From contig JANQGX010000016.1 of assembly GCA_028282885.1 (NCBI GenBank), positions 203,790-267,789 on the forward strand: 64,000 bases of DNA, in the 5' to 3' direction. Positions 1 through 64,000 of the stretch are shown in pieces. The notes under the pieces were generated by a model, which did not search any database, was not told where the DNA came from, and saw only the letters and a program-made list of their open reading frames with translations. A program made the translations under genes and the position numbers. The DNA comes from SAR324 cluster bacterium. GTDB taxonomy: Bacteria > SAR324 > XYD2-FULL-50-16. Each line of letters opens with the position of its first letter. The stretch's first letter is position 1.

Positions 1-450
1 TTTGCCCCGGCTATTCTGGTGATTCTGATGGCCTCCTCCGTGGCATATTTGATTCAGGAAGGAAATATACTGGATACCATACTTCACAGTGTTTCCCAGG
101 CTTCGCAAGGACTGGGCAAAGAGTCCGCAATTCTTTCGATTTATGGCTTTCAAATGCTGATGAATGCCCTGGTTCCTTCCGGCACAGGCCAGGCAGTATT
201 AACAATCCCTATTTTGGCTCCACTGGGAGATCTTCTCGGAATTACACGCCAGGCAGTCGTGCTTGCCTTTCAGTTTGGGGATGGATTCTCTAACCTGATA
301 TGGCCCACCAACCCTATGCTATTGATTGCCATCGGCTTAGCCCGAATCAGTTATAAGGATTGGTTTCGCTGGGTTATTCCCATGCAACTTCTGCTGTTGA
401 TCCTTTGTGGTCTGACCCTGTTATTGGCAGTTAACATTAATTTTGCCTGA
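1..450 (+). CDS. YfcC-family carrier, C-terminal part (5' truncated by window edge)
   Basis: The reading frame is open from base 1 and ends with TGA at 448-450, so only about the last 149 residues are present. They are very hydrophobic, with about four membrane segments. The stretch NALVPSGTGQAVLTIPILAP followed by AFQFGDGFSNLIWPT is typical of the YfcC / C4-dicarboxylate anaerobic carrier superfamily (DcuC-like, AbgT-related). In this family the VPSG and FGDG-N loops are conserved parts of the transport core. The expected role is inner-membrane transport of a carboxylate or basic amino acid; the substrate cannot be read from the sequence. The downstream YbaK-type gene starts 74 bp after the stop on the same strand, so they may be co-transcribed. 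Confidence 0.8.
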   Translation, partial: FAPAILVILMASSVAYLIQEGNILDTILHSVSQASQGLGKESAILSIYGFQMLMNALVPSGTGQAVLTIPILAPLGDLLGITRQAVVLAFQFGDGFSNLIWPTNPMLLIAIGLARISYKDWFRWVIPMQLLLLILCGLTLLLAVNINFA

Positions 451-523
451 TCATGAGAGATTTACACCCCTGGGGAAACAGATCCGGGTAACAGGGATCA
501 AATCGACATCTATAACTTGTAAC

Positions 524-1003
524 ATGACACCGGCCATCAAGCTGCTGAAAAAAAAGAACATAGAATTCAAGCTGCACCCTTATCAGGTTGATCCTTCTTG
601 TCAGTCTTATGGTGAAGAGGCAGCCGATGCGTTGGGGGTAGACAGAATAAGGCTGTTTAAAACCCTCATTGTAGAAGCGGACCAACAGCCCGATAATCTG
701 TATGTGGCCCTTATACCCGTCTCGCAACAGCTTGATATGAAACACCTGGCAAAATTATTCCAGCTAAAAAAAGCCAGGATGGCTCAACCCGCTGATGTGG
801 AACGAAAAACCGGTTATATCCTGGGAGGTGTCAGCCCCCTGGCACAGAAACGAAGCTATAAGACGGTTGTTCATCGTTCTATTCTGGATCACGCGACTGT
901 ATTCGTCAGTGCCGGTAAACGTGGACTTCAAATCGAGTTGAGCCCAAAGGAATTGATTTTGCTTACCCATGCGCAAACTGACGATATTGCAAGAAAGTCC
1001 TGA
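524..1003 (+). CDS. ybaK: Cys-tRNA(Pro)/Cys-tRNA(Cys) deacylase YbaK/EbsC
   Basis: Known role of the family: cytoplasmic editing enzyme that hydrolyses Cys-tRNA(Pro) mischarged by prolyl-tRNA synthetase. The product begins MTPAIKLLKKK and carries the usual features: HPYQVD near residue 17, a GVDRIRLFKTLIV strand near 40, K-T-GYILGGVSPLAQKR near 95-115, and an IELSPKEL tail. From the ATG at 524 the protein is 159 residues, the usual length for YbaK. The frame opens further upstream through a TTG at 443, but that extension overlaps the carrier gene and matches nothing in the family, so 524 is preferred. No strong ribosome site is visible. Identity is firm; specificity (YbaK versus other INS-superfamily editors) is less so. 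Confidence 0.9.
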   Translation: MTPAIKLLKKKNIEFKLHPYQVDPSCQSYGEEAADALGVDRIRLFKTLIVEADQQPDNLYVALIPVSQQLDMKHLAKLFQLKKARMAQPADVERKTGYILGGVSPLAQKRSYKTVVHRSILDHATVFVSAGKRGLQIELSPKELILLTHAQTDDIARKS

Positions 1004-1171
1004 CTGTATTAAACCTTGAGAATAGAGACAGGAGTGTTATCCGTCACAATTAAGCCGACATCTGTGAATCAAGCCCCGTCTTCAAGTGAATGGTAAACAT
1101 GTACATCTGCTAAATCAGCAGAATTACCAAGAGAATCAAAATCAAAAAGTAACAACCGTTAACAGTCGACT

Positions 1172-1708
1172 ATGGCCGAGGTTATTCAACTAGATCAGTT
1201 TAAAAAACATCAAATTGCAAAGCGGTGTTTTAAGCAGCTTAATGCCGGATTTCGTGAATCCTATAACGAAAGTACACGCATTCCGGACCTTTCTGATCAG
1301 GTACTGCTCTTTCTGGCCAACCCGGATGAGAACAGCACACGATTATCCTATCAGTTGATTCAACACGTCATTCTACCTAGGAATCAAAAACCTGCTTTAC
1401 AACCGGACAAAAAAACGGAAATTGATCTGATGGATATTCATCTCTTCCTGGTCGATAAGATTCGTTTTGAAATTATGACACGGCTTGGCTGGCTTGAGTC
1501 TTACCCCGGCTCCGACTCAACAGTTATTGATCTGATAACCAACTATGAAAAAACCAGGTACGATCGCTACAATACCCCTCCCCAGCTTTCCAAAAGCCAT
1601 GAAAGCTTCGATGAGTTTATCGCTCTCGGAAAACGAGAAAAAGAGACCTTTGTCAGGAAATTTTTTCTTAGCGCCATGATGGCTTTTGAAGGTCAAAACC
1701 GTAAATGA
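1172..1708 (+). CDS. hypothetical protein, 178 aa
   Basis: I do not recognise this protein. It is soluble, with no signal peptide or membrane segment, and predicted mostly helical. It is rich in Lys/Arg, Asp/Glu and Tyr, with a basic start and a basic C-terminus. Starts with ATG at 1172 after a 168-bp gap from ybaK, so it probably has its own promoter. That gap contains a short perfect hairpin (TCTGCT / AGCAGA, 1106-1122). Base composition resembles that of the neighbours. No close functional context: the flanking genes are a tRNA editing enzyme and, on the other strand, a surface lipoprotein. Confidence 0.6.
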   Translation: MAEVIQLDQFKKHQIAKRCFKQLNAGFRESYNESTRIPDLSDQVLLFLANPDENSTRLSYQLIQHVILPRNQKPALQPDKKTEIDLMDIHLFLVDKIRFEIMTRLGWLESYPGSDSTVIDLITNYEKTRYDRYNTPPQLSKSHESFDEFIALGKREKETFVRKFFLSAMMAFEGQNRK

Positions 1709-2111
1709 TGCTGTTCCATATCATCGCTTTCCTCGTCGGGGATTTGGGTCTATTTCCGTTGTCAGGGAGCTCTAAAACAGCGATTCAATAAGCGGGTATC
1801 CTATGGCTCCCTCATCTCTGATAACATGAAATCAGGCACAGAGATGAGAATCGGCGACGGATCGTTTTCTTCAACAGAATGGGCAAACCGAAAGCGTGTT
1901 GCTCTGCTTTGAACCTGGCAGTAATGGCTGATCTGAAAAAGAGCAAAGAGATGAATTTCCCTGGTTTACGGTGAAGTTCGCGGACGTGTGGCTCTATCTC
2001 GCAAAAGAATCGTGGAAATCAGTTTTGCCGGTGAAATCGAAACTTCGGAGAGAAACAGGTATCAGCTAAGCTGGTGAATCTACTAGAGAAACACCAGCTT
2101 TGCCAGTCGGT
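1709..2111. other. 403-bp intergenic stretch with one hairpin
   Basis: No open frame here has a credible start, ribosome site or recognisable product. The only structure I see is a perfect 8-bp inverted repeat, AGCTGGTG (2069-2076) and CACCAGCT (2092-2099), with a 15-nt loop. It lies 12 bp past the stop of the minus-strand lipoprotein gene. It lacks a clear T-run on either side, so it is only a weak terminator candidate between the two convergent genes. Confidence 0.4.
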
Positions 2112-5100
2112 TTACTTCGCAGTTTCAATGGTGACTTGCACTGTGGTCTTATCCTCGCGAGGATCAGCAGTCAGCAGGTAGGCCTTGATCCTCTTTCGGA
2201 CAGTTATCTCATCCCCGGCCTGGTATGCACCACCAAAGCACACTGGACTGGACAACCTGTGTTTTCTTCCATACCATCTGAACCAACCGGAAAGATTATC
2301 CCAGGCCGCGCTGTATATACAGCGAGTACGGTCGAACCGCAAAATCAGCATAAACCAATCAGGATTACCTTCCAGGACTTCCAGAGAATCATGATCAGGA
2401 ATGACAACGTCCACCGGAGAATCAAGCTTGACCTCATCCTTGATTCGCTTCCAGGGCCAGGAGGTTAAAGAGGTGGTCAAAACATACTCATCTACCGATG
2501 GCGGCACTGTCTCACTGACCGTAATTTTAACTTCCGCCAACTCGCTGACGTCCGTACCATCGGACACCTGGTAATAGAAGCTATCATCGCCAATGTACCC
2601 GGGATCGGGAGTGTAAATTGCCTGATCTCCTGAAATGTCAACCGTACCGTTTGAAGGTTCGACCGCAACGCTGTAACTTAAGGTGTTGCCTTCATCCGGA
2701 TCAGAACCGACAAGCGTGATGGTAACCGCGGTATCCTGGTTGGTAACGGCATCAAGATCTTCAGCGCTGGGCGGTGTATTGACCTGCCCTCCATCCTTTT
2801 CATTGACAACAATGCTGACATCGCCCGGATCACTGGTCAACCTTCCGTCACTGGCGGTATAGCTAAAACCATCCGTTCCATAATATCCCGAATCCGGTGT
2901 GTATATTGCCGTTCCATTGATATTATCAATAGTGACGGTACCGAATTGAGGATATGCTGATATGGAGAATTCCAGGTCATCTCCATCAACATCATATCCA
3001 ATCAGATCGAACTCAATTGCCACATCCTGATCGGTGCTTACATCAAGGCTTTCCACTTCGGGAGCTACGTTTACCGGCGGAGAAATTACTTCCAGGATGG
3101 TTAGTCCGACCGTCGCAGGTTGACTGCTCGCCAACCCGTCGCTCACCGAATAGGTGAAGCTATCCTGACCATAATATCCGGATTCCGGTGTCAGCGTCGC
3201 CGCATCGCCTGAAACGGTGACGGTTCCGTGTAATGGTTGTGTTTCGATTGAATAAAACAGTTCATCGGCATCCACATCCTTTCCAAGCAGATTGAAGACA
3301 ACGACCTGGTCCTGATCCAAAGTCACGTAGATATCCTCTGCCGTGGGAGGATTGTTCACGGGAGTAGTTACCACTTCGTTTATTGTAATGGAGACAGTAG
3401 CTGTATTGCTGTCGGCGGTTCCGTCAAATGCCGAGTAGGTGAAACTGTCTGAGCCGTGATAACCGACCGCAGGTGTGTAGGTAACCGTATCTCCGGATCT
3501 TGAAACGATTCCGTTGGCAGGATTCGAATCAATCCTGTAAATCAGTGGATCCCCATCTTCATCTGTCACATCCAAAACTATTGTGGCAATGGTATCCTGA
3601 TCCATTTCAACCGAGAGATCAACCGCAACCGGCGCGTGATTGATGTCCGGTGTGGGATCAGCCGTCACCTGAACCGTCACTGTTGCAGGATCGCTATCCA
3701 TGCTGCCGTCACTAACGACAAAGGTAAAACTGTCTGTCCCGGAAAAACCAGCGTCAGGAGTGTAAGTCACAATATTTCCGATATAGCTCACTGTTCCTTT
3801 AGCTGGGCTGGTATCGCCAACCCATATCAGCGAATCCCATGGATCCGGATCAGAACCGCTAAGGGTAATATCAACAGGGGTTTCCTGCAGTGTTTCAGCC
3901 ACAGCATCCGAAGCCTGGGGTTTATTGTTCGGCGGTGGCGGCAACTCAAGGTCCAAAACCAGGGATCCGCTTTCGGTTACACCTGCGCTTGTGGTAACAA
4001 TCAAGGAACCGTCACTAGATTTTGCCGCAATAGTGTAGTTTCCGGCAGGTATCAATACTGTTAGCTGCCCGTGATTTGCACCGTTTTCACTAGCTGTGAG
4101 GCCGACAAACCAGTCATCAACGAAAATGGCAGCGCCCGATATCGGAAATCCGTAGGTTGCAACCCTGACGATCAACTCACCCGGAGGATTCTCTTCTATC
4201 GTGGAGGCGGTCAGCATATTAAAATCACAGGTTAGTGTCTGTGAATCTACGCTGAGATCGACCGCTTGTCCGCAGTAGGCATAAACACTACTGCCGCCAT
4301 TCGATATATCGGCAATTTGAATAGCCCAGACCACCGGCCCCGGAACAAAGTTCTGAACGGTGACCGACCCCTCAAAAAAGGCATCGTTGTCTGTCAAGCT
4401 AACAACAGATTCCACCGGATTGTTGGCGCCACCCGTCAAAGAGAATTTCGCTTCCACATTCACAACACCGCCTGCCTCATCAATCACGTTATCGGGGATT
4501 ACCAGAACAAACTCAGCCGTATTGTCAGAAGCGTCGAACGTGTAGGTGTTTTCAAATACCAGGGGAACAATCTCCAGATGAACCGTACCTCCCTCTTCAG
4601 TGATCGTGATCGTGGTTTGACCGTCCAGGAGAACGCTCTTCAGCAACGATCCGTCGTAAAAATTCAGTTCAAACTCATAGGTTCCCGCGGGCAGATAAAC
4701 AAAAGTACTGGACAACCCGGTTTCGGGATTGATGGAGAATCGGTGTTCGTCCCCACTGTCAATGACAATACCAAATGAGGGATCATCAAATTCGGAAACG
4801 ACGTTTTCGTCGTATTGGAACTGGAACTCGGCCAATTCCTGTAAAACATGAATTTCAGGGATCTGCTCACCAATAACGGGATGGATCAGGAAAGATACCA
4901 GATTCTGACCATCCATTATGATCCAGGATTCGTTGATGGCCGCATATTGATATTCCCCTGAAGTCATCAGAAAATAAAAGTTGTAAACCCCCGTTTCCAA
5001 TGGCAGGGAAACCTGGGAACTTATCTCTAATGATCCCTCGTCGACTTCCAGAGCCCAGTTGTAAATATGCTCGGCCCCGGTTTCCTGGTTTACCGCAAGG

Positions 5101-5441
5101 ATTTTGCCTTCAGCCAGTTGAACCACAGTCGACTGGGATACAGAGTTGTTTGCGGGAGTGTTTTGGGAATCGTTGGTTTTTGCGTAAGAGCTGAGGGTCA
5201 GGCTAAAACGGGCGTTGTGATCGTTTTCTGATTGGCCGCCTGTTGCGGGATCGTCTGTATCGGTATCACCACCTCCCGGGTTTTCAGGAGTTGGATCCTC
5301 CGGTGTTGGGTCAGTTACTGTCGGAGGCGCCTGTCCGGTTGTATCTGCATCGCTGCTGCTACTGCCGGATGAAAAATCGCAGCCAACCAGCAGTAGTAAA
5401 GTAATGATCAGTAGAATCGCCCTAAGCAAATGTGATTTCAC
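2112..5441 (-). CDS. large surface lipoprotein with five tandem cadherin/Ig-like (Big_9-type) repeats
   Basis: A predicted exported lipoprotein of 1109 residues. The GTG at 5441 is chosen because AGGGAA sits just upstream and the product then begins with a compact lipoprotein signal (VKSHLLRAILL...LLLLVGC, lipobox Cys near residue 21). The frame extends another 46 codons upstream but without a ribosome site or a signal-like sequence. After the Cys come a Ser/Asp/Pro/Thr-rich linker (roughly residues 22-75), a mixed beta-rich region to about 500, then five repeats of about 95 residues starting near 502, 600, 695, 789 and 887. Each opens with N-x-P-x-A/V, then a Q-D-T-like stretch, D-x-D-x-D-x-L, TYTP-x-x-G-Y-x-G-x-DSF-TY and SDG. 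These are hallmarks of tandem Ig/cadherin-like domains in adhesins, often Ca-binding. The last ~135 residues are a separate tail with two Cys. Likely surface adhesion or cell-surface architecture; the ligand is unknown. Confidence 0.82.
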   Translation of the reverse strand: MKSHLLRAILLIITLLLLVGCDFSSGSSSSDADTTGQAPPTVTDPTPEDPTPENPGGGDTDTDDPATGGQSENDHNARFSLTLSSYAKTNDSQNTPANNSVSQSTVVQLAEGKILAVNQETGAEHIYNWALEVDEGSLEISSQVSLPLETGVYNFYFLMTSGEYQYAAINESWIIMDGQNLVSFLIHPVIGEQIPEIHVLQELAEFQFQYDENVVSEFDDPSFGIVIDSGDEHRFSINPETGLSSTFVYLPAGTYEFELNFYDGSLLKSVLLDGQTTITITEEGGTVHLEIVPLVFENTYTFDASDNTAEFVLVIPDNVIDEAGGVVNVEAKFSLTGGANNPVESVVSLTDNDAFFEGSVTVQNFVPGPVVWAIQIADISNGGSSVYAYCGQAVDLSVDSQTLTCDFNMLTASTIEENPPGELIVRVATYGFPISGAAIFVDDWFVGLTASENGANHGQLTVLIPAGNYTIAAKSSDGSLIVTTSAGVTESGSLVLDLELPPPPNNKPQASDAVAETLQETPVDITLSGSDPDPWDSLIWVGDTSPAKGTVSYIGNIVTYTPDAGFSGTDSFTFVVSDGSMDSDPATVTVQVTADPTPDINHAPVAVDLSVEMDQDTIATIVLDVTDEDGDPLIYRIDSNPANGIVSRSGDTVTYTPAVGYHGSDSFTYSAFDGTADSNTATVSITINEVVTTPVNNPPTAEDIYVTLDQDQVVVFNLLGKDVDADELFYSIETQPLHGTVTVSGDAATLTPESGYYGQDSFTYSVSDGLASSQPATVGLTILEVISPPVNVAPEVESLDVSTDQDVAIEFDLIGYDVDGDDLEFSISAYPQFGTVTIDNINGTAIYTPDSGYYGTDGFSYTASDGRLTSDPGDVSIVVNEKDGGQVNTPPSAEDLDAVTNQDTAVTITLVGSDPDEGNTLSYSVAVEPSNGTVDISGDQAIYTPDPGYIGDDSFYYQVSDGTDVSELAEVKITVSETVPPSVDEYVLTTSLTSWPWKRIKDEVKLDSPVDVVIPDHDSLEVLEGNPDWFMLILRFDRTRCIYSAAWDNLSGWFRWYGRKHRLSSPVCFGGAYQAGDEITVRKRIKAYLLTADPREDKTTVQVTIETAK
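2520..3940 (-). repeat. five tandem ~285-bp coding repeats
   Basis: Within the lipoprotein gene a unit of about 285 bp (95 codons) recurs five times, starting on the minus strand near 3934, 3640, 3357, 3073 and 2780. The protein motif is well kept but the DNA copies have diverged, so they are old duplications and not a recent expansion. Confidence 0.75.
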
Positions 5442-5690
5442 AGTATTCCCTGAAGGATTAAGATCAAACTCTCTTCGTGTCCGGTTATATTTCATCGGTT
5501 GATTTTTGAAAAACCCGTCCATAAAGAAGATGCAAAAATCATGAAAAACACAGGACATCGGCCGAGAATTCGCGATCAATTCTGTTAAATTTCCTCCAAA
5601 ACCAATGGTTACCTAATATATCGTCTTTTTTAGATTATAACCCCATTAGTTCAGAATACAAATAGAAAAAATACTCAGGGGTGTTAAACG

Positions 5691-6362
5691 TCAGAAACCG
5701 ACCCAACTTGTTAGGCTGGCAAAAGGTTCCCTATCACTTTTAAGTTGATTGGCAGGGAATTCCGGGTCCGGATAGCCTATCGCAATAGCGATAATAATCC
5801 GTTTATTTTCAGGAATTCCGGCAAACTCCCGAATCACACCCGGGTATAGGACACTCTGGTCTTCAATACAGGTTCCCAAACCGAAGGATAATGCGGCTAG
5901 GCAGATATTCTGCATGGCAGCCCCCAGGTCAAGAAGCGGACCCGTTTCCGTCAAGGCTTTATCCGAAGTCAAAATCACCGCGGCCGGGGCATCGAAAAAG
6001 CGAAAGCCCCGTTCCATCCATGCAGCGCGTTTTTCAGCATCTTCTCTCCGGATATCCATCAGTTTGAATATGCCTTTGGCCAGATTGACCTGCCGCTCCC
6101 TGAATACGCTCTCCCTGGGCCATCCGGTAACGTTGTGTTCAGGTTTCATCTCTTCGCCATTGTTTAACTTGGAAACCACCACCTCACTGATTTTTCGAAT
6201 CACCTCTCCCCCGAGCACGTAAAATTCCCATGGTTGGGTGTTCATAGCTGAAGGCGCCTGACAGGCAGATTCCAGAATCTTTTCCAGCACGTCCCTGGGC
6301 ACCGGATCCGGTTTATATCCCCTGATGCTTTTTCTTTCCTTAATCGCTTCAATCACATCCAT
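5691..6362 (-). CDS. nitroreductase-family FMN oxidoreductase
   Basis: 223-residue cytoplasmic flavoprotein. The N-terminus MDVIEAIKERKSIRGYKPDP with R-KS-R is the FMN-binding start of the nitroreductase fold. PSAMNTQPWEFYVL near 40-50 is the second FMN contact. A DLGAAMQNICLAALSFGLGTC stretch near 145-160 and IAIAIGYPD near 195 complete the pattern. Family members reduce nitro compounds, quinones or enones with NAD(P)H; the substrate is not evident. It is transcribed divergently from a TetR regulator and MATE efflux gene across a 212-bp region rich in inverted repeats. This suggests shared control with a detoxification response (inference). Confidence 0.9.
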   Translation of the reverse strand: MDVIEAIKERKSIRGYKPDPVPRDVLEKILESACQAPSAMNTQPWEFYVLGGEVIRKISEVVVSKLNNGEEMKPEHNVTGWPRESVFRERQVNLAKGIFKLMDIRREDAEKRAAWMERGFRFFDAPAAVILTSDKALTETGPLLDLGAAMQNICLAALSFGLGTCIEDQSVLYPGVIREFAGIPENKRIIIAIAIGYPDPEFPANQLKSDREPFASLTSWVGF

Positions 6363-6506
6363 ATGTCATCTCTTTTTTGGGTTATGGAAAATTATGTTTC
6401 TATCCCCTTGATACCAGATCAGGTGTTTTCCCAGCAAGTATCCAGATCTGGACGAAGCATTGATCGGATACTATTGAAAGTCCTGAAAAGCCATCAATTC
6501 AAATGA

Positions 6507-6549
6507 CTGTCAAGGGAAAAGGTCCCTTTCCTGAAAATTCACTTGACAG
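6507..6549. promoter_or_regulatory. nested inverted repeats between nitroreductase and TetR genes (candidate operator)
   Basis: A perfect 8-bp inverted repeat CTGTCAAG (6507-6514) / CTTGACAG (6542-6549) encloses a second one, AAGGGA (6512-6517) / TCCCTT (6523-6528). Each outer arm contains a TTGACA box, one reading each way. The region may therefore hold back-to-back promoters whose -35 boxes overlap an operator, but no good -10 box was found for either. TetR regulators typically bind such palindromes between divergent genes; the assignment is inference. Confidence 0.4.
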
Positions 6550-6574
6550 GACTTTATTACCAAATGAGACTTAA

Positions 6575-7171
6575 ATGTATCATTTAATGATAAATATTCT
6601 CACTAGTATCATGCATAAGAATCGTGAACGTATCATTGAGACAGGTCTTCGGATTCTGGCTCAGAATCCCGCAGCATCCATGGACCAGATTGCAGAAGAG
6701 GCCGGTATCGGGCGAGCCACCCTTTACCGGCATTTTGGTTCTAAAAACATTTTGATTCGGGAACTCTATTTTACCGCCCATCGTATGTTTGAAGAAGCTG
6801 TTCTTCCCATTCTGGACAGTCAGCTGGCCGCCTGGCAAAAGCTGGAAAAGGTGGTTACCACCATGATTCCGCTCGGAGCAAGCTTCCAGTTCATGATGTT
6901 CGAACCCATGCATACGGATGATCCCGAACTTGAGGCGCTATATAACAGTCAGTTGAGAACCTGGAGGGCACTGATTGTGGAACTGAAATCGGCAGGGCTT
7001 TTAGATCCCGGTCTTTCAGATGCCTGGATAGTTCTTTGCCTGGATTCAATGATTTTTGCTGCCTGGGAGGGCATATTCAAAGGTGATATTGCTCGAAACG
7101 AAGCCCCAAGCCTGGTGTTAAGAACCCTTATGAACGGTGTGGGGAGAGCAAACCCTGCCATCTCAGTCTGA
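6575..7171 (+). CDS. TetR-family transcriptional regulator
   Basis: 198 residues as drawn. A TetR-type helix-turn-helix sits near residues 18-62: RERIIETGLRIL, then MDQIAEEAGIGRATLYRHFG and SKNILIRELY. The remainder is an all-helical ligand-binding domain without recognisable specificity. Start choices are ATG at 6575, 6587 or 6611. None has a clear Shine-Dalgarno, and 6611 gives the more typical N-terminus. It lies 41 bp upstream of the MATE gene on the same strand and divergent from the nitroreductase, the usual layout of a repressor for an efflux/detoxification locus. DNA-binding role is firm by family; targets and inducer are inferred. Confidence 0.88.
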   Translation: MYHLMINILTSIMHKNRERIIETGLRILAQNPAASMDQIAEEAGIGRATLYRHFGSKNILIRELYFTAHRMFEEAVLPILDSQLAAWQKLEKVVTTMIPLGASFQFMMFEPMHTDDPELEALYNSQLRTWRALIVELKSAGLLDPGLSDAWIVLCLDSMIFAAWEGIFKGDIARNEAPSLVLRTLMNGVGRANPAISV

Positions 7172-7212
7172 AGAAAGACAGCTTTAGTATCCTCCGGAAA
7201 TAACGGAATTTT

Positions 7213-8598
7213 ATGAAATTGGAAAAACTGGATGTCACCCGCGGCAATCCCCTGAAGGTGTTTTTGACTTTCAGTATCCCGAGTGTCATCGGACTTTTAT
7301 CAGCATCCTCTGCGGAAACCATAGACGCGATCTTTGTCGGCAACTACGCCGGAAGCGCCTCCCTGGCAGCAGTAAATCTAGTCATCCCCTTCTTTTTCTT
7401 CGTCTTCGGATTTGCCGTAATGATAGTCACAGGCAGCAGTGTTCGATGCGGAAAATACATGGGCGAAGGAAATCCCAAGGCTGCATCAGCCATCTTTACA
7501 CGAACTATGATTGTACTGGGAGCCTGTTGTGTTGTTATCACCATCGCAGGAACCCTGTTTTCACGTCAGATTGTCGCCTTTCTTGGAGCAAATAAGGAGT
7601 TGACAGAGGAATCGGCTCTTTATCTCTGGACTATTTCGCTTTTCACCCTTTTCTTCCTTTGTTCATATGGTTTATCCGTCTTTGTCAGGGTGGATGGAAG
7701 ACCGGTTTTATCCTCGGTGGGGATGGTAATAGGATCGATCAGTAACTTTGTTCTTGATTTCTGGCTGATCGCCGTTCTTGACATGGGTGTGAAGGGAGCC
7801 GCTATAGCTACTGGCGGGGCACAGATTATCAGTTTTCTGATCCTGCTCTTCCATTTTTTCACAGATAAAAGCAGCCTCAAATTCGAATTGAACTGGGGAC
7901 GTTGGGGAGAGATTTTTAAAGCCTGCTATAATGGTTTGTCCGAGTTTACCAATGAGATGTCTGCCGGAATCGTCGTTTTGATTTTTAACTGGATTATGAT
8001 CAGCCGTATGGGAGTCTCAGGTGTAGCAGGTTATTCGGTTATCAACTATACCCTGGGAATAGGCATTATGGTATCCTACGGATTTAGCGATTCTTTACTT
8101 CCCATTGTTAGCACCCACCTGGGGGCAAAGATGCCGGAGCGAATTAACCGTTTTCTGATCATATCCAGCATCCTGGTTTTTGGCCTGGGCTTAGTGCTGT
8201 TTACCCTCCTGGCCTTTTTTCCTGACCATATGATCGATGTTTTCCTTGAACCCGAAGAACTCTCGGCAGCGTCCATTGCTCTTGAGTTTATCGTTCTGGT
8301 AAAATGGAGCTTTCTCTTTATCGGTATCAACCTGATCCTGACTGCGTATCACACCGCCATGCATCGTCCCATGGAATCCGCAATCATTGCGCTTTTCCGC
8401 AGTCTTATTCTGCCTGTTTCAGCACTGTTGGTGCTTCCCAAGCTGTTGGATAATACCGGAATCTATCTGGTCATACCTCTATCAGAATTCATCACCCTGC
8501 TGATTGCTGTGGCACTTTTCATCAGAAACCGACCTTCCAAGCTGATTGCAAGGCCAGTCTCAACCGATATTCTTGAAAAAGATCACCTGCGAAACTGA
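7213..8598 (+). CDS. MATE-family multidrug/Na+ antiporter
   Basis: 461 residues with twelve predicted membrane segments. The N-terminus has the MATE signature: LDVTRGNPLKVFLTFSIPSV, then a TIDAIFVGNYAG segment equivalent to the D-x-x-F-VG loop, and GKYMGEGNPKAAS in the first cytoplasmic loop. Members export cationic drugs or dyes in exchange for H+ or Na+ across the inner membrane. The sequence looks closest to the MepA/DinF-like bacterial branch, though this is judged by eye. It directly follows the TetR regulator and is probably co-transcribed and repressed by it. The C-terminal tail after the last helix is short and basic. Confidence 0.9.
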   Translation: MKLEKLDVTRGNPLKVFLTFSIPSVIGLLSASSAETIDAIFVGNYAGSASLAAVNLVIPFFFFVFGFAVMIVTGSSVRCGKYMGEGNPKAASAIFTRTMIVLGACCVVITIAGTLFSRQIVAFLGANKELTEESALYLWTISLFTLFFLCSYGLSVFVRVDGRPVLSSVGMVIGSISNFVLDFWLIAVLDMGVKGAAIATGGAQIISFLILLFHFFTDKSSLKFELNWGRWGEIFKACYNGLSEFTNEMSAGIVVLIFNWIMISRMGVSGVAGYSVINYTLGIGIMVSYGFSDSLLPIVSTHLGAKMPERINRFLIISSILVFGLGLVLFTLLAFFPDHMIDVFLEPEELSAASIALEFIVLVKWSFLFIGINLILTAYHTAMHRPMESAIIALFRSLILPVSALLVLPKLLDNTGIYLVIPLSEFITLLIAVALFIRNRPSKLIARPVSTDILEKDHLRN

Positions 8599-8737
8599 GG
8601 TGAAAATGTGTTTTCCAGGAAAACCCCGGGCAAAAGTCTCCACGACAATCAAACCGGACGATTCATGTAACCATATAGAATCAACCTTTTATGTTTCGGG
8701 AAAGTTTCAGCAGACAGCTACCCAAACCAAACCATAG

Positions 8738-8998
8738 TTAAGCGGCCTTCGGTTCTTCCAGATGATCACCGGACTGTGCGCTCTTCACCACAATCCGCTC
8801 CGTATTCTTCCTGTATCCGGGGAAACCGGCAAGATAAAGCAATACCATCAATATCATGGAGACAAAGACAGCCATGGGAAAACCCAGATAGAAAAAGATC
8901 CTGGGAAGTATCTCTAAAGGAGCTGCTTTTACGGAAGGCAGAAAAAAAAGAACAGCGCCGAGTACACTGGCAATATAGCTGAATAGGAAGGTTTTCAT
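8738..8998 (-). CDS. small two-helix membrane protein, 86 aa, behind a sigma-54 promoter
   Basis: Two hydrophobic segments (about residues 3-25 and 32-60) with a short link, followed by a charged C-terminal tail of about 25 residues. It is probably an inner-membrane protein; the first segment could also be read as a signal peptide (FFLPSVKAAP). GGAGAA lies at good spacing before the ATG, supporting a real gene. A near-consensus sigma-54 promoter lies 62-78 bp upstream, and a sigma-54 activator gene lies further upstream on the same strand. The gene is therefore a likely target of that activator. I do not recognise the protein family. It is convergent with the MATE gene. Confidence 0.72.
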   Translation of the reverse strand: MKTFLFSYIASVLGAVLFFLPSVKAAPLEILPRIFFYLGFPMAVFVSMILMVLLYLAGFPGYRKNTERIVVKSAQSGDHLEEPKAA

Positions 8999-9059
8999 CG
9001 TATTCTCCGTTAAATTTTTTTTAAGATAATCTAATTTTCAATCAAGATAATTAGCTATC

Positions 9060-9076
9060 TGCAATTGGAGAGCCAA
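9060..9076 (-). promoter_or_regulatory. sigma-54 promoter (-24/-12)
   Basis: On the minus strand the sequence reads TTGGC-TCTCCAA-TTGCA. This keeps the -24 TTGGC and -12 TTGCA blocks at the canonical 17-nt overall length (consensus TTGGCACG-N4-TTGCA). It points at the 86-residue membrane protein gene, with transcription expected to start about 50 nt before its ATG. The neighbouring sigma-54 activator gene makes the assignment more credible. Confidence 0.72.
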
Positions 9077-9510
9077 TGTGAACCGAGTAAATCGTGTCCT
9101 TAAACAAACCAATTTAACATGCTGTAATAAAAGATAAAAAATATCAATAAATAATTTTGATCACCTTCTTAAATAAATCTGGTTTATTTTTCCTTTATCT
9201 GGGCCAATGTAGAAAAACTCATTTTCCTGATAAACATCGTCCTACCTAACTTTCATTTAATATTCTGTTTTTTTTAATTATTTTACAAGAATGTTTCATA
9301 AAACCCAGTCATCCAAAACCGTGTCGCTATGAAAAAGGAAGAAAACCGGAGGTGATAAAATCGATGTGAAGTGTACGATATCCGGATTTTTTATGTTCGA
9401 AATACGTTTTCACTATTATATTGTATTATTTTACCTTTATCACGCATTCATGAAATTGTGTCCAATTTCAAGACACAATCAGTCATCTGTTTTGATCAAG
9501 GGATTGGGCA
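9077..9510. promoter_or_regulatory. AT-rich control region with an 8+8 inverted repeat (candidate activator site)
   Basis: About 430 bp of AT-rich, non-coding DNA between the sigma-54 promoter and the stop of the sigma-54 activator gene. It holds a perfect inverted repeat ATTGTGTC (9455-9462) / GACACAAT (9472-9479) with a 9-bp spacer, a geometry typical of an activator-binding dyad. GTGTC half-sites recur at 9095-9099 and 9321-9325. The perfect dyad is about 390 bp from the promoter, far but possible with DNA bending. No T-run follows it, so it is an unlikely terminator. Confidence 0.4.
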
Positions 9511-10506
9511 TCAGGTTTGATTTTTGAGGTCGAATCGTTTGATTTTATCGTAGAGAGTGCTGCGGCTGATCCCCAGTCGACTGGCTGCAACTTTTTTATT
9601 CCAGTCGCTTGCTTCCAGGATTTTCAAAATATGTCTTTTTTCGTTGGTGGCCAGGGTTTCATCTTTATCGGGGCTTGAATCGACTTCTGCTTCCAAATTG
9701 ATAAAAGGCAGGTCTCCGGATTGAATACGATCCTGCTTGGCCAAGGTGACGGCGTACTCTATGCTGTGTTCCAGTTCCCGGCTATTTCCGGGCCAATTGT
9801 AATTCTTCAGTTCCTCAAGAGCATCGGGTGTGAAATCTATGATAATTTTGCCCAGTTTTTCGGCGTACTTGTTTAAAAAATGGCGCGCGAGAAGGGGGAT
9901 ATCTCCAGCTTTGTCACGAAGGGCAGGGAGGAAAACGGGAATCACATTCAGGCGATAGAACAGGTCAGCCCTGAACTCACGTGCCTGAACCTGTTCTTTG
10001 AGATTCTTATTCGAGGCGGTGATGATTCTGATATCAACATTGATAATCTCATCCCCGCCGATCCGTTTGAGCTTTTGGGTTTGCAGAACCCGCAGCAATT
10101 TGACCTGGGCCTGGGGAGATATATCGCCGATTTCGTCAAGAAATACAGTACCTCCATCAGCTTGTTCGAAACGTCCTGCCCAGGTTTTAGAAGCGCCGGT
10201 AAAGGCACCCTTTTCATATCCGAACAGTTCACTTTCCAGCAGTGTTTCAGGATAGGCAGAGCAATTAATAACAATGAACGGCTTATTTTTTCTTGGACTC
10301 AACCGATGTATCGCTCTTGCCACCAGCTCTTTCCCCGTTCCGCTCTCTCCCTGGATCATTACCGTGGTATCGGTTACAGCTACGTCCTCGATAAGCTGAT
10401 AGAGCTTCTGCATTTTTGGATCATTGCCGACTATCCTTTCAAATTGTCCGGGGGTTTTATCGAGGATCTTTTCAGCTCCCGGCTGAGTCTGGCGGTCAAT
10501 TGTCAT
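9511..10506 (-). CDS. sigma-54-dependent transcriptional activator without receiver domain
   Basis: 331 residues. After only about 25 N-terminal residues the AAA+ domain begins (IVGNDPKMQKLYQLI). It has Walker A GESGTGKE, the sigma-54 contact loop GAFTGA, Walker B GGTVFLDEIGD, an R-finger region FRADLFYRLNV, and NWPGNSRELEHSIE. A Fis-type helix-turn-helix closes the protein (VAASRLGISRSTLYDKIKRF). The usual N-terminal receiver, GAF or PAS domain is missing, as in PspF, so activity must be set by a partner protein, by expression level or by direct binding. It follows the hybrid kinase by 52 bp in one apparent operon, and a matching sigma-54 promoter lies downstream before the small membrane protein gene. 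Confidence 0.93.
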   Translation of the reverse strand: MTIDRQTQPGAEKILDKTPGQFERIVGNDPKMQKLYQLIEDVAVTDTTVMIQGESGTGKELVARAIHRLSPRKNKPFIVINCSAYPETLLESELFGYEKGAFTGASKTWAGRFEQADGGTVFLDEIGDISPQAQVKLLRVLQTQKLKRIGGDEIINVDIRIITASNKNLKEQVQAREFRADLFYRLNVIPVFLPALRDKAGDIPLLARHFLNKYAEKLGKIIIDFTPDALEELKNYNWPGNSRELEHSIEYAVTLAKQDRIQSGDLPFINLEAEVDSSPDKDETLATNEKRHILKILEASDWNKKVAASRLGISRSTLYDKIKRFDLKNQT

Positions 10507-10558
10507 TTTGGTTAAATGAAAAAATCAAGTTCCGTTTGTAAAACTGTTTCACAAAGCC

Positions 10559-13500
10559 TTAGCCCTTTCTCAGGGTCAGAACAACCTCGGTTCCCCGCTG
10601 GCGGTCCCCTGTTTTTTCCGTTTCCGAGAGTACCGATATCTTTCCACCATATGCTTCCACAAAGCTTCTGACCAGGGGCATTCCCCACCCGGTGCCGGTT
10701 TCATCCTGGGTTCCGCTTCGGCTCGTGGCTTTATCCAGGTCAAAGAGATTATCCAGGATCGCCTGAGGTATCCCGATCCCATAGTCCCTGAAGGAGACAG
10801 CAATCTTTCCATTGATTTCAGAGGCTTTGATCTCGATGACCGAATCCGGGTATGAAAACTTGATGGCGTTGGTCAGGATATTGTTAATCACGGAGTTGAT
10901 AAAGCTGGTTTTCTCCACCATTACACTGGTTGACTTGGCCACATCCATCAGCAGGGTAAGCTGTTTTCTGTGAAAGTTTTGTGACAGCATCTTCTCCGAT
11001 TCCAGGATCAGGTCGAGCAGATCGTGACTGGAAGCATTCTGACCCGGATTGGCTTCATCCAACATTCTGAACTGCTTGACCATTCCGATGATCGCGATCC
11101 CGTTATCTACTGCCGTCTGCATGTAGTCACTCATCTCTCCAAACATTGAGGAATCGGATTCAAGCAGTTCAATGGCACTGCTCAGACTGGTAAAAGGGTT
11201 CATCAGATCATGACAGAGAATATGAAGAAATTGCTTCATCTGGTCATTTTTAACCGATAGTTCCCCGGTCCTTTCCCGGACCCGAATTTCCAGGGTCTGA
11301 TTCATTGCTTCAAGATCCTGTTTAACTCTGGTCAGTTCCCGTGCATAATTCTGAATTTTCAATTGGTTTTCGATCCGACTTAGCAACTCATTTTTGGCAA
11401 AGGGTTTGGCGATGTAATCATTGGCACCGCAGTCCAATCCCTTTACCAGGTCACTGATCCGGTTTTTGGCTGTCAGGATGATGATGGGCAACTCAACTGC
11501 AGGATGATCTTCCCTGATCCTGGTGCAGAGGTCATAACCGGTCATCCTTGGCATCATCAGATCGAGAATTATCAGGTCCGGGGTCAGATTCTTCAGTTTC
11601 TCCAAAGCTTCATATCCATCCAGGGCGGAAACAACCGCAAATCCCGCGGTTCTTAACTGGCTTTGCAGGACCTGTATATTGACCGGTTCGTCATCCACCA
11701 CCAGGATAGTCTGCTTATGTGATCTCCCCGGGGCCAAATCATCATTTACCTCGGTTATCGAATCTTTCAGCCTGGCCATCGAGTCCGGCAGGTTATCTCG
11801 GGAAGTAAGCGGAAGGTCCTGAGTCGGATGAACATCCTTATCGTCAACCGGAAGGAGGAAGAAGAACTCCGAGCCTTCGCCCGGCTTACTTTTGACCGCC
11901 AATTCACCGCCGTGCAGCTCTACAAGTTTGCGGGTGACGGCAAGGCCTAGTCCTGATCCTCCAAATTCTCTTGATATGGAGCCGTCTGCCTGTTCAAAGG
12001 ACTCGAAAATGGCAGTCTGTTTCTCCTCAGCGATGCCGATTCCCGTATCTTTGACCGAAACCATAACCGATCCCTTCTCAACCCAAGCGTTGATTGAGAC
12101 GGTACCCTCCGGGGTGAACTTAATGGCATTTCCCACAAGATTCATCAAAATCTGCTGCAGTCGGTCCTCATCAGCCAGAACATAAGGGAGTGAATCCGGA
12201 ACGTTGTTTTCCAGTGTCAGTGTTTTCCCCCCCAGCAAGACACCGGAAAAGGTGACAATCATCTCGGTAACAGCTTTTAGATCAAGGGGTTTGCTTGCCA
12301 GTGAAATATCGGAGTATTTCAGCTTGGAAAAATCAAGTATATCATTCACAAGACTGGCCAGACGCTTACCACTGGATATGATCATAAACAGGTGTTGCTC
12401 CGCTTCCCCGTCCAATCGCCCTTTGGCCCCGTCCAACAGACCCTCTGCCAGCCCAATGATGCCGGTTAAAGGCGTTCTCAACTCGTGGGAGGTATTGGTA
12501 ACGAATTCATCTTTGAGTTTATCCAGTTCCAGTAATCGTTTGTTTCTCCGTTCCAGCTCAATAGAGAGATATTCCACATCGGAAAACGCTCTTGAGAAAC
12601 GGGCGGACAAAACATATGCCTGGCACAGGATACAGATAAACACGCCAAAGGGGAGCAGCATGGAGGTTGGCAGAATCATCCTGTTATAAAGGATATCATT
12701 AACCACCGTCAGAAAAAGAACGATAAAGCCAAATAATAACGGTTTTGCTCCCTCCCGCTTTCGTTTTACAGCGACCACAAATACTACAACCAACCCGAAA
12801 CAGGCCGCTATCAGGTAGACCTGAAAGTAGATGAGAATCTGGGAAAAAAATCGAACCGGTCCGATAACGGAAAGAGCGCATGCCGCAGTGACCACGATAG
12901 CACTTTTGAGCAACCAGTGCGGGAGTTCACGAGGAAAGAGGTTATGGACAAACAAAACGGCAACAGGCAGGGGCAGGTATAGAGACAGATATTCAATCTT
13001 CAGTAGCAATCCCCAATCGATTCCGGGAACAAGTTTGAGGATAAAATATTGACCAACCACGATGTTTCTTAGCGCCACAACAGCGCAAAAAAGACCAAAA
13101 TAGAGGGGAGCCCGATCCTTGCGTCTCACGAAATACAATCCAAAATGATACAGCGCCATGATTAGGATACTACCGAACAGAAACAGGTCGTAGTTTCGCC
13201 TGTTTTCCCATTTGTTTGAAATCTGATGACTCAGTCCCAGGATGATCTCTTTTTCCAACCCACCCTTTCTATGGTGATAATTGGAAACCTGGGCCACGAT
13301 GTTCAGTCTGTCTTCACAAACAACAACATCTTCTATATGAGGTCTGTATTCGGGAACCGAGGTTTCAGCGGAACTACCGACCCTTCCCACTCTCGTTACC
13401 AACTGTCCGTTAATAAAAAGATTATATGCGGTCTGCTCGTATTTAAATTCCAGACCCAAGAGCCTGCATGAGGACAATTCAGAGGGGGAACGTGGGTTTT

Positions 13501-13894
13501 TTACAACAACTGAGGCATGTGATCCCGTTACCAAAGGGCGTGATTTGTCAAGGTTATCAGGCAGGATAACATGTAAACGATATGTGGCATATCCGTCACC
13601 CTGGAGAGGTTTACCATCAATCGTATATCCGTTCCAATTTCCGGGAAGATTGATATATCCGTTCCTACTGCCTTCCTCAAAATCCGGCTTCAGCAATTGT
13701 TTCCAGAAAAACTCCCATTCTCCCCTAAGCTGAACCGGTCCATCCTTCTGAAAATCCCATTGACGTAAATCCAGCACCCCTTTGGTCGCTACCGGTTCCT
13801 TTTTACCGGAGTAGTAGAACTTACAAGAGACAAGTAATAACAGGGGAATGAGTAGTAAACAGAGTTGAAGCGGTTTTTTCAAAATCATTATCAT
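10559..13894 (-). CDS. 7TM-type hybrid sensor kinase with two kinase cores around a receiver
   Basis: 1111 residues. A lipoprotein-like signal (LLLLVSC, Cys24) precedes a periplasmic jelly-roll-like domain (about 40-215) that begins GVLDLRQWDF and includes LRGEWEFFW and YATYRLHV. Seven predicted membrane helices follow (about 230-410, 7TMR-DISM type), then a coiled coil. First kinase: H-box NTSHELRTPL with His470, N-box NAIKFTPEG, G-boxes DTGIGI and GSGLGL. Receiver: ILVVDDEPVN with acceptor Asp778 and Lys in IAKPFA. A second coiled coil leads to a second H-box with CHDLMNPF (His895), NAIKFSYPD, YGIGI and GTGWGM. A double-kinase layout with an internal receiver suggests an internal relay or a second output. 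The start overlaps the stop of the upstream monooxygenase gene by 4 bp (ATGA), indicating translational coupling; the sigma-54 activator follows. Confidence 0.9.
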   Translation of the reverse strand: MIMILKKPLQLCLLLIPLLLLVSCKFYYSGKKEPVATKGVLDLRQWDFQKDGPVQLRGEWEFFWKQLLKPDFEEGSRNGYINLPGNWNGYTIDGKPLQGDGYATYRLHVILPDNLDKSRPLVTGSHASVVVKNPRSPSELSSCRLLGLEFKYEQTAYNLFINGQLVTRVGRVGSSAETSVPEYRPHIEDVVVCEDRLNIVAQVSNYHHRKGGLEKEIILGLSHQISNKWENRRNYDLFLFGSILIMALYHFGLYFVRRKDRAPLYFGLFCAVVALRNIVVGQYFILKLVPGIDWGLLLKIEYLSLYLPLPVAVLFVHNLFPRELPHWLLKSAIVVTAACALSVIGPVRFFSQILIYFQVYLIAACFGLVVVFVVAVKRKREGAKPLLFGFIVLFLTVVNDILYNRMILPTSMLLPFGVFICILCQAYVLSARFSRAFSDVEYLSIELERRNKRLLELDKLKDEFVTNTSHELRTPLTGIIGLAEGLLDGAKGRLDGEAEQHLFMIISSGKRLASLVNDILDFSKLKYSDISLASKPLDLKAVTEMIVTFSGVLLGGKTLTLENNVPDSLPYVLADEDRLQQILMNLVGNAIKFTPEGTVSINAWVEKGSVMVSVKDTGIGIAEEKQTAIFESFEQADGSISREFGGSGLGLAVTRKLVELHGGELAVKSKPGEGSEFFFLLPVDDKDVHPTQDLPLTSRDNLPDSMARLKDSITEVNDDLAPGRSHKQTILVVDDEPVNIQVLQSQLRTAGFAVVSALDGYEALEKLKNLTPDLIILDLMMPRMTGYDLCTRIREDHPAVELPIIILTAKNRISDLVKGLDCGANDYIAKPFAKNELLSRIENQLKIQNYARELTRVKQDLEAMNQTLEIRVRERTGELSVKNDQMKQFLHILCHDLMNPFTSLSSAIELLESDSSMFGEMSDYMQTAVDNGIAIIGMVKQFRMLDEANPGQNASSHDLLDLILESEKMLSQNFHRKQLTLLMDVAKSTSVMVEKTSFINSVINNILTNAIKFSYPDSVIEIKASEINGKIAVSFRDYGIGIPQAILDNLFDLDKATSRSGTQDETGTGWGMPLVRSFVEAYGGKISVLSETEKTGDRQRGTEVVLTLRKG

Positions 13895-14850
13895 TGAATT
13901 TCATTTAGATCGGAAGAGAGTAGTGTTTCCCGACAGGTCACAAACTCTTCCCAGATCTCCTTGATGATAGTACCCGCTGGTTTGATCGAATCAATAGTAG
14001 CGGATATCTGTCCGATTTCAAGCTCTCCCTCCTCCAGATCCCCCTCAAAAATGCCCTTCTTCGCCCTGCGCATGCCAAGCAGGTTTCGCAGGGTTTCGAT
14101 GTCGGCACCTCTTTTTTCGGCGGCATCCACCCGTTCAAAAAACTGGTTTTTGATGATCCGGACAGGTGTTAGTTGTTTCAGGGTCAGCGCTGTTTCACCT
14201 TCTGATGTATTGACGATTCGTTCCTTGAACCGTTGGTGCGCAGAACTCTCCTTACTGACCGCAAAACGACTTCCAATTTGAACCCCGTCCGCACCAAGTG
14301 CCATAGCCCCAAGCATTCCCCTGCCATCACCGATGCCACCGGCAGCAAGCAACGGCAGCGATACTGCCTTCCTGACCATGGGTACCAGACAAAAGGTTGT
14401 GGATTCTTCCCTGCCATTGTGACCTCCGGCTTCAAATCCTTCTGCCACAATTGCATCCACACCGGCAGCCTCGCATTTTTCAGCAAATCTGACATTGGAA
14501 ACCACGTGAACGACAATGATTCCTCTCTCCTTGAGAAACGGAGTCCAGGTTTTGGGATTCCCCGCAGAGGTAAAAACGATGGGGACCTCCTGCTCTTCGA
14601 TGATCCGCATGAGCTTTTCAATATCCGGATAGAGCAACGGGATATTTACCCCAAAAGGTTTATTCGTAGCGGCTTTGCACTTAACCAGATGTTCCTGTAA
14701 GGTCTCGGGATACATAGAGCCCGCCCCTATCAGCCCCAAACCTCCGGCATTGCTGACTGCAGCCGCCAATCTCCAGCCGCTGCACCAGACCATGCCACCT
14801 TGAATAATGGGGTAGGTGATGTCAAATAGTGAAGTTATCCTGTTTTTCAT
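13891..14850 (-). CDS. nitronate monooxygenase / FabK-like FMN protein
   Basis: 319-residue TIM-barrel flavoprotein. It starts with ITSLFDITYPIIQGGM, the usual opening of the 2-nitropropane dioxygenase / enoyl-ACP reductase II superfamily. The barrel motifs follow: SNAGGLGLIGAG, EGFEAGGHNG with the conserved His, LLAAGGIGDGRGM and GADGVQIGSRF, which together bind FMN phosphate. Members oxidise alkyl nitronates or reduce enoyl-ACP; which applies here cannot be decided. The fatty-acid enzyme FabK is the main alternative. It is the first gene of a minus-strand set with the hybrid kinase and sigma-54 activator. The ATG overlap with the kinase implies coordinated production, an unusual pairing. 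Confidence 0.87.
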   Translation of the reverse strand: MKNRITSLFDITYPIIQGGMVWCSGWRLAAAVSNAGGLGLIGAGSMYPETLQEHLVKCKAATNKPFGVNIPLLYPDIEKLMRIIEEQEVPIVFTSAGNPKTWTPFLKERGIIVVHVVSNVRFAEKCEAAGVDAIVAEGFEAGGHNGREESTTFCLVPMVRKAVSLPLLAAGGIGDGRGMLGAMALGADGVQIGSRFAVSKESSAHQRFKERIVNTSEGETALTLKQLTPVRIIKNQFFERVDAAEKRGADIETLRNLLGMRRAKKGIFEGDLEEGELEIGQISATIDSIKPAGTIIKEIWEEFVTCRETLLSSDLNEIQ

Positions 14851-15187
14851 TTTTCCTCTGTTTAAAATCGGTTAGGAAAATCAAAAACCTGCCACCAGAG
14901 TGAGCAACGATCCCCTACGACCGTGTTGTTTTTTAGATTAACCGAATCAGTCCATGATCTCAATCGGCATTTTGTGGCTTCACTGAAGAGCGCATCTTAT
15001 CCCGGCATTTGCACCCGTCCGATTTCCCTTTCAACAATCAAATCCTGTTACTCGCTGTGAAGTTCTCTTAATAAAATCATTCCACTAGTCAAAATCCAGC
15101 AGATAGGATAGGGTTCTATCTGCTTATATTTAGAAATCAATTTCATAGATCGACATAAACAACAGGAACGATCGCAAGGAGAGAAAT
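14851..15187. other. divergent intergenic region with a 9-bp hairpin
   Basis: Non-coding region between the divergent monooxygenase and YhhN-like genes. It contains a perfect 9-bp inverted repeat AGCAGATAG (15098-15106) / CTATCTGCT (15116-15124) with a 9-nt loop, ending 63 bp before the YhhN-like start. It could be an operator dyad or a leader hairpin. I see no convincing sigma-70 pair. Confidence 0.4.
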
Positions 15188-15841
15188 ATGATCCCGATTC
15201 TGATTGGAGTTCTGATTATTACCGTGTCCCTGCTGATTAGAGCTGAATTCGCGGATAACAAAAGGCAGATCTATATTTTCAAACCCATATCAACACTGCT
15301 TATCATCATCGTCATCATAAACTCGTTTTTTGCCAATTCTGTCGGACAGTTTTATAAGCAGACTATCCTTTTGGGAATGGTTCTCAGCATGGGCGGAGAT
15401 GTTGCTCTCATGTTTGAATCCAGAAAAGCATTCTTATCCGGATTGGTCCTGTTCCTGCTGGGACATATCGCTTACACCGTCACCCTGGTTTATCACAACG
15501 GCTTTCTGATCAACGGAGTTTTGATACCCCTTATCATTGGTCTAGTCGGACTTGCTTTCTTTGCCTATCTCTATTCCGGTCTGAAAAACATGAAACTGCC
15601 GGTCTTGTTTTACATTCTGGTCATCTCTCTGATGCTAAACAGCGCATTACTGTCTTATCGCTCCGATTTTTTCAACACAACCCAGGCCTGGCAGTTGGCA
15701 ACCGGAGCAACGCTTTTCTACCTGTCGGATGTCGTTTTGGCTATCAATAAATTCAAAATACCTTTCAGACTCAACCGGCTGAGCCTGATCGCCTATTTCT
15801 CGGGTCAGCTTTTTATTGCCCTCAGTACTCATTATTTTTAG
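15188..15841 (+). CDS. YhhN/TMEM86-family membrane protein (lysoplasmalogenase-like)
   Basis: 217 residues, eight predicted membrane helices. Family-defining stretches are present: KPISTLLIIIVII, LLGMVLSMGGDVALMF with its acidic residue, FLLGHIAYT, and TGATLFYLSDVVLAINKF near the C-terminus. Animal TMEM86 members hydrolyse the vinyl-ether bond of lysoplasmalogens; activity of bacterial YhhN is less well established, so the name is kept general. AAGGAG lies 6 nt before the ATG. It stands alone between non-coding regions, so it is probably monocistronic. Confidence 0.88.
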   Translation: MIPILIGVLIITVSLLIRAEFADNKRQIYIFKPISTLLIIIVIINSFFANSVGQFYKQTILLGMVLSMGGDVALMFESRKAFLSGLVLFLLGHIAYTVTLVYHNGFLINGVLIPLIIGLVGLAFFAYLYSGLKNMKLPVLFYILVISLMLNSALLSYRSDFFNTTQAWQLATGATLFYLSDVVLAINKFKIPFRLNRLSLIAYFSGQLFIALSTHYF

Positions 15842-16259
15842 ACCAAATGAACTAGTTTCATGAAACAATCACAACCCCATTTTTAAGAAAACGCCTTCGT
15901 CTTTTCTGGTTTTCAGGCATTGCCTTTGGGAGATGAATCGGCGATCACGGTAGACCGATACCTGCGAAGACATCGGAACCGGTCGTGATTATTGACTGGT
16001 AAACGGAAAACTTACAAATTTGTTGGTTAGTCGGATCAATTCGTCAAAATTGCAGGAAGAGGATTGGGGAGTTTCATCTTTAAACAAAACTGATTAGCTA
16101 CAGTTGGCTGAAAATAAAGACAATTAAAAATCACCTGTTTTTTTTGATTGTTTTGGCTTAATAATTGTAGAAAACCTAAACTATCGAATTGATGCATGGA
16201 GCATCAGGCGAGATTGAGCAGCCTGCTAATCGATCATACTTACTTAAAGGGGGTTAAAA
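15842..16259. other. 418-bp intergenic region upstream of lipoprotein gene
   Basis: AT-rich towards its right end. At 16153-16169 on the plus strand the sequence TTGGC-TTAATAA-TTGTA has the spacing of a sigma-54 promoter, but the -12 element reads TTGTA and not TTGCA, so support is weak. It is about 90 bp upstream of the acidic lipoprotein gene. Nothing else recognisable. Confidence 0.3.
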
Positions 16260-17588
16260 ATGAAAAAAGCACTTTTGAGTTTTTTTCTGGTTTTCTTTCT
16301 GATTGCTTCATTTGGTTGTAGTTCGGATGATGACGATGATGTCTCCACAGATACCGATGAACGTTCGGAAGTTGTCAGTAATGCATTGGTTGACATACCA
16401 TCCTCACTCAGTTCATCCTCTTCCAGCTCAGCAACTGCTTCACTCTATTCAACATCAGCAAGGGTCTTGAGTACGGCACCCACCACCGAAGACCAACCGG
16501 TATGGGCGGTATATGAGGGAATCCGCCAAAATGTCGGTGCCATGGAGGCTTGGGCTTCTACGATCAATACCTTTACCAAGGTAATTTACGGCGTTATCGG
16601 CAGGGTCGAATCCGGAGATTGGACAAACTCCTCTCCCGGTACTGGAGAACCGTCCCGAATCGTCTGGGGTCCGGACACTGTAAATGGTTATGATTCCAAA
16701 ATGGAATTGTATTTCGACGATCAGAAAGGGTTCGAGGCGTATCTTACGGTTAACGAAACGGAACAAACCGCCAAGGGAATATACACCTGGGATTTTTCCA
16801 TTGCCACCGATAGTAACGATCCCAGCAATGATGCCAAGATCCAGTTTATCTTTGATTCCACTGCAACGTCCGGGACCAAGCAGATGGCAATCAAGGTTCA
16901 GAATATGAACGGAGACAGCAGCAGCGGTCCAGAAAATGCCTGGATAAAAGTCACACAATCCACAGACAATGTGATAACCCTCTGGGGGAACTACTATTTT
17001 CCGGCCTTGGACTGGTTTTCCGATGCTACGGATGATACGGCTGAGGCACGTAACTATGTTTTTGCGGCTACCGGATTTGACGAGCAGGGACAAAGCGATG
17101 ACAAAAAGAACATGGCGATTCTGCAATTGGCCTTGCCACCATCAGATTCCACCGCGGATGATTATTGGACCAGTGAAAGCGTCAGCGCCATATTCGTGGA
17201 GAAGCTCAAGGAAGTTTGGGACGCCACCGGACTCAGTGTCAGCAATATTGCCTTCTGGACCGGAATCGATCTTTCCGGTGTATCGGCCATTACCGATCTG
17301 ACTTACGCCCAGGTCATTGAAATTCTTGAATGGGCCAGAAACAACTCCTCCTCAACAGGAGCTTCAGAATTAAGTAAACTGATTCACGTAACCAAAATGG
17401 TCAATCCGGCCTATTTTGATTCCGATGGATTTGCAGGTACCTGTTACGATCCCGATGACGATGGAACCTGCGACCAGGGAACCGCTACGGATGTACCTAG
17501 CGGATTCGATGATCTCGACATCGATGCCGTTGCCAGCGATGTCGTGACCCCAGCCACTGTCAAGAGCCTTTCAGTGGATTTTCTTTAA
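16260..17588 (+). CDS. acidic predicted lipoprotein, 442 aa
   Basis: A clear lipoprotein signal (MKKALLSFFLVFFLIASFGC, Cys20) is followed by SSDDDDD and a long Ser-rich, low-complexity linker to about residue 75. The mature protein is acidic, rich in Asp, Ser, Thr and Trp, and predicted mainly beta in the first half. Near the C-terminus lies CYDPDDDGTCDQG, an Asp-rich loop with two Cys that may bind calcium. I do not recognise the family. The start is supported by AAAGGGGG upstream. An Asp directly after the lipobox (at +2) would argue for inner-membrane retention; here +2 is Ser, which favours the outer membrane (inference). A strong hairpin follows 27 bp after the stop. Confidence 0.75.
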   Translation: MKKALLSFFLVFFLIASFGCSSDDDDDVSTDTDERSEVVSNALVDIPSSLSSSSSSSATASLYSTSARVLSTAPTTEDQPVWAVYEGIRQNVGAMEAWASTINTFTKVIYGVIGRVESGDWTNSSPGTGEPSRIVWGPDTVNGYDSKMELYFDDQKGFEAYLTVNETEQTAKGIYTWDFSIATDSNDPSNDAKIQFIFDSTATSGTKQMAIKVQNMNGDSSSGPENAWIKVTQSTDNVITLWGNYYFPALDWFSDATDDTAEARNYVFAATGFDEQGQSDDKKNMAILQLALPPSDSTADDYWTSESVSAIFVEKLKEVWDATGLSVSNIAFWTGIDLSGVSAITDLTYAQVIEILEWARNNSSSTGASELSKLIHVTKMVNPAYFDSDGFAGTCYDPDDDGTCDQGTATDVPSGFDDLDIDAVASDVVTPATVKSLSVDFL

Positions 17589-17614
17589 ACCAAGCATTTA
17601 ACTCCTCTCCGACT

Positions 17615-17648
17615 ATTCCTGTCAGGAACTTGCCACCCTGGCAGGAAT
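17615..17648 (+). terminator. hairpin after lipoprotein gene
   Basis: ATTCCTGTCAGG (17615-17626) pairs with CCTGGCAGGAAT (17637-17648) over 12 bp with one G-U wobble and a 10-nt loop, 27 bp past the stop. No T-run follows, so it is either a weak intrinsic terminator or an mRNA 3'-end stabiliser. Confidence 0.45.
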
Positions 17649-17820
17649 GTCGGTGATGCTTCAGTTCCGACCTCTCCCTTTCCTGATTCCCATTTTTCTG
17701 CTGTGATCATCCGATTTGAATGCTTTGGTTTGCTTTATGCATTTTTGCCGTAAACTGCTCATCATTTACGGATAATAATCCAAGTTCATACGGATAACTT
17801 GCTTTAATCATGGAGGAATC

Positions 17821-17928
17821 ATGGAAGACTCAATGAACACAATCGAATCTCTGAATGAAATCCTGGAATTATTGGAAAGTGGCGAAATCACGGAAGAGAT
17901 GGCCAAGAAACTGTTAAGTCTGTTTTAG
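17821..17928 (+). CDS. 35-aa small protein with SHOCT-like helical motif
   Basis: A short frame ATG (17821) to TAG (17928), with GGAGG at 17812-17816 just before the start (spacing of 4 nt, slightly tight). The peptide runs MEDSMNTIESLNEILEL then LESGEITEEMAKKLLSLF. The pattern ILELLESGEITEEMAKKLL is the amphipathic two-helix hairpin seen in SHOCT and YvlB/DUF2089-type C-terminal oligomerisation motifs, here as a free-standing peptide. It lies between two convergent genes with no partner on its strand. Codon pattern and ribosome site favour a real gene; function unknown. Confidence 0.5.
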   Translation: MEDSMNTIESLNEILELLESGEITEEMAKKLLSLF

Positions 17929-17942
17929 CCCCTGATCCGAAG

Positions 17943-19721
17943 CTACTCATAAAAAGAATCAAGGGTTTGTCTGTATTTCTCTTCAACAATTTTGCGACGA
18001 ATCTTCATTGTCGGCGTTAGCTCTCCGGTCTCGACCTGCAGTGGACGAGGTAGAATCGCAAATTTCTTGATTGTCTCAAACTTGGCCAGTGCCAAGTTGG
18101 CTTCATCCACCCTCTTTTGCACCAACTCCAGCATCTCCGGAAGTTTAGTGTAAGCTTCAAAATCCAGACCTGGGTAACCGGTTTTCTCCCCCCAAACCGC
18201 GATATGATCAGGAGATAGCGAAATCAGCGCAGTCAGAAAGTTTCTCCTGTCCCCATGTACCATCGCTGCCTCAATCAGGGGATCTTTCATCAGTAGAAAC
18301 TCAATATTGGATGGGGTTACGTTTTTGCCCCCCGAGGTAATAATGATCTCCTTTTTCCGTCCGGTGATCCAAAGAAATCCATCTTCATCAAGCCTGCCTA
18401 TATCCCCGGTTTTGATCCAACCGTCCTCCGTCAGGGTATTGGCAGTGAGATCCGGTTGGTTCAGGTACTTTTTGAAGACAATCTCTCCCTTGACCAGAAT
18501 TTCACCATCCTCGGCAATTCTGAGTTCGGTGTCCGGCATAGCTTTGCCAACCGAACCAAAGCGATAGGAATCCGGCAGACTGAGGGTGCAGAAACAGGAT
18601 ACCTCGGTTTGTCCGTATGCTTCCAGGATCAGCAAACCACAGGCGTGAAAAAACTCGATTATATCGAGGGCGATGGGAGCCGATGAAGAGAGAAAGTATT
18701 TTACCCTGCCCCCGAACAGGTCTCGGATTTTGTGAAGAACCAACTTATCAGCCAAATTATATCTAATTTTGAGGCCTATAGGGATCGGCTCTTTTTTTTG
18801 TTTCAGGCGGCTGACCTGGCGACCGGTATTCTCCGCCCAACGGAAGAGATTCCTTTTGAGCGGTGAAGCATTGTTGACCTCATTTTGGATTCGGGCATAG
18901 GCTTTCTCAAAAATTCTGGGAACACTGCCGAAAAATGTCGGTTTGATTTCCGCGATATCATCAAGCACTTTATTGATATCCCTTACATAAGCTGCCGTAA
19001 TTCCCCTGGCAATTCTCATGAACTGCCCCGGCACCCTTTCTCCCACATGGGAGAGCGGTAGGAAAAACATCATGATCTCACCTACATCATCAGGATTAAA
19101 AACCTGGTTGATCTGTTCCAGTTCAGCCAAAATATTCTTGTGAGTCAGGCAAGCTCCCTTGGGAGGTCCGGTGGTTCCGGAAGTGTAGATGATAATTGCG
19201 ATCTGATCGGATCGAATCGCAGACTCATAATCCCTGACAAGTTCCGGTGTTGAGGAAAGACTTTCCTTTCCCGTCTGCATCAGCTTCTCCATACTGATAT
19301 GCCGATCGTCATCTGCGTCCCAGGTAATAATGGTTTTGAGATCCGGAAGATCCTTCAGTAACGGGGCCACCTTTTCGCGTTGTTCCCGATTTTCCACAAA
19401 AAGCGCTTTAGTACCTGAATCCTCGAGAATGTATCTGCATTGATCCGGTGAGAGAGTTTGATATATCCCGACACTGACAGCGCCGATGCGAATTGCCGCC
19501 AGATCGGAAAGGGTCCACTCCAACCGGGTATTTCCCAGGATGGCCAGCCGATCTCCCGGTCGGATCCCACATGAGAGAAGTCCGGCTGCAACCCTTTCTA
19601 CCATCTGATCAACCTGCAACCAGGTGATCTCTCTCCATTTATCCAGCTCTTTCACCAAAAAAGCCGATTTGTTTGGATCCGCTTGACAACGCTCCCTCAA
19701 CAATTCTGCCAGATTTTCCAT
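17943..19721 (-). CDS. long-chain fatty acid--CoA ligase (AMP-forming)
   Basis: 592-residue adenylate-forming enzyme that activates fatty acids to acyl-CoA via acyl-AMP. Motifs in order: P-loop YTSGTTGPPKGACLTH (near 182), FLPLSHVGER (near 220), the adenine-binding YGQTE with SSSAPI shortly before it (about 335-370), hinge motif DGWIKTGDIGRLDEDGF, and ITGRKKEIIITSGGKNVTP. The catalytic Lys near TPTMKIRRK lies close to the C-terminus. Length and motifs fit the FadD15/AMP-binding long-chain type. AAGGAG precedes the ATG. A perfect palindrome 23 bp upstream of the start is a candidate operator. The IS630 insertion lies about 250 bp upstream. Confidence 0.92.
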   Translation of the reverse strand: MENLAELLRERCQADPNKSAFLVKELDKWREITWLQVDQMVERVAAGLLSCGIRPGDRLAILGNTRLEWTLSDLAAIRIGAVSVGIYQTLSPDQCRYILEDSGTKALFVENREQREKVAPLLKDLPDLKTIITWDADDDRHISMEKLMQTGKESLSSTPELVRDYESAIRSDQIAIIIYTSGTTGPPKGACLTHKNILAELEQINQVFNPDDVGEIMMFFLPLSHVGERVPGQFMRIARGITAAYVRDINKVLDDIAEIKPTFFGSVPRIFEKAYARIQNEVNNASPLKRNLFRWAENTGRQVSRLKQKKEPIPIGLKIRYNLADKLVLHKIRDLFGGRVKYFLSSSAPIALDIIEFFHACGLLILEAYGQTEVSCFCTLSLPDSYRFGSVGKAMPDTELRIAEDGEILVKGEIVFKKYLNQPDLTANTLTEDGWIKTGDIGRLDEDGFLWITGRKKEIIITSGGKNVTPSNIEFLLMKDPLIEAAMVHGDRRNFLTALISLSPDHIAVWGEKTGYPGLDFEAYTKLPEMLELVQKRVDEANLALAKFETIKKFAILPRPLQVETGELTPTMKIRRKIVEEKYRQTLDSFYE

Positions 19722-19743
19722 TATCTCTCCTTATAGGTTGTTA

Positions 19744-19758
19744 CATCCGATTCGGATG
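19744..19758 (-). promoter_or_regulatory. palindrome CATCCGA-T-TCGGATG upstream of acyl-CoA ligase
   Basis: A perfect 7-bp inverted repeat around one central base, 23 bp before the ATG. Such tight dyads are typical repressor sites; fatty-acid genes are often controlled by TetR-type repressors. Which protein binds is unknown. Confidence 0.4.
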
Positions 19759-19973
19759 AACTCAACAGTCAAGAGGTCGACTGGTGCAGTAATGCGGGAA
19801 ATTGGGTTTATTGGACCGGATAGTCCGCTCGTCTGGTGATACCTACGGTAGTTAACGGATATCACTGATATATTTGCAAGGCGAACTGTATCAGAATCTG
19901 GTAAATTTACAAGACCCGTTTTAGGGGAGGGCGGATGGACGGCTTAAATCATGAGAGAGTTAATCGATACCTA

Positions 19974-20005
19974 GCACATCGTACAGTTTAAAGTTTCGGA
20001 TATAG
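19974..20005. repeat. IS630 left terminal inverted repeat
   Basis: Matches the right end (21173-21204, reversed) at 21 of 32 positions, including ACA, GTA, TTAA, TTCG and ATAT blocks. Confidence 0.65.
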
Positions 20006-21132
20006 TTTTTTCAGCTTTATCCGTGCATCTGATGTGCGAAATTGCCAGTCTACTGCTGATTGGCGGTTGTTTCTATCATTGTTCCACGCAGATACTTTCG
20101 AACGAACTTTTTCAATGCAATCAATACGGCTGGAAAGACATTGCCCTTTTAAAACACTGAGTTCAATTTCTGCTATATTGAGCCAGCTCCCATGCTTTGG
20201 TGTGTAATGAATTTCAAGTCGATTAGCCAGATTTCGGGCTTTCTCTGGCGGAAATGCTTCATACAAGGATGCGATCTTATGCGTATTCAGATTATCCATT
20301 ACAAGCACGACTTTTTCCGCTTTAGGATATCTCTGCTCAAGCATCTCTTCGATAAAGTATGCCCAGTCAATCTTCGTGCGGCGCTCGGTGATTTTCACCT
20401 TACGCCTTCCGCCGAGAGGCTCCACTTCCATAAAAATATTCGCAACACCTTTGCGAACATATTCATCATCCATCAACACCGGATGGCCGGGAGCTGCCGG
20501 TATCGGTTCTTGAACGTCGCCAATCAGCTGCATACTCGACTCGTCCATACATACAACCGGAAATCGCCGGCTATAAGGACGTGCATAGACTTCCAGAATA
20601 TCCTCCATCGCCGCTACAAAGGACGCGTTATGGTCCGGTGGAATTTTCCAGTATCGGCTGAGGTGAGGCTTAAATTCATTTTTTTTAAGGCGTTGCAAAC
20701 AGTCATCGGCGAAACACTCGGTACAATATCCAGCTCGACCAGCTTTTCAGCCAGTAATCTGACTGTCCAGCGCTTACGTCCCTCCGGCGGATCCGTACAG
20801 GCTAAAGCGATCAGTTTCGCTTCAAAATCTCCACCAAACTGGATCTCACGCGGCGGTGTGGTCCGTTTTTTTCGTTCTATCGCATCTGGAAGACCTTCTT
20901 CGACAAATCTCTTTTTCAACTTTTCAAGGCTTCTAGTAGTAGTACCTAGCGCCTCCGCTACACTGGCAACAAACCATTTGGGACCGTACTCACCGGCATC
21001 CAATAGTAGTAATGCACGGGCATACAATACGGTTCGGGCTGCTCTTTTGCCTTTGGTAGAAATAGCTTCCAGATCTTTTCGTTCCTCTTTTGTAAGAGTG
21101 ACTCTGTATCTCGGTGCCATATTCTCCTCCAT
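19988..21132 (-). CDS. IS630-family transposase, two frames joined by -1 frameshift at A8
   Basis: First frame (21132-20614; real start probably the ATG at 21120) encodes helix-turn-helix domains: [20 protein letters not shown] and a second winged region. Second frame (20698-19988) encodes the DDE catalytic core: [10 protein letters not shown] (first Asp), [11 protein letters not shown] (second Asp) and [16 protein letters not shown] (Glu). The frames overlap at a run of eight A (plus strand T at 20679-20686). Slipping back one base after ALKK yields [10 protein letters not shown], a typical continuous IS630 sequence. So a programmed -1 frameshift is more likely than a mutation, and the full protein would be about 370 residues from the first drawn codon. 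All catalytic residues are present; the element may be active. Confidence 0.85.
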
Positions 21133-21172
21133 GTTTGGGTTGTTTCTGGAGAAGAGAATAGCATATAGTTTT

Positions 21173-21204
21173 CAATATGCGAAGTATTAAGTTTTACATT
21201 GTAC
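21173..21204. repeat. IS630 right terminal inverted repeat
   Basis: Partner of the left end at 19974-20005. It is immediately followed by the duplicated TA. Confidence 0.65.
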
Positions 21205-21224
21205 TAGGTCAATTAAAGAATCAA

Positions 21225-22973
21225 CTACTCAGACTCGGAACTCAATTCTTCCTCTTTTTTCTGGGAGATGATTTCACCGTTATTGTAGGCTCTCAGGAAA
21301 GCATTGATAACCTTAAGGTCGAACTGCTTGTTTTTGTTAGCTTTGAACTCCTCGTAAGCGATTTTGTCTGACAATCCTTGCCTGTATGGTCGGTTGGAAG
21401 TCATGGCATCCCATGTATCCGCCACGCAGATAATTCGGGCCAGCAAAGGAATATCCTTTCCTTTCAGACCATGGGGATACCCCTTTCCGTCAACTCGTTC
21501 GTGATGATGTCGCATACCGGGAATAGCGGGAGCCAATTGTTTCACATTTCTTAAAATCTCATAACCATAGCTGGTATGCATTTTCATTTTGTCAAACTCT
21601 TCATCGGTCAGTTTTCCCGGTTTTCTTAATATGGCATCATCAACGCCGATCTTGCCGATATCATGCAGAATAGCTGTTATCTCAAGTAATTCCAACTCTT
21701 CATCGCTTAGACCGAGATGACGCCCGGTTGCCAGGCTGAAATCTCGAACCCTGCGCGTATGGCCACCGGTGTAAGGATCCCGTTTTTCAATAGCAGCGGC
21801 CAACGCCTCGGCGGTTTCGAAAAACATCTCCTTTTGTTGCTCATATAAACGGGCATTTTCCAGTGCAATGGCAACCTGGTCTGAAAGACTTTCCAATAGT
21901 TTAAGATCGGAGCGGTCCGGCTTCCTGCCATCCAGTTTATTGATAGCCTGTAAAACGCCAATGACCTTGTTTTTGGCCTTGACAGGAACCGTGATCATAT
22001 TGTTCGTGATGAAATCCGATTTCTCGTCCACCCGCTTCGCCCAACGGGGATCCAGGGTGGTATCCGGAACCAGATCACTTTTGCCGTTCTCTGCTACCCA
22101 GCCGGCAACTCCTTCTCCCATTTTCAAGCGTACCTCTTTAACCGCGTCGCCTTTATCACCGAGTGCCACTTCAAAATAGAGCTCGTTTCGTTCCTCATCA
22201 ATCAGGTAGAGTGAACCGGTCTCGCACTCCAACAGCTCGACAACCGATTCCAAGGCTCTTTTTCGAACCGTTTTCTGATCGAGACTTGAGTTCAAAATCG
22301 CGGATAATCGAGCCAACTTGGTGAAATTATCGGCTCGATACCTGGCGGAATCCAACAATCTGGCATTCTCCAGCGCCAGAGCCACCTCAACGCTTAAACT
22401 TTCAAGCAGGGCAACATCGTTGTCGTTAAATAGTTCACCGCTGTTTTTATTGATAATCTCAATCACGCCCTTGGGTACACCTCGTATGCACAGGGGTACA
22501 GCCAGAAGGTTCACGGTTGAGTAATCCAGGGTTTTGGCTATTCTTGAACTCCAATTGCTGTCTTCCTGAACATTTTGGGAAATATAAGGCTGGTTTGTGG
22601 AGAGGGTTTTACCGGCAATTCCCTCCGTTTTAGAAATGGTTTGTCCCTCTAAGCCCGCCGAACTTGGCCCCTTAGCCACTTTGAACTCAAGATTTTGTTC
22701 CGATTCATCCAGCAACAGCAACGCTGCGGATTCTGTTTTGGTGGCAACCATGATCCAATCCATAACCCGATCCAGGAACTGTTTTAATTCAAAATGTTCG
22801 CTATTGATAAACTCGACCGCTTTGAACAGGCTAACCTGTCTGGATTTATCCTGGTATTTCAGCTTCAGTTCTTCATACTTTTGACTTAGTTCGGTAATCT
22901 CCTTTTTCATACGATCCAATGAGTATTCCGGACTCTCTTTTACCGACTTTTTCTTGCTTTGGCTCATGATCAT
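21225..22973 (-). CDS. GAF-GAF-HD-GYP protein (cyclic-di-GMP phosphodiesterase)
   Basis: 582 residues. A charged coiled coil (about 15-60) is followed by two GAF domains (about 60-210 and 225-370), each ending in the typical LE-LS-VA-ALENARL helix. The HD-GYP domain comes last (about 385-560): HDIGKIGVDD, HHHERVDGKGYP and ADTWDAMTSNRPYR. The HHxxxDGxGYP motif is intact, so hydrolysis of cyclic-di-GMP is expected. GAF domains may bind a small ligand or serve as dimer interfaces. There is no membrane segment, so the protein is cytoplasmic. The C-terminal end is Lys/Glu-rich. A CCCAATTGGG palindrome lies about 60 bp upstream (23035-23044). The IS630 element has inserted just after its stop, possibly removing the native terminator. 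Confidence 0.92.
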   Translation of the reverse strand: MIMSQSKKKSVKESPEYSLDRMKKEITELSQKYEELKLKYQDKSRQVSLFKAVEFINSEHFELKQFLDRVMDWIMVATKTESAALLLLDESEQNLEFKVAKGPSSAGLEGQTISKTEGIAGKTLSTNQPYISQNVQEDSNWSSRIAKTLDYSTVNLLAVPLCIRGVPKGVIEIINKNSGELFNDNDVALLESLSVEVALALENARLLDSARYRADNFTKLARLSAILNSSLDQKTVRKRALESVVELLECETGSLYLIDEERNELYFEVALGDKGDAVKEVRLKMGEGVAGWVAENGKSDLVPDTTLDPRWAKRVDEKSDFITNNMITVPVKAKNKVIGVLQAINKLDGRKPDRSDLKLLESLSDQVAIALENARLYEQQKEMFFETAEALAAAIEKRDPYTGGHTRRVRDFSLATGRHLGLSDEELELLEITAILHDIGKIGVDDAILRKPGKLTDEEFDKMKMHTSYGYEILRNVKQLAPAIPGMRHHHERVDGKGYPHGLKGKDIPLLARIICVADTWDAMTSNRPYRQGLSDKIAYEEFKANKNKQFDLKVINAFLRAYNNGEIISQKKEEELSSESE

Positions 22974-23197
22974 TACGCGGAACTAAGGTTAGTAAAAAAA
23001 GAATTGGACCACACAACTACTCCGACGCGGTTATCCCAATTGGGGATTTTCTAACGGGCACCCGGCGTTGGTGTACAATGCAAAATCTTTGCCCAAAATG
23101 ACACGGGAATGAGCACCCGACTGACCGGATGCTGTCGGAGATGTTGGCAATAAAAGATAGATAGACAGGGAAAACTGCGGATTGAGGTACTGGTCTC

Positions 23198-23836
23198 TTA
23201 AAAACCGAGATTCTGGTTGATCAAAACAACAGAGATATCTGTCAGCATGGGTTTTCGATGCAGGATGGTGGTGATTCTGCAAATTCTCTGCTCGGAATTG
23301 CAGTCGGCACAAATGCCGGTTTTAGCACAGGGAGTGTCCATGTTCAGACTTCTGGACCGCATAGGGGCGGCTATTTCATGAACCCGGTCCAATGCCCTGT
23401 CCAGATCCTTGGCCACCTTGTTCATTCCGGCCACTACAACCACTTTTTTGGGACCAAAGGACATGGCATTGGTTCTGTTGCCAACCCCATCCACATTGAC
23501 AATTTCCCCGGTCATGGCTATTGCATTGGCACTGCAGAGAAAGCAATCGGCCCGGGATTGCATTTTCCGGATATTTAAACTCTCCTCCGCGGATATTCCC
23601 TCCTGCCAATGATCATAAACCGTCTTGCCCATTTGCAGTAAAGACTCCGGCAGGCCCAGCCTCCTTGTTGTATCAGAACCCGCAAAACCAAAGCTCTCAT
23701 ACTCGCTGATCATTTCAATTATTGCTCCTGCCGCGGTTTCCAAATCCGGAAGGAGCCGGGCATCAAATCCGTGCTTCTGCAGATTTTTAACCGTTTTTTC
23801 CCCCTTTTTCTCCCACAACCAATTGCTGAAATCCAT
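23198..23836 (-). CDS. LUD-domain (LutC/YkgG-like) protein
   Basis: 212 residues of the LUD / DUF162 family. SEYESFGFAGSDTTRRLGLP, a central SANAIAMTGEIVNVDGVGNR and a GPKKVVVVAGMNKV stretch match the family core. The C-terminal CAKTGICADCNSEQRIC supplies clustered cysteines seen in the stand-alone DUF162 branch. LutC-type members take part in lactate oxidation with LutA and LutB, but those partners are absent here, so a lactate role is not supported. AAGGAG precedes the ATG at good spacing. It is 224 bp upstream of the HD-GYP gene and not obviously in operon with it. Confidence 0.82.
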   Translation of the reverse strand: MDFSNWLWEKKGEKTVKNLQKHGFDARLLPDLETAAGAIIEMISEYESFGFAGSDTTRRLGLPESLLQMGKTVYDHWQEGISAEESLNIRKMQSRADCFLCSANAIAMTGEIVNVDGVGNRTNAMSFGPKKVVVVAGMNKVAKDLDRALDRVHEIAAPMRSRSLNMDTPCAKTGICADCNSEQRICRITTILHRKPMLTDISVVLINQNLGF

Positions 23837-24034
23837 ACGATTACTCCTTTATATTACTGGAAAACTCGTCGCAGTGATGACCACTCAATCTCTCATTTTC
23901 TAAACCACGTCTCTTCCGGTCGTTTTAAAATCACTGGGGATCTTAGTCAAGTTTTATGCCAGTAAACCTGGAAATTAAGCCGGGATTCAAGTTTAGTAGC
24001 TATCAGTCGTGGGAAACGCTCCAATCATTTCGAA

Positions 24035-24226
24035 TTAGAGACATTGTGGCGGAATTTGCCAGGCGAACTCACAAGGCCAGACGAAATCGATGACTTCCAG
24101 TTGTTCGGTTACCACCTTGGTCTCAACCACCTTCATATCATATTTGATCGGCACCGACGCCTGGAGTGTGGTTAAACCGATAAATAAAGCAGCAGAAACA
24201 AGCAATCCGAGGGTTCTTTTTATCAT
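24035..24226 (-). CDS. small secreted protein, 63 aa
   Basis: MIKRTLGLLVSAALFIGLTT followed by LQASVP is a clear Sec signal, cleaved probably after about residue 24. The mature part is only about 39 residues and carries two Cys in its aromatic tail (VWPCEFAW ... PPQC), which could form a disulfide in the periplasm. AGGAG lies before the ATG. No known family recognised. It is the next minus-strand gene after the LRR lipoprotein but 600 bp away, so likely separate. Confidence 0.6.
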   Translation of the reverse strand: MIKRTLGLLVSAALFIGLTTLQASVPIKYDMKVVETKVVTEQLEVIDFVWPCEFAWQIPPQCL

Positions 24227-24824
24227 GATGATCTCCTATTTATTCTTATTTAACGATAATTTAGGCTGCAGCCGTTATTGCTAATTTTATTTAAATTTAC
24301 CTTCGCTTTAAGATATCTTGTCTGTTAAGACGACAGAACTGGCCTTTTTTTCTTTATCGTCAAAGATAAATCAAACAAGATACTGAAATCTATTGAGATA
24401 AAAAACGCAAATCAAAAAAAATGATTTGTCTTTGGAGATCGATAAGTCAAAAGAGAGAGATTATACTGAAGAGATCAATAGTTTTGATTGATTCAAAGAC
24501 TGTTTTAGGCCCAGGCAAAAAAGTATTACCGGCAGTTTACGGAATATGCTACTTAGCTGTGAAAAACGATTGATGTTGAAATGCATTAAATTAGCGTCAA
24601 GTGGAATACATCGTTTCGATTTGAATGAGCTTCTTTATTCAGCGTCATGAATTTCACCGTAACGGGTGCGGGACTCCGAGTGAAAATCACTTTTTCTGCC
24701 TTCCAGTGTCGATTTGACATGATATCGGCTCAAACCAAAAAATTGTAAGATTTGAACTGAGTTTCTGTTCCGGATAGAATAATTCGGTATCGACATGAGG
24801 CAAACCATTAAAGCCTGGCAGTGA
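24227..24824. other. 598-bp AT-rich non-coding region
   Basis: No credible gene on either strand. It contains a perfect 7-bp inverted repeat CAAATCA (24408-24414) / TGATTTG (24422-24428) around seven A, about 185 bp upstream of the small secreted protein gene. This may be an operator. The AT-rich left half probably holds that gene's promoter, but no clear -35/-10 pair stands out. Confidence 0.35.
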
Positions 24825-25772
24825 TTATTGGCAAGAATCGGGATGAACCACCTTTCCGGGGAGGGCCGCTTCCAATGTGTTCAATTGACTGCAAGGTATA
24901 TTGTTGTTCCCTGATAGATTGATCTGATAACCGGTGTCGGCACTGATATTGGTGAGAGTGACCAGGCAGTCCACACCACTGGATATGGCATTATCATCTA
25001 GATGAATCGCTTGCAAGTTACTAAGGGTCCTTAGGGAACAGACATCTTCGATGGAATTCTGGTTTAAGATTAAATAGATCATCCCTGTCAGGCCAGCGAG
25101 TGATTCGATATTGGAAATACTGTTCTCATGCAAATATAGCTGGTTGAGCCTGGAAAGACCCGCCAGTGGCGTCAGATCTGATACTGAATTTCTGCCAAGA
25201 TTAATACTGACAAGGCCGGTAAGATTTGCCAAAGCACTAATATCCGAAATGGAGTTATCATTGATGGTCAGTGACGTCAGGGACTTCAGATCTTGCAAAA
25301 CAGATATATCATCAATGTCATTATTGTACAGAAACAGTTCAGCGAGTTGGATATGTGATGCAAGAGGGGTAATATCCGTAATTTGATTATACTGCAAACC
25401 TAACCGGCTGAGATTACTGATCTGGCTCAAAGGGGTGATATCCGTGATCAGGTTATCTCGCAACGACAGATTGAGCAGTTCGCTAAAGACTTCGATCCCC
25501 TCCAGCGAAGTGATATATTGGCTTTCACAGGAGAGGGTCTGCAGCTCGAATACATAGGTGGCATTGTATTGATCAATACAGTTTTGAAGCATGGCATCTG
25601 CAACTTCAACATCCTCAAGCTTCGTCCTTCCCCCCAGGGTCTTGTTGTCTGCATCAGCGGCAATATCAGCGTTATCATAGGAACCACAGGCAGCCAGAAA
25701 AAGGAAAACAAACAACCACCAGCGGATATTTTTCAATGCGGATACCAGTTTACAGAGTATTACCAACGCCAT
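24825..25772 (-). CDS. leucine-rich-repeat lipoprotein
   Basis: 315 residues. A hydrophobic lead ends in LFVFLFLAAC (lipobox, Cys near 29), so the protein is probably anchored in the outer or inner membrane facing the periplasm or surface. From about residue 85 to 270 there are eight or nine internalin-type LRR units of 21-22 residues with the pattern L-x-x-L-x-L-x-x-N-x-I-x-D-I-x-x-L. A Cys-containing cap lies at each end (NCIDQY ... LSCESQ and NIPCSQ ... DSCQ). LRR solenoids bind proteins. The start overlaps the end of the caspase-like gene by 13 bp, so the two are translationally linked and probably work together; a sensing or substrate-binding role is inference. Confidence 0.87.
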   Translation of the reverse strand: MALVILCKLVSALKNIRWWLFVFLFLAACGSYDNADIAADADNKTLGGRTKLEDVEVADAMLQNCIDQYNATYVFELQTLSCESQYITSLEGIEVFSELLNLSLRDNLITDITPLSQISNLSRLGLQYNQITDITPLASHIQLAELFLYNNDIDDISVLQDLKSLTSLTINDNSISDISALANLTGLVSINLGRNSVSDLTPLAGLSRLNQLYLHENSISNIESLAGLTGMIYLILNQNSIEDVCSLRTLSNLQAIHLDDNAISSGVDCLVTLTNISADTGYQINLSGNNNIPCSQLNTLEAALPGKVVHPDSCQ

Positions 25773-28315
25773 TGAGCTGAAATTCCGATTGCAATGGTTT
25801 GAGTGTTGGGGGAAAAGGCGGTTTCGGGTTTGAGGTCAAACTCCGGTTGGTCATAGATGCCTTCATCATAGGTCTCAAAAGCCACCAGGTAGATTTCCCA
25901 TATCAGTGCTGCTGCGGTAAATATATCCAGCAGCTCGTAATTCCGTTTATGGGTTTTCATCTTCTCCTGGTTGACATAGTACTCTTGCCTGATTTCGATA
26001 AAATCTTCCAGACTGGTTGCATTGCGATACTTCTGTTCCAGCAGCTCATTCTCATCAGCCAGTTGACGATAATTCCTGGCTTCTTCCCTGGCTTGCCAGC
26101 CGGCTAACAGCGCTGTAACGCCCGCAACGATATGCCAGGTCCAATCCTGGGGTTTGGCCGGGTTAAAATAGTACCCCTCTTCCAGTGTAGAGACATCCCA
26201 GGTTGTTTGAAATTGTCCGGTTTTTTCAGCAACTTCCTTTCTTACTTCCTGAAACAGATCCTGGATATCAAGGTTGGTTTCCGGAAGATGTCTTAAGAAC
26301 GAGCTGGTAAATACCCCGTTATTGCCATCCATTCCATCCCAGGCGAGCTTTCCGGGTGATGTCGCATAAGCGATGAAGGTTCTCGGGGGTGCCATCATTT
26401 CGGCAAATCCCTGGAATCTACTGCCCAATCCGGGTAGAGGATTATCCCTGCAGGCATCCAGGATAACGATATTTTGTACGTTCCGCGCTTCCGCCATTCT
26501 ATCCAATACGCGATTCAGGCTGACCGCCATATTTCGGATTTTTTCGTCCTGATCGACCTCAGCCCTCGGGCTGCTTGTTTGCCAGTTCATATTGATCGGC
26601 AGAACGAAATTCTCACCCTTCACCTGCATGCCGTGGCCGGAATAGTAAAAGAGACCGGTTGTTTCAGGGGTTAGACGGTGTCCAAAATCCTCTATTATCC
26701 TCAGGAGTTCGAAGCGATTGAGATCCAGCCCCAGAATGACCTCAAATCCCAGATTTTCCAATGATTTTTTGACAGCCGTCGCATCATTCAATGGATTTAA
26801 TAAGGGAGCCTCGGCATAGGCACCATTGCCAATGACAAGGGCCAGTCTCTGTTTTTCAAGAGTGCCCGCAGCCTGATCGCGATCATATCCCAACTCGGAT
26901 CTGACAAGCCTGGAGTAGGAGGTATCTGTTTCGGTTTTCAAAAAGGGTGACCAGGATTTGGAGACGGTTTTCCTGCAATCCTCACCCGCTTTCAGGCCGG
27001 CGGTATCATTGCAGTCAAGGCGTTCGCTGGTAATTCTGGCCTTGTTATAGCGTGAAAAGCGAAACGAGTAGCCGGTTGGTTCCTCCCTGATCCTCCCTAG
27101 AAAATCCAGGGCAGTTTCGAAATTGTTCTGGGGATCGCTGAGATAAAGCGCCACGGCAATATTGTTCAGTATTTCCGGCTTGGAAGGACTTTTCTTCAAG
27201 GTCTCTTTCATCAGTGATACAGCCTCACCGTATTTTTCGGCCGAGATATAAGCAGAAGCCAGATTGATTCTGGCCGGGATATAGCTTGAATCCCGTTCCA
27301 TGGCCTGTCTCAGGTAGTATTCTGCTTTATCCATCAACTCCCTGTGGCGATTCCGATAGTTACGGGTTTTGCCCAGTTCATCCGGAACCAGGTTGAAAGC
27401 CAGTGTTTCGGTATCAACAGAAGTCGAAAGCATAAACCGGAAAAGTCCGCTGGCATCGTATTTAGACTGCTCCCGGAGTGCCATCTGATAGTAGGTGAGT
27501 CCGATATTGTTATAGACCTCCCGGCCGGGAAAATAGGTAGCAAACTGCTGGAAACCCTCCAGGGCCTGCCGGTAGTCTTTTTCTTGATAAAATCGAACCC
27601 CGTTGGCAAAAAGAGGGAGTTTTTCGATTATGGGCCGGAGACTATTGGTTAATACCGCTTTTCTTTTCTGAGGTGCATAGTGACTTTCGGATTCAACTTG
27701 ACGACGCACTCTTTTCAAGTACTCTAAGAAAAAATTGGATTCGTCTATCAAATGCTCGGGTTCAAATCCTGACATGGTCATCAGGATCAAACCGGAATAA
27801 TCGGCTCCTGCTTCAACTTTTTTACGGAAGTCGGGATCTGATTGAACTGTTCCGGTAGTCCCTGCCTTTGTCCCTCCATGGTCCAGATAAGTAAAATGGT
27901 GATCGATCAGATGCGATAATTCATGTGCCAGGATAAAGGCCAAGCGAGCATTACCTTTGGGAGTCGGATCTGATGACCCTTCGAAACAGAGATCCAGAAT
28001 TGACTCTACCAGAATGATGCTGCCATCCGGGAGACACATTGCCCATCCAATCCAGTTGGCGGCAGAAGAGGGAACAATGATCAACCGCACGTTGTGATCC
28101 GTCCCAAATTCGCTTGCTTCGATCAGTCGATTAAATATCTTGTGAGCTTGACCGGCCAGGGGGTTATCCTGCGGACTGGAACTGCCGAATTCCTGGATAT
28201 AATACTCCCCCAAACCCTTATCATATACTGCGGCAATCAGGCAGAATGGAATACTCAAAAGGACAATCAGGAGACCGGCGATCACCTGCATCCGTTTAAA
28301 TGGGTAAGAAACCAT
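25760..28315 (-). CDS. exported M48-type metalloprotease / TPR / caspase (C14) fusion
   Basis: 851 residues. An N-terminal hydrophobic segment (about 8-30) acts as signal or anchor, placing the rest outside the cytoplasm. M48-like zinc peptidase at about 40-215: HELSH with His131, Glu132 and His135, then VEAGADYSG...GFEP. The usual E-A-D third-ligand motif is altered here to G-A-D with a Glu three residues before. TPR-like helices occupy about 220-420. The caspase domain spans about 486-735, opening LALVIGNGAY; the catalytic His is in YYSGHGMQ (His561) and the Cys in LDACRDNP (Cys622). The C-terminal ~110 residues hold a hydrophobic stretch, a coiled coil, another hydrophobic stretch and a beta end (IAIGISAQWRW). 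Two different proteases in one chain is unusual. It is the third gene of the sigma operon, overlapping the LRR gene. Confidence 0.87.
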   Translation of the reverse strand: MVSYPFKRMQVIAGLLIVLLSIPFCLIAAVYDKGLGEYYIQEFGSSSPQDNPLAGQAHKIFNRLIEASEFGTDHNVRLIIVPSSAANWIGWAMCLPDGSIILVESILDLCFEGSSDPTPKGNARLAFILAHELSHLIDHHFTYLDHGGTKAGTTGTVQSDPDFRKKVEAGADYSGLILMTMSGFEPEHLIDESNFFLEYLKRVRRQVESESHYAPQKRKAVLTNSLRPIIEKLPLFANGVRFYQEKDYRQALEGFQQFATYFPGREVYNNIGLTYYQMALREQSKYDASGLFRFMLSTSVDTETLAFNLVPDELGKTRNYRNRHRELMDKAEYYLRQAMERDSSYIPARINLASAYISAEKYGEAVSLMKETLKKSPSKPEILNNIAVALYLSDPQNNFETALDFLGRIREEPTGYSFRFSRYNKARITSERLDCNDTAGLKAGEDCRKTVSKSWSPFLKTETDTSYSRLVRSELGYDRDQAAGTLEKQRLALVIGNGAYAEAPLLNPLNDATAVKKSLENLGFEVILGLDLNRFELLRIIEDFGHRLTPETTGLFYYSGHGMQVKGENFVLPINMNWQTSSPRAEVDQDEKIRNMAVSLNRVLDRMAEARNVQNIVILDACRDNPLPGLGSRFQGFAEMMAPPRTFIAYATSPGKLAWDGMDGNNGVFTSSFLRHLPETNLDIQDLFQEVRKEVAEKTGQFQTTWDVSTLEEGYYFNPAKPQDWTWHIVAGVTALLAGWQAREEARNYRQLADENELLEQKYRNATSLEDFIEIRQEYYVNQEKMKTHKRNYELLDIFTAAALIWEIYLVAFETYDEGIYDQPEFDLKPETAFSPNTQTIAIGISAQWRW

Positions 28316-28396
28316 CAGATCAGGTTCCGAATAGCATTAGAATGTTTGACAATGTTACCCGAATGAGAGTCCGAAACTTGTGATAGACAAGGTTAC

Positions 28397-29329
28397 TCAG
28401 GACAAAATTAGTTGAATTTCTGTTGTTATTTTATATATGATTTCGTGTCGTTTTTCAACTTTATTATCACTGATTATCTTTCCTATCTTAGCTAATCTTC
28501 GAGTAATGCCGGGAGGAAGGTCCTTGAATTCCGCATGACTGAGGAGGGCATCCAGGTTTTCTCTTTTAATCAGGTCAGACCTTTTATTAGAGGAGAGTGC
28601 CAACGCTGATTTTGTGAATAAACCCAATTTGTAAAAATAACTGCTTCCTGACTTTAAATAGTATTCTTCTATATTTTCAACAGCATCCAGAGAGGTACGA
28701 TTATTGAGTTCGATTGGAAGTTCCGGATATTCGGTTAATAGGTCTTTATTTGTCAAAACCAGTTCGTTCATTTTTTTCAAAACCACTTCAAACTGATTTC
28801 TGTTTGACAGCAGCGTGCTAAGCCTCGCATCCACCACCAGGATACCTGTCATAAACGCAACTTGTTGCTCGGTTTTGCCGCCGCTGAATCCCAAAATCAT
28901 TGTTTCATTTGATTTCTCCGGGGCAAAACTGCTGATGATGACCGTGTCTTTACTAGGGGACAAACCGGCTAAAAGACGCTCAGATCTCCATTCCGACTCA
29001 GTCTTGAACTGAAAAAGCAGCATAAGGGAAGCAGCGACAGGAATCGCAATTCCCGCTGCCCTGTATTTTCCAATTCTACCGATGGATTTCAACCATCTCC
29101 GATAGAGCGAACTGTTAGCAGGCATCGGCTGAAAGTTCTCAAGTTCCCTGACAACCTCAATGGAGTCCACCACCAGTTGATAGCAGTCTCTGCACTGGTG
29201 AAGGTGAGATAGGACCAGTGCCCTGTCTTTTTTTGCCAACTGCCCGTCAATAAAAGCCGCAATCGTGTTATCATCGAGACATTGTTTCCGAACTTCCGAA
29301 CTCATTTTGGCTTTTAGTTTTTGTTTCAT
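28397..29329 (-). CDS. membrane anti-sigma factor with ZAS zinc finger
   Basis: 310 residues. The N-terminal cytoplasmic part carries a zinc-finger anti-sigma (zf-HC2/ZAS) motif: CLDDNTIAAFIDGQL followed by HLHQCRDC (H-x3-C-x2-C). A single membrane helix lies near 92-112 (AAGIAIPVAASLMLLFQF). About 200 residues follow that should face the periplasm. In this family the cytoplasmic domain holds an ECF sigma factor until the protein is cut. It follows the sigma-like gene by 67 bp and precedes the exported protease-caspase by 81 bp, the expected order for a sigma/anti-sigma pair plus a regulator. Start at 29329 is tentative; ATG at 29305 is possible and neither has a strong ribosome site. Confidence 0.82.
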   Translation of the reverse strand: MKQKLKAKMSSEVRKQCLDDNTIAAFIDGQLAKKDRALVLSHLHQCRDCYQLVVDSIEVVRELENFQPMPANSSLYRRWLKSIGRIGKYRAAGIAIPVAASLMLLFQFKTESEWRSERLLAGLSPSKDTVIISSFAPEKSNETMILGFSGGKTEQQVAFMTGILVVDARLSTLLSNRNQFEVVLKKMNELVLTNKDLLTEYPELPIELNNRTSLDAVENIEEYYLKSGSSYFYKLGLFTKSALALSSNKRSDLIKRENLDALLSHAEFKDLPPGITRRLAKIGKIISDNKVEKRHEIIYKITTEIQLILS

Positions 29330-29396
29330 AAATGTGTTTTATCTAATTTTTACGATATTCGTTTAAAGGGACACGATGCTGTTATTGATTTCGTTC

Positions 29397-30497
29397 TTAA
29401 TAGTAGACGACAGGGTTTATATTTTTTTCCATTTTTTTTACGATATATTGATAACAGAGTTGAATAATCATCTCCCTGTCCTCTTTCGCAATTTGCAGGT
29501 TTTCAATCCGGGTTTTGAGTTCATTCGTGAATCGGGATATTCGTTTGTCAATCCTTTTCCAGGCCTGGCTTGAGACCTTTCTTTTCCCCGTTATCGATTT
29601 CATGGGCTCTGTCGGTTTGCTCATGGTTCTGGCAATTTCCGAAATGTGCAAACCATCAACCAGGTACATGGACACTATCATCAGATCCGTGGCTGTTTGT
29701 TCCGCTAATAATGAATCTATCTCGTTCTCCAGATGCGACTGCACTTCATCCTTCAAGAGGCTGGACAAGGGATTAACCGTGGAATTATCTTCGACCTGAT
29801 CCAGTACCTCATCACCCAGTTGATCACGGGAAGAAATGTTGCTTGACTTTCGGGAAGGTATTCTACCCTGCAGCTTTAGGTCCCAATCTTCCAGCATTGT
29901 CATTTCCAGCCTGACCCGGGAAACTTGCATCACTTTTTGCAAATAGGATTTATCCCTGTTAGTCAAGAGCTCATCCATTTTATTGAAAAACTCGTTTTTT
30001 GGATACAGGGTCTCTTTGAGATGGAGTTCAAGCTTATCTGAAACACGGTTGGGCAGGTGCTTTTTTATTTTCAAAAACTCGGCAGCAGAAAGACGGTATA
30101 ACAATGTGAACTCGGGATTGGTCATGATAAACTGCGATGCTTCGCTAAAAGTGCGACCATCCCGATAAATCAGGGTTTCCAGCATCATGGCAACCTTCCC
30201 CAAGTGTTTCGCTATGGCAGAGTTTTCCCATCTTCCCCAGTGCTTTTTGATGAAATCGATGGCCAGTCGATTAATAACAACAGACAAATATGACTTCCAG
30301 GTACTGTTGGTAGTCCCCTGGTAATCCCTCAGTCTTTTACCATCGTTAATCAGAAGCTTCTCATAAATGTATCCCTTGAAATCATCGGACATTTCACTGG
30401 ATATGCTTTTGTTGCGGCAGACTGATGCTATCACCAGGTCAATTATTTCTTTTTCTTGCTCAAGGGTTTTTTTAATATCCATAAAACAGGCGATCAT
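29397..30497 (-). CDS. divergent ECF-type RNA polymerase sigma factor with large insert
   Basis: 366 residues, about twice the usual ECF length. Region 2 is recognisable near 40-90 (DFKGYIYEKLL, then WKSYLSVVINRLAIDFIKKH, matching the conserved helix that melts the -10). Region 4 lies near 265-335 (DLMIVSMYLVDGLHISEIAR, the helix-turn-helix that reads the -35). Between them are about 170 residues with no recognised domain, rich in charged and Ser residues. The pairing with a ZAS anti-sigma gene supports the call. It could instead be a sigma-like DNA-binding protein that no longer directs polymerase. Starts at 30497 or 30482; a palindrome-rich leader lies just upstream, perhaps for autoregulation. 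Confidence 0.75.
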   Translation of the reverse strand: MIACFMDIKKTLEQEKEIIDLVIASVCRNKSISSEMSDDFKGYIYEKLLINDGKRLRDYQGTTNSTWKSYLSVVINRLAIDFIKKHWGRWENSAIAKHLGKVAMMLETLIYRDGRTFSEASQFIMTNPEFTLLYRLSAAEFLKIKKHLPNRVSDKLELHLKETLYPKNEFFNKMDELLTNRDKSYLQKVMQVSRVRLEMTMLEDWDLKLQGRIPSRKSSNISSRDQLGDEVLDQVEDNSTVNPLSSLLKDEVQSHLENEIDSLLAEQTATDLMIVSMYLVDGLHISEIARTMSKPTEPMKSITGKRKVSSQAWKRIDKRISRFTNELKTRIENLQIAKEDREMIIQLCYQYIVKKMEKNINPVVYY

Positions 30498-30508
30498 GGG
30501 AAAGTCAA

Positions 30509-30544
30509 CCCCCGGGGGAACTTAACTTTCGGAAATCTCCGAAA
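30509..30544 (-). promoter_or_regulatory. paired palindromes in the leader of the sigma operon
   Basis: Two perfect dyads lie 12-47 bp before the sigma-like start: CCCCCGGGGG and TTTCGGA-N4-TCCGAAA. In RNA they would form two adjacent hairpins in the leader; in DNA the second is a good protein-binding dyad. Confidence 0.45.
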
Positions 30545-30608
30545 CAGGTTTTCAGCGGTTTACCTTTTTTCAAAGATCCATTGGTCAGGGGAATCAGAAG
30601 GATATTGT

Positions 30609-30623
30609 GTACTATTATAGTAC
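30609..30623 (-). promoter_or_regulatory. dyad GTACTA-TTA-TAGTAC
   Basis: A perfect 6-bp inverted repeat about 112 bp upstream of the sigma-like gene, at a distance suitable for an operator. Confidence 0.35.
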
Positions 30624-31239
30624 CCTTTATCCGATAATCAAGCAATCATTAGAACGTCCACCAACCGTTAGTCTGTTTCCTTTTTTACCAAAGGGAATGA
30701 GGAGAAACAGCTATTCAGTGACTTGGATGAGCTAAGATTGGATTTGATCTCTTTGGTTTTTACTCATATAAACAAAAATCAACATACGAAAATAGGACAG
30801 CCGTTTCATCATGTCAAGGAGGTCATGATCATTGACCGGACAAAAAAAGTCTTCAGCATACACTAAAGCCAGCTCTTTGCCTCCATTATCAGCGCTTTGA
30901 CCGTAAAGCATGGTGTTCCCGGATAAAGAGCCAACCGGATGAAATCTTGACTGAAAGAAAATAATTATGAAACAGATCAAAGACAAAAAATTCATTGATG
31001 TATAGTTCTACATTACGGTCAAAAAGATGATTTCGATATCAGGCGTCAAATCCAGTCTTTGAACTTGATAGTGGGGAAAATGAAGCGGGCTGTGATAGAT
31101 GGCTGTAAAGTTTAACCAATTGAGCACCGGCAGTAAAGAAAGTACTGAGTAAAGAATGATTCGGTAGTTTTATAGTGGAAAAACGTTTAAGCCAATGGTA
31201 CACCTGTTGAATAGAAAATTGAATCGATTGGATTGATTA

Positions 31240-33855
31240 ATGGCCTATAAAAACAACACATATTATCAGATCTCTTCATTCGGGGATGAAGCCGTACAGG
31301 CATCGGAAGCACTGTTAAAGTCTTACCCTTTGACCCGCGTCTGCCTGGATATTCTTGGCAAACAGTTAGTTAGGAAACTCGAATTCGGCTTTTTCGAACC
31401 CCATCATCAGATCATTGTTCAAGGAGAACAGGGTAAGGATCTGTTTCTGATCTGCAATCATCTGGCTGACGTTATCGTTTTTGATCGTCTGATCATACAA
31501 ATGGAAGCCCCGGCACTCTTTGGCGACAAGGCTATTATCGACAGAAATTCCACCCGAAATGCCACTATTGCCATAGCAGAAGGGGATTTGTCACTTGTGA
31601 TTAAAATTCCCATGGGGTATTTCATCCGGGACTTTAAACAGTCGGATGCCGATGATGCCAGTTTTGTTCAGGAAACACGAATCTATTACAACCTGTTTCT
31701 TGAAATTCAAAGCCGTCTTTTCAAATACAGTCAAATTCAGAAGAAACTCTGGGATGAGGTCAATAAGCAATTAAAATTACTTAACATTCAATTAGTCACC
31801 AGCCAACTTATCAAAAAGGAAGAGAAGGAATGGGAACCAAAGGTATGGCAGGTAATTCGCCAATATCTGAAATCGGTCCATAGTTTTGCCTGGCCGAGCA
31901 ATGTCCAATACAGCACAGGTGCTTTAATGGACATTCTCAATTCGGTTCTTGAGAGCCGATTCCCCAAAACCGAGTTCAAGGGGAACTATCAGACTTATCT
32001 GTACCAGAAGAAATTAATTTGGAATCGTTGGTTGGACACCTTGAGCGAATTGCTGATCAAGGTTCTGCCTAACGAACAGCTACCTATCAGTATCGGCGAA
32101 GTCCTGCTGTTCAATCCCAGGATTTACCAGATGCGTATGCACACCCTCCTGGTTTCGATCCAGAGAAAATTCATGTTCAAAAAGGTACAACCGCGCAAGG
32201 AGGTGTTTGATTCCGACAAGTTGGTAGCTAAAAATTTCTTCAGCAAGAAGATCTCGGACAACGAATTTGACCTGGATAGCTACCTGAAAACAGTCAAGCA
32301 GATGTTTATCCTGCGGAATCCGAACCGGGTGCTTGCCCAGGTTGCCCAGCAAACAGCGCAGTTGACGGCAACCTGTGAAAACGAGTTCAACGAATCGGTT
32401 TCCAAAATGCAGCACTTTTTGGACAAGGTCAAAAAGTTGTCCCTGGTTAAAAAGGAACTGGTGCCGGAAGAGGAAAAGCTGCAGAAACAGATTCTGGAAA
32501 GAACGACCGTTATTAACCAGGGCTTCAGCACCTTCCATTCCAAAATCGTCGGACATACCTATACCTATGCAGGAGTTATCCGGTTCACCGATACCAAGGT
32601 CCCCCTGTTGGAAAACCTGATCAAGGCCACCGGCTCCGACGCTTTGAAAAAGAACCTGGTTAAAGCTTTTAACGGTCTGATCGACCTTCTCGCCCTGAAG
32701 CCTGAAGGGTACAATCACAATGAGGTCCAGCAGATATTTTATATCTGCCACGGATCCTCGGAAGATGCCATTCCCGAAAGTGAACTTGCTTCCAATTACT
32801 GGATTCCGGTTTCAGAAGGCATTCGCCTGTTAAAAGGAGATAAAGACTTCGGTGTTATCAAACCGGGATTTCTGGTTGGGGGCGACGCCTGGAAACAGAG
32901 CAGCGAAATCGAAGATCAGGCTGATCAGGATGAGTGGCATTTGAAAATACCGAAAAAGAAGGCGGATCAGCCCCTGGATACCTTCTTCCTTCTTTTTGTC
33001 ATACCCAAGAAGAGTATCCCCTGGCTTATTTCTGATGTTCCTTCCGCCGGAGAGTTACAAAATCAGATTGTTCCCCTGATGCAGTCGCTGGTGACCCGGA
33101 TCCTGGAAAACATCGCGGTGGTTTCTGAAATCAGGGACTCCCTGATGAAGCGATTCAGCCAGATTGTGGAAGTCATTGTTACGGAAAAAAAGGTGCGGGA
33201 GTTTGAAAATAACCGAAACAGGATTCCCCAGGCCAAATACAACCGAATCCTAAAGCTGATTTACGAAACTCTTGGCATTGCCCTGGAAAAGAGACAATCC
33301 GTTAGTTCAGAAGCTTTCTCCAAGCAGCTATATAACGAGATCGTCAAACAGACCAAGAAGGACTTCCCCAACCTGACAGCAGAAGAACAGGGAAATAAAG
33401 CGTATACACTCTGGCGATTCATGCAGAGTGAAATCGTCTCCAAAATATACCTGGAGGAGTCGTCGGATATTATAAAACTCGATGTACCCAAATCCACCTT
33501 TTTGCAGATCAGAGAAGATATTGAAGCCTTTTTCAAGGAGAAAGACCTCGAACTTCCCAAGGGAGCTTGTAAAATGCGGGAAGAGAGCGGTGAAATCAAT
33601 ATGAGCAAAATGATTCAGACGGAATCCAAGCTCAAAAGCAGGGAGTATCTGGAAATCTTAAAATCAGTTCTTGATATTGTGGAGCAACGCTTTGTACACT
33701 TAGTAGGAGAAGCCACAGGGTATAAATCCAGGCTGGACCAAATCAGCGCGATCCAAACTGAATTTGATGTTAATGAAATACAATCCAAATTCATTCTGGA
33801 TGCCATTGCCAAACTGCAAAAGGCCCTGCAAAATGAAAGCCCTGAAACCGGATAA
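31240..33855 (+). CDS. 871-aa protein with N-terminal cyclic-nucleotide-binding-like domain
   Basis: Only the start resembles something known. Residues about 45-135 (FFEPHHQIIVQGEQGKDLFL, then APALFGDKAIIDRNSTRNAT) follow the cNMP-binding beta-roll pattern, including I-x-x-G-E-x-x-x-D-L-F and a FGD-A-x-x-x-x-x-R-x-A-T loop. The key phosphate-binding Arg is not secure. The remaining ~730 residues are predicted largely helical with coiled-coil stretches (about 375-420 and 610-720) and no membrane segment; I do not recognise them. There is no strong ribosome site. It stands divergent to the sigma operon and is followed 49 bp later (from the preferred ATG) by another unknown gene. The pair may form a cytoplasmic signalling complex (inference). 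Confidence 0.75.
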   Translation: MAYKNNTYYQISSFGDEAVQASEALLKSYPLTRVCLDILGKQLVRKLEFGFFEPHHQIIVQGEQGKDLFLICNHLADVIVFDRLIIQMEAPALFGDKAIIDRNSTRNATIAIAEGDLSLVIKIPMGYFIRDFKQSDADDASFVQETRIYYNLFLEIQSRLFKYSQIQKKLWDEVNKQLKLLNIQLVTSQLIKKEEKEWEPKVWQVIRQYLKSVHSFAWPSNVQYSTGALMDILNSVLESRFPKTEFKGNYQTYLYQKKLIWNRWLDTLSELLIKVLPNEQLPISIGEVLLFNPRIYQMRMHTLLVSIQRKFMFKKVQPRKEVFDSDKLVAKNFFSKKISDNEFDLDSYLKTVKQMFILRNPNRVLAQVAQQTAQLTATCENEFNESVSKMQHFLDKVKKLSLVKKELVPEEEKLQKQILERTTVINQGFSTFHSKIVGHTYTYAGVIRFTDTKVPLLENLIKATGSDALKKNLVKAFNGLIDLLALKPEGYNHNEVQQIFYICHGSSEDAIPESELASNYWIPVSEGIRLLKGDKDFGVIKPGFLVGGDAWKQSSEIEDQADQDEWHLKIPKKKADQPLDTFFLLFVIPKKSIPWLISDVPSAGELQNQIVPLMQSLVTRILENIAVVSEIRDSLMKRFSQIVEVIVTEKKVREFENNRNRIPQAKYNRILKLIYETLGIALEKRQSVSSEAFSKQLYNEIVKQTKKDFPNLTAEEQGNKAYTLWRFMQSEIVSKIYLEESSDIIKLDVPKSTFLQIREDIEAFFKEKDLELPKGACKMREESGEINMSKMIQTESKLKSREYLEILKSVLDIVEQRFVHLVGEATGYKSRLDQISAIQTEFDVNEIQSKFILDAIAKLQKALQNESPETG

Positions 33856-33904
33856 AATAACAGGATCATACCCCGATTATAGAATCTAAGTGCACCAGGC
33901 TGGG

Positions 33905-34834
33905 ATGAAAGAAAAGAATAGTTCACCGGAAGACACCCGCCCCGAAAAAAAGAGAAAACTCAAAATCCAACCCACCTCCTCAGTTCTCCTGACCCCGGGA
34001 TCGTCCCGAAGAAAAAATGCCTGGGGAAGGCTGCGCGACAGCGGTAGTAACAGGGGAATGACCCAAGGGCAAATCAGCGATTATCTTGAATCCCAAATGA
34101 AAAAAAACTACGTCAATGTACGTAAGGATGGCGCCCTGACCTTTGACAAAGTCGACAAATATCTGGAATACCTCGCCAGAACCGCCTCGCAAACCCTGGT
34201 TCAGGCGGAAATGGACCGCAAGTCCGTTACCCGGTTTTCGGAAGAAACAAAACCGTTACTCGTCGATATCGGATCAAAATCATCTTTAACCGACTCCGAT
34301 GTCAAACAACACACCCGTCTGATTACCGAAAAAGCCAATAACCAGGTACAGGGGATGATATCTTCCGCCCAAACCGATCCATCCCCACCAGCAAAAACCG
34401 AGGAGAAACCAGTTGTACCGCCGGCACCCAATGTGGCAGAAAAACCTGGCAAACCTGAAATTGCGGAAGAGGATGGCTTCCTGGACAGCGAGATTATTCC
34501 GGTTGGCTTTGAAAAGGGCGCTCCTAGAGTAAGCGTGCGTGATTTTCTGGAACTACCGATATCGACAAAAGATGACGGTCCATCCGATGAAGATTGGTTT
34601 GCCGCTCATCTGAAATATCTGGAAATGGCTGCCAGGAAAGCCTTCTTATCAAAAAAAGATCTGGATGAAGTAAAACAGCAGTTGGATCAGTTTCCGAAAA
34701 TCAAATACAAGTCCCATTTCAATATCTTTCCGGATCGTGAATATGAAGATACCCAGATGATGATTGTTTACAGCCGCTGGCGAAATGGCACCATTCGCCA
34801 GTTGCGGAAAGATAACGGAGTAGAGGAGGATTGA
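33905..34834 (+). CDS. unknown protein with disordered Pro/Lys-rich linker, partner of the 871-aa protein
   Basis: About 309 residues from the ATG at 33905; a GTG at 33890 is a possible alternative. The first 45 residues are basic and probably disordered. Residues about 50-160 form a helical region (GQISDYLESQMKKNY). A Pro/Glu/Lys linker spans about 160-190. The C-terminal ~125 residues look folded (DEDWFAAHLKYLEMAARKAF, then IFPDREYEDTQMM). No family recognised. It follows the 871-aa gene closely on the same strand, so a shared operon is likely. Confidence 0.65.
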   Translation: MKEKNSSPEDTRPEKKRKLKIQPTSSVLLTPGSSRRKNAWGRLRDSGSNRGMTQGQISDYLESQMKKNYVNVRKDGALTFDKVDKYLEYLARTASQTLVQAEMDRKSVTRFSEETKPLLVDIGSKSSLTDSDVKQHTRLITEKANNQVQGMISSAQTDPSPPAKTEEKPVVPPAPNVAEKPGKPEIAEEDGFLDSEIIPVGFEKGAPRVSVRDFLELPISTKDDGPSDEDWFAAHLKYLEMAARKAFLSKKDLDEVKQQLDQFPKIKYKSHFNIFPDREYEDTQMMIVYSRWRNGTIRQLRKDNGVEED

Positions 34835-34868
34835 AAGGGATAGTCCCGGCAGTCACACAAGAGTCGAT

Positions 34869-35996
34869 TCACCTGTTATCTTCAACGATACGTCCCTTGA
34901 CCCGACTTAGGTCGATCTTGACACCTTTTGGCAAAAACAGTTTAATTCTACCCCGATAATCCCGAAAAGCGCCTTTCTTTCGAACATCAACCGAATAATA
35001 GAGCGTATCACCCTCCAATTGAATCGATGGAACCGGCTGCACATCGGACCAGGGGAAACCGTTGGCAAATACGAGATGATCGAATCCGATTTGGCGGTTT
35101 GATCTTTGGTACAGCTTTATCTTTTCATCCTCCAGAGGCGAATTGATAATCACTCGCGTGATTTGCGGAGGGATTTTCTTGTCGGACGTCTTGTAAAAGG
35201 TAAATGGAAAATTTATCAGGTAACCGAGGCCAAAGAGAAAAGTGAGAAAGGCAGCCTGAACGGTGAAACCGGCCTTGGCTTTCCGGGAGGCCGGCACCGG
35301 GTTTTTGCTCGCCGGTTTGGGATCATTTCCGGAAATGGCTTCAAACTTAAAATAGAGCAAAGTATTGACCAGTTGCGTCAATCCCAAGGCCCACAAAACA
35401 TCCGATGCGAAGTGACCTCCCTGGGCAATTCTGCCGATGCTGAGCACCATCCCCAGACCCATGCCGCCGAACCAGGCAAACCAGGCCAGTTTCTTTCTTT
35501 GCCTGTACAGTACATAAAACAGAATGGTCAGTACAAATCCGGAAGCCGAGTGACCCGAAGGAAAACTCTTTCCACCATCGGCCGGAACCAAAGGTTTGAC
35601 ATACTCGTCCGATCCCTTGTACCTCTCCATGACGTAGGGCCTGGGTCTTCCCATCAGTGGCTTCAGCAGGCCGTTTACCAGTAATCCCGGCCCCAGCATG
35701 ATAGCAAGAACAACGCAAAGTGCTTTGAGTTTCGTTGCCCTGTTTTTAGAGATTAACCAACTGAAGGAGAGTAAAACCAGGGCACCGTAGAGGAGAAATA
35801 TGTTGGGGCCGGTTCCCAGCTTGTAGACAGCTCCCCAAAACGGATGATCAATTCCGACCCATCCTCCTTCCCGATAAAACCAATAATCGCTGATTGCGAG
35901 ATCCAGATCGGTAAGCCAGAAGACGAGGGTTCCTACCATCAGGAGAACCCCATACGCGATCAGATGGAATCGTAAGCTGAAAATTCTTATTTTCAT
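34869..35996 (-). CDS. PAP2-superfamily membrane phosphatase with extra C-terminal domain
   Basis: 375 residues. Six membrane helices hold the three phosphatase motifs: KPLMGRPRP (K-x6-RP), SFPSGHSASG (PSGH) and GRIAQGGHFASD (R-x5-H-x3-D with the catalytic His). Members dephosphorylate lipids such as phosphatidic acid, undecaprenyl pyrophosphate or lipid A on the periplasmic face. After a Pro/Lys-rich linker (about 225-245) and one more helix comes a ~110-residue soluble tail, predicted beta, not usual for the family. It lies 26 bp after lysA on the same strand and is probably co-transcribed. Substrate is undecided. Confidence 0.9.
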   Translation of the reverse strand: MKIRIFSLRFHLIAYGVLLMVGTLVFWLTDLDLAISDYWFYREGGWVGIDHPFWGAVYKLGTGPNIFLLYGALVLLSFSWLISKNRATKLKALCVVLAIMLGPGLLVNGLLKPLMGRPRPYVMERYKGSDEYVKPLVPADGGKSFPSGHSASGFVLTILFYVLYRQRKKLAWFAWFGGMGLGMVLSIGRIAQGGHFASDVLWALGLTQLVNTLLYFKFEAISGNDPKPASKNPVPASRKAKAGFTVQAAFLTFLFGLGYLINFPFTFYKTSDKKIPPQITRVIINSPLEDEKIKLYQRSNRQIGFDHLVFANGFPWSDVQPVPSIQLEGDTLYYSVDVRKKGAFRDYRGRIKLFLPKGVKIDLSRVKGRIVEDNR

Positions 35997-36022
35997 GCAG
36001 GGTCAGACTGGCTGAATGCGGA

Positions 36023-37276
36023 TTAAATGGCAACAGGATCGTTTTCAAAAAGACGCATATAATCGTCAATTGTCTCAGCCCGGCGAATACGAATTAATTG
36101 TTTGTCATTCACCAGGTATTCCGCAGGTTTCATCTTCAGGTTGTAATTGGAACTCATGATAAAACTATAGGCACCTGCGTCATAAACAACCAAACCGGCC
36201 CTTTCGTGAGGTGTGGGGAGGTTCCGATCCAATCCCAGAAAATCGGCTGACTCGCAGATAGGTCCCACGATATCGAATACTTTTTCTTCCCCATTGACCG
36301 GTTCTATGTAGCCAATTTCATGATAGGCATCGTAGAGGCTGGGCCTGATCAACTCTGCCATGCTGCCGTCAATCACGATAAAATTCTTGTTTCCATTGGA
36401 TTTAACACCGGTGACCTTGCAAACCAGAATCGCAGCATCGCCAACGATCGACCGGCCGGGTTCGACAATCAGGGTCATATCATCCAGCAGACAATCCCTG
36501 ATGGAATCGATCAATTCCGACTGGGTTGGCATCTTTTCCCTGCGTTCATAGTCGATACCAAGGCCTCCACCCAGGTTAAGATATTGAACATCAAACCCTT
36601 TTTCACGAATTTCCTTGAAGAATCCAGTCATGATTTCCATGGCATCCCTGAAAATCTTCACCTTTTTAATCGTTGATCCCAGGTGACAATGAACTCCCAC
36701 AAGGTTCAGTTCCGGACTTTGCCTTATTTTTTCCAGATACCAGTCCAATCGTTCATTCATGATACCGAATTTGGTATTTTTAAGCCCTGTCGCGATATAA
36801 GGGTGAACTTCGGGATCCACTGCCGGATTGATTCTCAAGGTAACCCTGGCGGTCTTGCCTGTTTCCTGGGCGGCTTTTTTGATATGTTCAAGATCGAACT
36901 CACTGTCAATGTTGACCATCACATCGTGGAGAACAGCCAACGACAATTCGGACATGGTTTTTCCATTTCCGTTATAGGTGATTATTTTGTTATCGAACCC
37001 TGCTGCCAGGGCAACTTTTAATTCGTTACCGCTCACCAGGGTGGCTCCGGCTCCGGCTTCTCGCAGATGTCGGGCAATCGTTAGGTTGGTGTTGGCTTTC
37101 AAAGCGTAAGAAACAATCGCGGAGACCCCTTCCAGGGCACTTTCATATGCCCTGTAGTTCTCCAGAATCCGGTCCAGACTGTAGAGATAAAAAGGGCTAT
37201 TGGGAATTCTGTCCTGGATATCCTTAACCTTGATATCCTCACAATAGAGAAACCCGTCTTGAAAATAGAAACTCAT
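36023..37276 (-). CDS. lysA: diaminopimelate decarboxylase
   Basis: 417-residue PLP enzyme of fold III that converts meso-diaminopimelate to L-lysine, the last step of lysine synthesis. PLP Lys60 is in VSYALKANTN. The barrel has GVHCHLGS, the phosphate-binding NLGGGLGIDY, and EPGRSIVG. The second active-site part has GPICESADFLG with the catalytic Cys, and DAGAYSFIMSSNYN near the C-terminus. Length fits LysA. AAAGG lies before the ATG. An 8-bp inverted repeat 33 bp upstream and a 14-bp palindrome further up may regulate it; I saw no lysine riboswitch pattern. Confidence 0.94.
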   Translation of the reverse strand: MSFYFQDGFLYCEDIKVKDIQDRIPNSPFYLYSLDRILENYRAYESALEGVSAIVSYALKANTNLTIARHLREAGAGATLVSGNELKVALAAGFDNKIITYNGNGKTMSELSLAVLHDVMVNIDSEFDLEHIKKAAQETGKTARVTLRINPAVDPEVHPYIATGLKNTKFGIMNERLDWYLEKIRQSPELNLVGVHCHLGSTIKKVKIFRDAMEIMTGFFKEIREKGFDVQYLNLGGGLGIDYERREKMPTQSELIDSIRDCLLDDMTLIVEPGRSIVGDAAILVCKVTGVKSNGNKNFIVIDGSMAELIRPSLYDAYHEIGYIEPVNGEEKVFDIVGPICESADFLGLDRNLPTPHERAGLVVYDAGAYSFIMSSNYNLKMKPAEYLVNDKQLIRIRRAETIDDYMRLFENDPVAI

Positions 37277-37308
37277 CTAACCTTTTGTGAAATATTAAGC
37301 AGGAGATC

Positions 37309-37330
37309 TCAATGCTTCATTCAGCATTGA
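37309..37330 (-). promoter_or_regulatory. 8-bp inverted repeat in the lysA leader
   Basis: TCAATGCT-N6-AGCATTGA, 33 bp upstream of the lysA start; operator dyad or leader hairpin. Confidence 0.4.
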
Positions 37331-37506
37331 AGCAATGATCACAATAACCGGTACCAATGGGGGATCGCGGTTAAAGCAGTCATCATATTTAATCCGTTCA
37401 CATCTGTCCAGCAGCCGAAATCCCTATCCTGACCATTTCATGACGGAAATCTCCTGAAATCCCCGATATCCGCATGATTGACCAGTTGGCATCGCCAGCT
37501 GACTCA

Positions 37507-37520
37507 GATAACATGTTATC
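37507..37520. promoter_or_regulatory. perfect 14-bp palindrome GATAACATGTTATC
   Basis: Every base is part of the palindrome with no spacer. It lies about 230 bp upstream of lysA and 187 bp past the PhoU-like stop. Candidate protein-binding site. Confidence 0.35.
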
Positions 37521-37646
37521 ATATCAGAATCTAACATGAAATTCCTAGGTTACGAATCAATAGTTCACCAATTTATTACGATTAATTCCTCAAGCTGTTT
37601 TGAAGCAAGGGTTAATGGGATCCGGAAAGCTAACAGGGTGGATGCG

Positions 37647-37679
37647 TCCGGGATTCAGGATTGATGTTAAAATCCCGGA
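37647..37679 (-). terminator. hairpin after the nptA-phoU-like operon
   Basis: TCCGGGAT / ATCCCGGA, 8 bp, 17-nt loop, starting 28 bp past the PhoU-like stop on the minus strand. Stem is GC-rich but no T-run follows. Confidence 0.45.
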
Positions 37680-37706
37680 TATTAAGGTCAATCTGATCGC
37701 TCGGGA

Positions 37707-38381
37707 TTAGCGATCTCGCAATTCTTTGGGTCTGTGATCGATATGATGGACAGGAAGCACCACTGAAGAGGCAATATTGGAGAGATGAGCCTGAAGTCTT
37801 TTCAGGGTTCTGGTCATTAACACGGTGCAGACAGCTTCCTTGGCCGTAACATCCGAATTGGCCACTTCGCCAATAAAGGCGTCGAAGCGTTTGTTCCACA
37901 TCACTTCATCTCTGATAATTTCACCGGCAAGAACATCATCTTCAGTTTCGAAAGCCTTAATCGTATCGTCAAATACGGTACTCACATAGTTTTTAAAATC
38001 ATTCAGTTGATCGGCATAATACATGTCCGAACAGGCCGCACACCAATAAGAGATGGCTTCATACATGTTTTTGCAGAAATCCCCAAGACGTTCCGCATCC
38101 TTTACCGCACTCATCAATATCAAGCTCCCCGCTATCTGCTGACCCGGGTTAGTGGAGAGGTGAGTCACCAGGGCCTTGCGGATACGACGTTCCATCTTAT
38201 TGATTTCAATATCGGTTTTGTAGACCACCTCCTCAAGCTCATCAAGACCTTTACCGGTATTCATGGCATGAACAATCATCAGATAGAGTTCCCTGGCTTT
38301 GTTCAGCATTTTAACAAACTGCCTATATTCATTTTTGAGAGGGGCATCTCCCTTCCATATCATACTCAGCCGTTCAAACAT
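37707..38381 (-). CDS. PhoU-like helical-bundle protein
   Basis: 224 residues, entirely helical, no membrane segment. It resembles PhoU / DUF47-type bundles: two three-helix halves with the E-x-x-x-D-x-x-x-x-x-x-E/D metal-binding pattern, seen as YKTDIEINKMERRIRKAL in the first half and LMTRTLKRLQAHLSNIA in the last. In many bacteria this domain is fused to the C-terminus of Na/phosphate cotransporters. Here the transporter gene lies 16 bp upstream and lacks that domain, so this protein is probably its separated regulatory subunit. AAGGA precedes the ATG. Confidence 0.8.
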   Translation of the reverse strand: MFERLSMIWKGDAPLKNEYRQFVKMLNKARELYLMIVHAMNTGKGLDELEEVVYKTDIEINKMERRIRKALVTHLSTNPGQQIAGSLILMSAVKDAERLGDFCKNMYEAISYWCAACSDMYYADQLNDFKNYVSTVFDDTIKAFETEDDVLAGEIIRDEVMWNKRFDAFIGEVANSDVTAKEAVCTVLMTRTLKRLQAHLSNIASSVVLPVHHIDHRPKELRDR

Positions 38382-38397
38382 ATGACATCCTTAATAA

Positions 38398-39540
38398 TCA
38401 GGTTAGATAAATAGCAAGACCGGGGATAGCAAAATAGATTACCAGAATCAGTATTATACCATACATGCGATTCTTAACTACCAGCTCCGACATGAACAAG
38501 GCAAGTCTGACAGGTATCTGACGGACCATGGGTAAAGGGTAGAAGACTAAAATGCCCGTTAGATTGAACATAAGGTGAACCAACGCGATCGTCAGGGCTG
38601 CCGGGCTTCCGGTGGCCAGGGACGCCAGCAACGCTGTGACTGTCGTTCCGATATTCGCTCCCAATGCCACGGGAAACACCTGTTGTACTGTCATGATTCC
38701 GGCCGCCGCCAGTGGAACCATTAAAGAGGTGGTAACCGAACTGGATTGAACAATCGCTGTGAAACACATCCCCAGGACAATAGCGATAAAACCGTTGTTA
38801 TACAGAGAGGATTGAAAGAATACCTGCAGCCTTTTTAAGACAAGAATTTTCAGGAGCTTGGAAAGATAGTATAGGCTTACAATCAACAGGATGAATCCCA
38901 ATGCGACGATGATCACACCCGATACAACCTTCGATAAATCAAAGGATACAACCAACTCCACAATGGCTTTGTTGACAGGTTTTGTGATTAACTTAAGCGG
39001 GCTTTTGAACTCCATTCCGCCTGATCCGGCCAACCCACCGGCTAATTTTTCTGCAGTGCTGCCTAGAAATCCGGTCATCAGTTCCAAGGGCAGAATAACC
39101 ACAACCGCAAGAATATTGAACATATCATGGACCGTACCGGCTGCGTATGCTCTTTTAAATTCCCTGACCCTGGTAACATGGCCGAGTGATACCAGGGTCG
39201 AGGTCACTGCCGTCCCGATATTGGCTCCCATGATGATGGGAATGGCATTTGGAACACTGATACTTCCGGCTGCAACAAAGGCAACGACCATGGATGTAGT
39301 CGTACTGGAACTCTGAATAAGAGCCGTTGCCAGAATTCCTACAAATAGTCCTACAAAAGGATTGTTGGTGGTCTCAATCAGCGCTTTCGCGAATCCCTTT
39401 CCAAAGACCTTGAAACCGGAACCCATTAACCCTACGCTGATCAGAAAAAAGTACAGTGCCAACAGAATCAACACTACTCTAAAGATTGTGACAAGCAGAT
39501 CGGTCTTGACCTGCATATCCTTTATACCCAATTTTTCCAT
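38398..39540 (-). CDS. Na+/phosphate cotransporter (PNaS / NptA family)
   Basis: 380 residues with two inverted repeats typical of Na/Pi cotransporters. Each has a Q-S-S-S-x-T-T-S motif (ATALIQSSSTTTSMVVAFVA near 65 and TAIVQSSSVTTSLMVPLA near 260) and a GANIGTxVT motif (GANIGTAVTSTLVSL and GANIGTTVTALLASL). These duplicate the substrate and sodium sites. Eight or more helices are expected in the inner membrane. The usual C-terminal PhoU domain is missing and is supplied by the next gene. Upstream lie a perfect 9-bp hairpin and a four-unit Pho-box-like array, consistent with phosphate control (inference). Confidence 0.92.
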   Translation of the reverse strand: MEKLGIKDMQVKTDLLVTIFRVVLILLALYFFLISVGLMGSGFKVFGKGFAKALIETTNNPFVGLFVGILATALIQSSSTTTSMVVAFVAAGSISVPNAIPIIMGANIGTAVTSTLVSLGHVTRVREFKRAYAAGTVHDMFNILAVVVILPLELMTGFLGSTAEKLAGGLAGSGGMEFKSPLKLITKPVNKAIVELVVSFDLSKVVSGVIIVALGFILLIVSLYYLSKLLKILVLKRLQVFFQSSLYNNGFIAIVLGMCFTAIVQSSSVTTSLMVPLAAAGIMTVQQVFPVALGANIGTTVTALLASLATGSPAALTIALVHLMFNLTGILVFYPLPMVRQIPVRLALFMSELVVKNRMYGIILILVIYFAIPGLAIYLT

Positions 39541-39583
39541 TGACAGACTTACCTGGTGAATAAAAAAAGTTCCGGATCAGCAT

Positions 39584-39607
39584 GTTCATCGGGTATCGCC
39601 GATGAAC
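39584..39607 (-). promoter_or_regulatory. perfect 9-bp hairpin in the nptA-like leader
   Basis: GTTCATCGG (39584-39592) / CCGATGAAC (39599-39607) with a 6-nt loop, 44 bp upstream of the transporter start. Either an operator or an mRNA leader hairpin. Confidence 0.45.
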
Positions 39608-39623
39608 CGCAATCCATCCTCGT

Positions 39624-39667
39624 TTGTTAGATTTTTGTTAGATCTCTGTTAAATATTTGTAGTGTAT
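39624..39667. promoter_or_regulatory. Pho-box-like array: four tandem 11-bp units
   Basis: Consecutive units TTGTTAGATTT, TTGTTAGATCT, CTGTTAAATAT and TTGTAGTGTAT repeat at exactly 11 bp. The unit resembles the PhoB box (CTGTCAT plus four A/T), and read on the other strand it gives CTAACA/TTAACA repeats like the Bacillus PhoP box. The array lies 84 bp upstream of the Na/phosphate transporter and 318 bp upstream of the divergent kinase gene. Position beside a phosphate transporter supports the call; no binding data can be claimed. Confidence 0.55.
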
Positions 39668-39984
39668 TTAATAGATTGCTGCAAAAAATAAACTAGATTT
39701 ATATCAATTTTTTTCCCGCCTGCCTGTTTATCTAACTGAATCCTTTAATTTAAAAATCGATCTCCTACCGGCTCACCCCATCGCCAGTAATAGTCGAACC
39801 CAGGCTTGGGCCGTGGATCGAAACTGCAGGTTCCATCGAGTTTCTTTCTTCAATCGGGATAAATTCAACCTTTGCTAAGGTGCAAAGGACCTGCTATTCA
39901 TATTCAACCGATTGTATCAAAAGAGTTATAACTCAATCCTAATCCGGGGAACCGATTAGAATACTGCCCCTTCAACAGACAGCC

Positions 39985-42978
39985 ATGAGATCGAATCTAC
40001 TCGCTCCTATTCTGTTGCTGATTGTTATCGCCAGCTTGAGTTGCGCCAGTGATAACCAATCCGGGAGTTATCCGGTTGCTAAGAATGGGATTCTTGATCT
40101 GAACGATTGGAATTTTGAGGCTGATGGACCGGTTCCCCTCAAGGGTGAATGGATGTTTTACTGGAAGGAGTTAATAGATCCCTTTCAGGAATCCGGCTCG
40201 AAAGAATCACCGGATGATCAAATAGCTTGGCTTCCCGGCGCCTGGGAGAATTCTACTATCAAAGGACTGAATAAAAGGGGAGAAGGGTATGCCAGTTATA
40301 AGCTGAGAGTGTACCTCAAAAATACCCAGGGCCGGTTGGCGTTGCACCTCCCGGAAATCAGGACAGCGTTCGCAGTGTTCGTAAATGGAAACCAAATCAG
40401 CTCGGTTGGGGTGATCGGAACGAACAAAAAAAACAGTGAACCCTATTTCTACCCCCACATTGCCAGCTTCAGCGCAAGTGGTGAGACCCTGGACATAATC
40501 CTGCAGGTCTCCAACTTCCAAATGTATAGGGGAGGCGTATTAACTCCCATCATGCTGGGGAGTGAAAAAGAGATGCTGAAATCCTGGAATCGCAACCAGT
40601 CCCTTGATTTTTTCGTTTTTGGCAGCCTGATCATGATCGGTCTTTATCACCTTGGGCTGTTTCTATTTCGACAAAGTGAACGATCCCCCTTGTATTTCGG
40701 ATTGATTTGCCTGCTGATCTCCTTCAGAATTCTGGTGCAGGGGAACTACTACCTTGTCCACTATTTCCCCGAAATCTCATGGGAAACAGTTATCAGACTT
40801 GATTATTTAACCTTTTATATTACGGTTCCCCTTTTTCTTTATTTTGCACATTCGCTGTTTCCAACCGAATTTCATAAAAAAATTCTGGTCGTTGCCGTTT
40901 TTATCTGTTCCGTGTTCTCGCTTGCTGTCATCCTGTTGTCTCCGACATTTTTCTCTCATACCACAACCATATATCAAGTTATTACCCTGGTGGCGTGCCT
41001 TTACCTGTTCCGGGGACTGGTTCGATCCTTTCTGCAAAAAAATGAGGGAGCCTTTATCTTTCTGGCCGGGTTTGTCCTTCTGTTTGTCACCGTCATCAAC
41101 GATATCCTTTACGAAAACGATATTATCAAAATCGGTATCCTGGTTCCTTTTGGCATGTTTGTCTTTATCTTCGCCCAGGCGTTTTTGATCTCCATACGCT
41201 TTTCCAGGTCGTTCCAGGCTGTTGAAAAGCTGTCTGTCGAATTACAGCTTAAATCAGCCGAATTAAACAACTCCAATACGGAATTGGCAAGTCTTAATGA
41301 AAACCTGGAAAAAAAGGTCGAGGATAGGACCAGGGATCTAAACGAAACGGTGCATCAACTCAAATTGGCCATTCAGAGATCAGAAACTCTGGCAAAGGAG
41401 GCGCTTTCAGCCAATGCTGCCAAAAGTGCTTTTTTGGCTAACATGAGCCATGAAATCCGAACCCCCATGAACGGGATCATCGGAATGGCAAACCTGTTAC
41501 TGGAAACATCGTTGGACGATGAACAGAGTGATTATGCCAAAATAGTAAAAAGTAGTGCCGATTCGCTCCTGATCATCATTGATGACATTCTTGACTTTTC
41601 GAAAATAGAGGCTGGAAAACTGAAGTTCGAAATTATCGATTTCGACTTGCGAACGACCCTGGACAATGTTACGGACCTGCTTTCACATAAGGCAAAAGAG
41701 AAAAACCTTGAGTTTACCTGCTGGGTCAACTTTGATGTTCCCACCAGCTTGAAGGGAGATCCCGGTCGTTTAAGGCAGATCCTGATAAATCTGTCCGGCA
41801 ATGCCATTAAGTTCACGGACAGCGGTGAAATCCTCATTATCGTTAAACCGGAGCATGAAACTGATGATCGGGTAATGCTGAGATTTGAAATTATCGACTC
41901 GGGAATCGGCATATCCGAAGAGGAGCAGAAAGTCCTCTTTAGATCCTTCACCCAGGTAGACCCTTCGGTCACGCGAAAATATGGTGGAACCGGTCTGGGA
42001 TTGGCAATCTCCAAACAGTTAACCGAAATGATGAATGGTGAAATCGGTGTCATAAGCGAACCCGGTCAGGGCTCGACCTTCTGGTTTACCGCCGAATTTG
42101 CCAAGCAGTCCGGAGATGATGCGGCTACCCCCCGTCTGCCTGAAGATATCAAAGGTAGACGCATCCTGCTGGTGGACGCTGTTGATAACACCAGAAAACC
42201 TTTGGAAGAAAGCCTCGATAATTGGGGTTGCCAATACGAATCTGCCTGCGATGGAGATGAAGCTCTCTCCAAACTGAAAAAAGCCAGTCTGGAAAACAGA
42301 CCATTTGAGATTGCAATTCTTGATATACATCTGCCGAAAATGAACGGCCGTCTTCTGGGAGCGAAAATCAAGGAGGATCCGGATTTAAAAACGACGCAGT
42401 TGATCCTTATGTCCAACACCGGTGTCAAAGGAGACGCCCTTAATGCCTGGGAATTAGGATTTAACGCCTATTTTACCAGACCTGTCGATCCGCATCTGAT
42501 TTATCAATGCATTCTCACCCTGATCGGCAGACAATTCAAAGAAAAGTCCGAACGGGGGCAGACTCAACTCATCACTCGCTACTCACTTCAGGAAATAAGA
42601 GATAAAAAAGTCCATATCCTGCTGGCAGAGGATAACAAAGTCAACCAGAAACTGGCCTTCAAAATCCTTGAGAAAAAAGGGTACCGGGTTGATATTGTGG
42701 AAAACGGTCACGAAGCGATCGCTGCGCTGGAAAAAACCTGTTACGATCTTGTCCTGATGGATCTCCAGATGCCCGGATTGGGCGGATTAGAGGCAACCCG
42801 GATCATTAGAAGCGAGATGTCAAATGTCAGGAATCATCAAATTCCCATCATCGCTATGACAGCCCATGTTATGAAAGAAGACCGGGACAAATGCATGGAA
42901 GTCGGCATGGATGGATATGTCTCCAAACCAATAAACAAAGACCGCCTGTTTGAAGAGATTGAGAAGCAACTGTCCTGA
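39985..42978 (+). CDS. 7TM-type hybrid sensor kinase with two receivers (first degenerate)
   Basis: 997 residues. Lipoprotein-like signal (IASLSC, Cys20), then a periplasmic jelly-roll-like domain (about 30-200; [35 protein letters not shown]) and seven membrane helices (about 210-400). A coiled coil leads to the kinase core: [12 protein letters not shown] with His489, N-box [25 protein letters not shown]. Receiver 1 (about 720-835) keeps Asp780 but its acidic pair is D-A and its conserved Lys is Arg (FTRPVDP), so it is probably not phosphorylated normally. Receiver 2 (about 860-995) is intact (LLAEDNKVN, Asp926, VSKPIN). Architecture is BarA/Rcs-like without Hpt. It is divergent from the phosphate transporter and convergent with the next gene. 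Confidence 0.92.
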
Positions 42979-42992
42979 CGTTCCGCCTCGGT

Positions 42993-43514
42993 TTACCTTT
43001 TTCTATCACTCTTTCCACTTTTGTCGGGAAACAGAATCAGATCCGCTACCACAAGGGATATCCCGGTGACCATAGGGACAAAAATTCCCCAATTCGAATA
43101 CGGTATCACGCTCAGACCGGCCTCCAGAGGCAAGGGCCAGAAGGGGCGATTGCCGGTCATCAGCATATCCAATGTCAGGTGGACCAATATCGCCAACAGA
43201 ATCAACGCGTAGGACTTTTTCATCGATGGCGGCATCCAACCGGGAACAGTTCGTCGGGATATCACCAGAATTAAACCGGCAAAGAAGGGCAGAAATAGAA
43301 AAGAAGCACTGAAGCTTGGGTGAAAGCTCTCAAAAACAGCCTTTATTTCAGAAGAGGGCATTCCGGACGGAAGGAAGAAGAACATATACAATAATCCTAT
43401 CAATCCATCGATATCCGGAATGATCGAACAGCAGAGAAAGAACGCTTTGTTTTCCCTGCAGCAGTGTCTGGCAACAACAAACCCCACGCTAAGATGAGTA
43501 ACCGGATCAGGCAT
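42993..43514 (-). CDS. membrane-bound metal-dependent hydrolase-like protein (YdjM/DUF457 type)
   Basis: 173 residues with four membrane helices. Histidine and aspartate residues sit where expected for the DUF457 / YdjM family: MPDPVTHLSVG at the start, SIIPDIDGL near 32, FHPSF near 65, and HLTLDML near 115. These residues are proposed to bind metal; biological substrate is unknown. It starts 9 bp after the acs stop and is probably translated from the same message. Convergent with the hybrid kinase, separated by 14 bp. Confidence 0.75.
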   Translation of the reverse strand: MPDPVTHLSVGFVVARHCCRENKAFFLCCSIIPDIDGLIGLLYMFFFLPSGMPSSEIKAVFESFHPSFSASFLFLPFFAGLILVISRRTVPGWMPPSMKKSYALILLAILVHLTLDMLMTGNRPFWPLPLEAGLSVIPYSNWGIFVPMVTGISLVVADLILFPDKSGKSDRKR

Positions 43515-43523
43515 ATTTCGGGT

Positions 43524-45491
43524 TTAACTCTTCGTAAGATCGTTGTGTCTCTTGATAATGGTATCCACAACAGTCGGATCGGCCAAGGTGGAGGTATCCC
43601 CCAATTGATCAAATTCATCAGCCGCAATTTTCCTGAGAATCCTCCTCATGATCTTACCCGATCTGGTTTTCGGAAGTGCAGAGGAAAAATGGATGATATC
43701 GGGTGTTGCAATGGGGCCTATCTCTTTACGGACATGTGAAATCAAATCAGAAACCAACTTCTCCGACTCCTCGGTGCCGATATTAAGGGTCACATAGGCA
43801 TAAATCCCTTCACCTTTGACTGAGTGAGGGTATCCGATTACAGCCGCTTCTGCCACTACCGGATGACTGACCAATGAGCTTTCTACTTCCGCTGTACCCA
43901 GTCGGTGTCCGGACACGTTGATAACGTCATCCACCCTGCCCGTTATCCAGTAATATCCATCTTCATCCCGCTTGCAGCCATCACCGGAAAAATAAAATCC
44001 GTCGAACATTTGAAAGTAGGTCTCTTCGAATCTCCTGTGATTTCCGAAAACCGTTCTCATCTGCCCCGGCCATGGTTCCTTTATCACCAGCAATCCATTG
44101 GCAACTCCTTCAATCTCCTGGCCCTGTTCATTGATTATCGCAGGTTTTACCCCGAAAAACGGCAGAGTGGCTGAACCGGGCTTCTGATCTATCGCGTAGG
44201 GCAAGGCGGTGATCAACACACCACCGGTCTCGGTTTGCCACCAGGTATCGACAATTGGACAGCGCTCTTTACCGATATTCCTGAAATACCACATCCAAGC
44301 TTCAGGATTGATGGGTTCGCCCACAGTTCCGAGGATCCGGAGGCTGCCCAAATCCTTTTCTGCTGCCCACTTCTCTCCCTGTGCCATCAAGGCTCGAATG
44401 GCTGTTGGGGCTGTGTAAAACTGATTGACCTTCCACTTGTCAACCACATCCCAGAACCGGCCCGGATCGGGATAGGTGGGAATTCCCTCAAACATCAGGG
44501 AGGTTGCCCCTTGGGAAAGCGGCCCGTACACGATATAGCTGTGTCCTGTCACCCATCCGATATCTGCGGTACACCAATAAATATCATCCTCCCGGTAATC
44601 AAATATGTAGCGAAAAGTGGTACCGGTGTAGACCATATATCCCCCGACATTGTGCTGAACACCTTTGGGCTTGCCGGTTGAACCGGAAGTATAGAGAATA
44701 AAAAGCGGATCTTCGGAGTCCATCCATTCAACAGGGCAGTCGACTGAAGCAGACTCCATCGCTTCGTGCCACCAGATATCCCGTGGTAAATTCATCGTAA
44801 CCGGGCTGTTCGTTCGTTGTACCACAAAACAATTTTGGACCTGGTGACCATTTCTTTCGCAAATGCCCATGGCTGTATCTGCACTCTCCTTCAGGGGAAC
44901 TGCCTTCGCCCCTCTCATGGCGCCATCCGAGGTTATCAGAGCCTTGCAATGACTGTCCAGGATTCGATCGGAAAGGGCCTCTGCCGAAAAACCACCAAAA
45001 ACGATGCTATGTATGGCACCGATTCTGGCAACCGCCATCATGGCAATTGCCAGTTCCGGAATCATCGGCATATAGATCGCAACCCGATCTCCTTTGGTTA
45101 TGCCGTTTGCTTTTAGCACATTTGCAAATTGACAGACCTGACGATGTAATTCCTTGTAGGTAAAGGTATTATGTTCACCTGGCTCATTTCCTTCCCAGAT
45201 TATAGCCGTCTTTTCTCCTCTCTCTTCCAAATGTCGATCAAGGCAGTTATAGGTGATATTGGTTCGAGCCCCTTTAAACCATTCAATATGGATAGGACCC
45301 CGCGAGACGGAATAGTTGAAATCGCATACCCTGTCCCAGGACTTCTCCCAATGAAAATCTGCAGCCATTTCTGACCAGAATCCGTCGGGATCTTTGATAG
45401 ATCGCTCATAAAGCGCACTATATTCATCAATGGATTTTACCAGGGCCTTTTCACGGTCGGCATCTCCAGCTCGAAACTTGAATTCACTCAT
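43524..45491 (-). CDS. acs: acetyl-CoA synthetase
   Basis: 655 residues, the usual Acs length. Converts acetate, ATP and CoA to acetyl-CoA via acetyl-AMP. Motifs: [32 protein letters not shown] (P-loop), [17 protein letters not shown], the acetate-pocket Trp in [29 protein letters not shown] and the acetylatable Lys in [23 protein letters not shown] precedes the ATG at good spacing. It is flanked by two 7TM-type kinases; with the long-chain ligase at 17.9-19.7 kb it shows the cell can activate both acetate and fatty acids. Confidence 0.96.
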
Positions 45492-45622
45492 GATATCTCC
45501 TCAAATCGCAAACCTGTTAGTTATCAAATCCACTTTTCAGATCTGCTTTCTATATCACAAATGGGTTGCCTAAAAAAGCGTTTTTTTGTTTTCGGCGATT
45601 TGAGGTGAGGTGGGGTCCTGAC

Positions 45623-48436
45623 TTAGCTTACAAGGGGAATGTTGATGGTGAATGAGGTTCCTTTCCCGAAACGGGTATCCACCGATATGTTGCCTCCAAT
45701 CTCTTCAACAGCGGATTTAACGGTACCCATGCCCACTCCTCGCCCTGATATGCTGGATACCTGTTTGACTGTCGAAAAACCGGGTGCAAAAATCAATTGC
45801 AATACCTGCTCTTCTGACAAGGATTCAACCTCATCTGTTGTAACAATCTCTTTTTCCACGGCCATCTTTTTTATCTGGTCAGAATCCATTCCCTGGCCAT
45901 CATCCGCAATTGACAGGGTCAACAGGTTTTCATCTGCCAGGGCTTCGATTCTCAGGTTTCCTGTCAGGGGTTTACCGGCAAGGGATCTGATCACCGGCTC
46001 TTCAAGCCCGTGATCAATGCAGTTCCGCACCAAATGCACGAGGTTGACCAACAGTTCCTCGAACTTTTTCATATCCACTTCAACATCGGTACCGGAAAGC
46101 TCAACCCGGACTTCCTTCTCCAGTTTCAACGCCAGTTCTTCGGCTATTTTTCGATAGCGCCTGAAAACGGGGGCAACTGCCTGCCGGCTGACAATATCGA
46201 GTTTTTCGTCCAGTTGCTTGTGTTGATCCGGGGTGACAATATCCTGAAGGAATGACTTCAACTGTTCGAACTTGGATTCGGCAATTTGATAAATCCTCTC
46301 CTGTGAGTTCAATTCATCTTCCGGCAGGACTTCGTTGAACTCACGTAGTATCCCGTCAAAGGTACCTTCCATCTCCCTGGTTTGGAGAATAAGACTCCGC
46401 TTCGACTCGGCATCCAAACGCTCACTGCCGTTTCGAAATGCGTCCAATTTTGCTTCGATTTCATGTGCCATTTCTGAAATACGTATCAGCGCAAAACTCC
46501 CGGCTTCTCCCTTGATGGTATGAAAGGTACTGAACAGCGCGTCGAGATCGAACTGTTCCAAATCCAGACCTAGAAGTTCATACAGGAGCTGAAACCGCTT
46601 CCGCATGTCGTTGGCAAATTCAATGAACCCGGCTTTATCAATGGCGATTTTAACAATCACCTCTTTTCGCTCTTCGTCTCTCTTCAGTTGTTCCGAAAGC
46701 TCCCTTTCGGTGGTAATATCGGTCAGGATCAACATAATCCGATAACCCGCATCCACTTCTGTGGGAGGAATGACACGATACTCCAGTTTCAGGGCTCTCC
46801 CTTCAACGATTAACTCTGATGGGAGAATTTCATTGAACATTTCAATGGATGAGACGCCATCGAAGACCAGGTTCAGCAATTCTCTGATAGTGGATTCATC
46901 GTGTTTGGCTAAAGAGGAGGAGAGTAGTTCCAGAACGTTTTTCCGCTCAATGGAGCCGGGGAAAAACGTTTGGCAAGCCTTTGAATAAAATGGTTCTATT
47001 CTGTAATCCGATCCGAATGTCAAAAACCCCTGTCCCGTGTTGTCGAGAAGTCTTTTGATGGATTCGGTTCTTTCGATAACATTATACTCCAATTGCTCCT
47101 TATGCTCTTCCAGCTCGATGTTCTTCCGGTAGAGCTCCTTTGACTTCAATCCTAACTCCATCCCCAGAGTCTCAACTCGTTGAAAAGTTCGTGAAAAACG
47201 CGACGATAGCAAGTAAGCCTGGGACAGAATAAAGGCGAACACGCCAAAGGAGACCCAGGGACCGGTGCTGACAATTTCCAGGGCATAGAAAATATCGTTC
47301 ACGGTGGTCAGAACCAGAACAATGAATCCCGCCAGGAAAGTCAGGGCACCATCCTCTTTTCGTAACACGGAGACGATGATGATAAAGAGCAAAAACAGAA
47401 TAATAGCAAGGACAAAAATCTGGTAATAAAACAAGGATTCGCTTCCGATCCTCACCGGCAAGATCACGACAAAGGCTGCAGCCGCCAGGCTTGCCAGTTG
47501 AATGATTCGCAAAACGGGTCGGAAAAAATAGGTGGGGTATAAACCGCTGATAAACATCGAAAACGTGGGAACTGCCAAGTAGAAGGTCAGGATTTCAATC
47601 TTGACGGCCACCGTCCAGGACAGGTCGGGTAAAAGGTACACCAGGTATCGTTCCCCCGTCAGCAAAGTCCTGAGAGCGATTAGCAGACAGAAGACGCCGA
47701 ATAAAAGCTCTGATAACTCTTTGCGCCTCACCGCGTACAGTCCCAAATGATAAAGACCGATAACAAAAATAGCACCAAAAAGCACAAATTCCAGGGAGAA
47801 TTGCCTGGTTTTTTTGTCCAGGATCTGTTCAATATCTCCAAGGAAAAATTCTCCCCTGATTCCGCCTTCCCTGTCGTGAAAGTTGGAAACATGAATCACG
47901 ATATCCAGTATATCGGAATCAGGTTGAAAACTGGCCACCATCGGTACAAGGCGGGGAACGGTTGAATCGACATCTTCTCCCGGCTTACCGGCTTCTATCA
48001 AACGGGTTCCATTTACAAATACCGTTCCGGCAGTATTGATATCTCCTGTTTTCAACCCGAGGATGCCATTTGAAGGAGGTAGAAAAACCCTGAGCCTGTA
48101 GGTTGCAAATCCGAGCCCCGAAGGATGTGCGCCGTTAAGATCAATAACTCCCCAGGAGCCGGGCAGTTTGGCAACTGCGGGAGCTGTTCCGGGTGTGGTT
48201 TTCAGTAAAGATTCGGGGGAGACATGCCGATTCCAAAAAAAATCCCATTCTCCATTAAGAACAACCGGACCCATATCCGAAAAGTTCCATTGCCTCAAAT
48301 CCAGTATACCCCCGCTTGCCGGAGATTGCTTCCGATATTCCTGGGATAAGGCCGATAGGGGGATCAGGCACCATAGAACGATGATTAGCTTCCGTAAGAA
48401 ATATGATATCCGTTTTAGCAGACCTGATCGATTCAT
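45623..48436 (-). CDS. 7TM-type sensor with PAS, Hpt and CheA-like kinase output
   Basis: 937 residues. A signal segment (about 12-32) leads to the same jelly-roll-like periplasmic domain as the two other 7TM kinases (GILDLRQWNFSDMGPVVLNG, GEWDFFW, FATYRLRV) and seven membrane helices (about 220-400). After a coiled coil comes a PAS-like region (about 450-590), then an Hpt domain with FHTIKGEAG (His639). Next is a CheA-type ATPase: LVHLVRNCIDHGLEEP, ADDGQGMD, SGRGVGMGTVKS and GKGTSFTINIPL. CheA-like use of an Hpt histidine in place of HisKA is unusual for this sensor type. There is no receiver; the phosphate acceptor must be elsewhere. A strong leader-side hairpin lies upstream at 48603-48631. 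Confidence 0.9.
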   Translation of the reverse strand: MNRSGLLKRISYFLRKLIIVLWCLIPLSALSQEYRKQSPASGGILDLRQWNFSDMGPVVLNGEWDFFWNRHVSPESLLKTTPGTAPAVAKLPGSWGVIDLNGAHPSGLGFATYRLRVFLPPSNGILGLKTGDINTAGTVFVNGTRLIEAGKPGEDVDSTVPRLVPMVASFQPDSDILDIVIHVSNFHDREGGIRGEFFLGDIEQILDKKTRQFSLEFVLFGAIFVIGLYHLGLYAVRRKELSELLFGVFCLLIALRTLLTGERYLVYLLPDLSWTVAVKIEILTFYLAVPTFSMFISGLYPTYFFRPVLRIIQLASLAAAAFVVILPVRIGSESLFYYQIFVLAIILFLLFIIIVSVLRKEDGALTFLAGFIVLVLTTVNDIFYALEIVSTGPWVSFGVFAFILSQAYLLSSRFSRTFQRVETLGMELGLKSKELYRKNIELEEHKEQLEYNVIERTESIKRLLDNTGQGFLTFGSDYRIEPFYSKACQTFFPGSIERKNVLELLSSSLAKHDESTIRELLNLVFDGVSSIEMFNEILPSELIVEGRALKLEYRVIPPTEVDAGYRIMLILTDITTERELSEQLKRDEERKEVIVKIAIDKAGFIEFANDMRKRFQLLYELLGLDLEQFDLDALFSTFHTIKGEAGSFALIRISEMAHEIEAKLDAFRNGSERLDAESKRSLILQTREMEGTFDGILREFNEVLPEDELNSQERIYQIAESKFEQLKSFLQDIVTPDQHKQLDEKLDIVSRQAVAPVFRRYRKIAEELALKLEKEVRVELSGTDVEVDMKKFEELLVNLVHLVRNCIDHGLEEPVIRSLAGKPLTGNLRIEALADENLLTLSIADDGQGMDSDQIKKMAVEKEIVTTDEVESLSEEQVLQLIFAPGFSTVKQVSSISGRGVGMGTVKSAVEEIGGNISVDTRFGKGTSFTINIPLVS

Positions 48437-48602
48437 TAGCCAGCCGTATGCGTATAAAAGGAAAAACCTCGGGTTGGGAAGGTTGTCCGGAATACGGGTC
48501 GATTGAAATGATTAGGAAAGCTTAACACAATTCGGGCAGGATTCACAACTGATAACCATGCCGTCAGGCAAACAGTGAGGATTTACGGGTTATCGGATGA
48601 AA

Positions 48603-48631
48603 AGATCATGAAAGCTGGAGTTTCATGATCT
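48603..48631 (-). terminator. 11-bp perfect hairpin followed by T-rich stretch
   Basis: AGATCATGAAA (48603-48613) / TTTCATGATCT (48621-48631) with a 7-nt loop. On the minus strand it is 38 bp past the stop of the 92-residue gene and is followed by TTTC, as expected for an intrinsic terminator, though the stem is AT-rich. Confidence 0.5.
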
Positions 48632-48668
48632 GAAATCGGTACGTGAACGGGGATAGCCAGGATCTCCT

Positions 48669-48947
48669 TCAAACCAAACCAACGGTGATTGGTACAGAAC
48701 CCATCTCTTCAGTCACGCAGTGCACAGTACCTGATATATTGCTTCCGTACTTTTTACCCGGTCTTGGATTTTTGAAACTGCGGGTTTTTCGCCATTGATG
48801 TCTGATAACCAGGGGTTTCACATAAAACTCTTCGAAACATTTGTCGCGAAAAGTGACCGAATCAACGTGACCGTCACAAATAAATTTAAGGGATTCGCCA
48901 CTTTGATCCAGGCACTCATATATATTAAATCGTTCAGGTGTTTTCAT
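48669..48947 (-). CDS. small protein of unknown function, 92 aa
   Basis: Soluble, with Cys residues spread along the chain (YECLD, FICDG, DKCFEEF, VHCVT) and several His. The middle is basic. AGGGA lies 5 nt before the ATG, supporting a real gene. No family recognised. The upstream region carries three related 8-9-bp boxes and the downstream side an 11-bp hairpin, suggesting an independently regulated single gene. Confidence 0.55.
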   Translation of the reverse strand: MKTPERFNIYECLDQSGESLKFICDGHVDSVTFRDKCFEEFYVKPLVIRHQWRKTRSFKNPRPGKKYGSNISGTVHCVTEEMGSVPITVGLV

Positions 48948-49326
48948 ATCAGTCCCTATATTTTTTTAAACGGCTATCAGAATCGATCCGTAGCAGTACA
49001 TAAAAAGTAGAGTATGTTTACCTTTGGTAGTGAACATATGTCTACTTTAGTGAACATGCTTTTCCTTGTCAATAGAAAATAACAAACATAAAATTACTGA
49101 ATAATTACAAATTGATAATCCATGTAATTAGATTAACTCAAACCATTCGGAAGCGAATCAAGTGAACAAAATCGAAACTTAAAGCAATAAACCAACCGAG
49201 TCTCGACTTGCAAATTCCCCGTTTGGGATGATGATACAGATCGGACCCCATCGAACTGAAACTCCATTGAACCGCTCGGATTGGATTTTTACCCATTCCG
49301 ATCAAAATGCTTGCCAACACTATTAA
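48948..49326. other. AT-rich intergenic region with repeated AGTGAACAT boxes
   Basis: Carries the box cluster at 49014-49057. The rest is AT-rich without clear genes. It is bounded on the right by the decayed membrane-protein gene. Confidence 0.4.
49014..49057. promoter_or_regulatory. three related boxes: ATGTTTAC and two AGTGAACAT
   Basis: AGTGAACAT occurs at 49029-49037 and 49049-49057, 20 bp apart (two helix turns). An inverted copy with one mismatch (ATGTTTAC, 49014-49021) lies beside the first. The cluster begins 67 bp upstream of the 92-residue gene and looks like an operator. Confidence 0.4.
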
Positions 49327-49699
49327 AGCCGACACCTTGTCCCCACAAAACACCATTGGAAAGCTGCTGCCTTATTTGTGATACTTGCCGGGGTGGGAAT
49401 TTCGTTGATGACCGAAAAAGCACGATCCGGGGCATCCGGTCGTCCCTTGTCCTATTATCGAAAATCACTGATAAAACGAGCTTTTGCTCCTGACTATCGT
49501 TGGACTTTCCTACTCTCACATCTGGCCGGCTGATATTCTGCATTTTTACGGTTTCTGTATCGGGTTGGTCGCTCTTTTTCTGACAGTGAATGATCGTATC
49601 CTGCTGCTGACTGCCACTATCCCGGTTCTGGCGTTCGTTCTGCTCCTGCTTGTTTTCGATTATGACGAAATGGTTTCAATATCTCAGCCCTTGATTTAG
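49327..49699 (+). pseudogene. frameshifted remnant of a multi-pass membrane protein (DUF1624/DUF418-like)
   Basis: Two frames together read like one protein. Frame 1 (49327 to about 49482) gives KAAALFVILAGVGISLMTEK and SYYRKSLIKRAF. Frame 2 (from 49484) continues LLLTIVGLSYSHIWPADILHFYGFCIGL plus two more hydrophobic stretches. The A-G-V-G-I-S-L segment, the R-K-x-L-I-K-R-A loop and W-P-A-D-I-L-H-F-Y-G resemble the heparan-acetyltransferase-like DUF1624/DUF418 membrane family. A one-base shift near 49482 breaks it, the N-terminus is missing and the frame stops at 49699, so this is a decayed fragment. The family assignment is by eye. Confidence 0.5.
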
Positions 49700-49824
49700 G
49701 TTTTCTTCCCTTTACATTCGTGATACAAAGACGGTATGTCTACACCTGCAGGTAGATCAGCAGCGCCTCTCTGTCTGTGAGCCATAATCTACCACGCTCA
49801 TGTTAGGTTGCATGAAAAAACGAT

Positions 49825-50481
49825 ATGAAGAATGTTATTATCACCGGTGGAACAGGGATGGTGGGAAGTCTTGTTCTGAGAACCTGTCTGGAGAGAGATG
49901 ATGTCGAGAAGATTACCCTGATCGGGCGGAAGAAAACCGGAACTCAACACCCCAAAGTCGAAGAGATTGTTCACCATGACTTCCTGGATTTTTCCGGAAT
50001 AGTCGATCATTTCAGAAACCAGGATGTTTGTTTTTATTGCATAGGCGCTTATACCGGTTCGGTAAGCAGGGAGGTGTTCAGTGAAATTACCGTTCTTTAT
50101 ACAAATGCTTTTGCCGAGACTATCAGACTATATAACGACAATACCAGTTTTTGCTTACTTAGTGGTCGGGGTGCCGACCTCTCGGGGCAAAGCAAGATAA
50201 TGTTTGCCAGGGAGAAAGGCAAAGCCGAAAAGCTGCTTATCGGTCTGAGCTTCGCGCAGCTTTACCTGTTCAGGCCGGGATATATCTACCCCGTCTCGCC
50301 GCGCAAGGAGCCAAACCTGGGTTATCATGTCGTGAGACTGCTTTATAAGCCTGTACTTTCCAGACTTCTTCCCAAATTTGGAGTTACTTCAGAGCAACTG
50401 GCAAAAGCAATGGTTAAAATCGGATTGGATGGGGGAAAGCAAATGGTTTATGAGAACAGTGCCATCAGGGATATCCTATGA
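49825..50481 (+). CDS. atypical short-chain dehydrogenase / NAD(P)-binding protein (HTATIP2/NmrA-like)
   Basis: 218 residues. The N-terminus MKNVIITGGTGMVGSLVLRT has the G-G-T-G-x-x-G dinucleotide-binding loop of atypical SDRs. Later come VCFYCIGAYTGS, the LLSGRGAD segment in place of the usual catalytic Ser region, and FRPGYIYPV, which matches the oxidoreductase HTATIP2-like group (L-R-P-G). A canonical YxxxK is not evident, so an active dehydrogenase is uncertain. It may bind NADPH as a sensor or a reductase. Stands alone between the decayed gene and the PAS kinase. Confidence 0.8.
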   Translation: MKNVIITGGTGMVGSLVLRTCLERDDVEKITLIGRKKTGTQHPKVEEIVHHDFLDFSGIVDHFRNQDVCFYCIGAYTGSVSREVFSEITVLYTNAFAETIRLYNDNTSFCLLSGRGADLSGQSKIMFAREKGKAEKLLIGLSFAQLYLFRPGYIYPVSPRKEPNLGYHVVRLLYKPVLSRLLPKFGVTSEQLAKAMVKIGLDGGKQMVYENSAIRDIL

Positions 50482-50710
50482 TTTCAGGTTGATTTATATC
50501 GCTTTGTCCCCCCGGCTGATTTATTTGCGGCTTATATCCGCATCTTTCCGCAGGTTTCAAGGTTGTCTGCCTGATCAAAAAATGCCAATGATTCCGGTAA
50601 CGAATTTCCCGTTTTCATTTTAATATTGAAATGAGAATACAAGCGTTTTATGATATCCCCTGAATATTCTGACCCACCCCAGCTACGGGCTTTTACCAGG
50701 AGCGAATCAG

Positions 50711-53299
50711 ATGTTGGACAGCAACGATCGACCGCAAAATTCAGATCAAATAATCAAGGATCTTGAGATTAAACTGGCTCTCGCAGAGAAGAAACGAGCT
50801 GAACTTGCGCAACGCTGCCAACAACTTGAAGCAGATAACAGGGAAAAAACGCTCATCGAAAACCGGCTTCGGGCCCAACAACTGCAAATTCTCGGTGCTC
50901 TGGAAACCACAGAGCAGGGTATCTGGGTCTGGAATATCGAGGACGATCTGTATCTGCTCGACAACAAATGGCTGACTATTTTTGGTTATGAGCCGGGTGA
51001 GGTTCATTACTGCATTGACTGGTGGCTTAACAATATGCATTCCGATGACCACCAGGTCTTTGAAGAGACACTCAACCGGTTTCTTTCCGGTACCTCCGCC
51101 CATTATGAATTTGAATATCGTCTAAAAGCCAAGGATGGAACCTGGCGATGGGTTGTTGTAACCGGGATTATTTCCGAGTTTGATAGTTCCGGTGAAATGA
51201 TCAGAATGGTCGGGACTCACCGGCATATCACCAGGCATAAAGAGGCGGAAGCCAAACTCAAAGAGACCGAGGAGCGATATAAATCTCTTTTTGAACGCTC
51301 CAGAGATGCCGTCTTTATTCACGACTATGACGGGATTCTGATCGATGCCAACCGTGCCAGCCTGGAGCTTACAGGATATGATGCGGATGAAATGACCTCT
51401 ATCGATCTTTCCAAGATTCTCGATCGGTCCAGCCTGCCCATGGCAAAAGCGGTCACCCGGGATATATTCAAATCAGAATCCTTCAGTGACATGGAAGAGT
51501 TGACCATCATTGATAAAAAAGGGAGAAAACACTGGTTGGAGGTTCAAAGATCCTTAATCTACAAAGACAAAAAACCCTGTGCCATCCAGGGGATCGCCAG
51601 GGATGTTACCCGACGCAAACTCGGCGACAAACAACTAAAAGAGGCCAATTCGCTTCTCTCTTCCCTGATTCAGAGTCCGGCAGATATCGTAATCTATTCT
51701 TTAGACAAGTATTGCCGTTACACCAGTTTTAACGAAGTTCATGCCCAAGAGATTCAAAAGACCCTGGGCAAGGAGATCCGAATCGGCGATTGTATATTGG
51801 ATATTCTGCCGGATGAAAATGGCAGAAACCAGGCCCGTGAGAATTTTCAAAGCGCATTGAAAGGTGAAAGCAAGTCCGCTATCGAAAAAACGGATACACT
51901 CGGGAACAGCAACTGGTTCCAGACCTCCTTTAACCCTATTACGGAAGAGAATGGCAATATCATCGGTGTGACGGTTTTTGCAGTCAATATCACCAAAAGA
52001 ATGCTGATCCAGGAGGAGTTGCGGCAAAGCGAAGAGACTTTCCGCGCCCTGGCGGAAAATTCACCCGACATCATTATCAGGTTGAACAAAGACCTTAGAT
52101 ACGTTTATGTCAATCCTGCCTTTGAGCATGTTTCCGCACTTCACTATTCGGATGTGATCGGCAAAATGACAACCGAACTGGATTTCAATTGGGACTCCTT
52201 TTCCAACCTGAATAAGAAATGCAGACAGGTTTTTCGCACCAAACGGGCGCAATCCATGGAATTTACCCTTGAGCAGCGCCGCAAAACGCGTCAGTTCCAG
52301 GCCAGAATGGTACCGGAAACAGACGACCAGGGGAATGTCGAATTCATACTCTGTGTCATCGGGGATATTACCGATATCAAGAAAGCGGAAAAGAAGCTGA
52401 AGCAAGCCCATGACGAGTTGGAAGAACGCGTGGACCAGAGAACCTATGAATTGACAATTGCCAACCTTCATCTTCAGCAGGAGATCATCAACAGAAAACA
52501 AACGGAACAAAAACTGATTTATGCCAAAGATCAGGCCGTAATTGCCAACCAGGCAAAAAGTGAGTTTCTGGCTAACATCTCGCATGAGTTACGGACCCCA
52601 ATGCACCACATAATCAACTATTCCAAATTCGGAATCCAGAAAATCGAAACATCAAAAGATAAGTTACTCCATTATTTCTCCCAAATAAGGGTGACCAGTA
52701 ACAAATTAATGGTGCTTCTGAACGATCTCCTGGACCTGTCCAAGCTGGAATCGGGGCAGCAGGACTACAGTATGAAAAAGAACAATCTCAAGGAAATTGT
52801 AAATGGTTGCGTATCAGAACTGGAGTGTCTTGCGGTTGAAAAAGAAATGCGGATTATCGTGGAACCGTCTGAATTGAATCTCAACCTGGAATGCGATGCC
52901 TTTAAGATCGAGCAGGTCATCAGCAACTTGCTCTCCAATTCCATCAAGTACAGTCCCAAGGGAAAGCAGGTCACCGTCTCTTTCCAGGAAGACAAAATGG
53001 GTGTTCGGGAAAGCTTTGTCACGGCAATTAGAACCATTGTTCTCGATGAAGGGGTAGGAATACCGGTGAATGAGATCAATATGATATTCGATAAGTTTTA
53101 TCAAAGCAGCAGAACCAAGACCGGAGCTGGCGGAACCGGGTTGGGGTTGGCCATCTCACGCAAGATAATCGAAGATCATCATGGCGTGATCTGGGCCAGT
53201 AATGCTCCTGAAAAAGGAGCTAAGTTCAGCTTTATGATTCCCATTGACCAGTCATATTTTGCATCCTCGCATCAAAGTTCCAACAGTATCTCCCATTAG
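50711..53299 (+). CDS. cytoplasmic PAS-PAS-PAS-PAS histidine kinase
   Basis: 862 residues, no membrane segment. An N-terminal coiled coil (about 10-65) is followed by four PAS/PAC units (about 68-185, 190-310, 315-440 and 445-565). The first has the PAS_3-type RWVVVTGIISEFDSSGE-like PAC end; each later PAS starts with the S-x-x-x-x-x-L-x-E/Q-x-S/N-P/R-D pattern. A second coiled coil leads to the kinase: LANISHELRTPMHH (His625), N-box SNLLSNSIKYSPKG, DEGVGI and GGTGLGLAI. It has no receiver, so it should phosphorylate a separate response regulator, none of which lies nearby. AGGAG lies before the ATG. Sensed signals are unknown. Confidence 0.93.
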   Translation: MLDSNDRPQNSDQIIKDLEIKLALAEKKRAELAQRCQQLEADNREKTLIENRLRAQQLQILGALETTEQGIWVWNIEDDLYLLDNKWLTIFGYEPGEVHYCIDWWLNNMHSDDHQVFEETLNRFLSGTSAHYEFEYRLKAKDGTWRWVVVTGIISEFDSSGEMIRMVGTHRHITRHKEAEAKLKETEERYKSLFERSRDAVFIHDYDGILIDANRASLELTGYDADEMTSIDLSKILDRSSLPMAKAVTRDIFKSESFSDMEELTIIDKKGRKHWLEVQRSLIYKDKKPCAIQGIARDVTRRKLGDKQLKEANSLLSSLIQSPADIVIYSLDKYCRYTSFNEVHAQEIQKTLGKEIRIGDCILDILPDENGRNQARENFQSALKGESKSAIEKTDTLGNSNWFQTSFNPITEENGNIIGVTVFAVNITKRMLIQEELRQSEETFRALAENSPDIIIRLNKDLRYVYVNPAFEHVSALHYSDVIGKMTTELDFNWDSFSNLNKKCRQVFRTKRAQSMEFTLEQRRKTRQFQARMVPETDDQGNVEFILCVIGDITDIKKAEKKLKQAHDELEERVDQRTYELTIANLHLQQEIINRKQTEQKLIYAKDQAVIANQAKSEFLANISHELRTPMHHIINYSKFGIQKIETSKDKLLHYFSQIRVTSNKLMVLLNDLLDLSKLESGQQDYSMKKNNLKEIVNGCVSELECLAVEKEMRIIVEPSELNLNLECDAFKIEQVISNLLSNSIKYSPKGKQVTVSFQEDKMGVRESFVTAIRTIVLDEGVGIPVNEINMIFDKFYQSSRTKTGAGGTGLGLAISRKIIEDHHGVIWASNAPEKGAKFSFMIPIDQSYFASSHQSSNSISH

Positions 53300-53508
53300 A
53301 GTTCCTCGCCATCGATCAAAACAGTTAAAAACTTCCGTTTATCAACGCTACGCTGCCATCCGTCATCGCACTTGCCGGATTGATGCGGGGAAGGTTAAAA
53401 TTGCCTTACTTTTTGACTAGAGCCTGATGGAACCAGATTGTAATCCGACTGGGGAGTCGCAACCAAATAACAAACCATTTTTCCGGCCTACCAATCAATC
53501 GAGTCCCG

Positions 53509-56151
53509 ATGATTAAAAAAGCACTGCAAATCCAAATTTTGCTATTCTGCCTTCTTGCCGCAGGTCACCAGACATTATCGGCGGATGACTCACCGATAAT
53601 CCTGGTACTGTTCAAAGGTGAGGTCCTGCTTACGGATCATCAAGGAAACAGTAAAGAAGCGAAAGTCGGTCAACTGATATATCCCGTCCAAACTCCCGCT
53701 ATCCGGATTGGCAGAGCTTCCTCGTTGTATTTGAAAAAGGCGGATCGGCTTGTTGAAGTTAACACCCCGGGAACTTATCAAATCGCCGAGCTGCTTGGCC
53801 AACGAAAGATTGAAACTACGGATGCCTTGTCGTTTCTAAAACAACTGGTCCAGCCCCGTAGCTATGTTTCGGGAATAACCGCAAGAGGAGACGGTGTCAG
53901 CGGTGCTCAAAACAGCGAGCGGTTTTTTGAAGCCATGTGGGAACGAATCGTATTTGAGGCAGATGAAGGCTCGAGTAGCCTGTTACCCGAAGATTATCTC
54001 TCCTGTGCGGCCTGGTTTCATCAGAAAAACAAACCGGCCAGGGTTGCCTACATTCTGGAAAGACTCAACAGTCTGCAATCCGCAGATAACGATTTTTATC
54101 GGCAGATGCGAATGGAGTCCCTGAGAGGGATCAGGCTGGTCGAAATCAATAATGAATTGCAACAGACCCGGGACAGGGTAACCGCCGCCAGCACCACCCT
54201 GCATTATAAGGCACTGCTCATAGGTATCAATTCTTATCGTAATCCGGCATGGCAGAATCTGAAGAATCCCATTTCCGATGTCAGGGCTATCAAGTCCGTT
54301 CTCATCAATCACTATCATTTTGCGGAAAATGATATCACAATCCTGGAAGATGCTTCCTACGATGAGATTATATCTTCGTTTAACCAACTCAAGCAGGTGG
54401 CAGAACAAAACTCCAGTCTCTTCGTCTATTATGCAGGGCACGGCTACTACCCGCAGGATGAAGGTGAAGGCTACTGGATACCTCGCGATGCAGGAGAACC
54501 GGAATCATTGCGATTGTTTCTTCCCACCAGTATTATTCTCGGTAAAATCAAATCAATCAAAACCCGGCACACACTTTTGATTGCGGATTCCTGTTTTAGC
54601 GGCTCCCTGATCCGAAAATCCCGGGGTGCTGAAACAAACTCCCGTTTTTACCTCGACCTCTCTCGAAAAAAGAGCCGCCAGATCATCACCTCGGGTGGGC
54701 TGGAACCGGTGGATGACCAGGGAACCGGCAACCATTCCATTTTTGCCGGGCAGTTGATTAAAATTCTCTCACGAGACAGGCAGGAGCCTTTAAGCGCCTC
54801 GGAACTGGCATTTGCACTGCGAAAAGAAGTAAAAGATGACTGGGGAGTTCAAACTCCCGAATACGGCCGACTTCAGGTAATGGATGATGAGAATGGAGAA
54901 TTCTTTTTTGTGCGGCGTGAAAGCAGCCCCCAACCCAGGCGGGTTCAGCCGGCGGTCATTGCCGCACCCGTACCTGATATCGCTCCATCTTCGGTGACCA
55001 GAAAACAGTACACTTATCAGGGGCTTCCCAGGGGTGCCTGTCTTGCTCCAAGAGCTTTTACAGATTTGCGGGACTGCAACTTCCGAGGGAAAAAAATGAA
55101 AGATATCAATCTGGAAGGGGCCAATCTGCAGGGGGTTGATTTCAAATACGTTGAACTGGAAGATGTCAGCTTAACCGGTGCCAATCTGACCGACACTGAT
55201 TGGCGATATTCCTCCCTGGAAGGATTGTCGGCCAGTGATAGCCTCGCCATGAACAGTGACTGGCGCTATTCACAGATCAGTGACAGTGATCTGTCATACA
55301 GCCGCTTGGATAACTGTGATATCCGCTATACAGGACTGAAATCCGTTAACCTGGATTACGCTGATCTCACCAATTGCGATATGCGGTATTCCTACATGAA
55401 TGATGTTGCCTTAAAGGAAACCAATCTGACCGATGTCCAGTCAACCAGCGATCAACTCTTCGGAGACCATATCAAGGGGATTATTGAGGGTATCGAAGGG
55501 GCTGTGGATGGAATTGAAGAGCAAAACGCTCGGGAAGAAGAGCCTGCAGGTCCAACTTCGGAGGATAATCGGGGGGATAGCACCCTGTTCCTCGGCGTAA
55601 CACCTTTTTCTGTAAGTATGCCGGAGTCCAATCTATATCCGTTTCAGGCGGGGATCTTCCTGGGAAAAAGCCATCTGTTCGGAATCGAGTACGGTTTCAT
55701 AAACAAATCCAATGAATCGGCAACCCTTAAATCTGAAGCCGAATTGGTTACCAGGGGTGTTTTCTATCGAATGTTCCCGGGCAGTTCCTTTAATCTGCTG
55801 TTTGCTGTCAATAGGTTGACCTGGATTGCCGAATCCACGGCCTATATTGAAGCCGGTTCAGAAAAGAGTTATACCGTTGAGGATGAGGAGAGTGTTGTCA
55901 TCGGTACTTTTGCCATCGGTAACCAGTGGCTTCTCGATTCAGGTATCACCATCGGTTGCGATTGGGCACTGTTTTCAAATCGACTGGGAGATCCTGAATC
56001 ATCACGAAAAATAAGCGATAACGGCGGAAAATCAACGGAACTGGCAAGAGCCAAAAAAGAGTTGGAAGACCTGGGAGACGAAACCAGGAAAGAAAAACTG
56101 TTTGATAGCAGAGATCACTACCTTTCTCTATCCATTGGTTACTCGTTTTAA
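53509..56151 (+). CDS. exported caspase-like (C14) protein with FecR-like, pentapeptide-repeat and barrel-like parts
   Basis: 880 residues. A Sec signal (about 1-25, ending TLSADD) precedes a FecR-like beta domain (about 28-100; VLFKGEVLLTD and RIGRASSLYL). The caspase domain covers about 231-470: ALLIGINSYRNPAWQNLKNP, the catalytic His in YYAGHGYY (His311) and the Cys in IADSCFSGSL (Cys362). A Pro-rich linker leads to pentapeptide repeats (about 519-644) with A/D-N/D-L-x-x steps, including several unusual WRYS units. The last ~190 residues look beta-rich and end in LSIGYSF, an aromatic C-terminus typical of outer-membrane barrels. Both catalytic residues are intact. Likely a periplasmic or surface protease; substrate unknown. 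No operon partner on this strand. Confidence 0.88.
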   Translation: MIKKALQIQILLFCLLAAGHQTLSADDSPIILVLFKGEVLLTDHQGNSKEAKVGQLIYPVQTPAIRIGRASSLYLKKADRLVEVNTPGTYQIAELLGQRKIETTDALSFLKQLVQPRSYVSGITARGDGVSGAQNSERFFEAMWERIVFEADEGSSSLLPEDYLSCAAWFHQKNKPARVAYILERLNSLQSADNDFYRQMRMESLRGIRLVEINNELQQTRDRVTAASTTLHYKALLIGINSYRNPAWQNLKNPISDVRAIKSVLINHYHFAENDITILEDASYDEIISSFNQLKQVAEQNSSLFVYYAGHGYYPQDEGEGYWIPRDAGEPESLRLFLPTSIILGKIKSIKTRHTLLIADSCFSGSLIRKSRGAETNSRFYLDLSRKKSRQIITSGGLEPVDDQGTGNHSIFAGQLIKILSRDRQEPLSASELAFALRKEVKDDWGVQTPEYGRLQVMDDENGEFFFVRRESSPQPRRVQPAVIAAPVPDIAPSSVTRKQYTYQGLPRGACLAPRAFTDLRDCNFRGKKMKDINLEGANLQGVDFKYVELEDVSLTGANLTDTDWRYSSLEGLSASDSLAMNSDWRYSQISDSDLSYSRLDNCDIRYTGLKSVNLDYADLTNCDMRYSYMNDVALKETNLTDVQSTSDQLFGDHIKGIIEGIEGAVDGIEEQNAREEEPAGPTSEDNRGDSTLFLGVTPFSVSMPESNLYPFQAGIFLGKSHLFGIEYGFINKSNESATLKSEAELVTRGVFYRMFPGSSFNLLFAVNRLTWIAESTAYIEAGSEKSYTVEDEESVVIGTFAIGNQWLLDSGITIGCDWALFSNRLGDPESSRKISDNGGKSTELARAKKELEDLGDETRKEKLFDSRDHYLSLSIGYSF

Positions 56152-56166
56152 GAGCGGTTCAACCAT

Positions 56167-56182
56167 CCCGGTATTCCGGGAA
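56167..56182 (+). terminator. short GC hairpin between convergent genes
   Basis: TCCCGG-TATT-CCGGGA, 16 bp past the caspase stop, followed by AATTTCC. A weak intrinsic terminator candidate that could serve both convergent genes. Confidence 0.35.
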
Positions 56183-56199
56183 ATTTCCGGGGTTCCCGT

Positions 56200-57051
56200 T
56201 CAAAAGTCAATGGTCAGCAGATCCCTGCCCGCAATCACCTCTCCGTTGAAATCAGACTTAACCTCTGCAACCAGTTCCTTTATCCGCATTTCGTCCTTCT
56301 GCCGAAAATGGGTCAAAATCACCTTTTTTACCCCGGCTCTGGTTGCGATCCGACCAATCTGCGGGGAGCAGGCCAGAATATGATCGGCTATCAATCGGGA
56401 CTCCTTATCCAACATCTCATTTTTAGAAAGATAACAACAGATAACCAAACCATCACTTCCTTTTGCCAGCAAATCCAAACCGTGGCAATCCACGGCATCA
56501 CCGCTGATTGAAACCGTATGTCCTTTCGCTTCAATGCGATAGCCCAGACACTTCCAACCATCTTGGGAAATACCCAACCCATGCCCGTGCAACACAAACT
56601 CAGATCTGATGCTGATCCCCCCTTCATCATATACTATCCCGGCTCCAACATCCCTGCTAATAACCATTTGATCCGTATCGGCCAGTTTTACCCCACTCAG
56701 TTCCGCTTCTCTCAACCTGAAGGCGATATCTCTTTTGTATATCCGGTTGATCAGGGAGTCTACAATTGACGCTGTTCCCTCCGGACCAAATACCGTTATA
56801 GGATCCGTTCTACCCAGGTTCCACGCTGACATCAAAACATCACCCAGGCTGTTGATATGGTCGAAATGATGATGGGTCAGGAATATCAAATCGATGTCCT
56901 TAACCTCAACTCCCACCCGAACCAACTGCGTGACAACTCCCCGACCGGTATCAAACAGAATATTCCGATCACCCGTGCCCACTAAAACGGCCGGTCCCTG
57001 TCGGTCAGGATCAGGTTTCGGACCGCCGGTACCCAACAATATAATCCGCAT
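56200..57051 (-). CDS. metallo-beta-lactamase-fold hydrolase (RNase Z-like group)
   Basis: 283 residues. The metal motif LTHHHFDHINSLGD (H-x-H-x-D-H) is at about 59-72. Further ligands are VLHGHGLG near 155, SISGDAV near 175, and the final VILTHFRQ near 245. The N-terminus MRIILLGTGGPKPDPDRQGP matches the ribonuclease Z / arylsulfatase-like branch. These enzymes use two zinc ions to hydrolyse phosphodiesters or esters; the RNase Z exosite arm was not recognised, so a metabolic hydrolase is as likely. AAAGGG precedes the ATG. It is divergent from tctC across a 298-bp region and could share its control. Confidence 0.88.
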   Translation of the reverse strand: MRIILLGTGGPKPDPDRQGPAVLVGTGDRNILFDTGRGVVTQLVRVGVEVKDIDLIFLTHHHFDHINSLGDVLMSAWNLGRTDPITVFGPEGTASIVDSLINRIYKRDIAFRLREAELSGVKLADTDQMVISRDVGAGIVYDEGGISIRSEFVLHGHGLGISQDGWKCLGYRIEAKGHTVSISGDAVDCHGLDLLAKGSDGLVICCYLSKNEMLDKESRLIADHILACSPQIGRIATRAGVKKVILTHFRQKDEMRIKELVAEVKSDFNGEVIAGRDLLTIDF

Positions 57052-57190
57052 TAACCAACCCTTTAAAAAAAACTTTATGGATATCGCTGTTTCTGATATT
57101 CTTCACCAAAATAAAATTAAAACCCTCCTGGAATCAAAAACTTGCGCCTGAAAACATAGTCGGTTTTGACTCCAGCACATTAAATACATC

Positions 57191-57219
57191 TTGACAACCC
57201 ACTCGATCAATACTAAGAT
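57191..57219 (+). promoter_or_regulatory. sigma-70 promoter of tctC (TTGACA-17-TAAGAT)
   Basis: A perfect -35 TTGACA at 57191-57196, 17-bp spacer, and -10 TAAGAT at 57214-57219. Transcription should start near 57226, leaving a leader of about 124 nt before tctC that contains the operator pair. Confidence 0.65.
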
Positions 57220-57239
57220 TCCAGTCGACATCGCAGATA

Positions 57240-57261
57240 TTGTCAACAATTTTGTTAACAA
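57240..57261 (+). promoter_or_regulatory. tandem GntR-type operators before tctC
   Basis: TTGTCAACAA (57240-57249) and TTGTTAACAA (57252-57261) are two 10-bp dyads, the second perfect, spaced 12 bp start to start. They fit the FadR/VanR-type GntR pattern T-N-G-T-N-N-A-C-N-A. They lie just downstream of the predicted transcription start, suitable for repression. A matching pair with the same spacing precedes the GntR gene (60596-60617). Confidence 0.65.
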
Positions 57262-57349
57262 TATTTTCCGAATCAACTTTTCCCAGCAAACTCAACCAGA
57301 TGTATTGAGTTGAAGTAGAAAACCCGAAAAAATACAAAAAGGAGTTAAC

Positions 57350-58303
57350 ATGAAACTAAGAAGCATCTTTGCAGGTATTGCAGCAGCGTTTTTGTTGCTG
57401 GCTCCGGTAATCGGCCAGGCGGCAGAATGGAGTCCGAAAGGCTCAATCGTGCTCCAGGTCGGATTTGGTGCAGGCGGATCAACGGATATCATGGGACGTC
57501 TGGTTGCAGCGCGAGTTGAGAAAGAGACAGGTTGGAACATGGTAGTTGAAAACAAGCCTGGTGGTGGTGGAGTAGCAATGTTCTCCGGCTTGATGAGACA
57601 GAAACCGGATGGACTCAAACTGGGACTAGGCGTAAACGTTCCGATTCTCCTGAATCTGGCCCTGAGGGGAGATAAACTTCCATTTAAAATCGATAGCTTT
57701 GATTACATTGGCACGATCCTCAGGGGTGAAAATGCCATGGTAGCCAAGGCAGATGCGCCTTTCAATAATTTCAAAGAGTTTATCGCTTATGCCAAGAAGC
57801 AGGGTGGTGTAGCAGTCGGTTTCGATGCGAAACCTCAGCAGATGATCATGGCTGCTGTTACCAAACAGTCTAAAGCCAAGTTCAAAATGGTCACTCATAA
57901 GAGTGGTGCGGAGCAGATTCAGAGTCTTCTGGGTGGGCACGTTGCCGTTGGCTGTCTGGCCGGCGCGCATATCAAGTATATCGAAAGCGGTGACCTGAAG
58001 ATGATTGCGGTTTTCAACAAGTCCCGTCACAGTTATGCACCCGACACGAAAACCATCATCGAAAGCGGTTATCCCTACTATCTCGATCCTTACTACTATA
58101 TCGCAGCCCCCAAGGGACTCCCTGCTGATGTACAAGCAACTCTGGCAAAAGCGTTCGACAGTGCTATTCACTCCGATGAAGTGAAAAAGGTTCTCTATAA
58201 CACCTTGAAAGCACAACCGAATAACCTGGGACCGGAAGGCACAAAGAAGATGTTGGACGATGGTGTCAAAGATATCAAAGTTCTCATTGATGCAGGTAAA
58301 TAG
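57350..58303 (+). CDS. tctC: tripartite tricarboxylate transporter, substrate-binding protein
   Basis: 317 residues. Sec signal (MKLRSIFAGIAAAFLLLAPV, cut after GQAA) and the mature start EWSPKGSIVLQVGFGAGGST with D-x-M-G-R, the standard TctC opening whose Gly/Ser/Asp loop contacts the carboxylate. VVENKPGGGG near 65 and a GYPYYLDPYYYIAAPKGLP stretch near 240 complete the family pattern. It works in the periplasm, delivering a carboxylate to TctAB. The substrate (citrate, tartrate, aromatic acid or other) cannot be read. Strong AAGGAG before the ATG. First gene of tctCBA, behind a good promoter and operator pair; a hairpin after it probably tunes its level over tctB and tctA. Confidence 0.93.
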   Translation: MKLRSIFAGIAAAFLLLAPVIGQAAEWSPKGSIVLQVGFGAGGSTDIMGRLVAARVEKETGWNMVVENKPGGGGVAMFSGLMRQKPDGLKLGLGVNVPILLNLALRGDKLPFKIDSFDYIGTILRGENAMVAKADAPFNNFKEFIAYAKKQGGVAVGFDAKPQQMIMAAVTKQSKAKFKMVTHKSGAEQIQSLLGGHVAVGCLAGAHIKYIESGDLKMIAVFNKSRHSYAPDTKTIIESGYPYYLDPYYYIAAPKGLPADVQATLAKAFDSAIHSDEVKKVLYNTLKAQPNNLGPEGTKKMLDDGVKDIKVLIDAGK

Positions 58304-58320
58304 ATGTAAAACCGAATTGA

Positions 58321-58347
58321 CCCTGTCCGCCCGGACGGGGTCATTTT
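58321..58347 (+). terminator. tctC-tctB intergenic hairpin (attenuator)
   Basis: CCCTGTCC (58321-58328), loop GCCC, GGACGGGG (58333-58340), with one G-U pair, followed by TCATTTTC. A compact GC hairpin with a T-rich tail inside an operon is typical for partial termination, leaving more binding-protein mRNA than membrane-subunit mRNA. Confidence 0.6.
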
Positions 58348-58360
58348 CCCTAATTTGAAA

Positions 58361-58780
58361 ATGATACTGAACCGAATTTCGGGGCTCGTTGTTGTCGCCC
58401 TGGGCTTACTTTTAATACTCTACATTATCCCAAACCATACGGAGATAGACGAGTTCAGTACGCTGGCACCGTCGACCCTGCCTTATATCACGGCATCAAT
58501 TGCCCTGATAATGGGTTTGGTGCAACTTATCTTTCCTTCAGGAAAGGCGGAATTCAATCCGGGACCGGCCCTGCGCGTCGGCTTTTATTTTCTCTTATCT
58601 CTGGCCGGCCTCTATATGATGAACCTGATCGGGTTCAGAATAGCAGCTCCACTGCTGATCCTGATTGTGATGATTCTGATCGGGGAACGTCGACCTCTCT
58701 GGTTGATTTCGGGAATAATAGTAATGCCCCTGGTGATGTGGTACGCGGTTGAAGTCTTGTTGAACTGGCCTTTGCCCTGA
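58361..58780 (+). CDS. tctB: tripartite tricarboxylate transporter, small membrane subunit
   Basis: 139 residues with four membrane helices, the usual TctB layout: a first helix ILNRISGLVVVALGLLLIL, a second around LPYITASIALIMGLVQLIF, then a cytoplasmic loop and two more helices. TctB sequences are poorly conserved, so the call rests strongly on size, topology and position between tctC and tctA. ATG at 58361 is preferred over a TTG two codons earlier; no clear ribosome site, which agrees with lower expression than tctC. Confidence 0.85.
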   Translation: MILNRISGLVVVALGLLLILYIIPNHTEIDEFSTLAPSTLPYITASIALIMGLVQLIFPSGKAEFNPGPALRVGFYFLLSLAGLYMMNLIGFRIAAPLLILIVMILIGERRPLWLISGIIVMPLVMWYAVEVLLNWPLP

Positions 58781-58901
58781 CCCGATAAAATAATGGGACA
58801 CCGATACGCACTAACAAACACTAAAGCCAAACGCAGATGTAGAGCGGTCGGTAGCAGAAAGTAACAAAATCACAATAAAAAATTTATCCTGAATTTACGA
58901 T

Positions 58902-60434
58902 ATGTTCGATTTAAATGTGGCACTCGCGGGCCTGTCAGACGCCTTCACCCTGTATAATCTGCTCCTGGTCTGGTTTGGTGTTGTCCTCGGCCAGTTTGTA
59001 GGAGCCATGCCGGGAACAGGCCCGGTAATGGCCATGGCGATTGCCATACCCTTTACCTTTACGCTAAATCCCCTGCCGGCAATTGCTTTTCTGATTGGTG
59101 TCAATAAAGGAGGCCTGGTGGGAGGTGCCATACCGGCTGTGCTGATTAACACCCCCGGGACACCTGATGCAGCAGCCACCACTTTGGACGGATACCCTCT
59201 GACCAAAAAAGGAAAGCCGGAAAAGGCGACAAAAATGGCACTCTATTCTTCGATTACCGGAGATGCTTTCAGTGATGTGGTTCTGTTTACCGTTTCCCCA
59301 CTGCTTGCCGTTGTCGCTCTGAAAATGGGGCCATTGGAAATCTTCGCCCTGATGGTATTTGCCTTCTCTATCATCTCCGGGCTGGTGGGAGATTCCATGG
59401 CCAAGGGAATTGCATCTGCAGCCCTGGGTTTGTTCTGTGCAACAGTCGGACTCGACCCGGAAGCCAGTACACCACGGTTTATATTCGGAATATTCGAGCT
59501 CTACGACGGACTTCCCCTGGTTTCCATCGCCCTCGGTATGCTGGCTGTCGCGGAAATACTGCGGAGGCTTTCTTCGATGAGAGGTAAGATAACCGCTGCT
59601 GTTGAACTCCCCAGGACCCAGAAAAAGGAAGACCGCAGAATCAGTTGGGCGGAATACTGGTCGTGCCGATATACCATGCTCAGGGGATCGGCGATCGGAA
59701 CCATCCTCGGTGCCATTCCGGGACTCGATTCCTCGGCAGCAGCCTTTATGAGCTATGCCACGGCCAAGCAGACCTCCAAGGACCCGGACAGCTTCGGAAA
59801 AGGGAATATCCACGGCATCGCCGCAACCGAAGCTGCCAATAGTTCGGTTTCCGGAGCAAACCTGATCCCATTGCTGACTTTGGGTCTCCCCGGCAATATT
59901 GCGGCTGCGCTTATCATCAGTGCATTTATGATTCACGGTATTCAACCGGGTCCTCTTCTATTTCATGAACAGGGACAACTGATATACGGTCTGTTTGGTG
60001 CCCTGATGATGGCCAATATACTCAATCTCATCACCGGACAGTTCGGATTAAGGCTCTGGGCAAAAGTGATCAAAGCGCCGGAATCATTCATTTTCAGCAC
60101 CGCACTGCTTCTTTGTATTGTCGGCGTTTACATGGCAACAGGCGGGCTGACCGGTGTTGTGATTATGTTCATCTTTGCCATTATCAGCTATCTGATGACC
60201 GCCTTTGGTTATTCAGTCATCGTTTTCGTCATTGGGTTTTTTCTGGGTGAACGATTTGAATTAAGCCTGACCCAATCCCTGAGTGTCCTTGACGGAAACT
60301 ACGCACTGATTCTGGACCATCCCGTCGCACTCGGCCTCTTTGCCCTGGCCATTGCTTCGGCCTACTGGTTTGGATTTCGCCCCATGAAAAAATCAAAGGG
60401 AAAACAACAAACGGCAGAAGAAACCACATCATAA
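58902..60434 (+). CDS. tctA: tripartite tricarboxylate transporter, large membrane subunit
   Basis: 510 residues, about twelve membrane helices. Family motifs: GAMPGTGPVMAMAIAIPFTF near 28, GGAIPAVLINTPGTPDAAAT with DGYPL near 70-95, and in the second half GAIPGLDSSAAAFMSY and ANSSVSGANLIPLLTLGLPG (the inverted repeat of the first). This subunit forms the Na+- or H+-driven channel for the carboxylate. It follows tctB by 121 bp, a gap without visible structure. A candidate terminator lies at 60551-60597. Confidence 0.95.
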   Translation: MFDLNVALAGLSDAFTLYNLLLVWFGVVLGQFVGAMPGTGPVMAMAIAIPFTFTLNPLPAIAFLIGVNKGGLVGGAIPAVLINTPGTPDAAATTLDGYPLTKKGKPEKATKMALYSSITGDAFSDVVLFTVSPLLAVVALKMGPLEIFALMVFAFSIISGLVGDSMAKGIASAALGLFCATVGLDPEASTPRFIFGIFELYDGLPLVSIALGMLAVAEILRRLSSMRGKITAAVELPRTQKKEDRRISWAEYWSCRYTMLRGSAIGTILGAIPGLDSSAAAFMSYATAKQTSKDPDSFGKGNIHGIAATEAANSSVSGANLIPLLTLGLPGNIAAALIISAFMIHGIQPGPLLFHEQGQLIYGLFGALMMANILNLITGQFGLRLWAKVIKAPESFIFSTALLLCIVGVYMATGGLTGVVIMFIFAIISYLMTAFGYSVIVFVIGFFLGERFELSLTQSLSVLDGNYALILDHPVALGLFALAIASAYWFGFRPMKKSKGKQQTAEETTS

Positions 60435-60550
60435 TAACTTGCCGTTCGGTTTTACCCGGATCCAAAGGATTCGGAGTCACCATCCCGGGTAGATTCATTT
60501 AACAATGAGTTAAATCTCCTACCCGGCAACTGAACCAGACACCACTACTT

Positions 60551-60597
60551 CCACGAAGAGTTCGGTAAAATTCGGAGTTATTCGTGGAGTTTTTATT
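60551..60597 (+). terminator. terminator after tctCBA
   Basis: CCACGAA (60551-60557) / TTCGTGG (60581-60587), 7 bp with a 23-nt loop, followed by AGTTTTTATT. The T-run is good but the loop is long. Another dyad, TACCCGG / CCGGGTA, lies just after the tctA stop region. Confidence 0.5.
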
Positions 60598-60617
60598 ATT
60601 AATAATATTGTTAATAA
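60596..60617 (+). promoter_or_regulatory. tandem operator before the GntR gene, inside an 11-bp AT inverted repeat
   Basis: TTATTAATAA (60596-60605) and TTGTTAATAA (60608-60617) are spaced 12 bp start to start, the same as before tctC. They lie inside the larger perfect inverted repeat TTTATTATTAA (60592-60602) / TTAATAATAAA (60611-60621). The 11-mer AATATTGTTAA is shared exactly with the tctC site (minus strand). Suggests autoregulation by the GntR protein. Confidence 0.55.
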
Positions 60618-60648
60618 TAAAGGGACCTTTTCCGTATGCGAATTCGGA

Positions 60649-60654
60649 TATAAT
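60649..60654 (+). promoter_or_regulatory. -10 box TATAAT of the GntR gene
   Basis: A perfect TATAAT 60 bp before the ATG at 60714. The -35 region (around 60625-60631) is poor, so the promoter may depend on the operator-bound protein or be weak. Confidence 0.5.
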
Positions 60655-60713
60655 GGATTGGCAACGCACGTGTTCAAGTGCTTCGGCGATTAAACCCAGC
60701 AAAGGACATTTCT

Positions 60714-61364
60714 ATGGCTTCTTCCCAAAACGGTGATATGGCGACTATTCTGGAGGATCTTGAATTCAAGATCCTGTCGGGAACATACAGGCCAAGGGAA
60801 CGACTGATTGAAAGAGATATCATGGAAACTTACGGGATCAGCCGGGGAACGGTAAGGAAGATCCTCAAGGACCTTGCCTTCAAGCATCTTGTTACCCACG
60901 AAGCCAACAAGGGAGCTGTCATAGCGGAACCCAAAGGCAAAGATGTGGAGGACATCTACCAGACCCGGTTATTGTTGGAGAACCATGCTATCGGACAGGT
61001 CATTCCCAATTTAACCAAAGTCTCCCTGGAAAAAATCCAACATTTTGAGAGTCTCTTTGAGCAGGCTTTGGCAGAGGAGAACCTGAGGGGCCTGTTTTAT
61101 TACAACAGACAGTTCCACTCCTCCCTCTTCGTGGTATGCGGCAATAAGGTGTTGTCTGATCTGATCGACGAACTCAGAAAACGTTCACACATCTGGAACA
61201 ACTATTTTGCAGGTAGCTCTTACCACAGGAAAAATACGGTTAAGGATCATCAGTTGATGATTGAGTGTCTTCACAACCGGGATGTTGAGGGCCTCAGGGA
61301 AATCAACCATAAACATTTAACCAAAGGCTACCAGAGTTATAAAGAGGACCTGAGAAGATTCTAA
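60714..61364 (+). CDS. GntR-family regulator (FadR/FCD subgroup)
   Basis: 216 residues. The winged helix-turn-helix is at about 8-75 (LEFKILSGTYRPRERLIE, ETYGISRGTVRKILKDLAFK), followed by an all-helical FCD ligand domain (about 85-210). That domain has the R-x-x-L-E start (TRLLLENHAIG), and DxxFH-like FYYNRQFHSSLF, and a final DHQLMIECL with metal-binding His. FCD regulators bind small carboxylates, fitting the adjacent tricarboxylate transporter. The ATG at 60714 with AAAGGA upstream is preferred over a GTG at 60678. Matched operator pairs before tctC and before this gene suggest it controls both; it is followed 48 bp later by the flavoprotein gene. Confidence 0.88.
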   Translation: MASSQNGDMATILEDLEFKILSGTYRPRERLIERDIMETYGISRGTVRKILKDLAFKHLVTHEANKGAVIAEPKGKDVEDIYQTRLLLENHAIGQVIPNLTKVSLEKIQHFESLFEQALAEENLRGLFYYNRQFHSSLFVVCGNKVLSDLIDELRKRSHIWNNYFAGSSYHRKNTVKDHQLMIECLHNRDVEGLREINHKHLTKGYQSYKEDLRRF

Positions 61365-61411
61365 TTGCAGGTTTTATAGATCGCTGAAACAGCGGAGTAT
61401 GGAGAATTGCT

Positions 61412-63049
61412 ATGAAGGAAGAAAGAATCAAAACGGATGTACTTTGTATTGGCGGCGGTATAGCCGGTCTGATGGCGGGTATTCGTGCTGCCGAAATGGG
61501 GGCTGATGTGGTCGTCGCGGAGAAAGGGAACGTCCTTTACAGCGGATGCGGCAGAATGGGAAACGATCATTTTGAAACTTATATCCCCAAGGTTCACGGA
61601 CCGGATCGGGAAGCCTGGATCGATGAGCTGCTGAGAACCGCCAAAGGCGAGATTCTCATCGGCAAGGGTCTGCTGAAAACCCAGTTCATGAAGGCCTACG
61701 ATATTGTCAAGCTCTGGCATGAGTGGGGTATCAATATGAAGTACAAAAAGAAATGGGAGTTCGCCGGCCACTCTTTTCCCGGTCGTCCAATGACCCATAT
61801 CAAATACGAGGGCCGATTTCAAAAAAAGGTTTTGACCCGCCAGGCAAAAAAACGGGGTGTCAAGGTGATCAACCGGGTAATGATCTATGATCTGCTTAAG
61901 GAAGGCAGTAAAATCGTCGGAGCCGTGGGGGTCAAAACAAGGGAAGACAAGATAGTTGTCATCAATGCAAAAGCCGTGGTTCTGGGAACCGGCAAATGCT
62001 CCAGGCTTTACCAATCCCTGACCCCGGGATGGATAATGAATGATGGTCACGGCGGAACTCAATCAGGAGACGGCAGGGCCATGGCATATCGATCGGGCGC
62101 CGAACTGCAAAATCTGGAAATGCCTCAGCGTCATATCGGTCCCAAGTACTTCGCCCGTTTCGGTCAGGCAACCTGGATCGGTGTTGTCAAGGATTGGTAC
62201 GGCAAACCGGCAGGAACGTTTGTGACGAAACCGGACAAGCGATATGGAGATATGATCTGTGAAGTCAATAAGCTGGCTCCCGAGCAGTATACCCAGCAGG
62301 GAAAGGGACCACTCTACATGGATTGCACCGATATCACCAAGGCCGATCACGAATATATGAGACACTGGATGGATAATGAAGGCTATCCCGCAATGACCCA
62401 ATATATGGATAAGGACGGCATCGATTTCCGGAAACATCCCATCGAATTTACAACCTACCCTTTGCGTGGCGGCGGTTTGATTGTGGCAAACGAAAAAGCC
62501 GAAACCTCCCTTAAAGGCCTGTACGCCGCAGGCGATGAAGCCTTTGGTGACATATCGGCAGCGGCGGTCTTCGGTTATATCGGCGGAGAAAATGCAGCAA
62601 AACATGCGGCTAAAACCAAACATATTGCCATCAAGAAGACTCATCCCAGGATTAAAAAACTGAAACAACTGGCCGATGAAATCCGGGGCCGGGCCAGCGG
62701 ACCGGAATGGGACGAGACCAATATCGCCCTGATGCAGACCATGTCCGATTATGTCGGCAAGGTTCGAAATGAGTCCCTTATGCTTCAAGGTATTTCACAC
62801 CTGAGAATGATCAAGAAAAAAGCGGAAGAGACCATGATTGCCACCAATTCGCATGAACTGGCCCGTTGTCTGGAAGTCATCAACATGCTTGAACTGGGAG
62901 AACTGACCTTTTTGATGGCCTTGGACCGCAAAGAGACCAGGGGACTTCATAACAGACCCGACTACCCCTTTACCAATCCGACGCTGAACATGGCCCATGT
63001 TATCAGAAAAGTCAGGAGCAAAAACGAGATGAGCTGGAAAACGTATTAA
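61412..63049 (+). CDS. FAD-dependent fumarate-reductase/AprA-like flavoprotein
   Basis: 545 residues. FAD-binding start TDVLCIGGGIAGLMAGIRAA with the G-x-G-x-x-G loop and a following acidic residue in VVVAEKG. Other family features: GTGKCSRLY, DGHGGTQSGDGRAMAYRSGA near 210-230 (typical of fumarate reductase/succinate dehydrogenase/AprA), and LKGLYAAGDEAFGDISAAAVFGY near 370 binding FAD. The C-terminal helical domain includes TRGLHNRPDYPFTNP. GGAG precedes the ATG. A small ferredoxin gene follows 11 bp later, the same arrangement as AprA-AprB, so the pair likely forms an oxidoreductase. The substrate is unknown: a carboxylate delivered by TctCBA is possible, while adenylylsulfate is less likely given the context. 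Confidence 0.88.
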   Translation: MKEERIKTDVLCIGGGIAGLMAGIRAAEMGADVVVAEKGNVLYSGCGRMGNDHFETYIPKVHGPDREAWIDELLRTAKGEILIGKGLLKTQFMKAYDIVKLWHEWGINMKYKKKWEFAGHSFPGRPMTHIKYEGRFQKKVLTRQAKKRGVKVINRVMIYDLLKEGSKIVGAVGVKTREDKIVVINAKAVVLGTGKCSRLYQSLTPGWIMNDGHGGTQSGDGRAMAYRSGAELQNLEMPQRHIGPKYFARFGQATWIGVVKDWYGKPAGTFVTKPDKRYGDMICEVNKLAPEQYTQQGKGPLYMDCTDITKADHEYMRHWMDNEGYPAMTQYMDKDGIDFRKHPIEFTTYPLRGGGLIVANEKAETSLKGLYAAGDEAFGDISAAAVFGYIGGENAAKHAAKTKHIAIKKTHPRIKKLKQLADEIRGRASGPEWDETNIALMQTMSDYVGKVRNESLMLQGISHLRMIKKKAEETMIATNSHELARCLEVINMLELGELTFLMALDRKETRGLHNRPDYPFTNPTLNMAHVIRKVRSKNEMSWKTY

Positions 63050-63060
63050 GGAGACGAATC

Positions 63061-63294
63061 ATGCCACCGGTAATTAATGAAGAAGAATGCATCAAATGTA
63101 ATAAATGCGTGGAAATCTGCTCGGAAGATGTCTTTTTCGGATCAAAGAAAGGCGAGATACCGATTGTCAGATACCCGAGGGAATGTGTCCATTTCAATGG
63201 CTGCGTTTCGGTTTGTCCTGTTCCGGGAGCGATATCCCTGAGAATACCGCTGCCGGTTCAACTGGTTTACAAACCGGAGAAAGTGGATCTTTGA
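63061..63294 (+). CDS. small 2[Fe-S] ferredoxin subunit with one missing cluster cysteine
   Basis: 77 residues. The first cluster motif is complete: Cys10, Cys13, Cys16 and Cys20 in ECIKCNKCVEIC. The second, CVHFNGCVSVCP, has Cys42, Cys48 and Cys52, but Phe45 stands where the second Cys of C-x2-C-x2-C-x3-C-P is expected. One cluster is therefore likely [3Fe-4S] or has an odd ligand. AAGGAG precedes the ATG. It sits 11 bp after the flavoprotein and is surely its electron-transfer partner, comparable to AprB but much shorter. Confidence 0.87.
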   Translation: MPPVINEEECIKCNKCVEICSEDVFFGSKKGEIPIVRYPRECVHFNGCVSVCPVPGAISLRIPLPVQLVYKPEKVDL

Positions 63295-63308
63295 TCTCAG
63301 CCAATAGA

Positions 63309-63887
63309 TCAGGGAGTGGAAGTTCGACCAAACAACACTCCCCGACCGCCTTTTCTTCCCGGATAACCCAGCACCACCAGGCCTGCTTCACCCGCTTTTT
63401 CCACCATCGTCTCAAAGCTCCTGCGACCGACATGCATTTTGGGTTCTACCACCAGCAGTTTGCCATCCGGCTTTAGAAGCTGCCTGACCTCCCGGAGAAA
63501 CCTGGCTGGGTCCGGAGTTTCGTGCACCATGTAGTAGGCCAGTATAAAATCCGCCTCCTTATTCAGTCCGATGCCATCTTTTCCACAGAGATGATATTTG
63601 ATTCTACCGTCCACACCGTGTTTGCTCGACTTTTTTCGGACCTTGTCCAGCATGGGTTCCTGCAGATCAACCGCAATAACCTCCCCATCCCGCCCCACCA
63701 TTTTGGCCATATCGATGGTAAAAAAACCGGGACCGCACCCGATATCAATCACGGTATTGCCGGGTCTGATATATTCCCCCACAACCCTGGTGGGAGGCTG
63801 CAACAATCTGCGAATCCAATTGTCCAGTATAAAGGCTATTTGATAGGGGCAAACATGTAAATCCATCTCTTTTGCCGATCTTGTCAT
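63309..63887 (-). CDS. class I SAM-dependent methyltransferase
   Basis: 192 residues from the ATG at 63887, chosen because AGGAGG lies directly upstream; the frame runs further but without support. SAM-binding motif I is VIDIGCGPGFFTIDMAK near 45-60, with the acidic end of strand 2 in VIAVDLQEP, then FILAYYMVHETPDP and LLVVEPKMHVG. This matches the UbiE/Methyltransf_11-like group, which methylates small molecules or quinones. The target is unknown. Convergent with the ferredoxin gene, 14 bp apart. Confidence 0.88.
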   Translation of the reverse strand: MTRSAKEMDLHVCPYQIAFILDNWIRRLLQPPTRVVGEYIRPGNTVIDIGCGPGFFTIDMAKMVGRDGEVIAVDLQEPMLDKVRKKSSKHGVDGRIKYHLCGKDGIGLNKEADFILAYYMVHETPDPARFLREVRQLLKPDGKLLVVEPKMHVGRRSFETMVEKAGEAGLVVLGYPGRKGGRGVLFGRTSTP

Positions 63888-63961
63888 CTTTCCTCCTGAG
63901 TCTAAGTACATGATGGCATAAATACGATGACGTATTAAAGGTTGCATTTTGTTTTTTTATC

Positions 63962-64000
63962 CGGCATGATCCTTCTTAACCAAGGGAGGTTATCATGCCG
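63962..64000 (+). promoter_or_regulatory. inverted repeat that encloses a Shine-Dalgarno and start codon
   Basis: CGGCATGAT (63962-63970) pairs perfectly with ATCATGCCG (63992-64000). The loop carries GGGAGG, and the right arm contains the ATG at 63995. If transcribed, the hairpin would hide the start codon and hold the ribosome site in the loop. Confidence 0.45.
63995..64000 (+). CDS. start of a gene that continues past the window
   Basis: ATG CCG preceded by GGGAGG at 63985-63990 looks like a gene start, but only two codons (M-P) are inside the window. Product unknown. Confidence 0.35.

Follow-up and report, generated by a model that had tools for sequence, protein, structure and literature searches.

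Introduction

Proteolysis is a frequent mode of release for membrane anti-sigma factors that have a periplasmic domain, and ECF regulators often adjoin their target genes. MucD is an HtrA-type protease. In the algT(U)-mucABCD operon of Pseudomonas, as described, the sigma factor, the anti-sigma factor and the negative regulators MucB and MucD are encoded together (PMC6264809), so the view taken in the preliminary description of the locus studied here, that the proteases of known ECF pathways are encoded elsewhere, has a counter-example in mucD. ECF switches with membrane anti-sigma factors, and a protease gene within such an operon, are to that extent already known. In Craspase (Csx29, Csx30, CASP-sigma) a caspase-fold protease is described as cutting the protein that inhibits an ECF-like sigma factor of the same locus (PMC10028731), and the sigma factors of the ECF54 group are described with carboxypeptidase, subtilase and CHAT neighbours and without an anti-sigma factor (PMC8999054). 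In Sinorhizobium the extracytoplasmic M48 protease JspA and its lipoprotein partner LppA are described as lowering the periplasmic negative regulator ExoR (PMC10659215).

Here we analyse a four-gene operon in a 64,000-nucleotide stretch (the window) of the 7.8-Mb genome of a SAR324 bacterium. Like algT-mucABCD as described, it joins a sigma factor, an anti-sigma factor and further, putatively regulatory, genes in one operon, and a paralogous locus with an HtrA-like gene looks closely similar, but the third gene here encodes an M48-TPR protein, in the window fused to a caspase, and Pfam searches found no MucB/RseB family at that position in the window or the paralogue. With RseA-DegS-RseP, as that pathway is described (PMC8103513), it shares a membrane anti-sigma factor, and an M50 match occurs in the window genome, but here the candidate proteases, of M48 and caspase types, lie within the operon, and the anti-sigma factor differs from RseA in its zinc finger and predicted helical periplasmic domain. 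As in Craspase, a caspase-fold protease would relieve the inhibitor of a co-encoded ECF-like sigma factor; Craspase, however, is described as an RNA-guided TPR-CHAT protein with Cas7-11, whereas the window protein is a probably exported C14 caspase fused to M48 and paired with a membrane ZAS anti-sigma factor. Membership of the Craspase/CASP group was rejected, the protease being C14 and not CHAT, and no CRISPR family being present among the eight proteins scanned (21225-34834). Caspase-fold proteases near an ECF sigma factor also recall ECF54 as described, from which the window operon differs in having an anti-sigma factor. JspA-LppA-ExoR differs in acting on a two-component system, JspA being described with M48 and LysM domains (PMC10659215). 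No description of the M48-TPR triad or of such an M48-caspase fusion was found in the literature searched, the ECF re-classification aside.

Results

The four genes lie on the minus strand, to which all operon coordinates below refer, in the transcription order sigma factor, anti-sigma factor, M48-TPR-caspase protein and LRR lipoprotein, with intergenic gaps of 67 bp (sigma/anti-sigma) and 81 bp (anti-sigma/protease) and a 13-bp overlap of the protease and LRR genes. The four reading frames, their order, single strand and overlap are thus as first described, and the family labels given to the proteins agree with Pfam and NCBIfam, the sigma factor falling below its curated cut-off and the zinc finger barely above. 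The preliminary description had turned on whether these genes are neighbours in relatives. Rarity was not what we saw: the complete operon is present in all three searched genomes of the genus (that of the window and sisters G001 and G002, in both of which the caspase is fused to the M48 protein and the 13-bp overlap is kept), and beyond the genus the sigma, anti-sigma and M48-TPR genes are neighbours in several phyla. The 260 bp upstream of the sigma gene hold no evident element shared by the three genus members, which leaves autoregulation unsupported either way.

Each of the three genus members carries, in divergent orientation to the operon, two paired genes whose products measure 871 and 314 aa in the window (31240-34834, plus strand; L046:25-3572 and L047:1334-4929 in the sisters, with one extra gene in between in L046); the larger has just a weak cNMP-binding match. 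Two overlapping ORFs lying a few kb beyond the downstream end of the operon (19988-21132, minus strand) resemble what we take to be fragments of an IS630-type transposase. The window holds a second caspase-domain ORF of 880 aa (53509-56151, plus strand), and PF00656 matches number ten in the whole genome.

The first gene (29397-30497) encodes a putative, divergent sigma-70 family (ECF-type) sigma factor of 366 aa, which matches TIGR02937 at E 4.7e-5 with 23.1 bits, below the cut-off of 42.9. Its paralogue on contig C80, discussed below, passes that cut-off with 63.1 bits, and a profile of ten sigma homologues matches PDB chains of SigW, RpoE and FliA at E about 0.001.

The second gene (28397-29329) encodes a likely ZAS anti-sigma factor of 310 aa (zf-HC2, 23.0 bits, cut-off 22.2). 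Its zinc-finger stretch (residues 17-49, 29183-29281) has the motif C-x24-HxxxCxxC, whose residues are invariant in all ten aligned homologues and which a pattern search detects in 47 of 57, and residues 13-90 of the structure model align with RsiW, RslA and ChrR; the anti-sigma fold is a prediction. A transmembrane segment is predicted from hydropathy at residues 91-109 (29003-29059), followed by 201 residues that would be periplasmic (110-310, 28400-29002), so that the single-pass topology with a 200-residue periplasmic part first proposed holds as a prediction. A second, weaker hydrophobic stretch at 157-175 does not alter it, being absent in the two sisters and the paralogue and forming a helix within the folded C-terminal domain of the model. 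In that model the periplasmic part begins with a low-confidence stretch (block pLDDT 48-60 at residues 131-150, the lowest) and continues from residue 151 as a helical domain (83-97), which is predicted to be all-helical. Foldseek gave no match to the model at E<=0.001 and VIA-align only low-Z helical rows for the helical domain, and we therefore make no claim as to its fold.

The third gene (25760-28315) encodes an 851-aa fusion with an N-terminal hydrophobic segment, the feature from which export was judged throughout. An M48 metalloprotease domain (about residues 55-230, 27626-28153; PF01435, 25.7 bits, cut-off 20.3) carries the zinc-binding motif HELSH (residues 131-135, 27911-27925) and is followed by a TPR region (about residues 230-430, 27026-27628; PF14559 over its cut-off, with TPR folds in VIA-align) and a C14 caspase domain (residues 490-712, 26180-26848; PF00656, E 1.7e-34, 119.9 bits, cut-off 21.4), the best PDB match of which is the paracaspase MALT1. 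The two protease domains first noted in this protein are accordingly both present over cut-off, and both are predicted to be periplasmic. Assignment to peptidase family M48 rests on the Pfam score together with the HExxH motif and downstream glutamate, found in 11 of 11 aligned relatives. Among 22 protein matches seven, the window's own included, cover at least 99 % of the fusion, and in all seven HExxH, the downstream glutamate, the caspase histidine (561 in the window protein, in SGHG, 26633-26635) and the caspase cysteine (622, in LDACR, 26450-26452) are intact; two of the six others match the sister proteins in length (853 and 859 aa), which leaves four new ones.

Foldseek finds BepA (PDB 6ait and 6sar) as the closest solved fold to the model of this protein, and BepA is also among the profile matches. 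Like BepA it has an M48 domain and then TPRs, but it lies far under the cut-off of that family (NF052400, 22 bits against 570) and membership was rejected. The caspase part of the model is of low confidence, and VIA-align with the 851-residue model returned rows filled by TPR matches. The TPR region had gone unmentioned in the preliminary description, as had a hydrophobic module at the C-terminus, about 128 residues long (723-851, 25763-26149). This module recurs in two other proteins of the genome, a FecR-like protein (L025:6087-7553; PF04773 just under cut-off) and, alone, a 192-aa protein (L026:6725-7303); it ends in W-x-W or W-x-F, and in W-x-W in all seven fusions.

The fourth gene (24825-25772) encodes a 315-aa LRR lipoprotein with seven LRR_4 stretches (E 4.2e-24) and a lipobox, LAAC, at residues 26-29 (25686-25697), a lipobox being present also in both sister proteins. 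It is present in the operon in all three genus genomes. It was seen only in the window genus, and this restriction argues that it is an accessory component and not the core recognition protein it had been taken for.

The same genome carries a second triad on contig C80, composed of a 300-aa sigma factor, a 336-aa zinc-finger protein (zf-HC2 18.5 bits, under the 22.2 cut-off) and a 457-aa M48-TPR protein that lacks a caspase, followed by an HtrA-like protease (387 aa) and then by a protein that we take to be LPP20-like and a DUF4384 protein. Aligned to their window counterparts the sigma factors are 27 %, the anti-sigma factors 22 % and the M48 proteins 33 % identical. With an HtrA-like gene in place of the caspase, this locus suggests a core of sigma factor, anti-sigma factor and M48-TPR protein, to which an exchangeable second protease would be added. 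Divergent to the C80 triad lies a caspase-domain gene (L022:12889-15861, plus strand), presumably carrying WD40 repeats.

In a search of 192 related genomes, a two-sequence M48 profile (E<=1e-12) matched eight, one of which is the window's own. Among seven same-family genomes of other genera (G003-G009) the single match, in G009, belongs to a triad without the caspase fusion. Triads are also present in G015, G023 and G027, the M48 gene being divergent from the sigma pair in the first two, and separate caspase genes, an HtrA-like gene or a DUF4384 domain fused to the M48 protein are found among these loci. G042 gave a weaker M48 match with neighbours unmatched by our seeds, yet at this locus the four zinc ligands line up.

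A scan of a genome collection with 11 M48-TPR sequences returned 79 loci, none of them in the window genome and some sharing one genome, from SAR324, Desulfobacterales, Nitrospirae, Nitrospinota, Gammaproteobacteria, Aminicenantes, Acidobacteria, Planctomycetota, Magnetococcales and Oligosphaera, among others. The M48-TPR ORF was called in 76 (L120, L124 and L128 were left out). In 62 of the 76 an anti-sigma homologue lies no more than three genes from the M48 gene, and in 41 both partners do; 14 loci have no anti-sigma match near the M48 gene and 35 are missing one or both partners, in some cases owing to contig ends. Because the sigma and anti-sigma profiles had been trained on such neighbours, curated libraries were searched as well: the general sigma model (E<=0.001) matches the second gene upstream in 35 of 57 cases, and zf-HC2 (E<=0.01) the first gene upstream in 33 of 62. 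In these loci sigma-like genes number 45 among the 387 that lie up to three positions from the M48 gene and none among the 352 at five or more, the corresponding figures for anti-sigma-like genes being 64 and none.

In six Nitrospirota/Nitrospinota loci (L076, L078, L098, L104, L105 and L132) the place of the single sigma gene, ahead of the anti-sigma homologue or of the M48 gene, is taken by a gene of 203-210 aa. Its sigma match is weak at most, the best being TIGR02985 at E 4.4e-5 (L078) and region 4 at E 0.0016 (L076), and no curated cut-off was passed among those scanned. An ORF of 126-228 aa precedes it in L076, L078, L098 and L104; the two genes are perhaps a sigma factor split in two.

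Beside the core, caspase-fold genes (C14 or CHAT) are more frequent within three genes (28 of 353) than at five or more (5 of 284, Fisher p=0.00045, core excluded). For C14 alone, with a profile seeded from the window genome only, the counts are 16 near and 2 far (p=0.003). CHAT alone showed no significant enrichment (12 near, 3 far, p=0.066; the profile was seeded by six genes all adjoining the M48 gene, which favours near matches), and neither did trypsin-like genes (4 of 353 against 2 of 284, p=0.70). A looser caspase screen, in which M48 proteins were counted through their TPRs, was discarded. Counted by locus, a caspase-fold protease is fused or within three genes in 30 of 76, against a far one in 4 of the 55 loci having far genes; directly adjoining caspase-fold genes are on the same strand in 11 cases and on the opposite strand in six. 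Six M48-gene neighbours are large TPR-CHAT proteins by Pfam. In Oligosphaera ethanolica one 1673-aa ORF (L110:6671-11692) has M48 and trypsin domains, with a kinase-like stretch of 27.0 bits, under the 31.7 cut-off, and is followed by an anti-sigma-type gene. Of the M48/caspase protein first put forward as the protease of the operon it is the M48-TPR part that is conserved, and C14 caspase, CHAT and HtrA-like proteases are interchangeable partners of it.

Three loci (L067, L068 and L109) have an HtrA-like gene upstream, then an anti-sigma homologue, then M48-TPR, and the profiles found no sigma gene in them. Here the anti-sigma homologue has about 255 residues, lacks the zinc finger and is by appearance secreted; L067 and L068 are 56 % identical and so not independent, and the L068 protein was set by hand as secreted, its likely start being internal (a 272-aa protein, P0001, is recorded for the organism). 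Across the 60 of 76 loci with a complete anti-sigma ORF (the rest lacking the ORF or having it truncated where a contig ends), the cytoplasmic N-terminus is kept in all 42 homologues where a sigma factor was found and in 15 of the 18 where it was not, the remaining three lacking it. A search with the secreted-form profile and a length filter, which leans to secreted forms, found 99 related stand-alone proteins. HxxxCxxC occurs within the first 140 residues of none of them, and in 81 a hydrophobic segment begins no later than residue 40. That the zinc finger is lost in the sigma-free loci L067, L068 and L109 supports the sigma/anti-sigma pairing, and the simplest reading of these sequences is that the zinc finger belongs to the sigma factor and the periplasmic domain to the proteases. 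The secreted versions also indicate that the periplasmic domain has a role apart from sigma release, and it may thus serve the protease as adaptor or inhibitor instead of being cut by it.

Discussion

We propose, with a confidence that we would call evenly balanced, that the operon is an envelope-stress switch in which cleavage of the anti-sigma factor by the M48-TPR-caspase protein would set the sigma factor free. The ZAS anti-sigma factor is predicted to hold the divergent sigma factor at the inner membrane, its periplasmic domain probably docking on the co-encoded and probably exported protease, where it would read the state of the M48-TPR part. Envelope damage would turn the protease on, and within the window genus the LRR lipoprotein could act as a sensor or adaptor that starts it through a ligand of the LRR. 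Cleavage, by either active site, would fall between the membrane segment and the helical domain (residues 110-153), and the genome's single M50 (RseP-type) match, of a kind present also in 14 of 14 control genomes, may then finish cleavage to release the sigma factor. Against cut-and-release stand the sporadic occurrence of the family, the 35 of 76 loci short of one or both partners, the genus-specific LRR protein, a window sigma factor below the NCBIfam cut-off, the lack of an evident shared element upstream of the sigma gene, the low-confidence caspase part of the model and the non-significant results for CHAT alone and for trypsin-like genes. The chief doubt is that the secreted, sigma-free versions are as compatible with a protease adaptor as with a substrate. 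More tentatively, and only as a possibility, exported M48-TPR proteins would be dedicated partners of ZAS anti-sigma factors, as a widespread class of envelope signalling, and caspase-fold proteases would have been recruited repeatedly, through fusion or as adjoining genes, as periplasmic site-1 proteases that turn on the sigma factor, a case of caspase-driven transcription control outside the cytoplasm.

The proteases might instead be outputs, the sigma factor autoregulating an operon whose M48-TPR-caspase and LRR products serve envelope repair or quality control while proteases encoded elsewhere cut the anti-sigma factor. The habit of ECF regulators of adjoining their targets, the resemblance of the M48-TPR part to BepA, an outer-membrane quality-control protease, and the way in which the accessory proteases differ among loci, as outputs would, are all consistent with this; we nevertheless consider it rather unlikely, as targets alone would not account for the persistence of the anti-sigma factor's periplasmic half beside M48-TPR and HtrA-like genes at loci where no sigma match is found. 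Those same secreted-looking versions (the three loci with HtrA-like and M48 neighbours, and the 99 stand-alone proteins), with the predicted all-helical domain, would suit a periplasmic domain that is a regulatory subunit of M48-TPR, as inhibitor, adaptor or cargo holder, the sigma factor being freed by binding or displacement without M48 or caspase cleavage. The conservation of HExxH in 11 of 11 relatives and of both active sites in seven of seven fusions, and the frequent release of membrane anti-sigma factors by proteolysis, make this doubtful. Most improbable is a death or defence device, in which a signal sensed by the LRR protein would make the caspase kill the cell or cleave foreign proteins while the sigma factor sets the dose. 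Caspase-fold proteases are known from bacterial immunity and death systems, and LRR sensors recall recognition proteins, but in the window protein both protease domains come after an N-terminal hydrophobic segment, the protein is partnered with an anti-sigma factor of the envelope type, and elsewhere the core triad is found lacking both the caspase fusion and the LRR protein.

Protease-released sigma factors are a standard means of envelope sensing, for which the cutting enzyme is usually encoded apart and found by genetics. The conserved triad, which occurs in several phyla of which few members have been studied, points directly to a likely protease partner, and its natural variants (with caspase, CHAT or HtrA-like partners, or sigma-free) separate the roles of the parts. 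The triad would also give bacterial caspase-type proteases, few of which have an established function, a testable role in the control of transcription.
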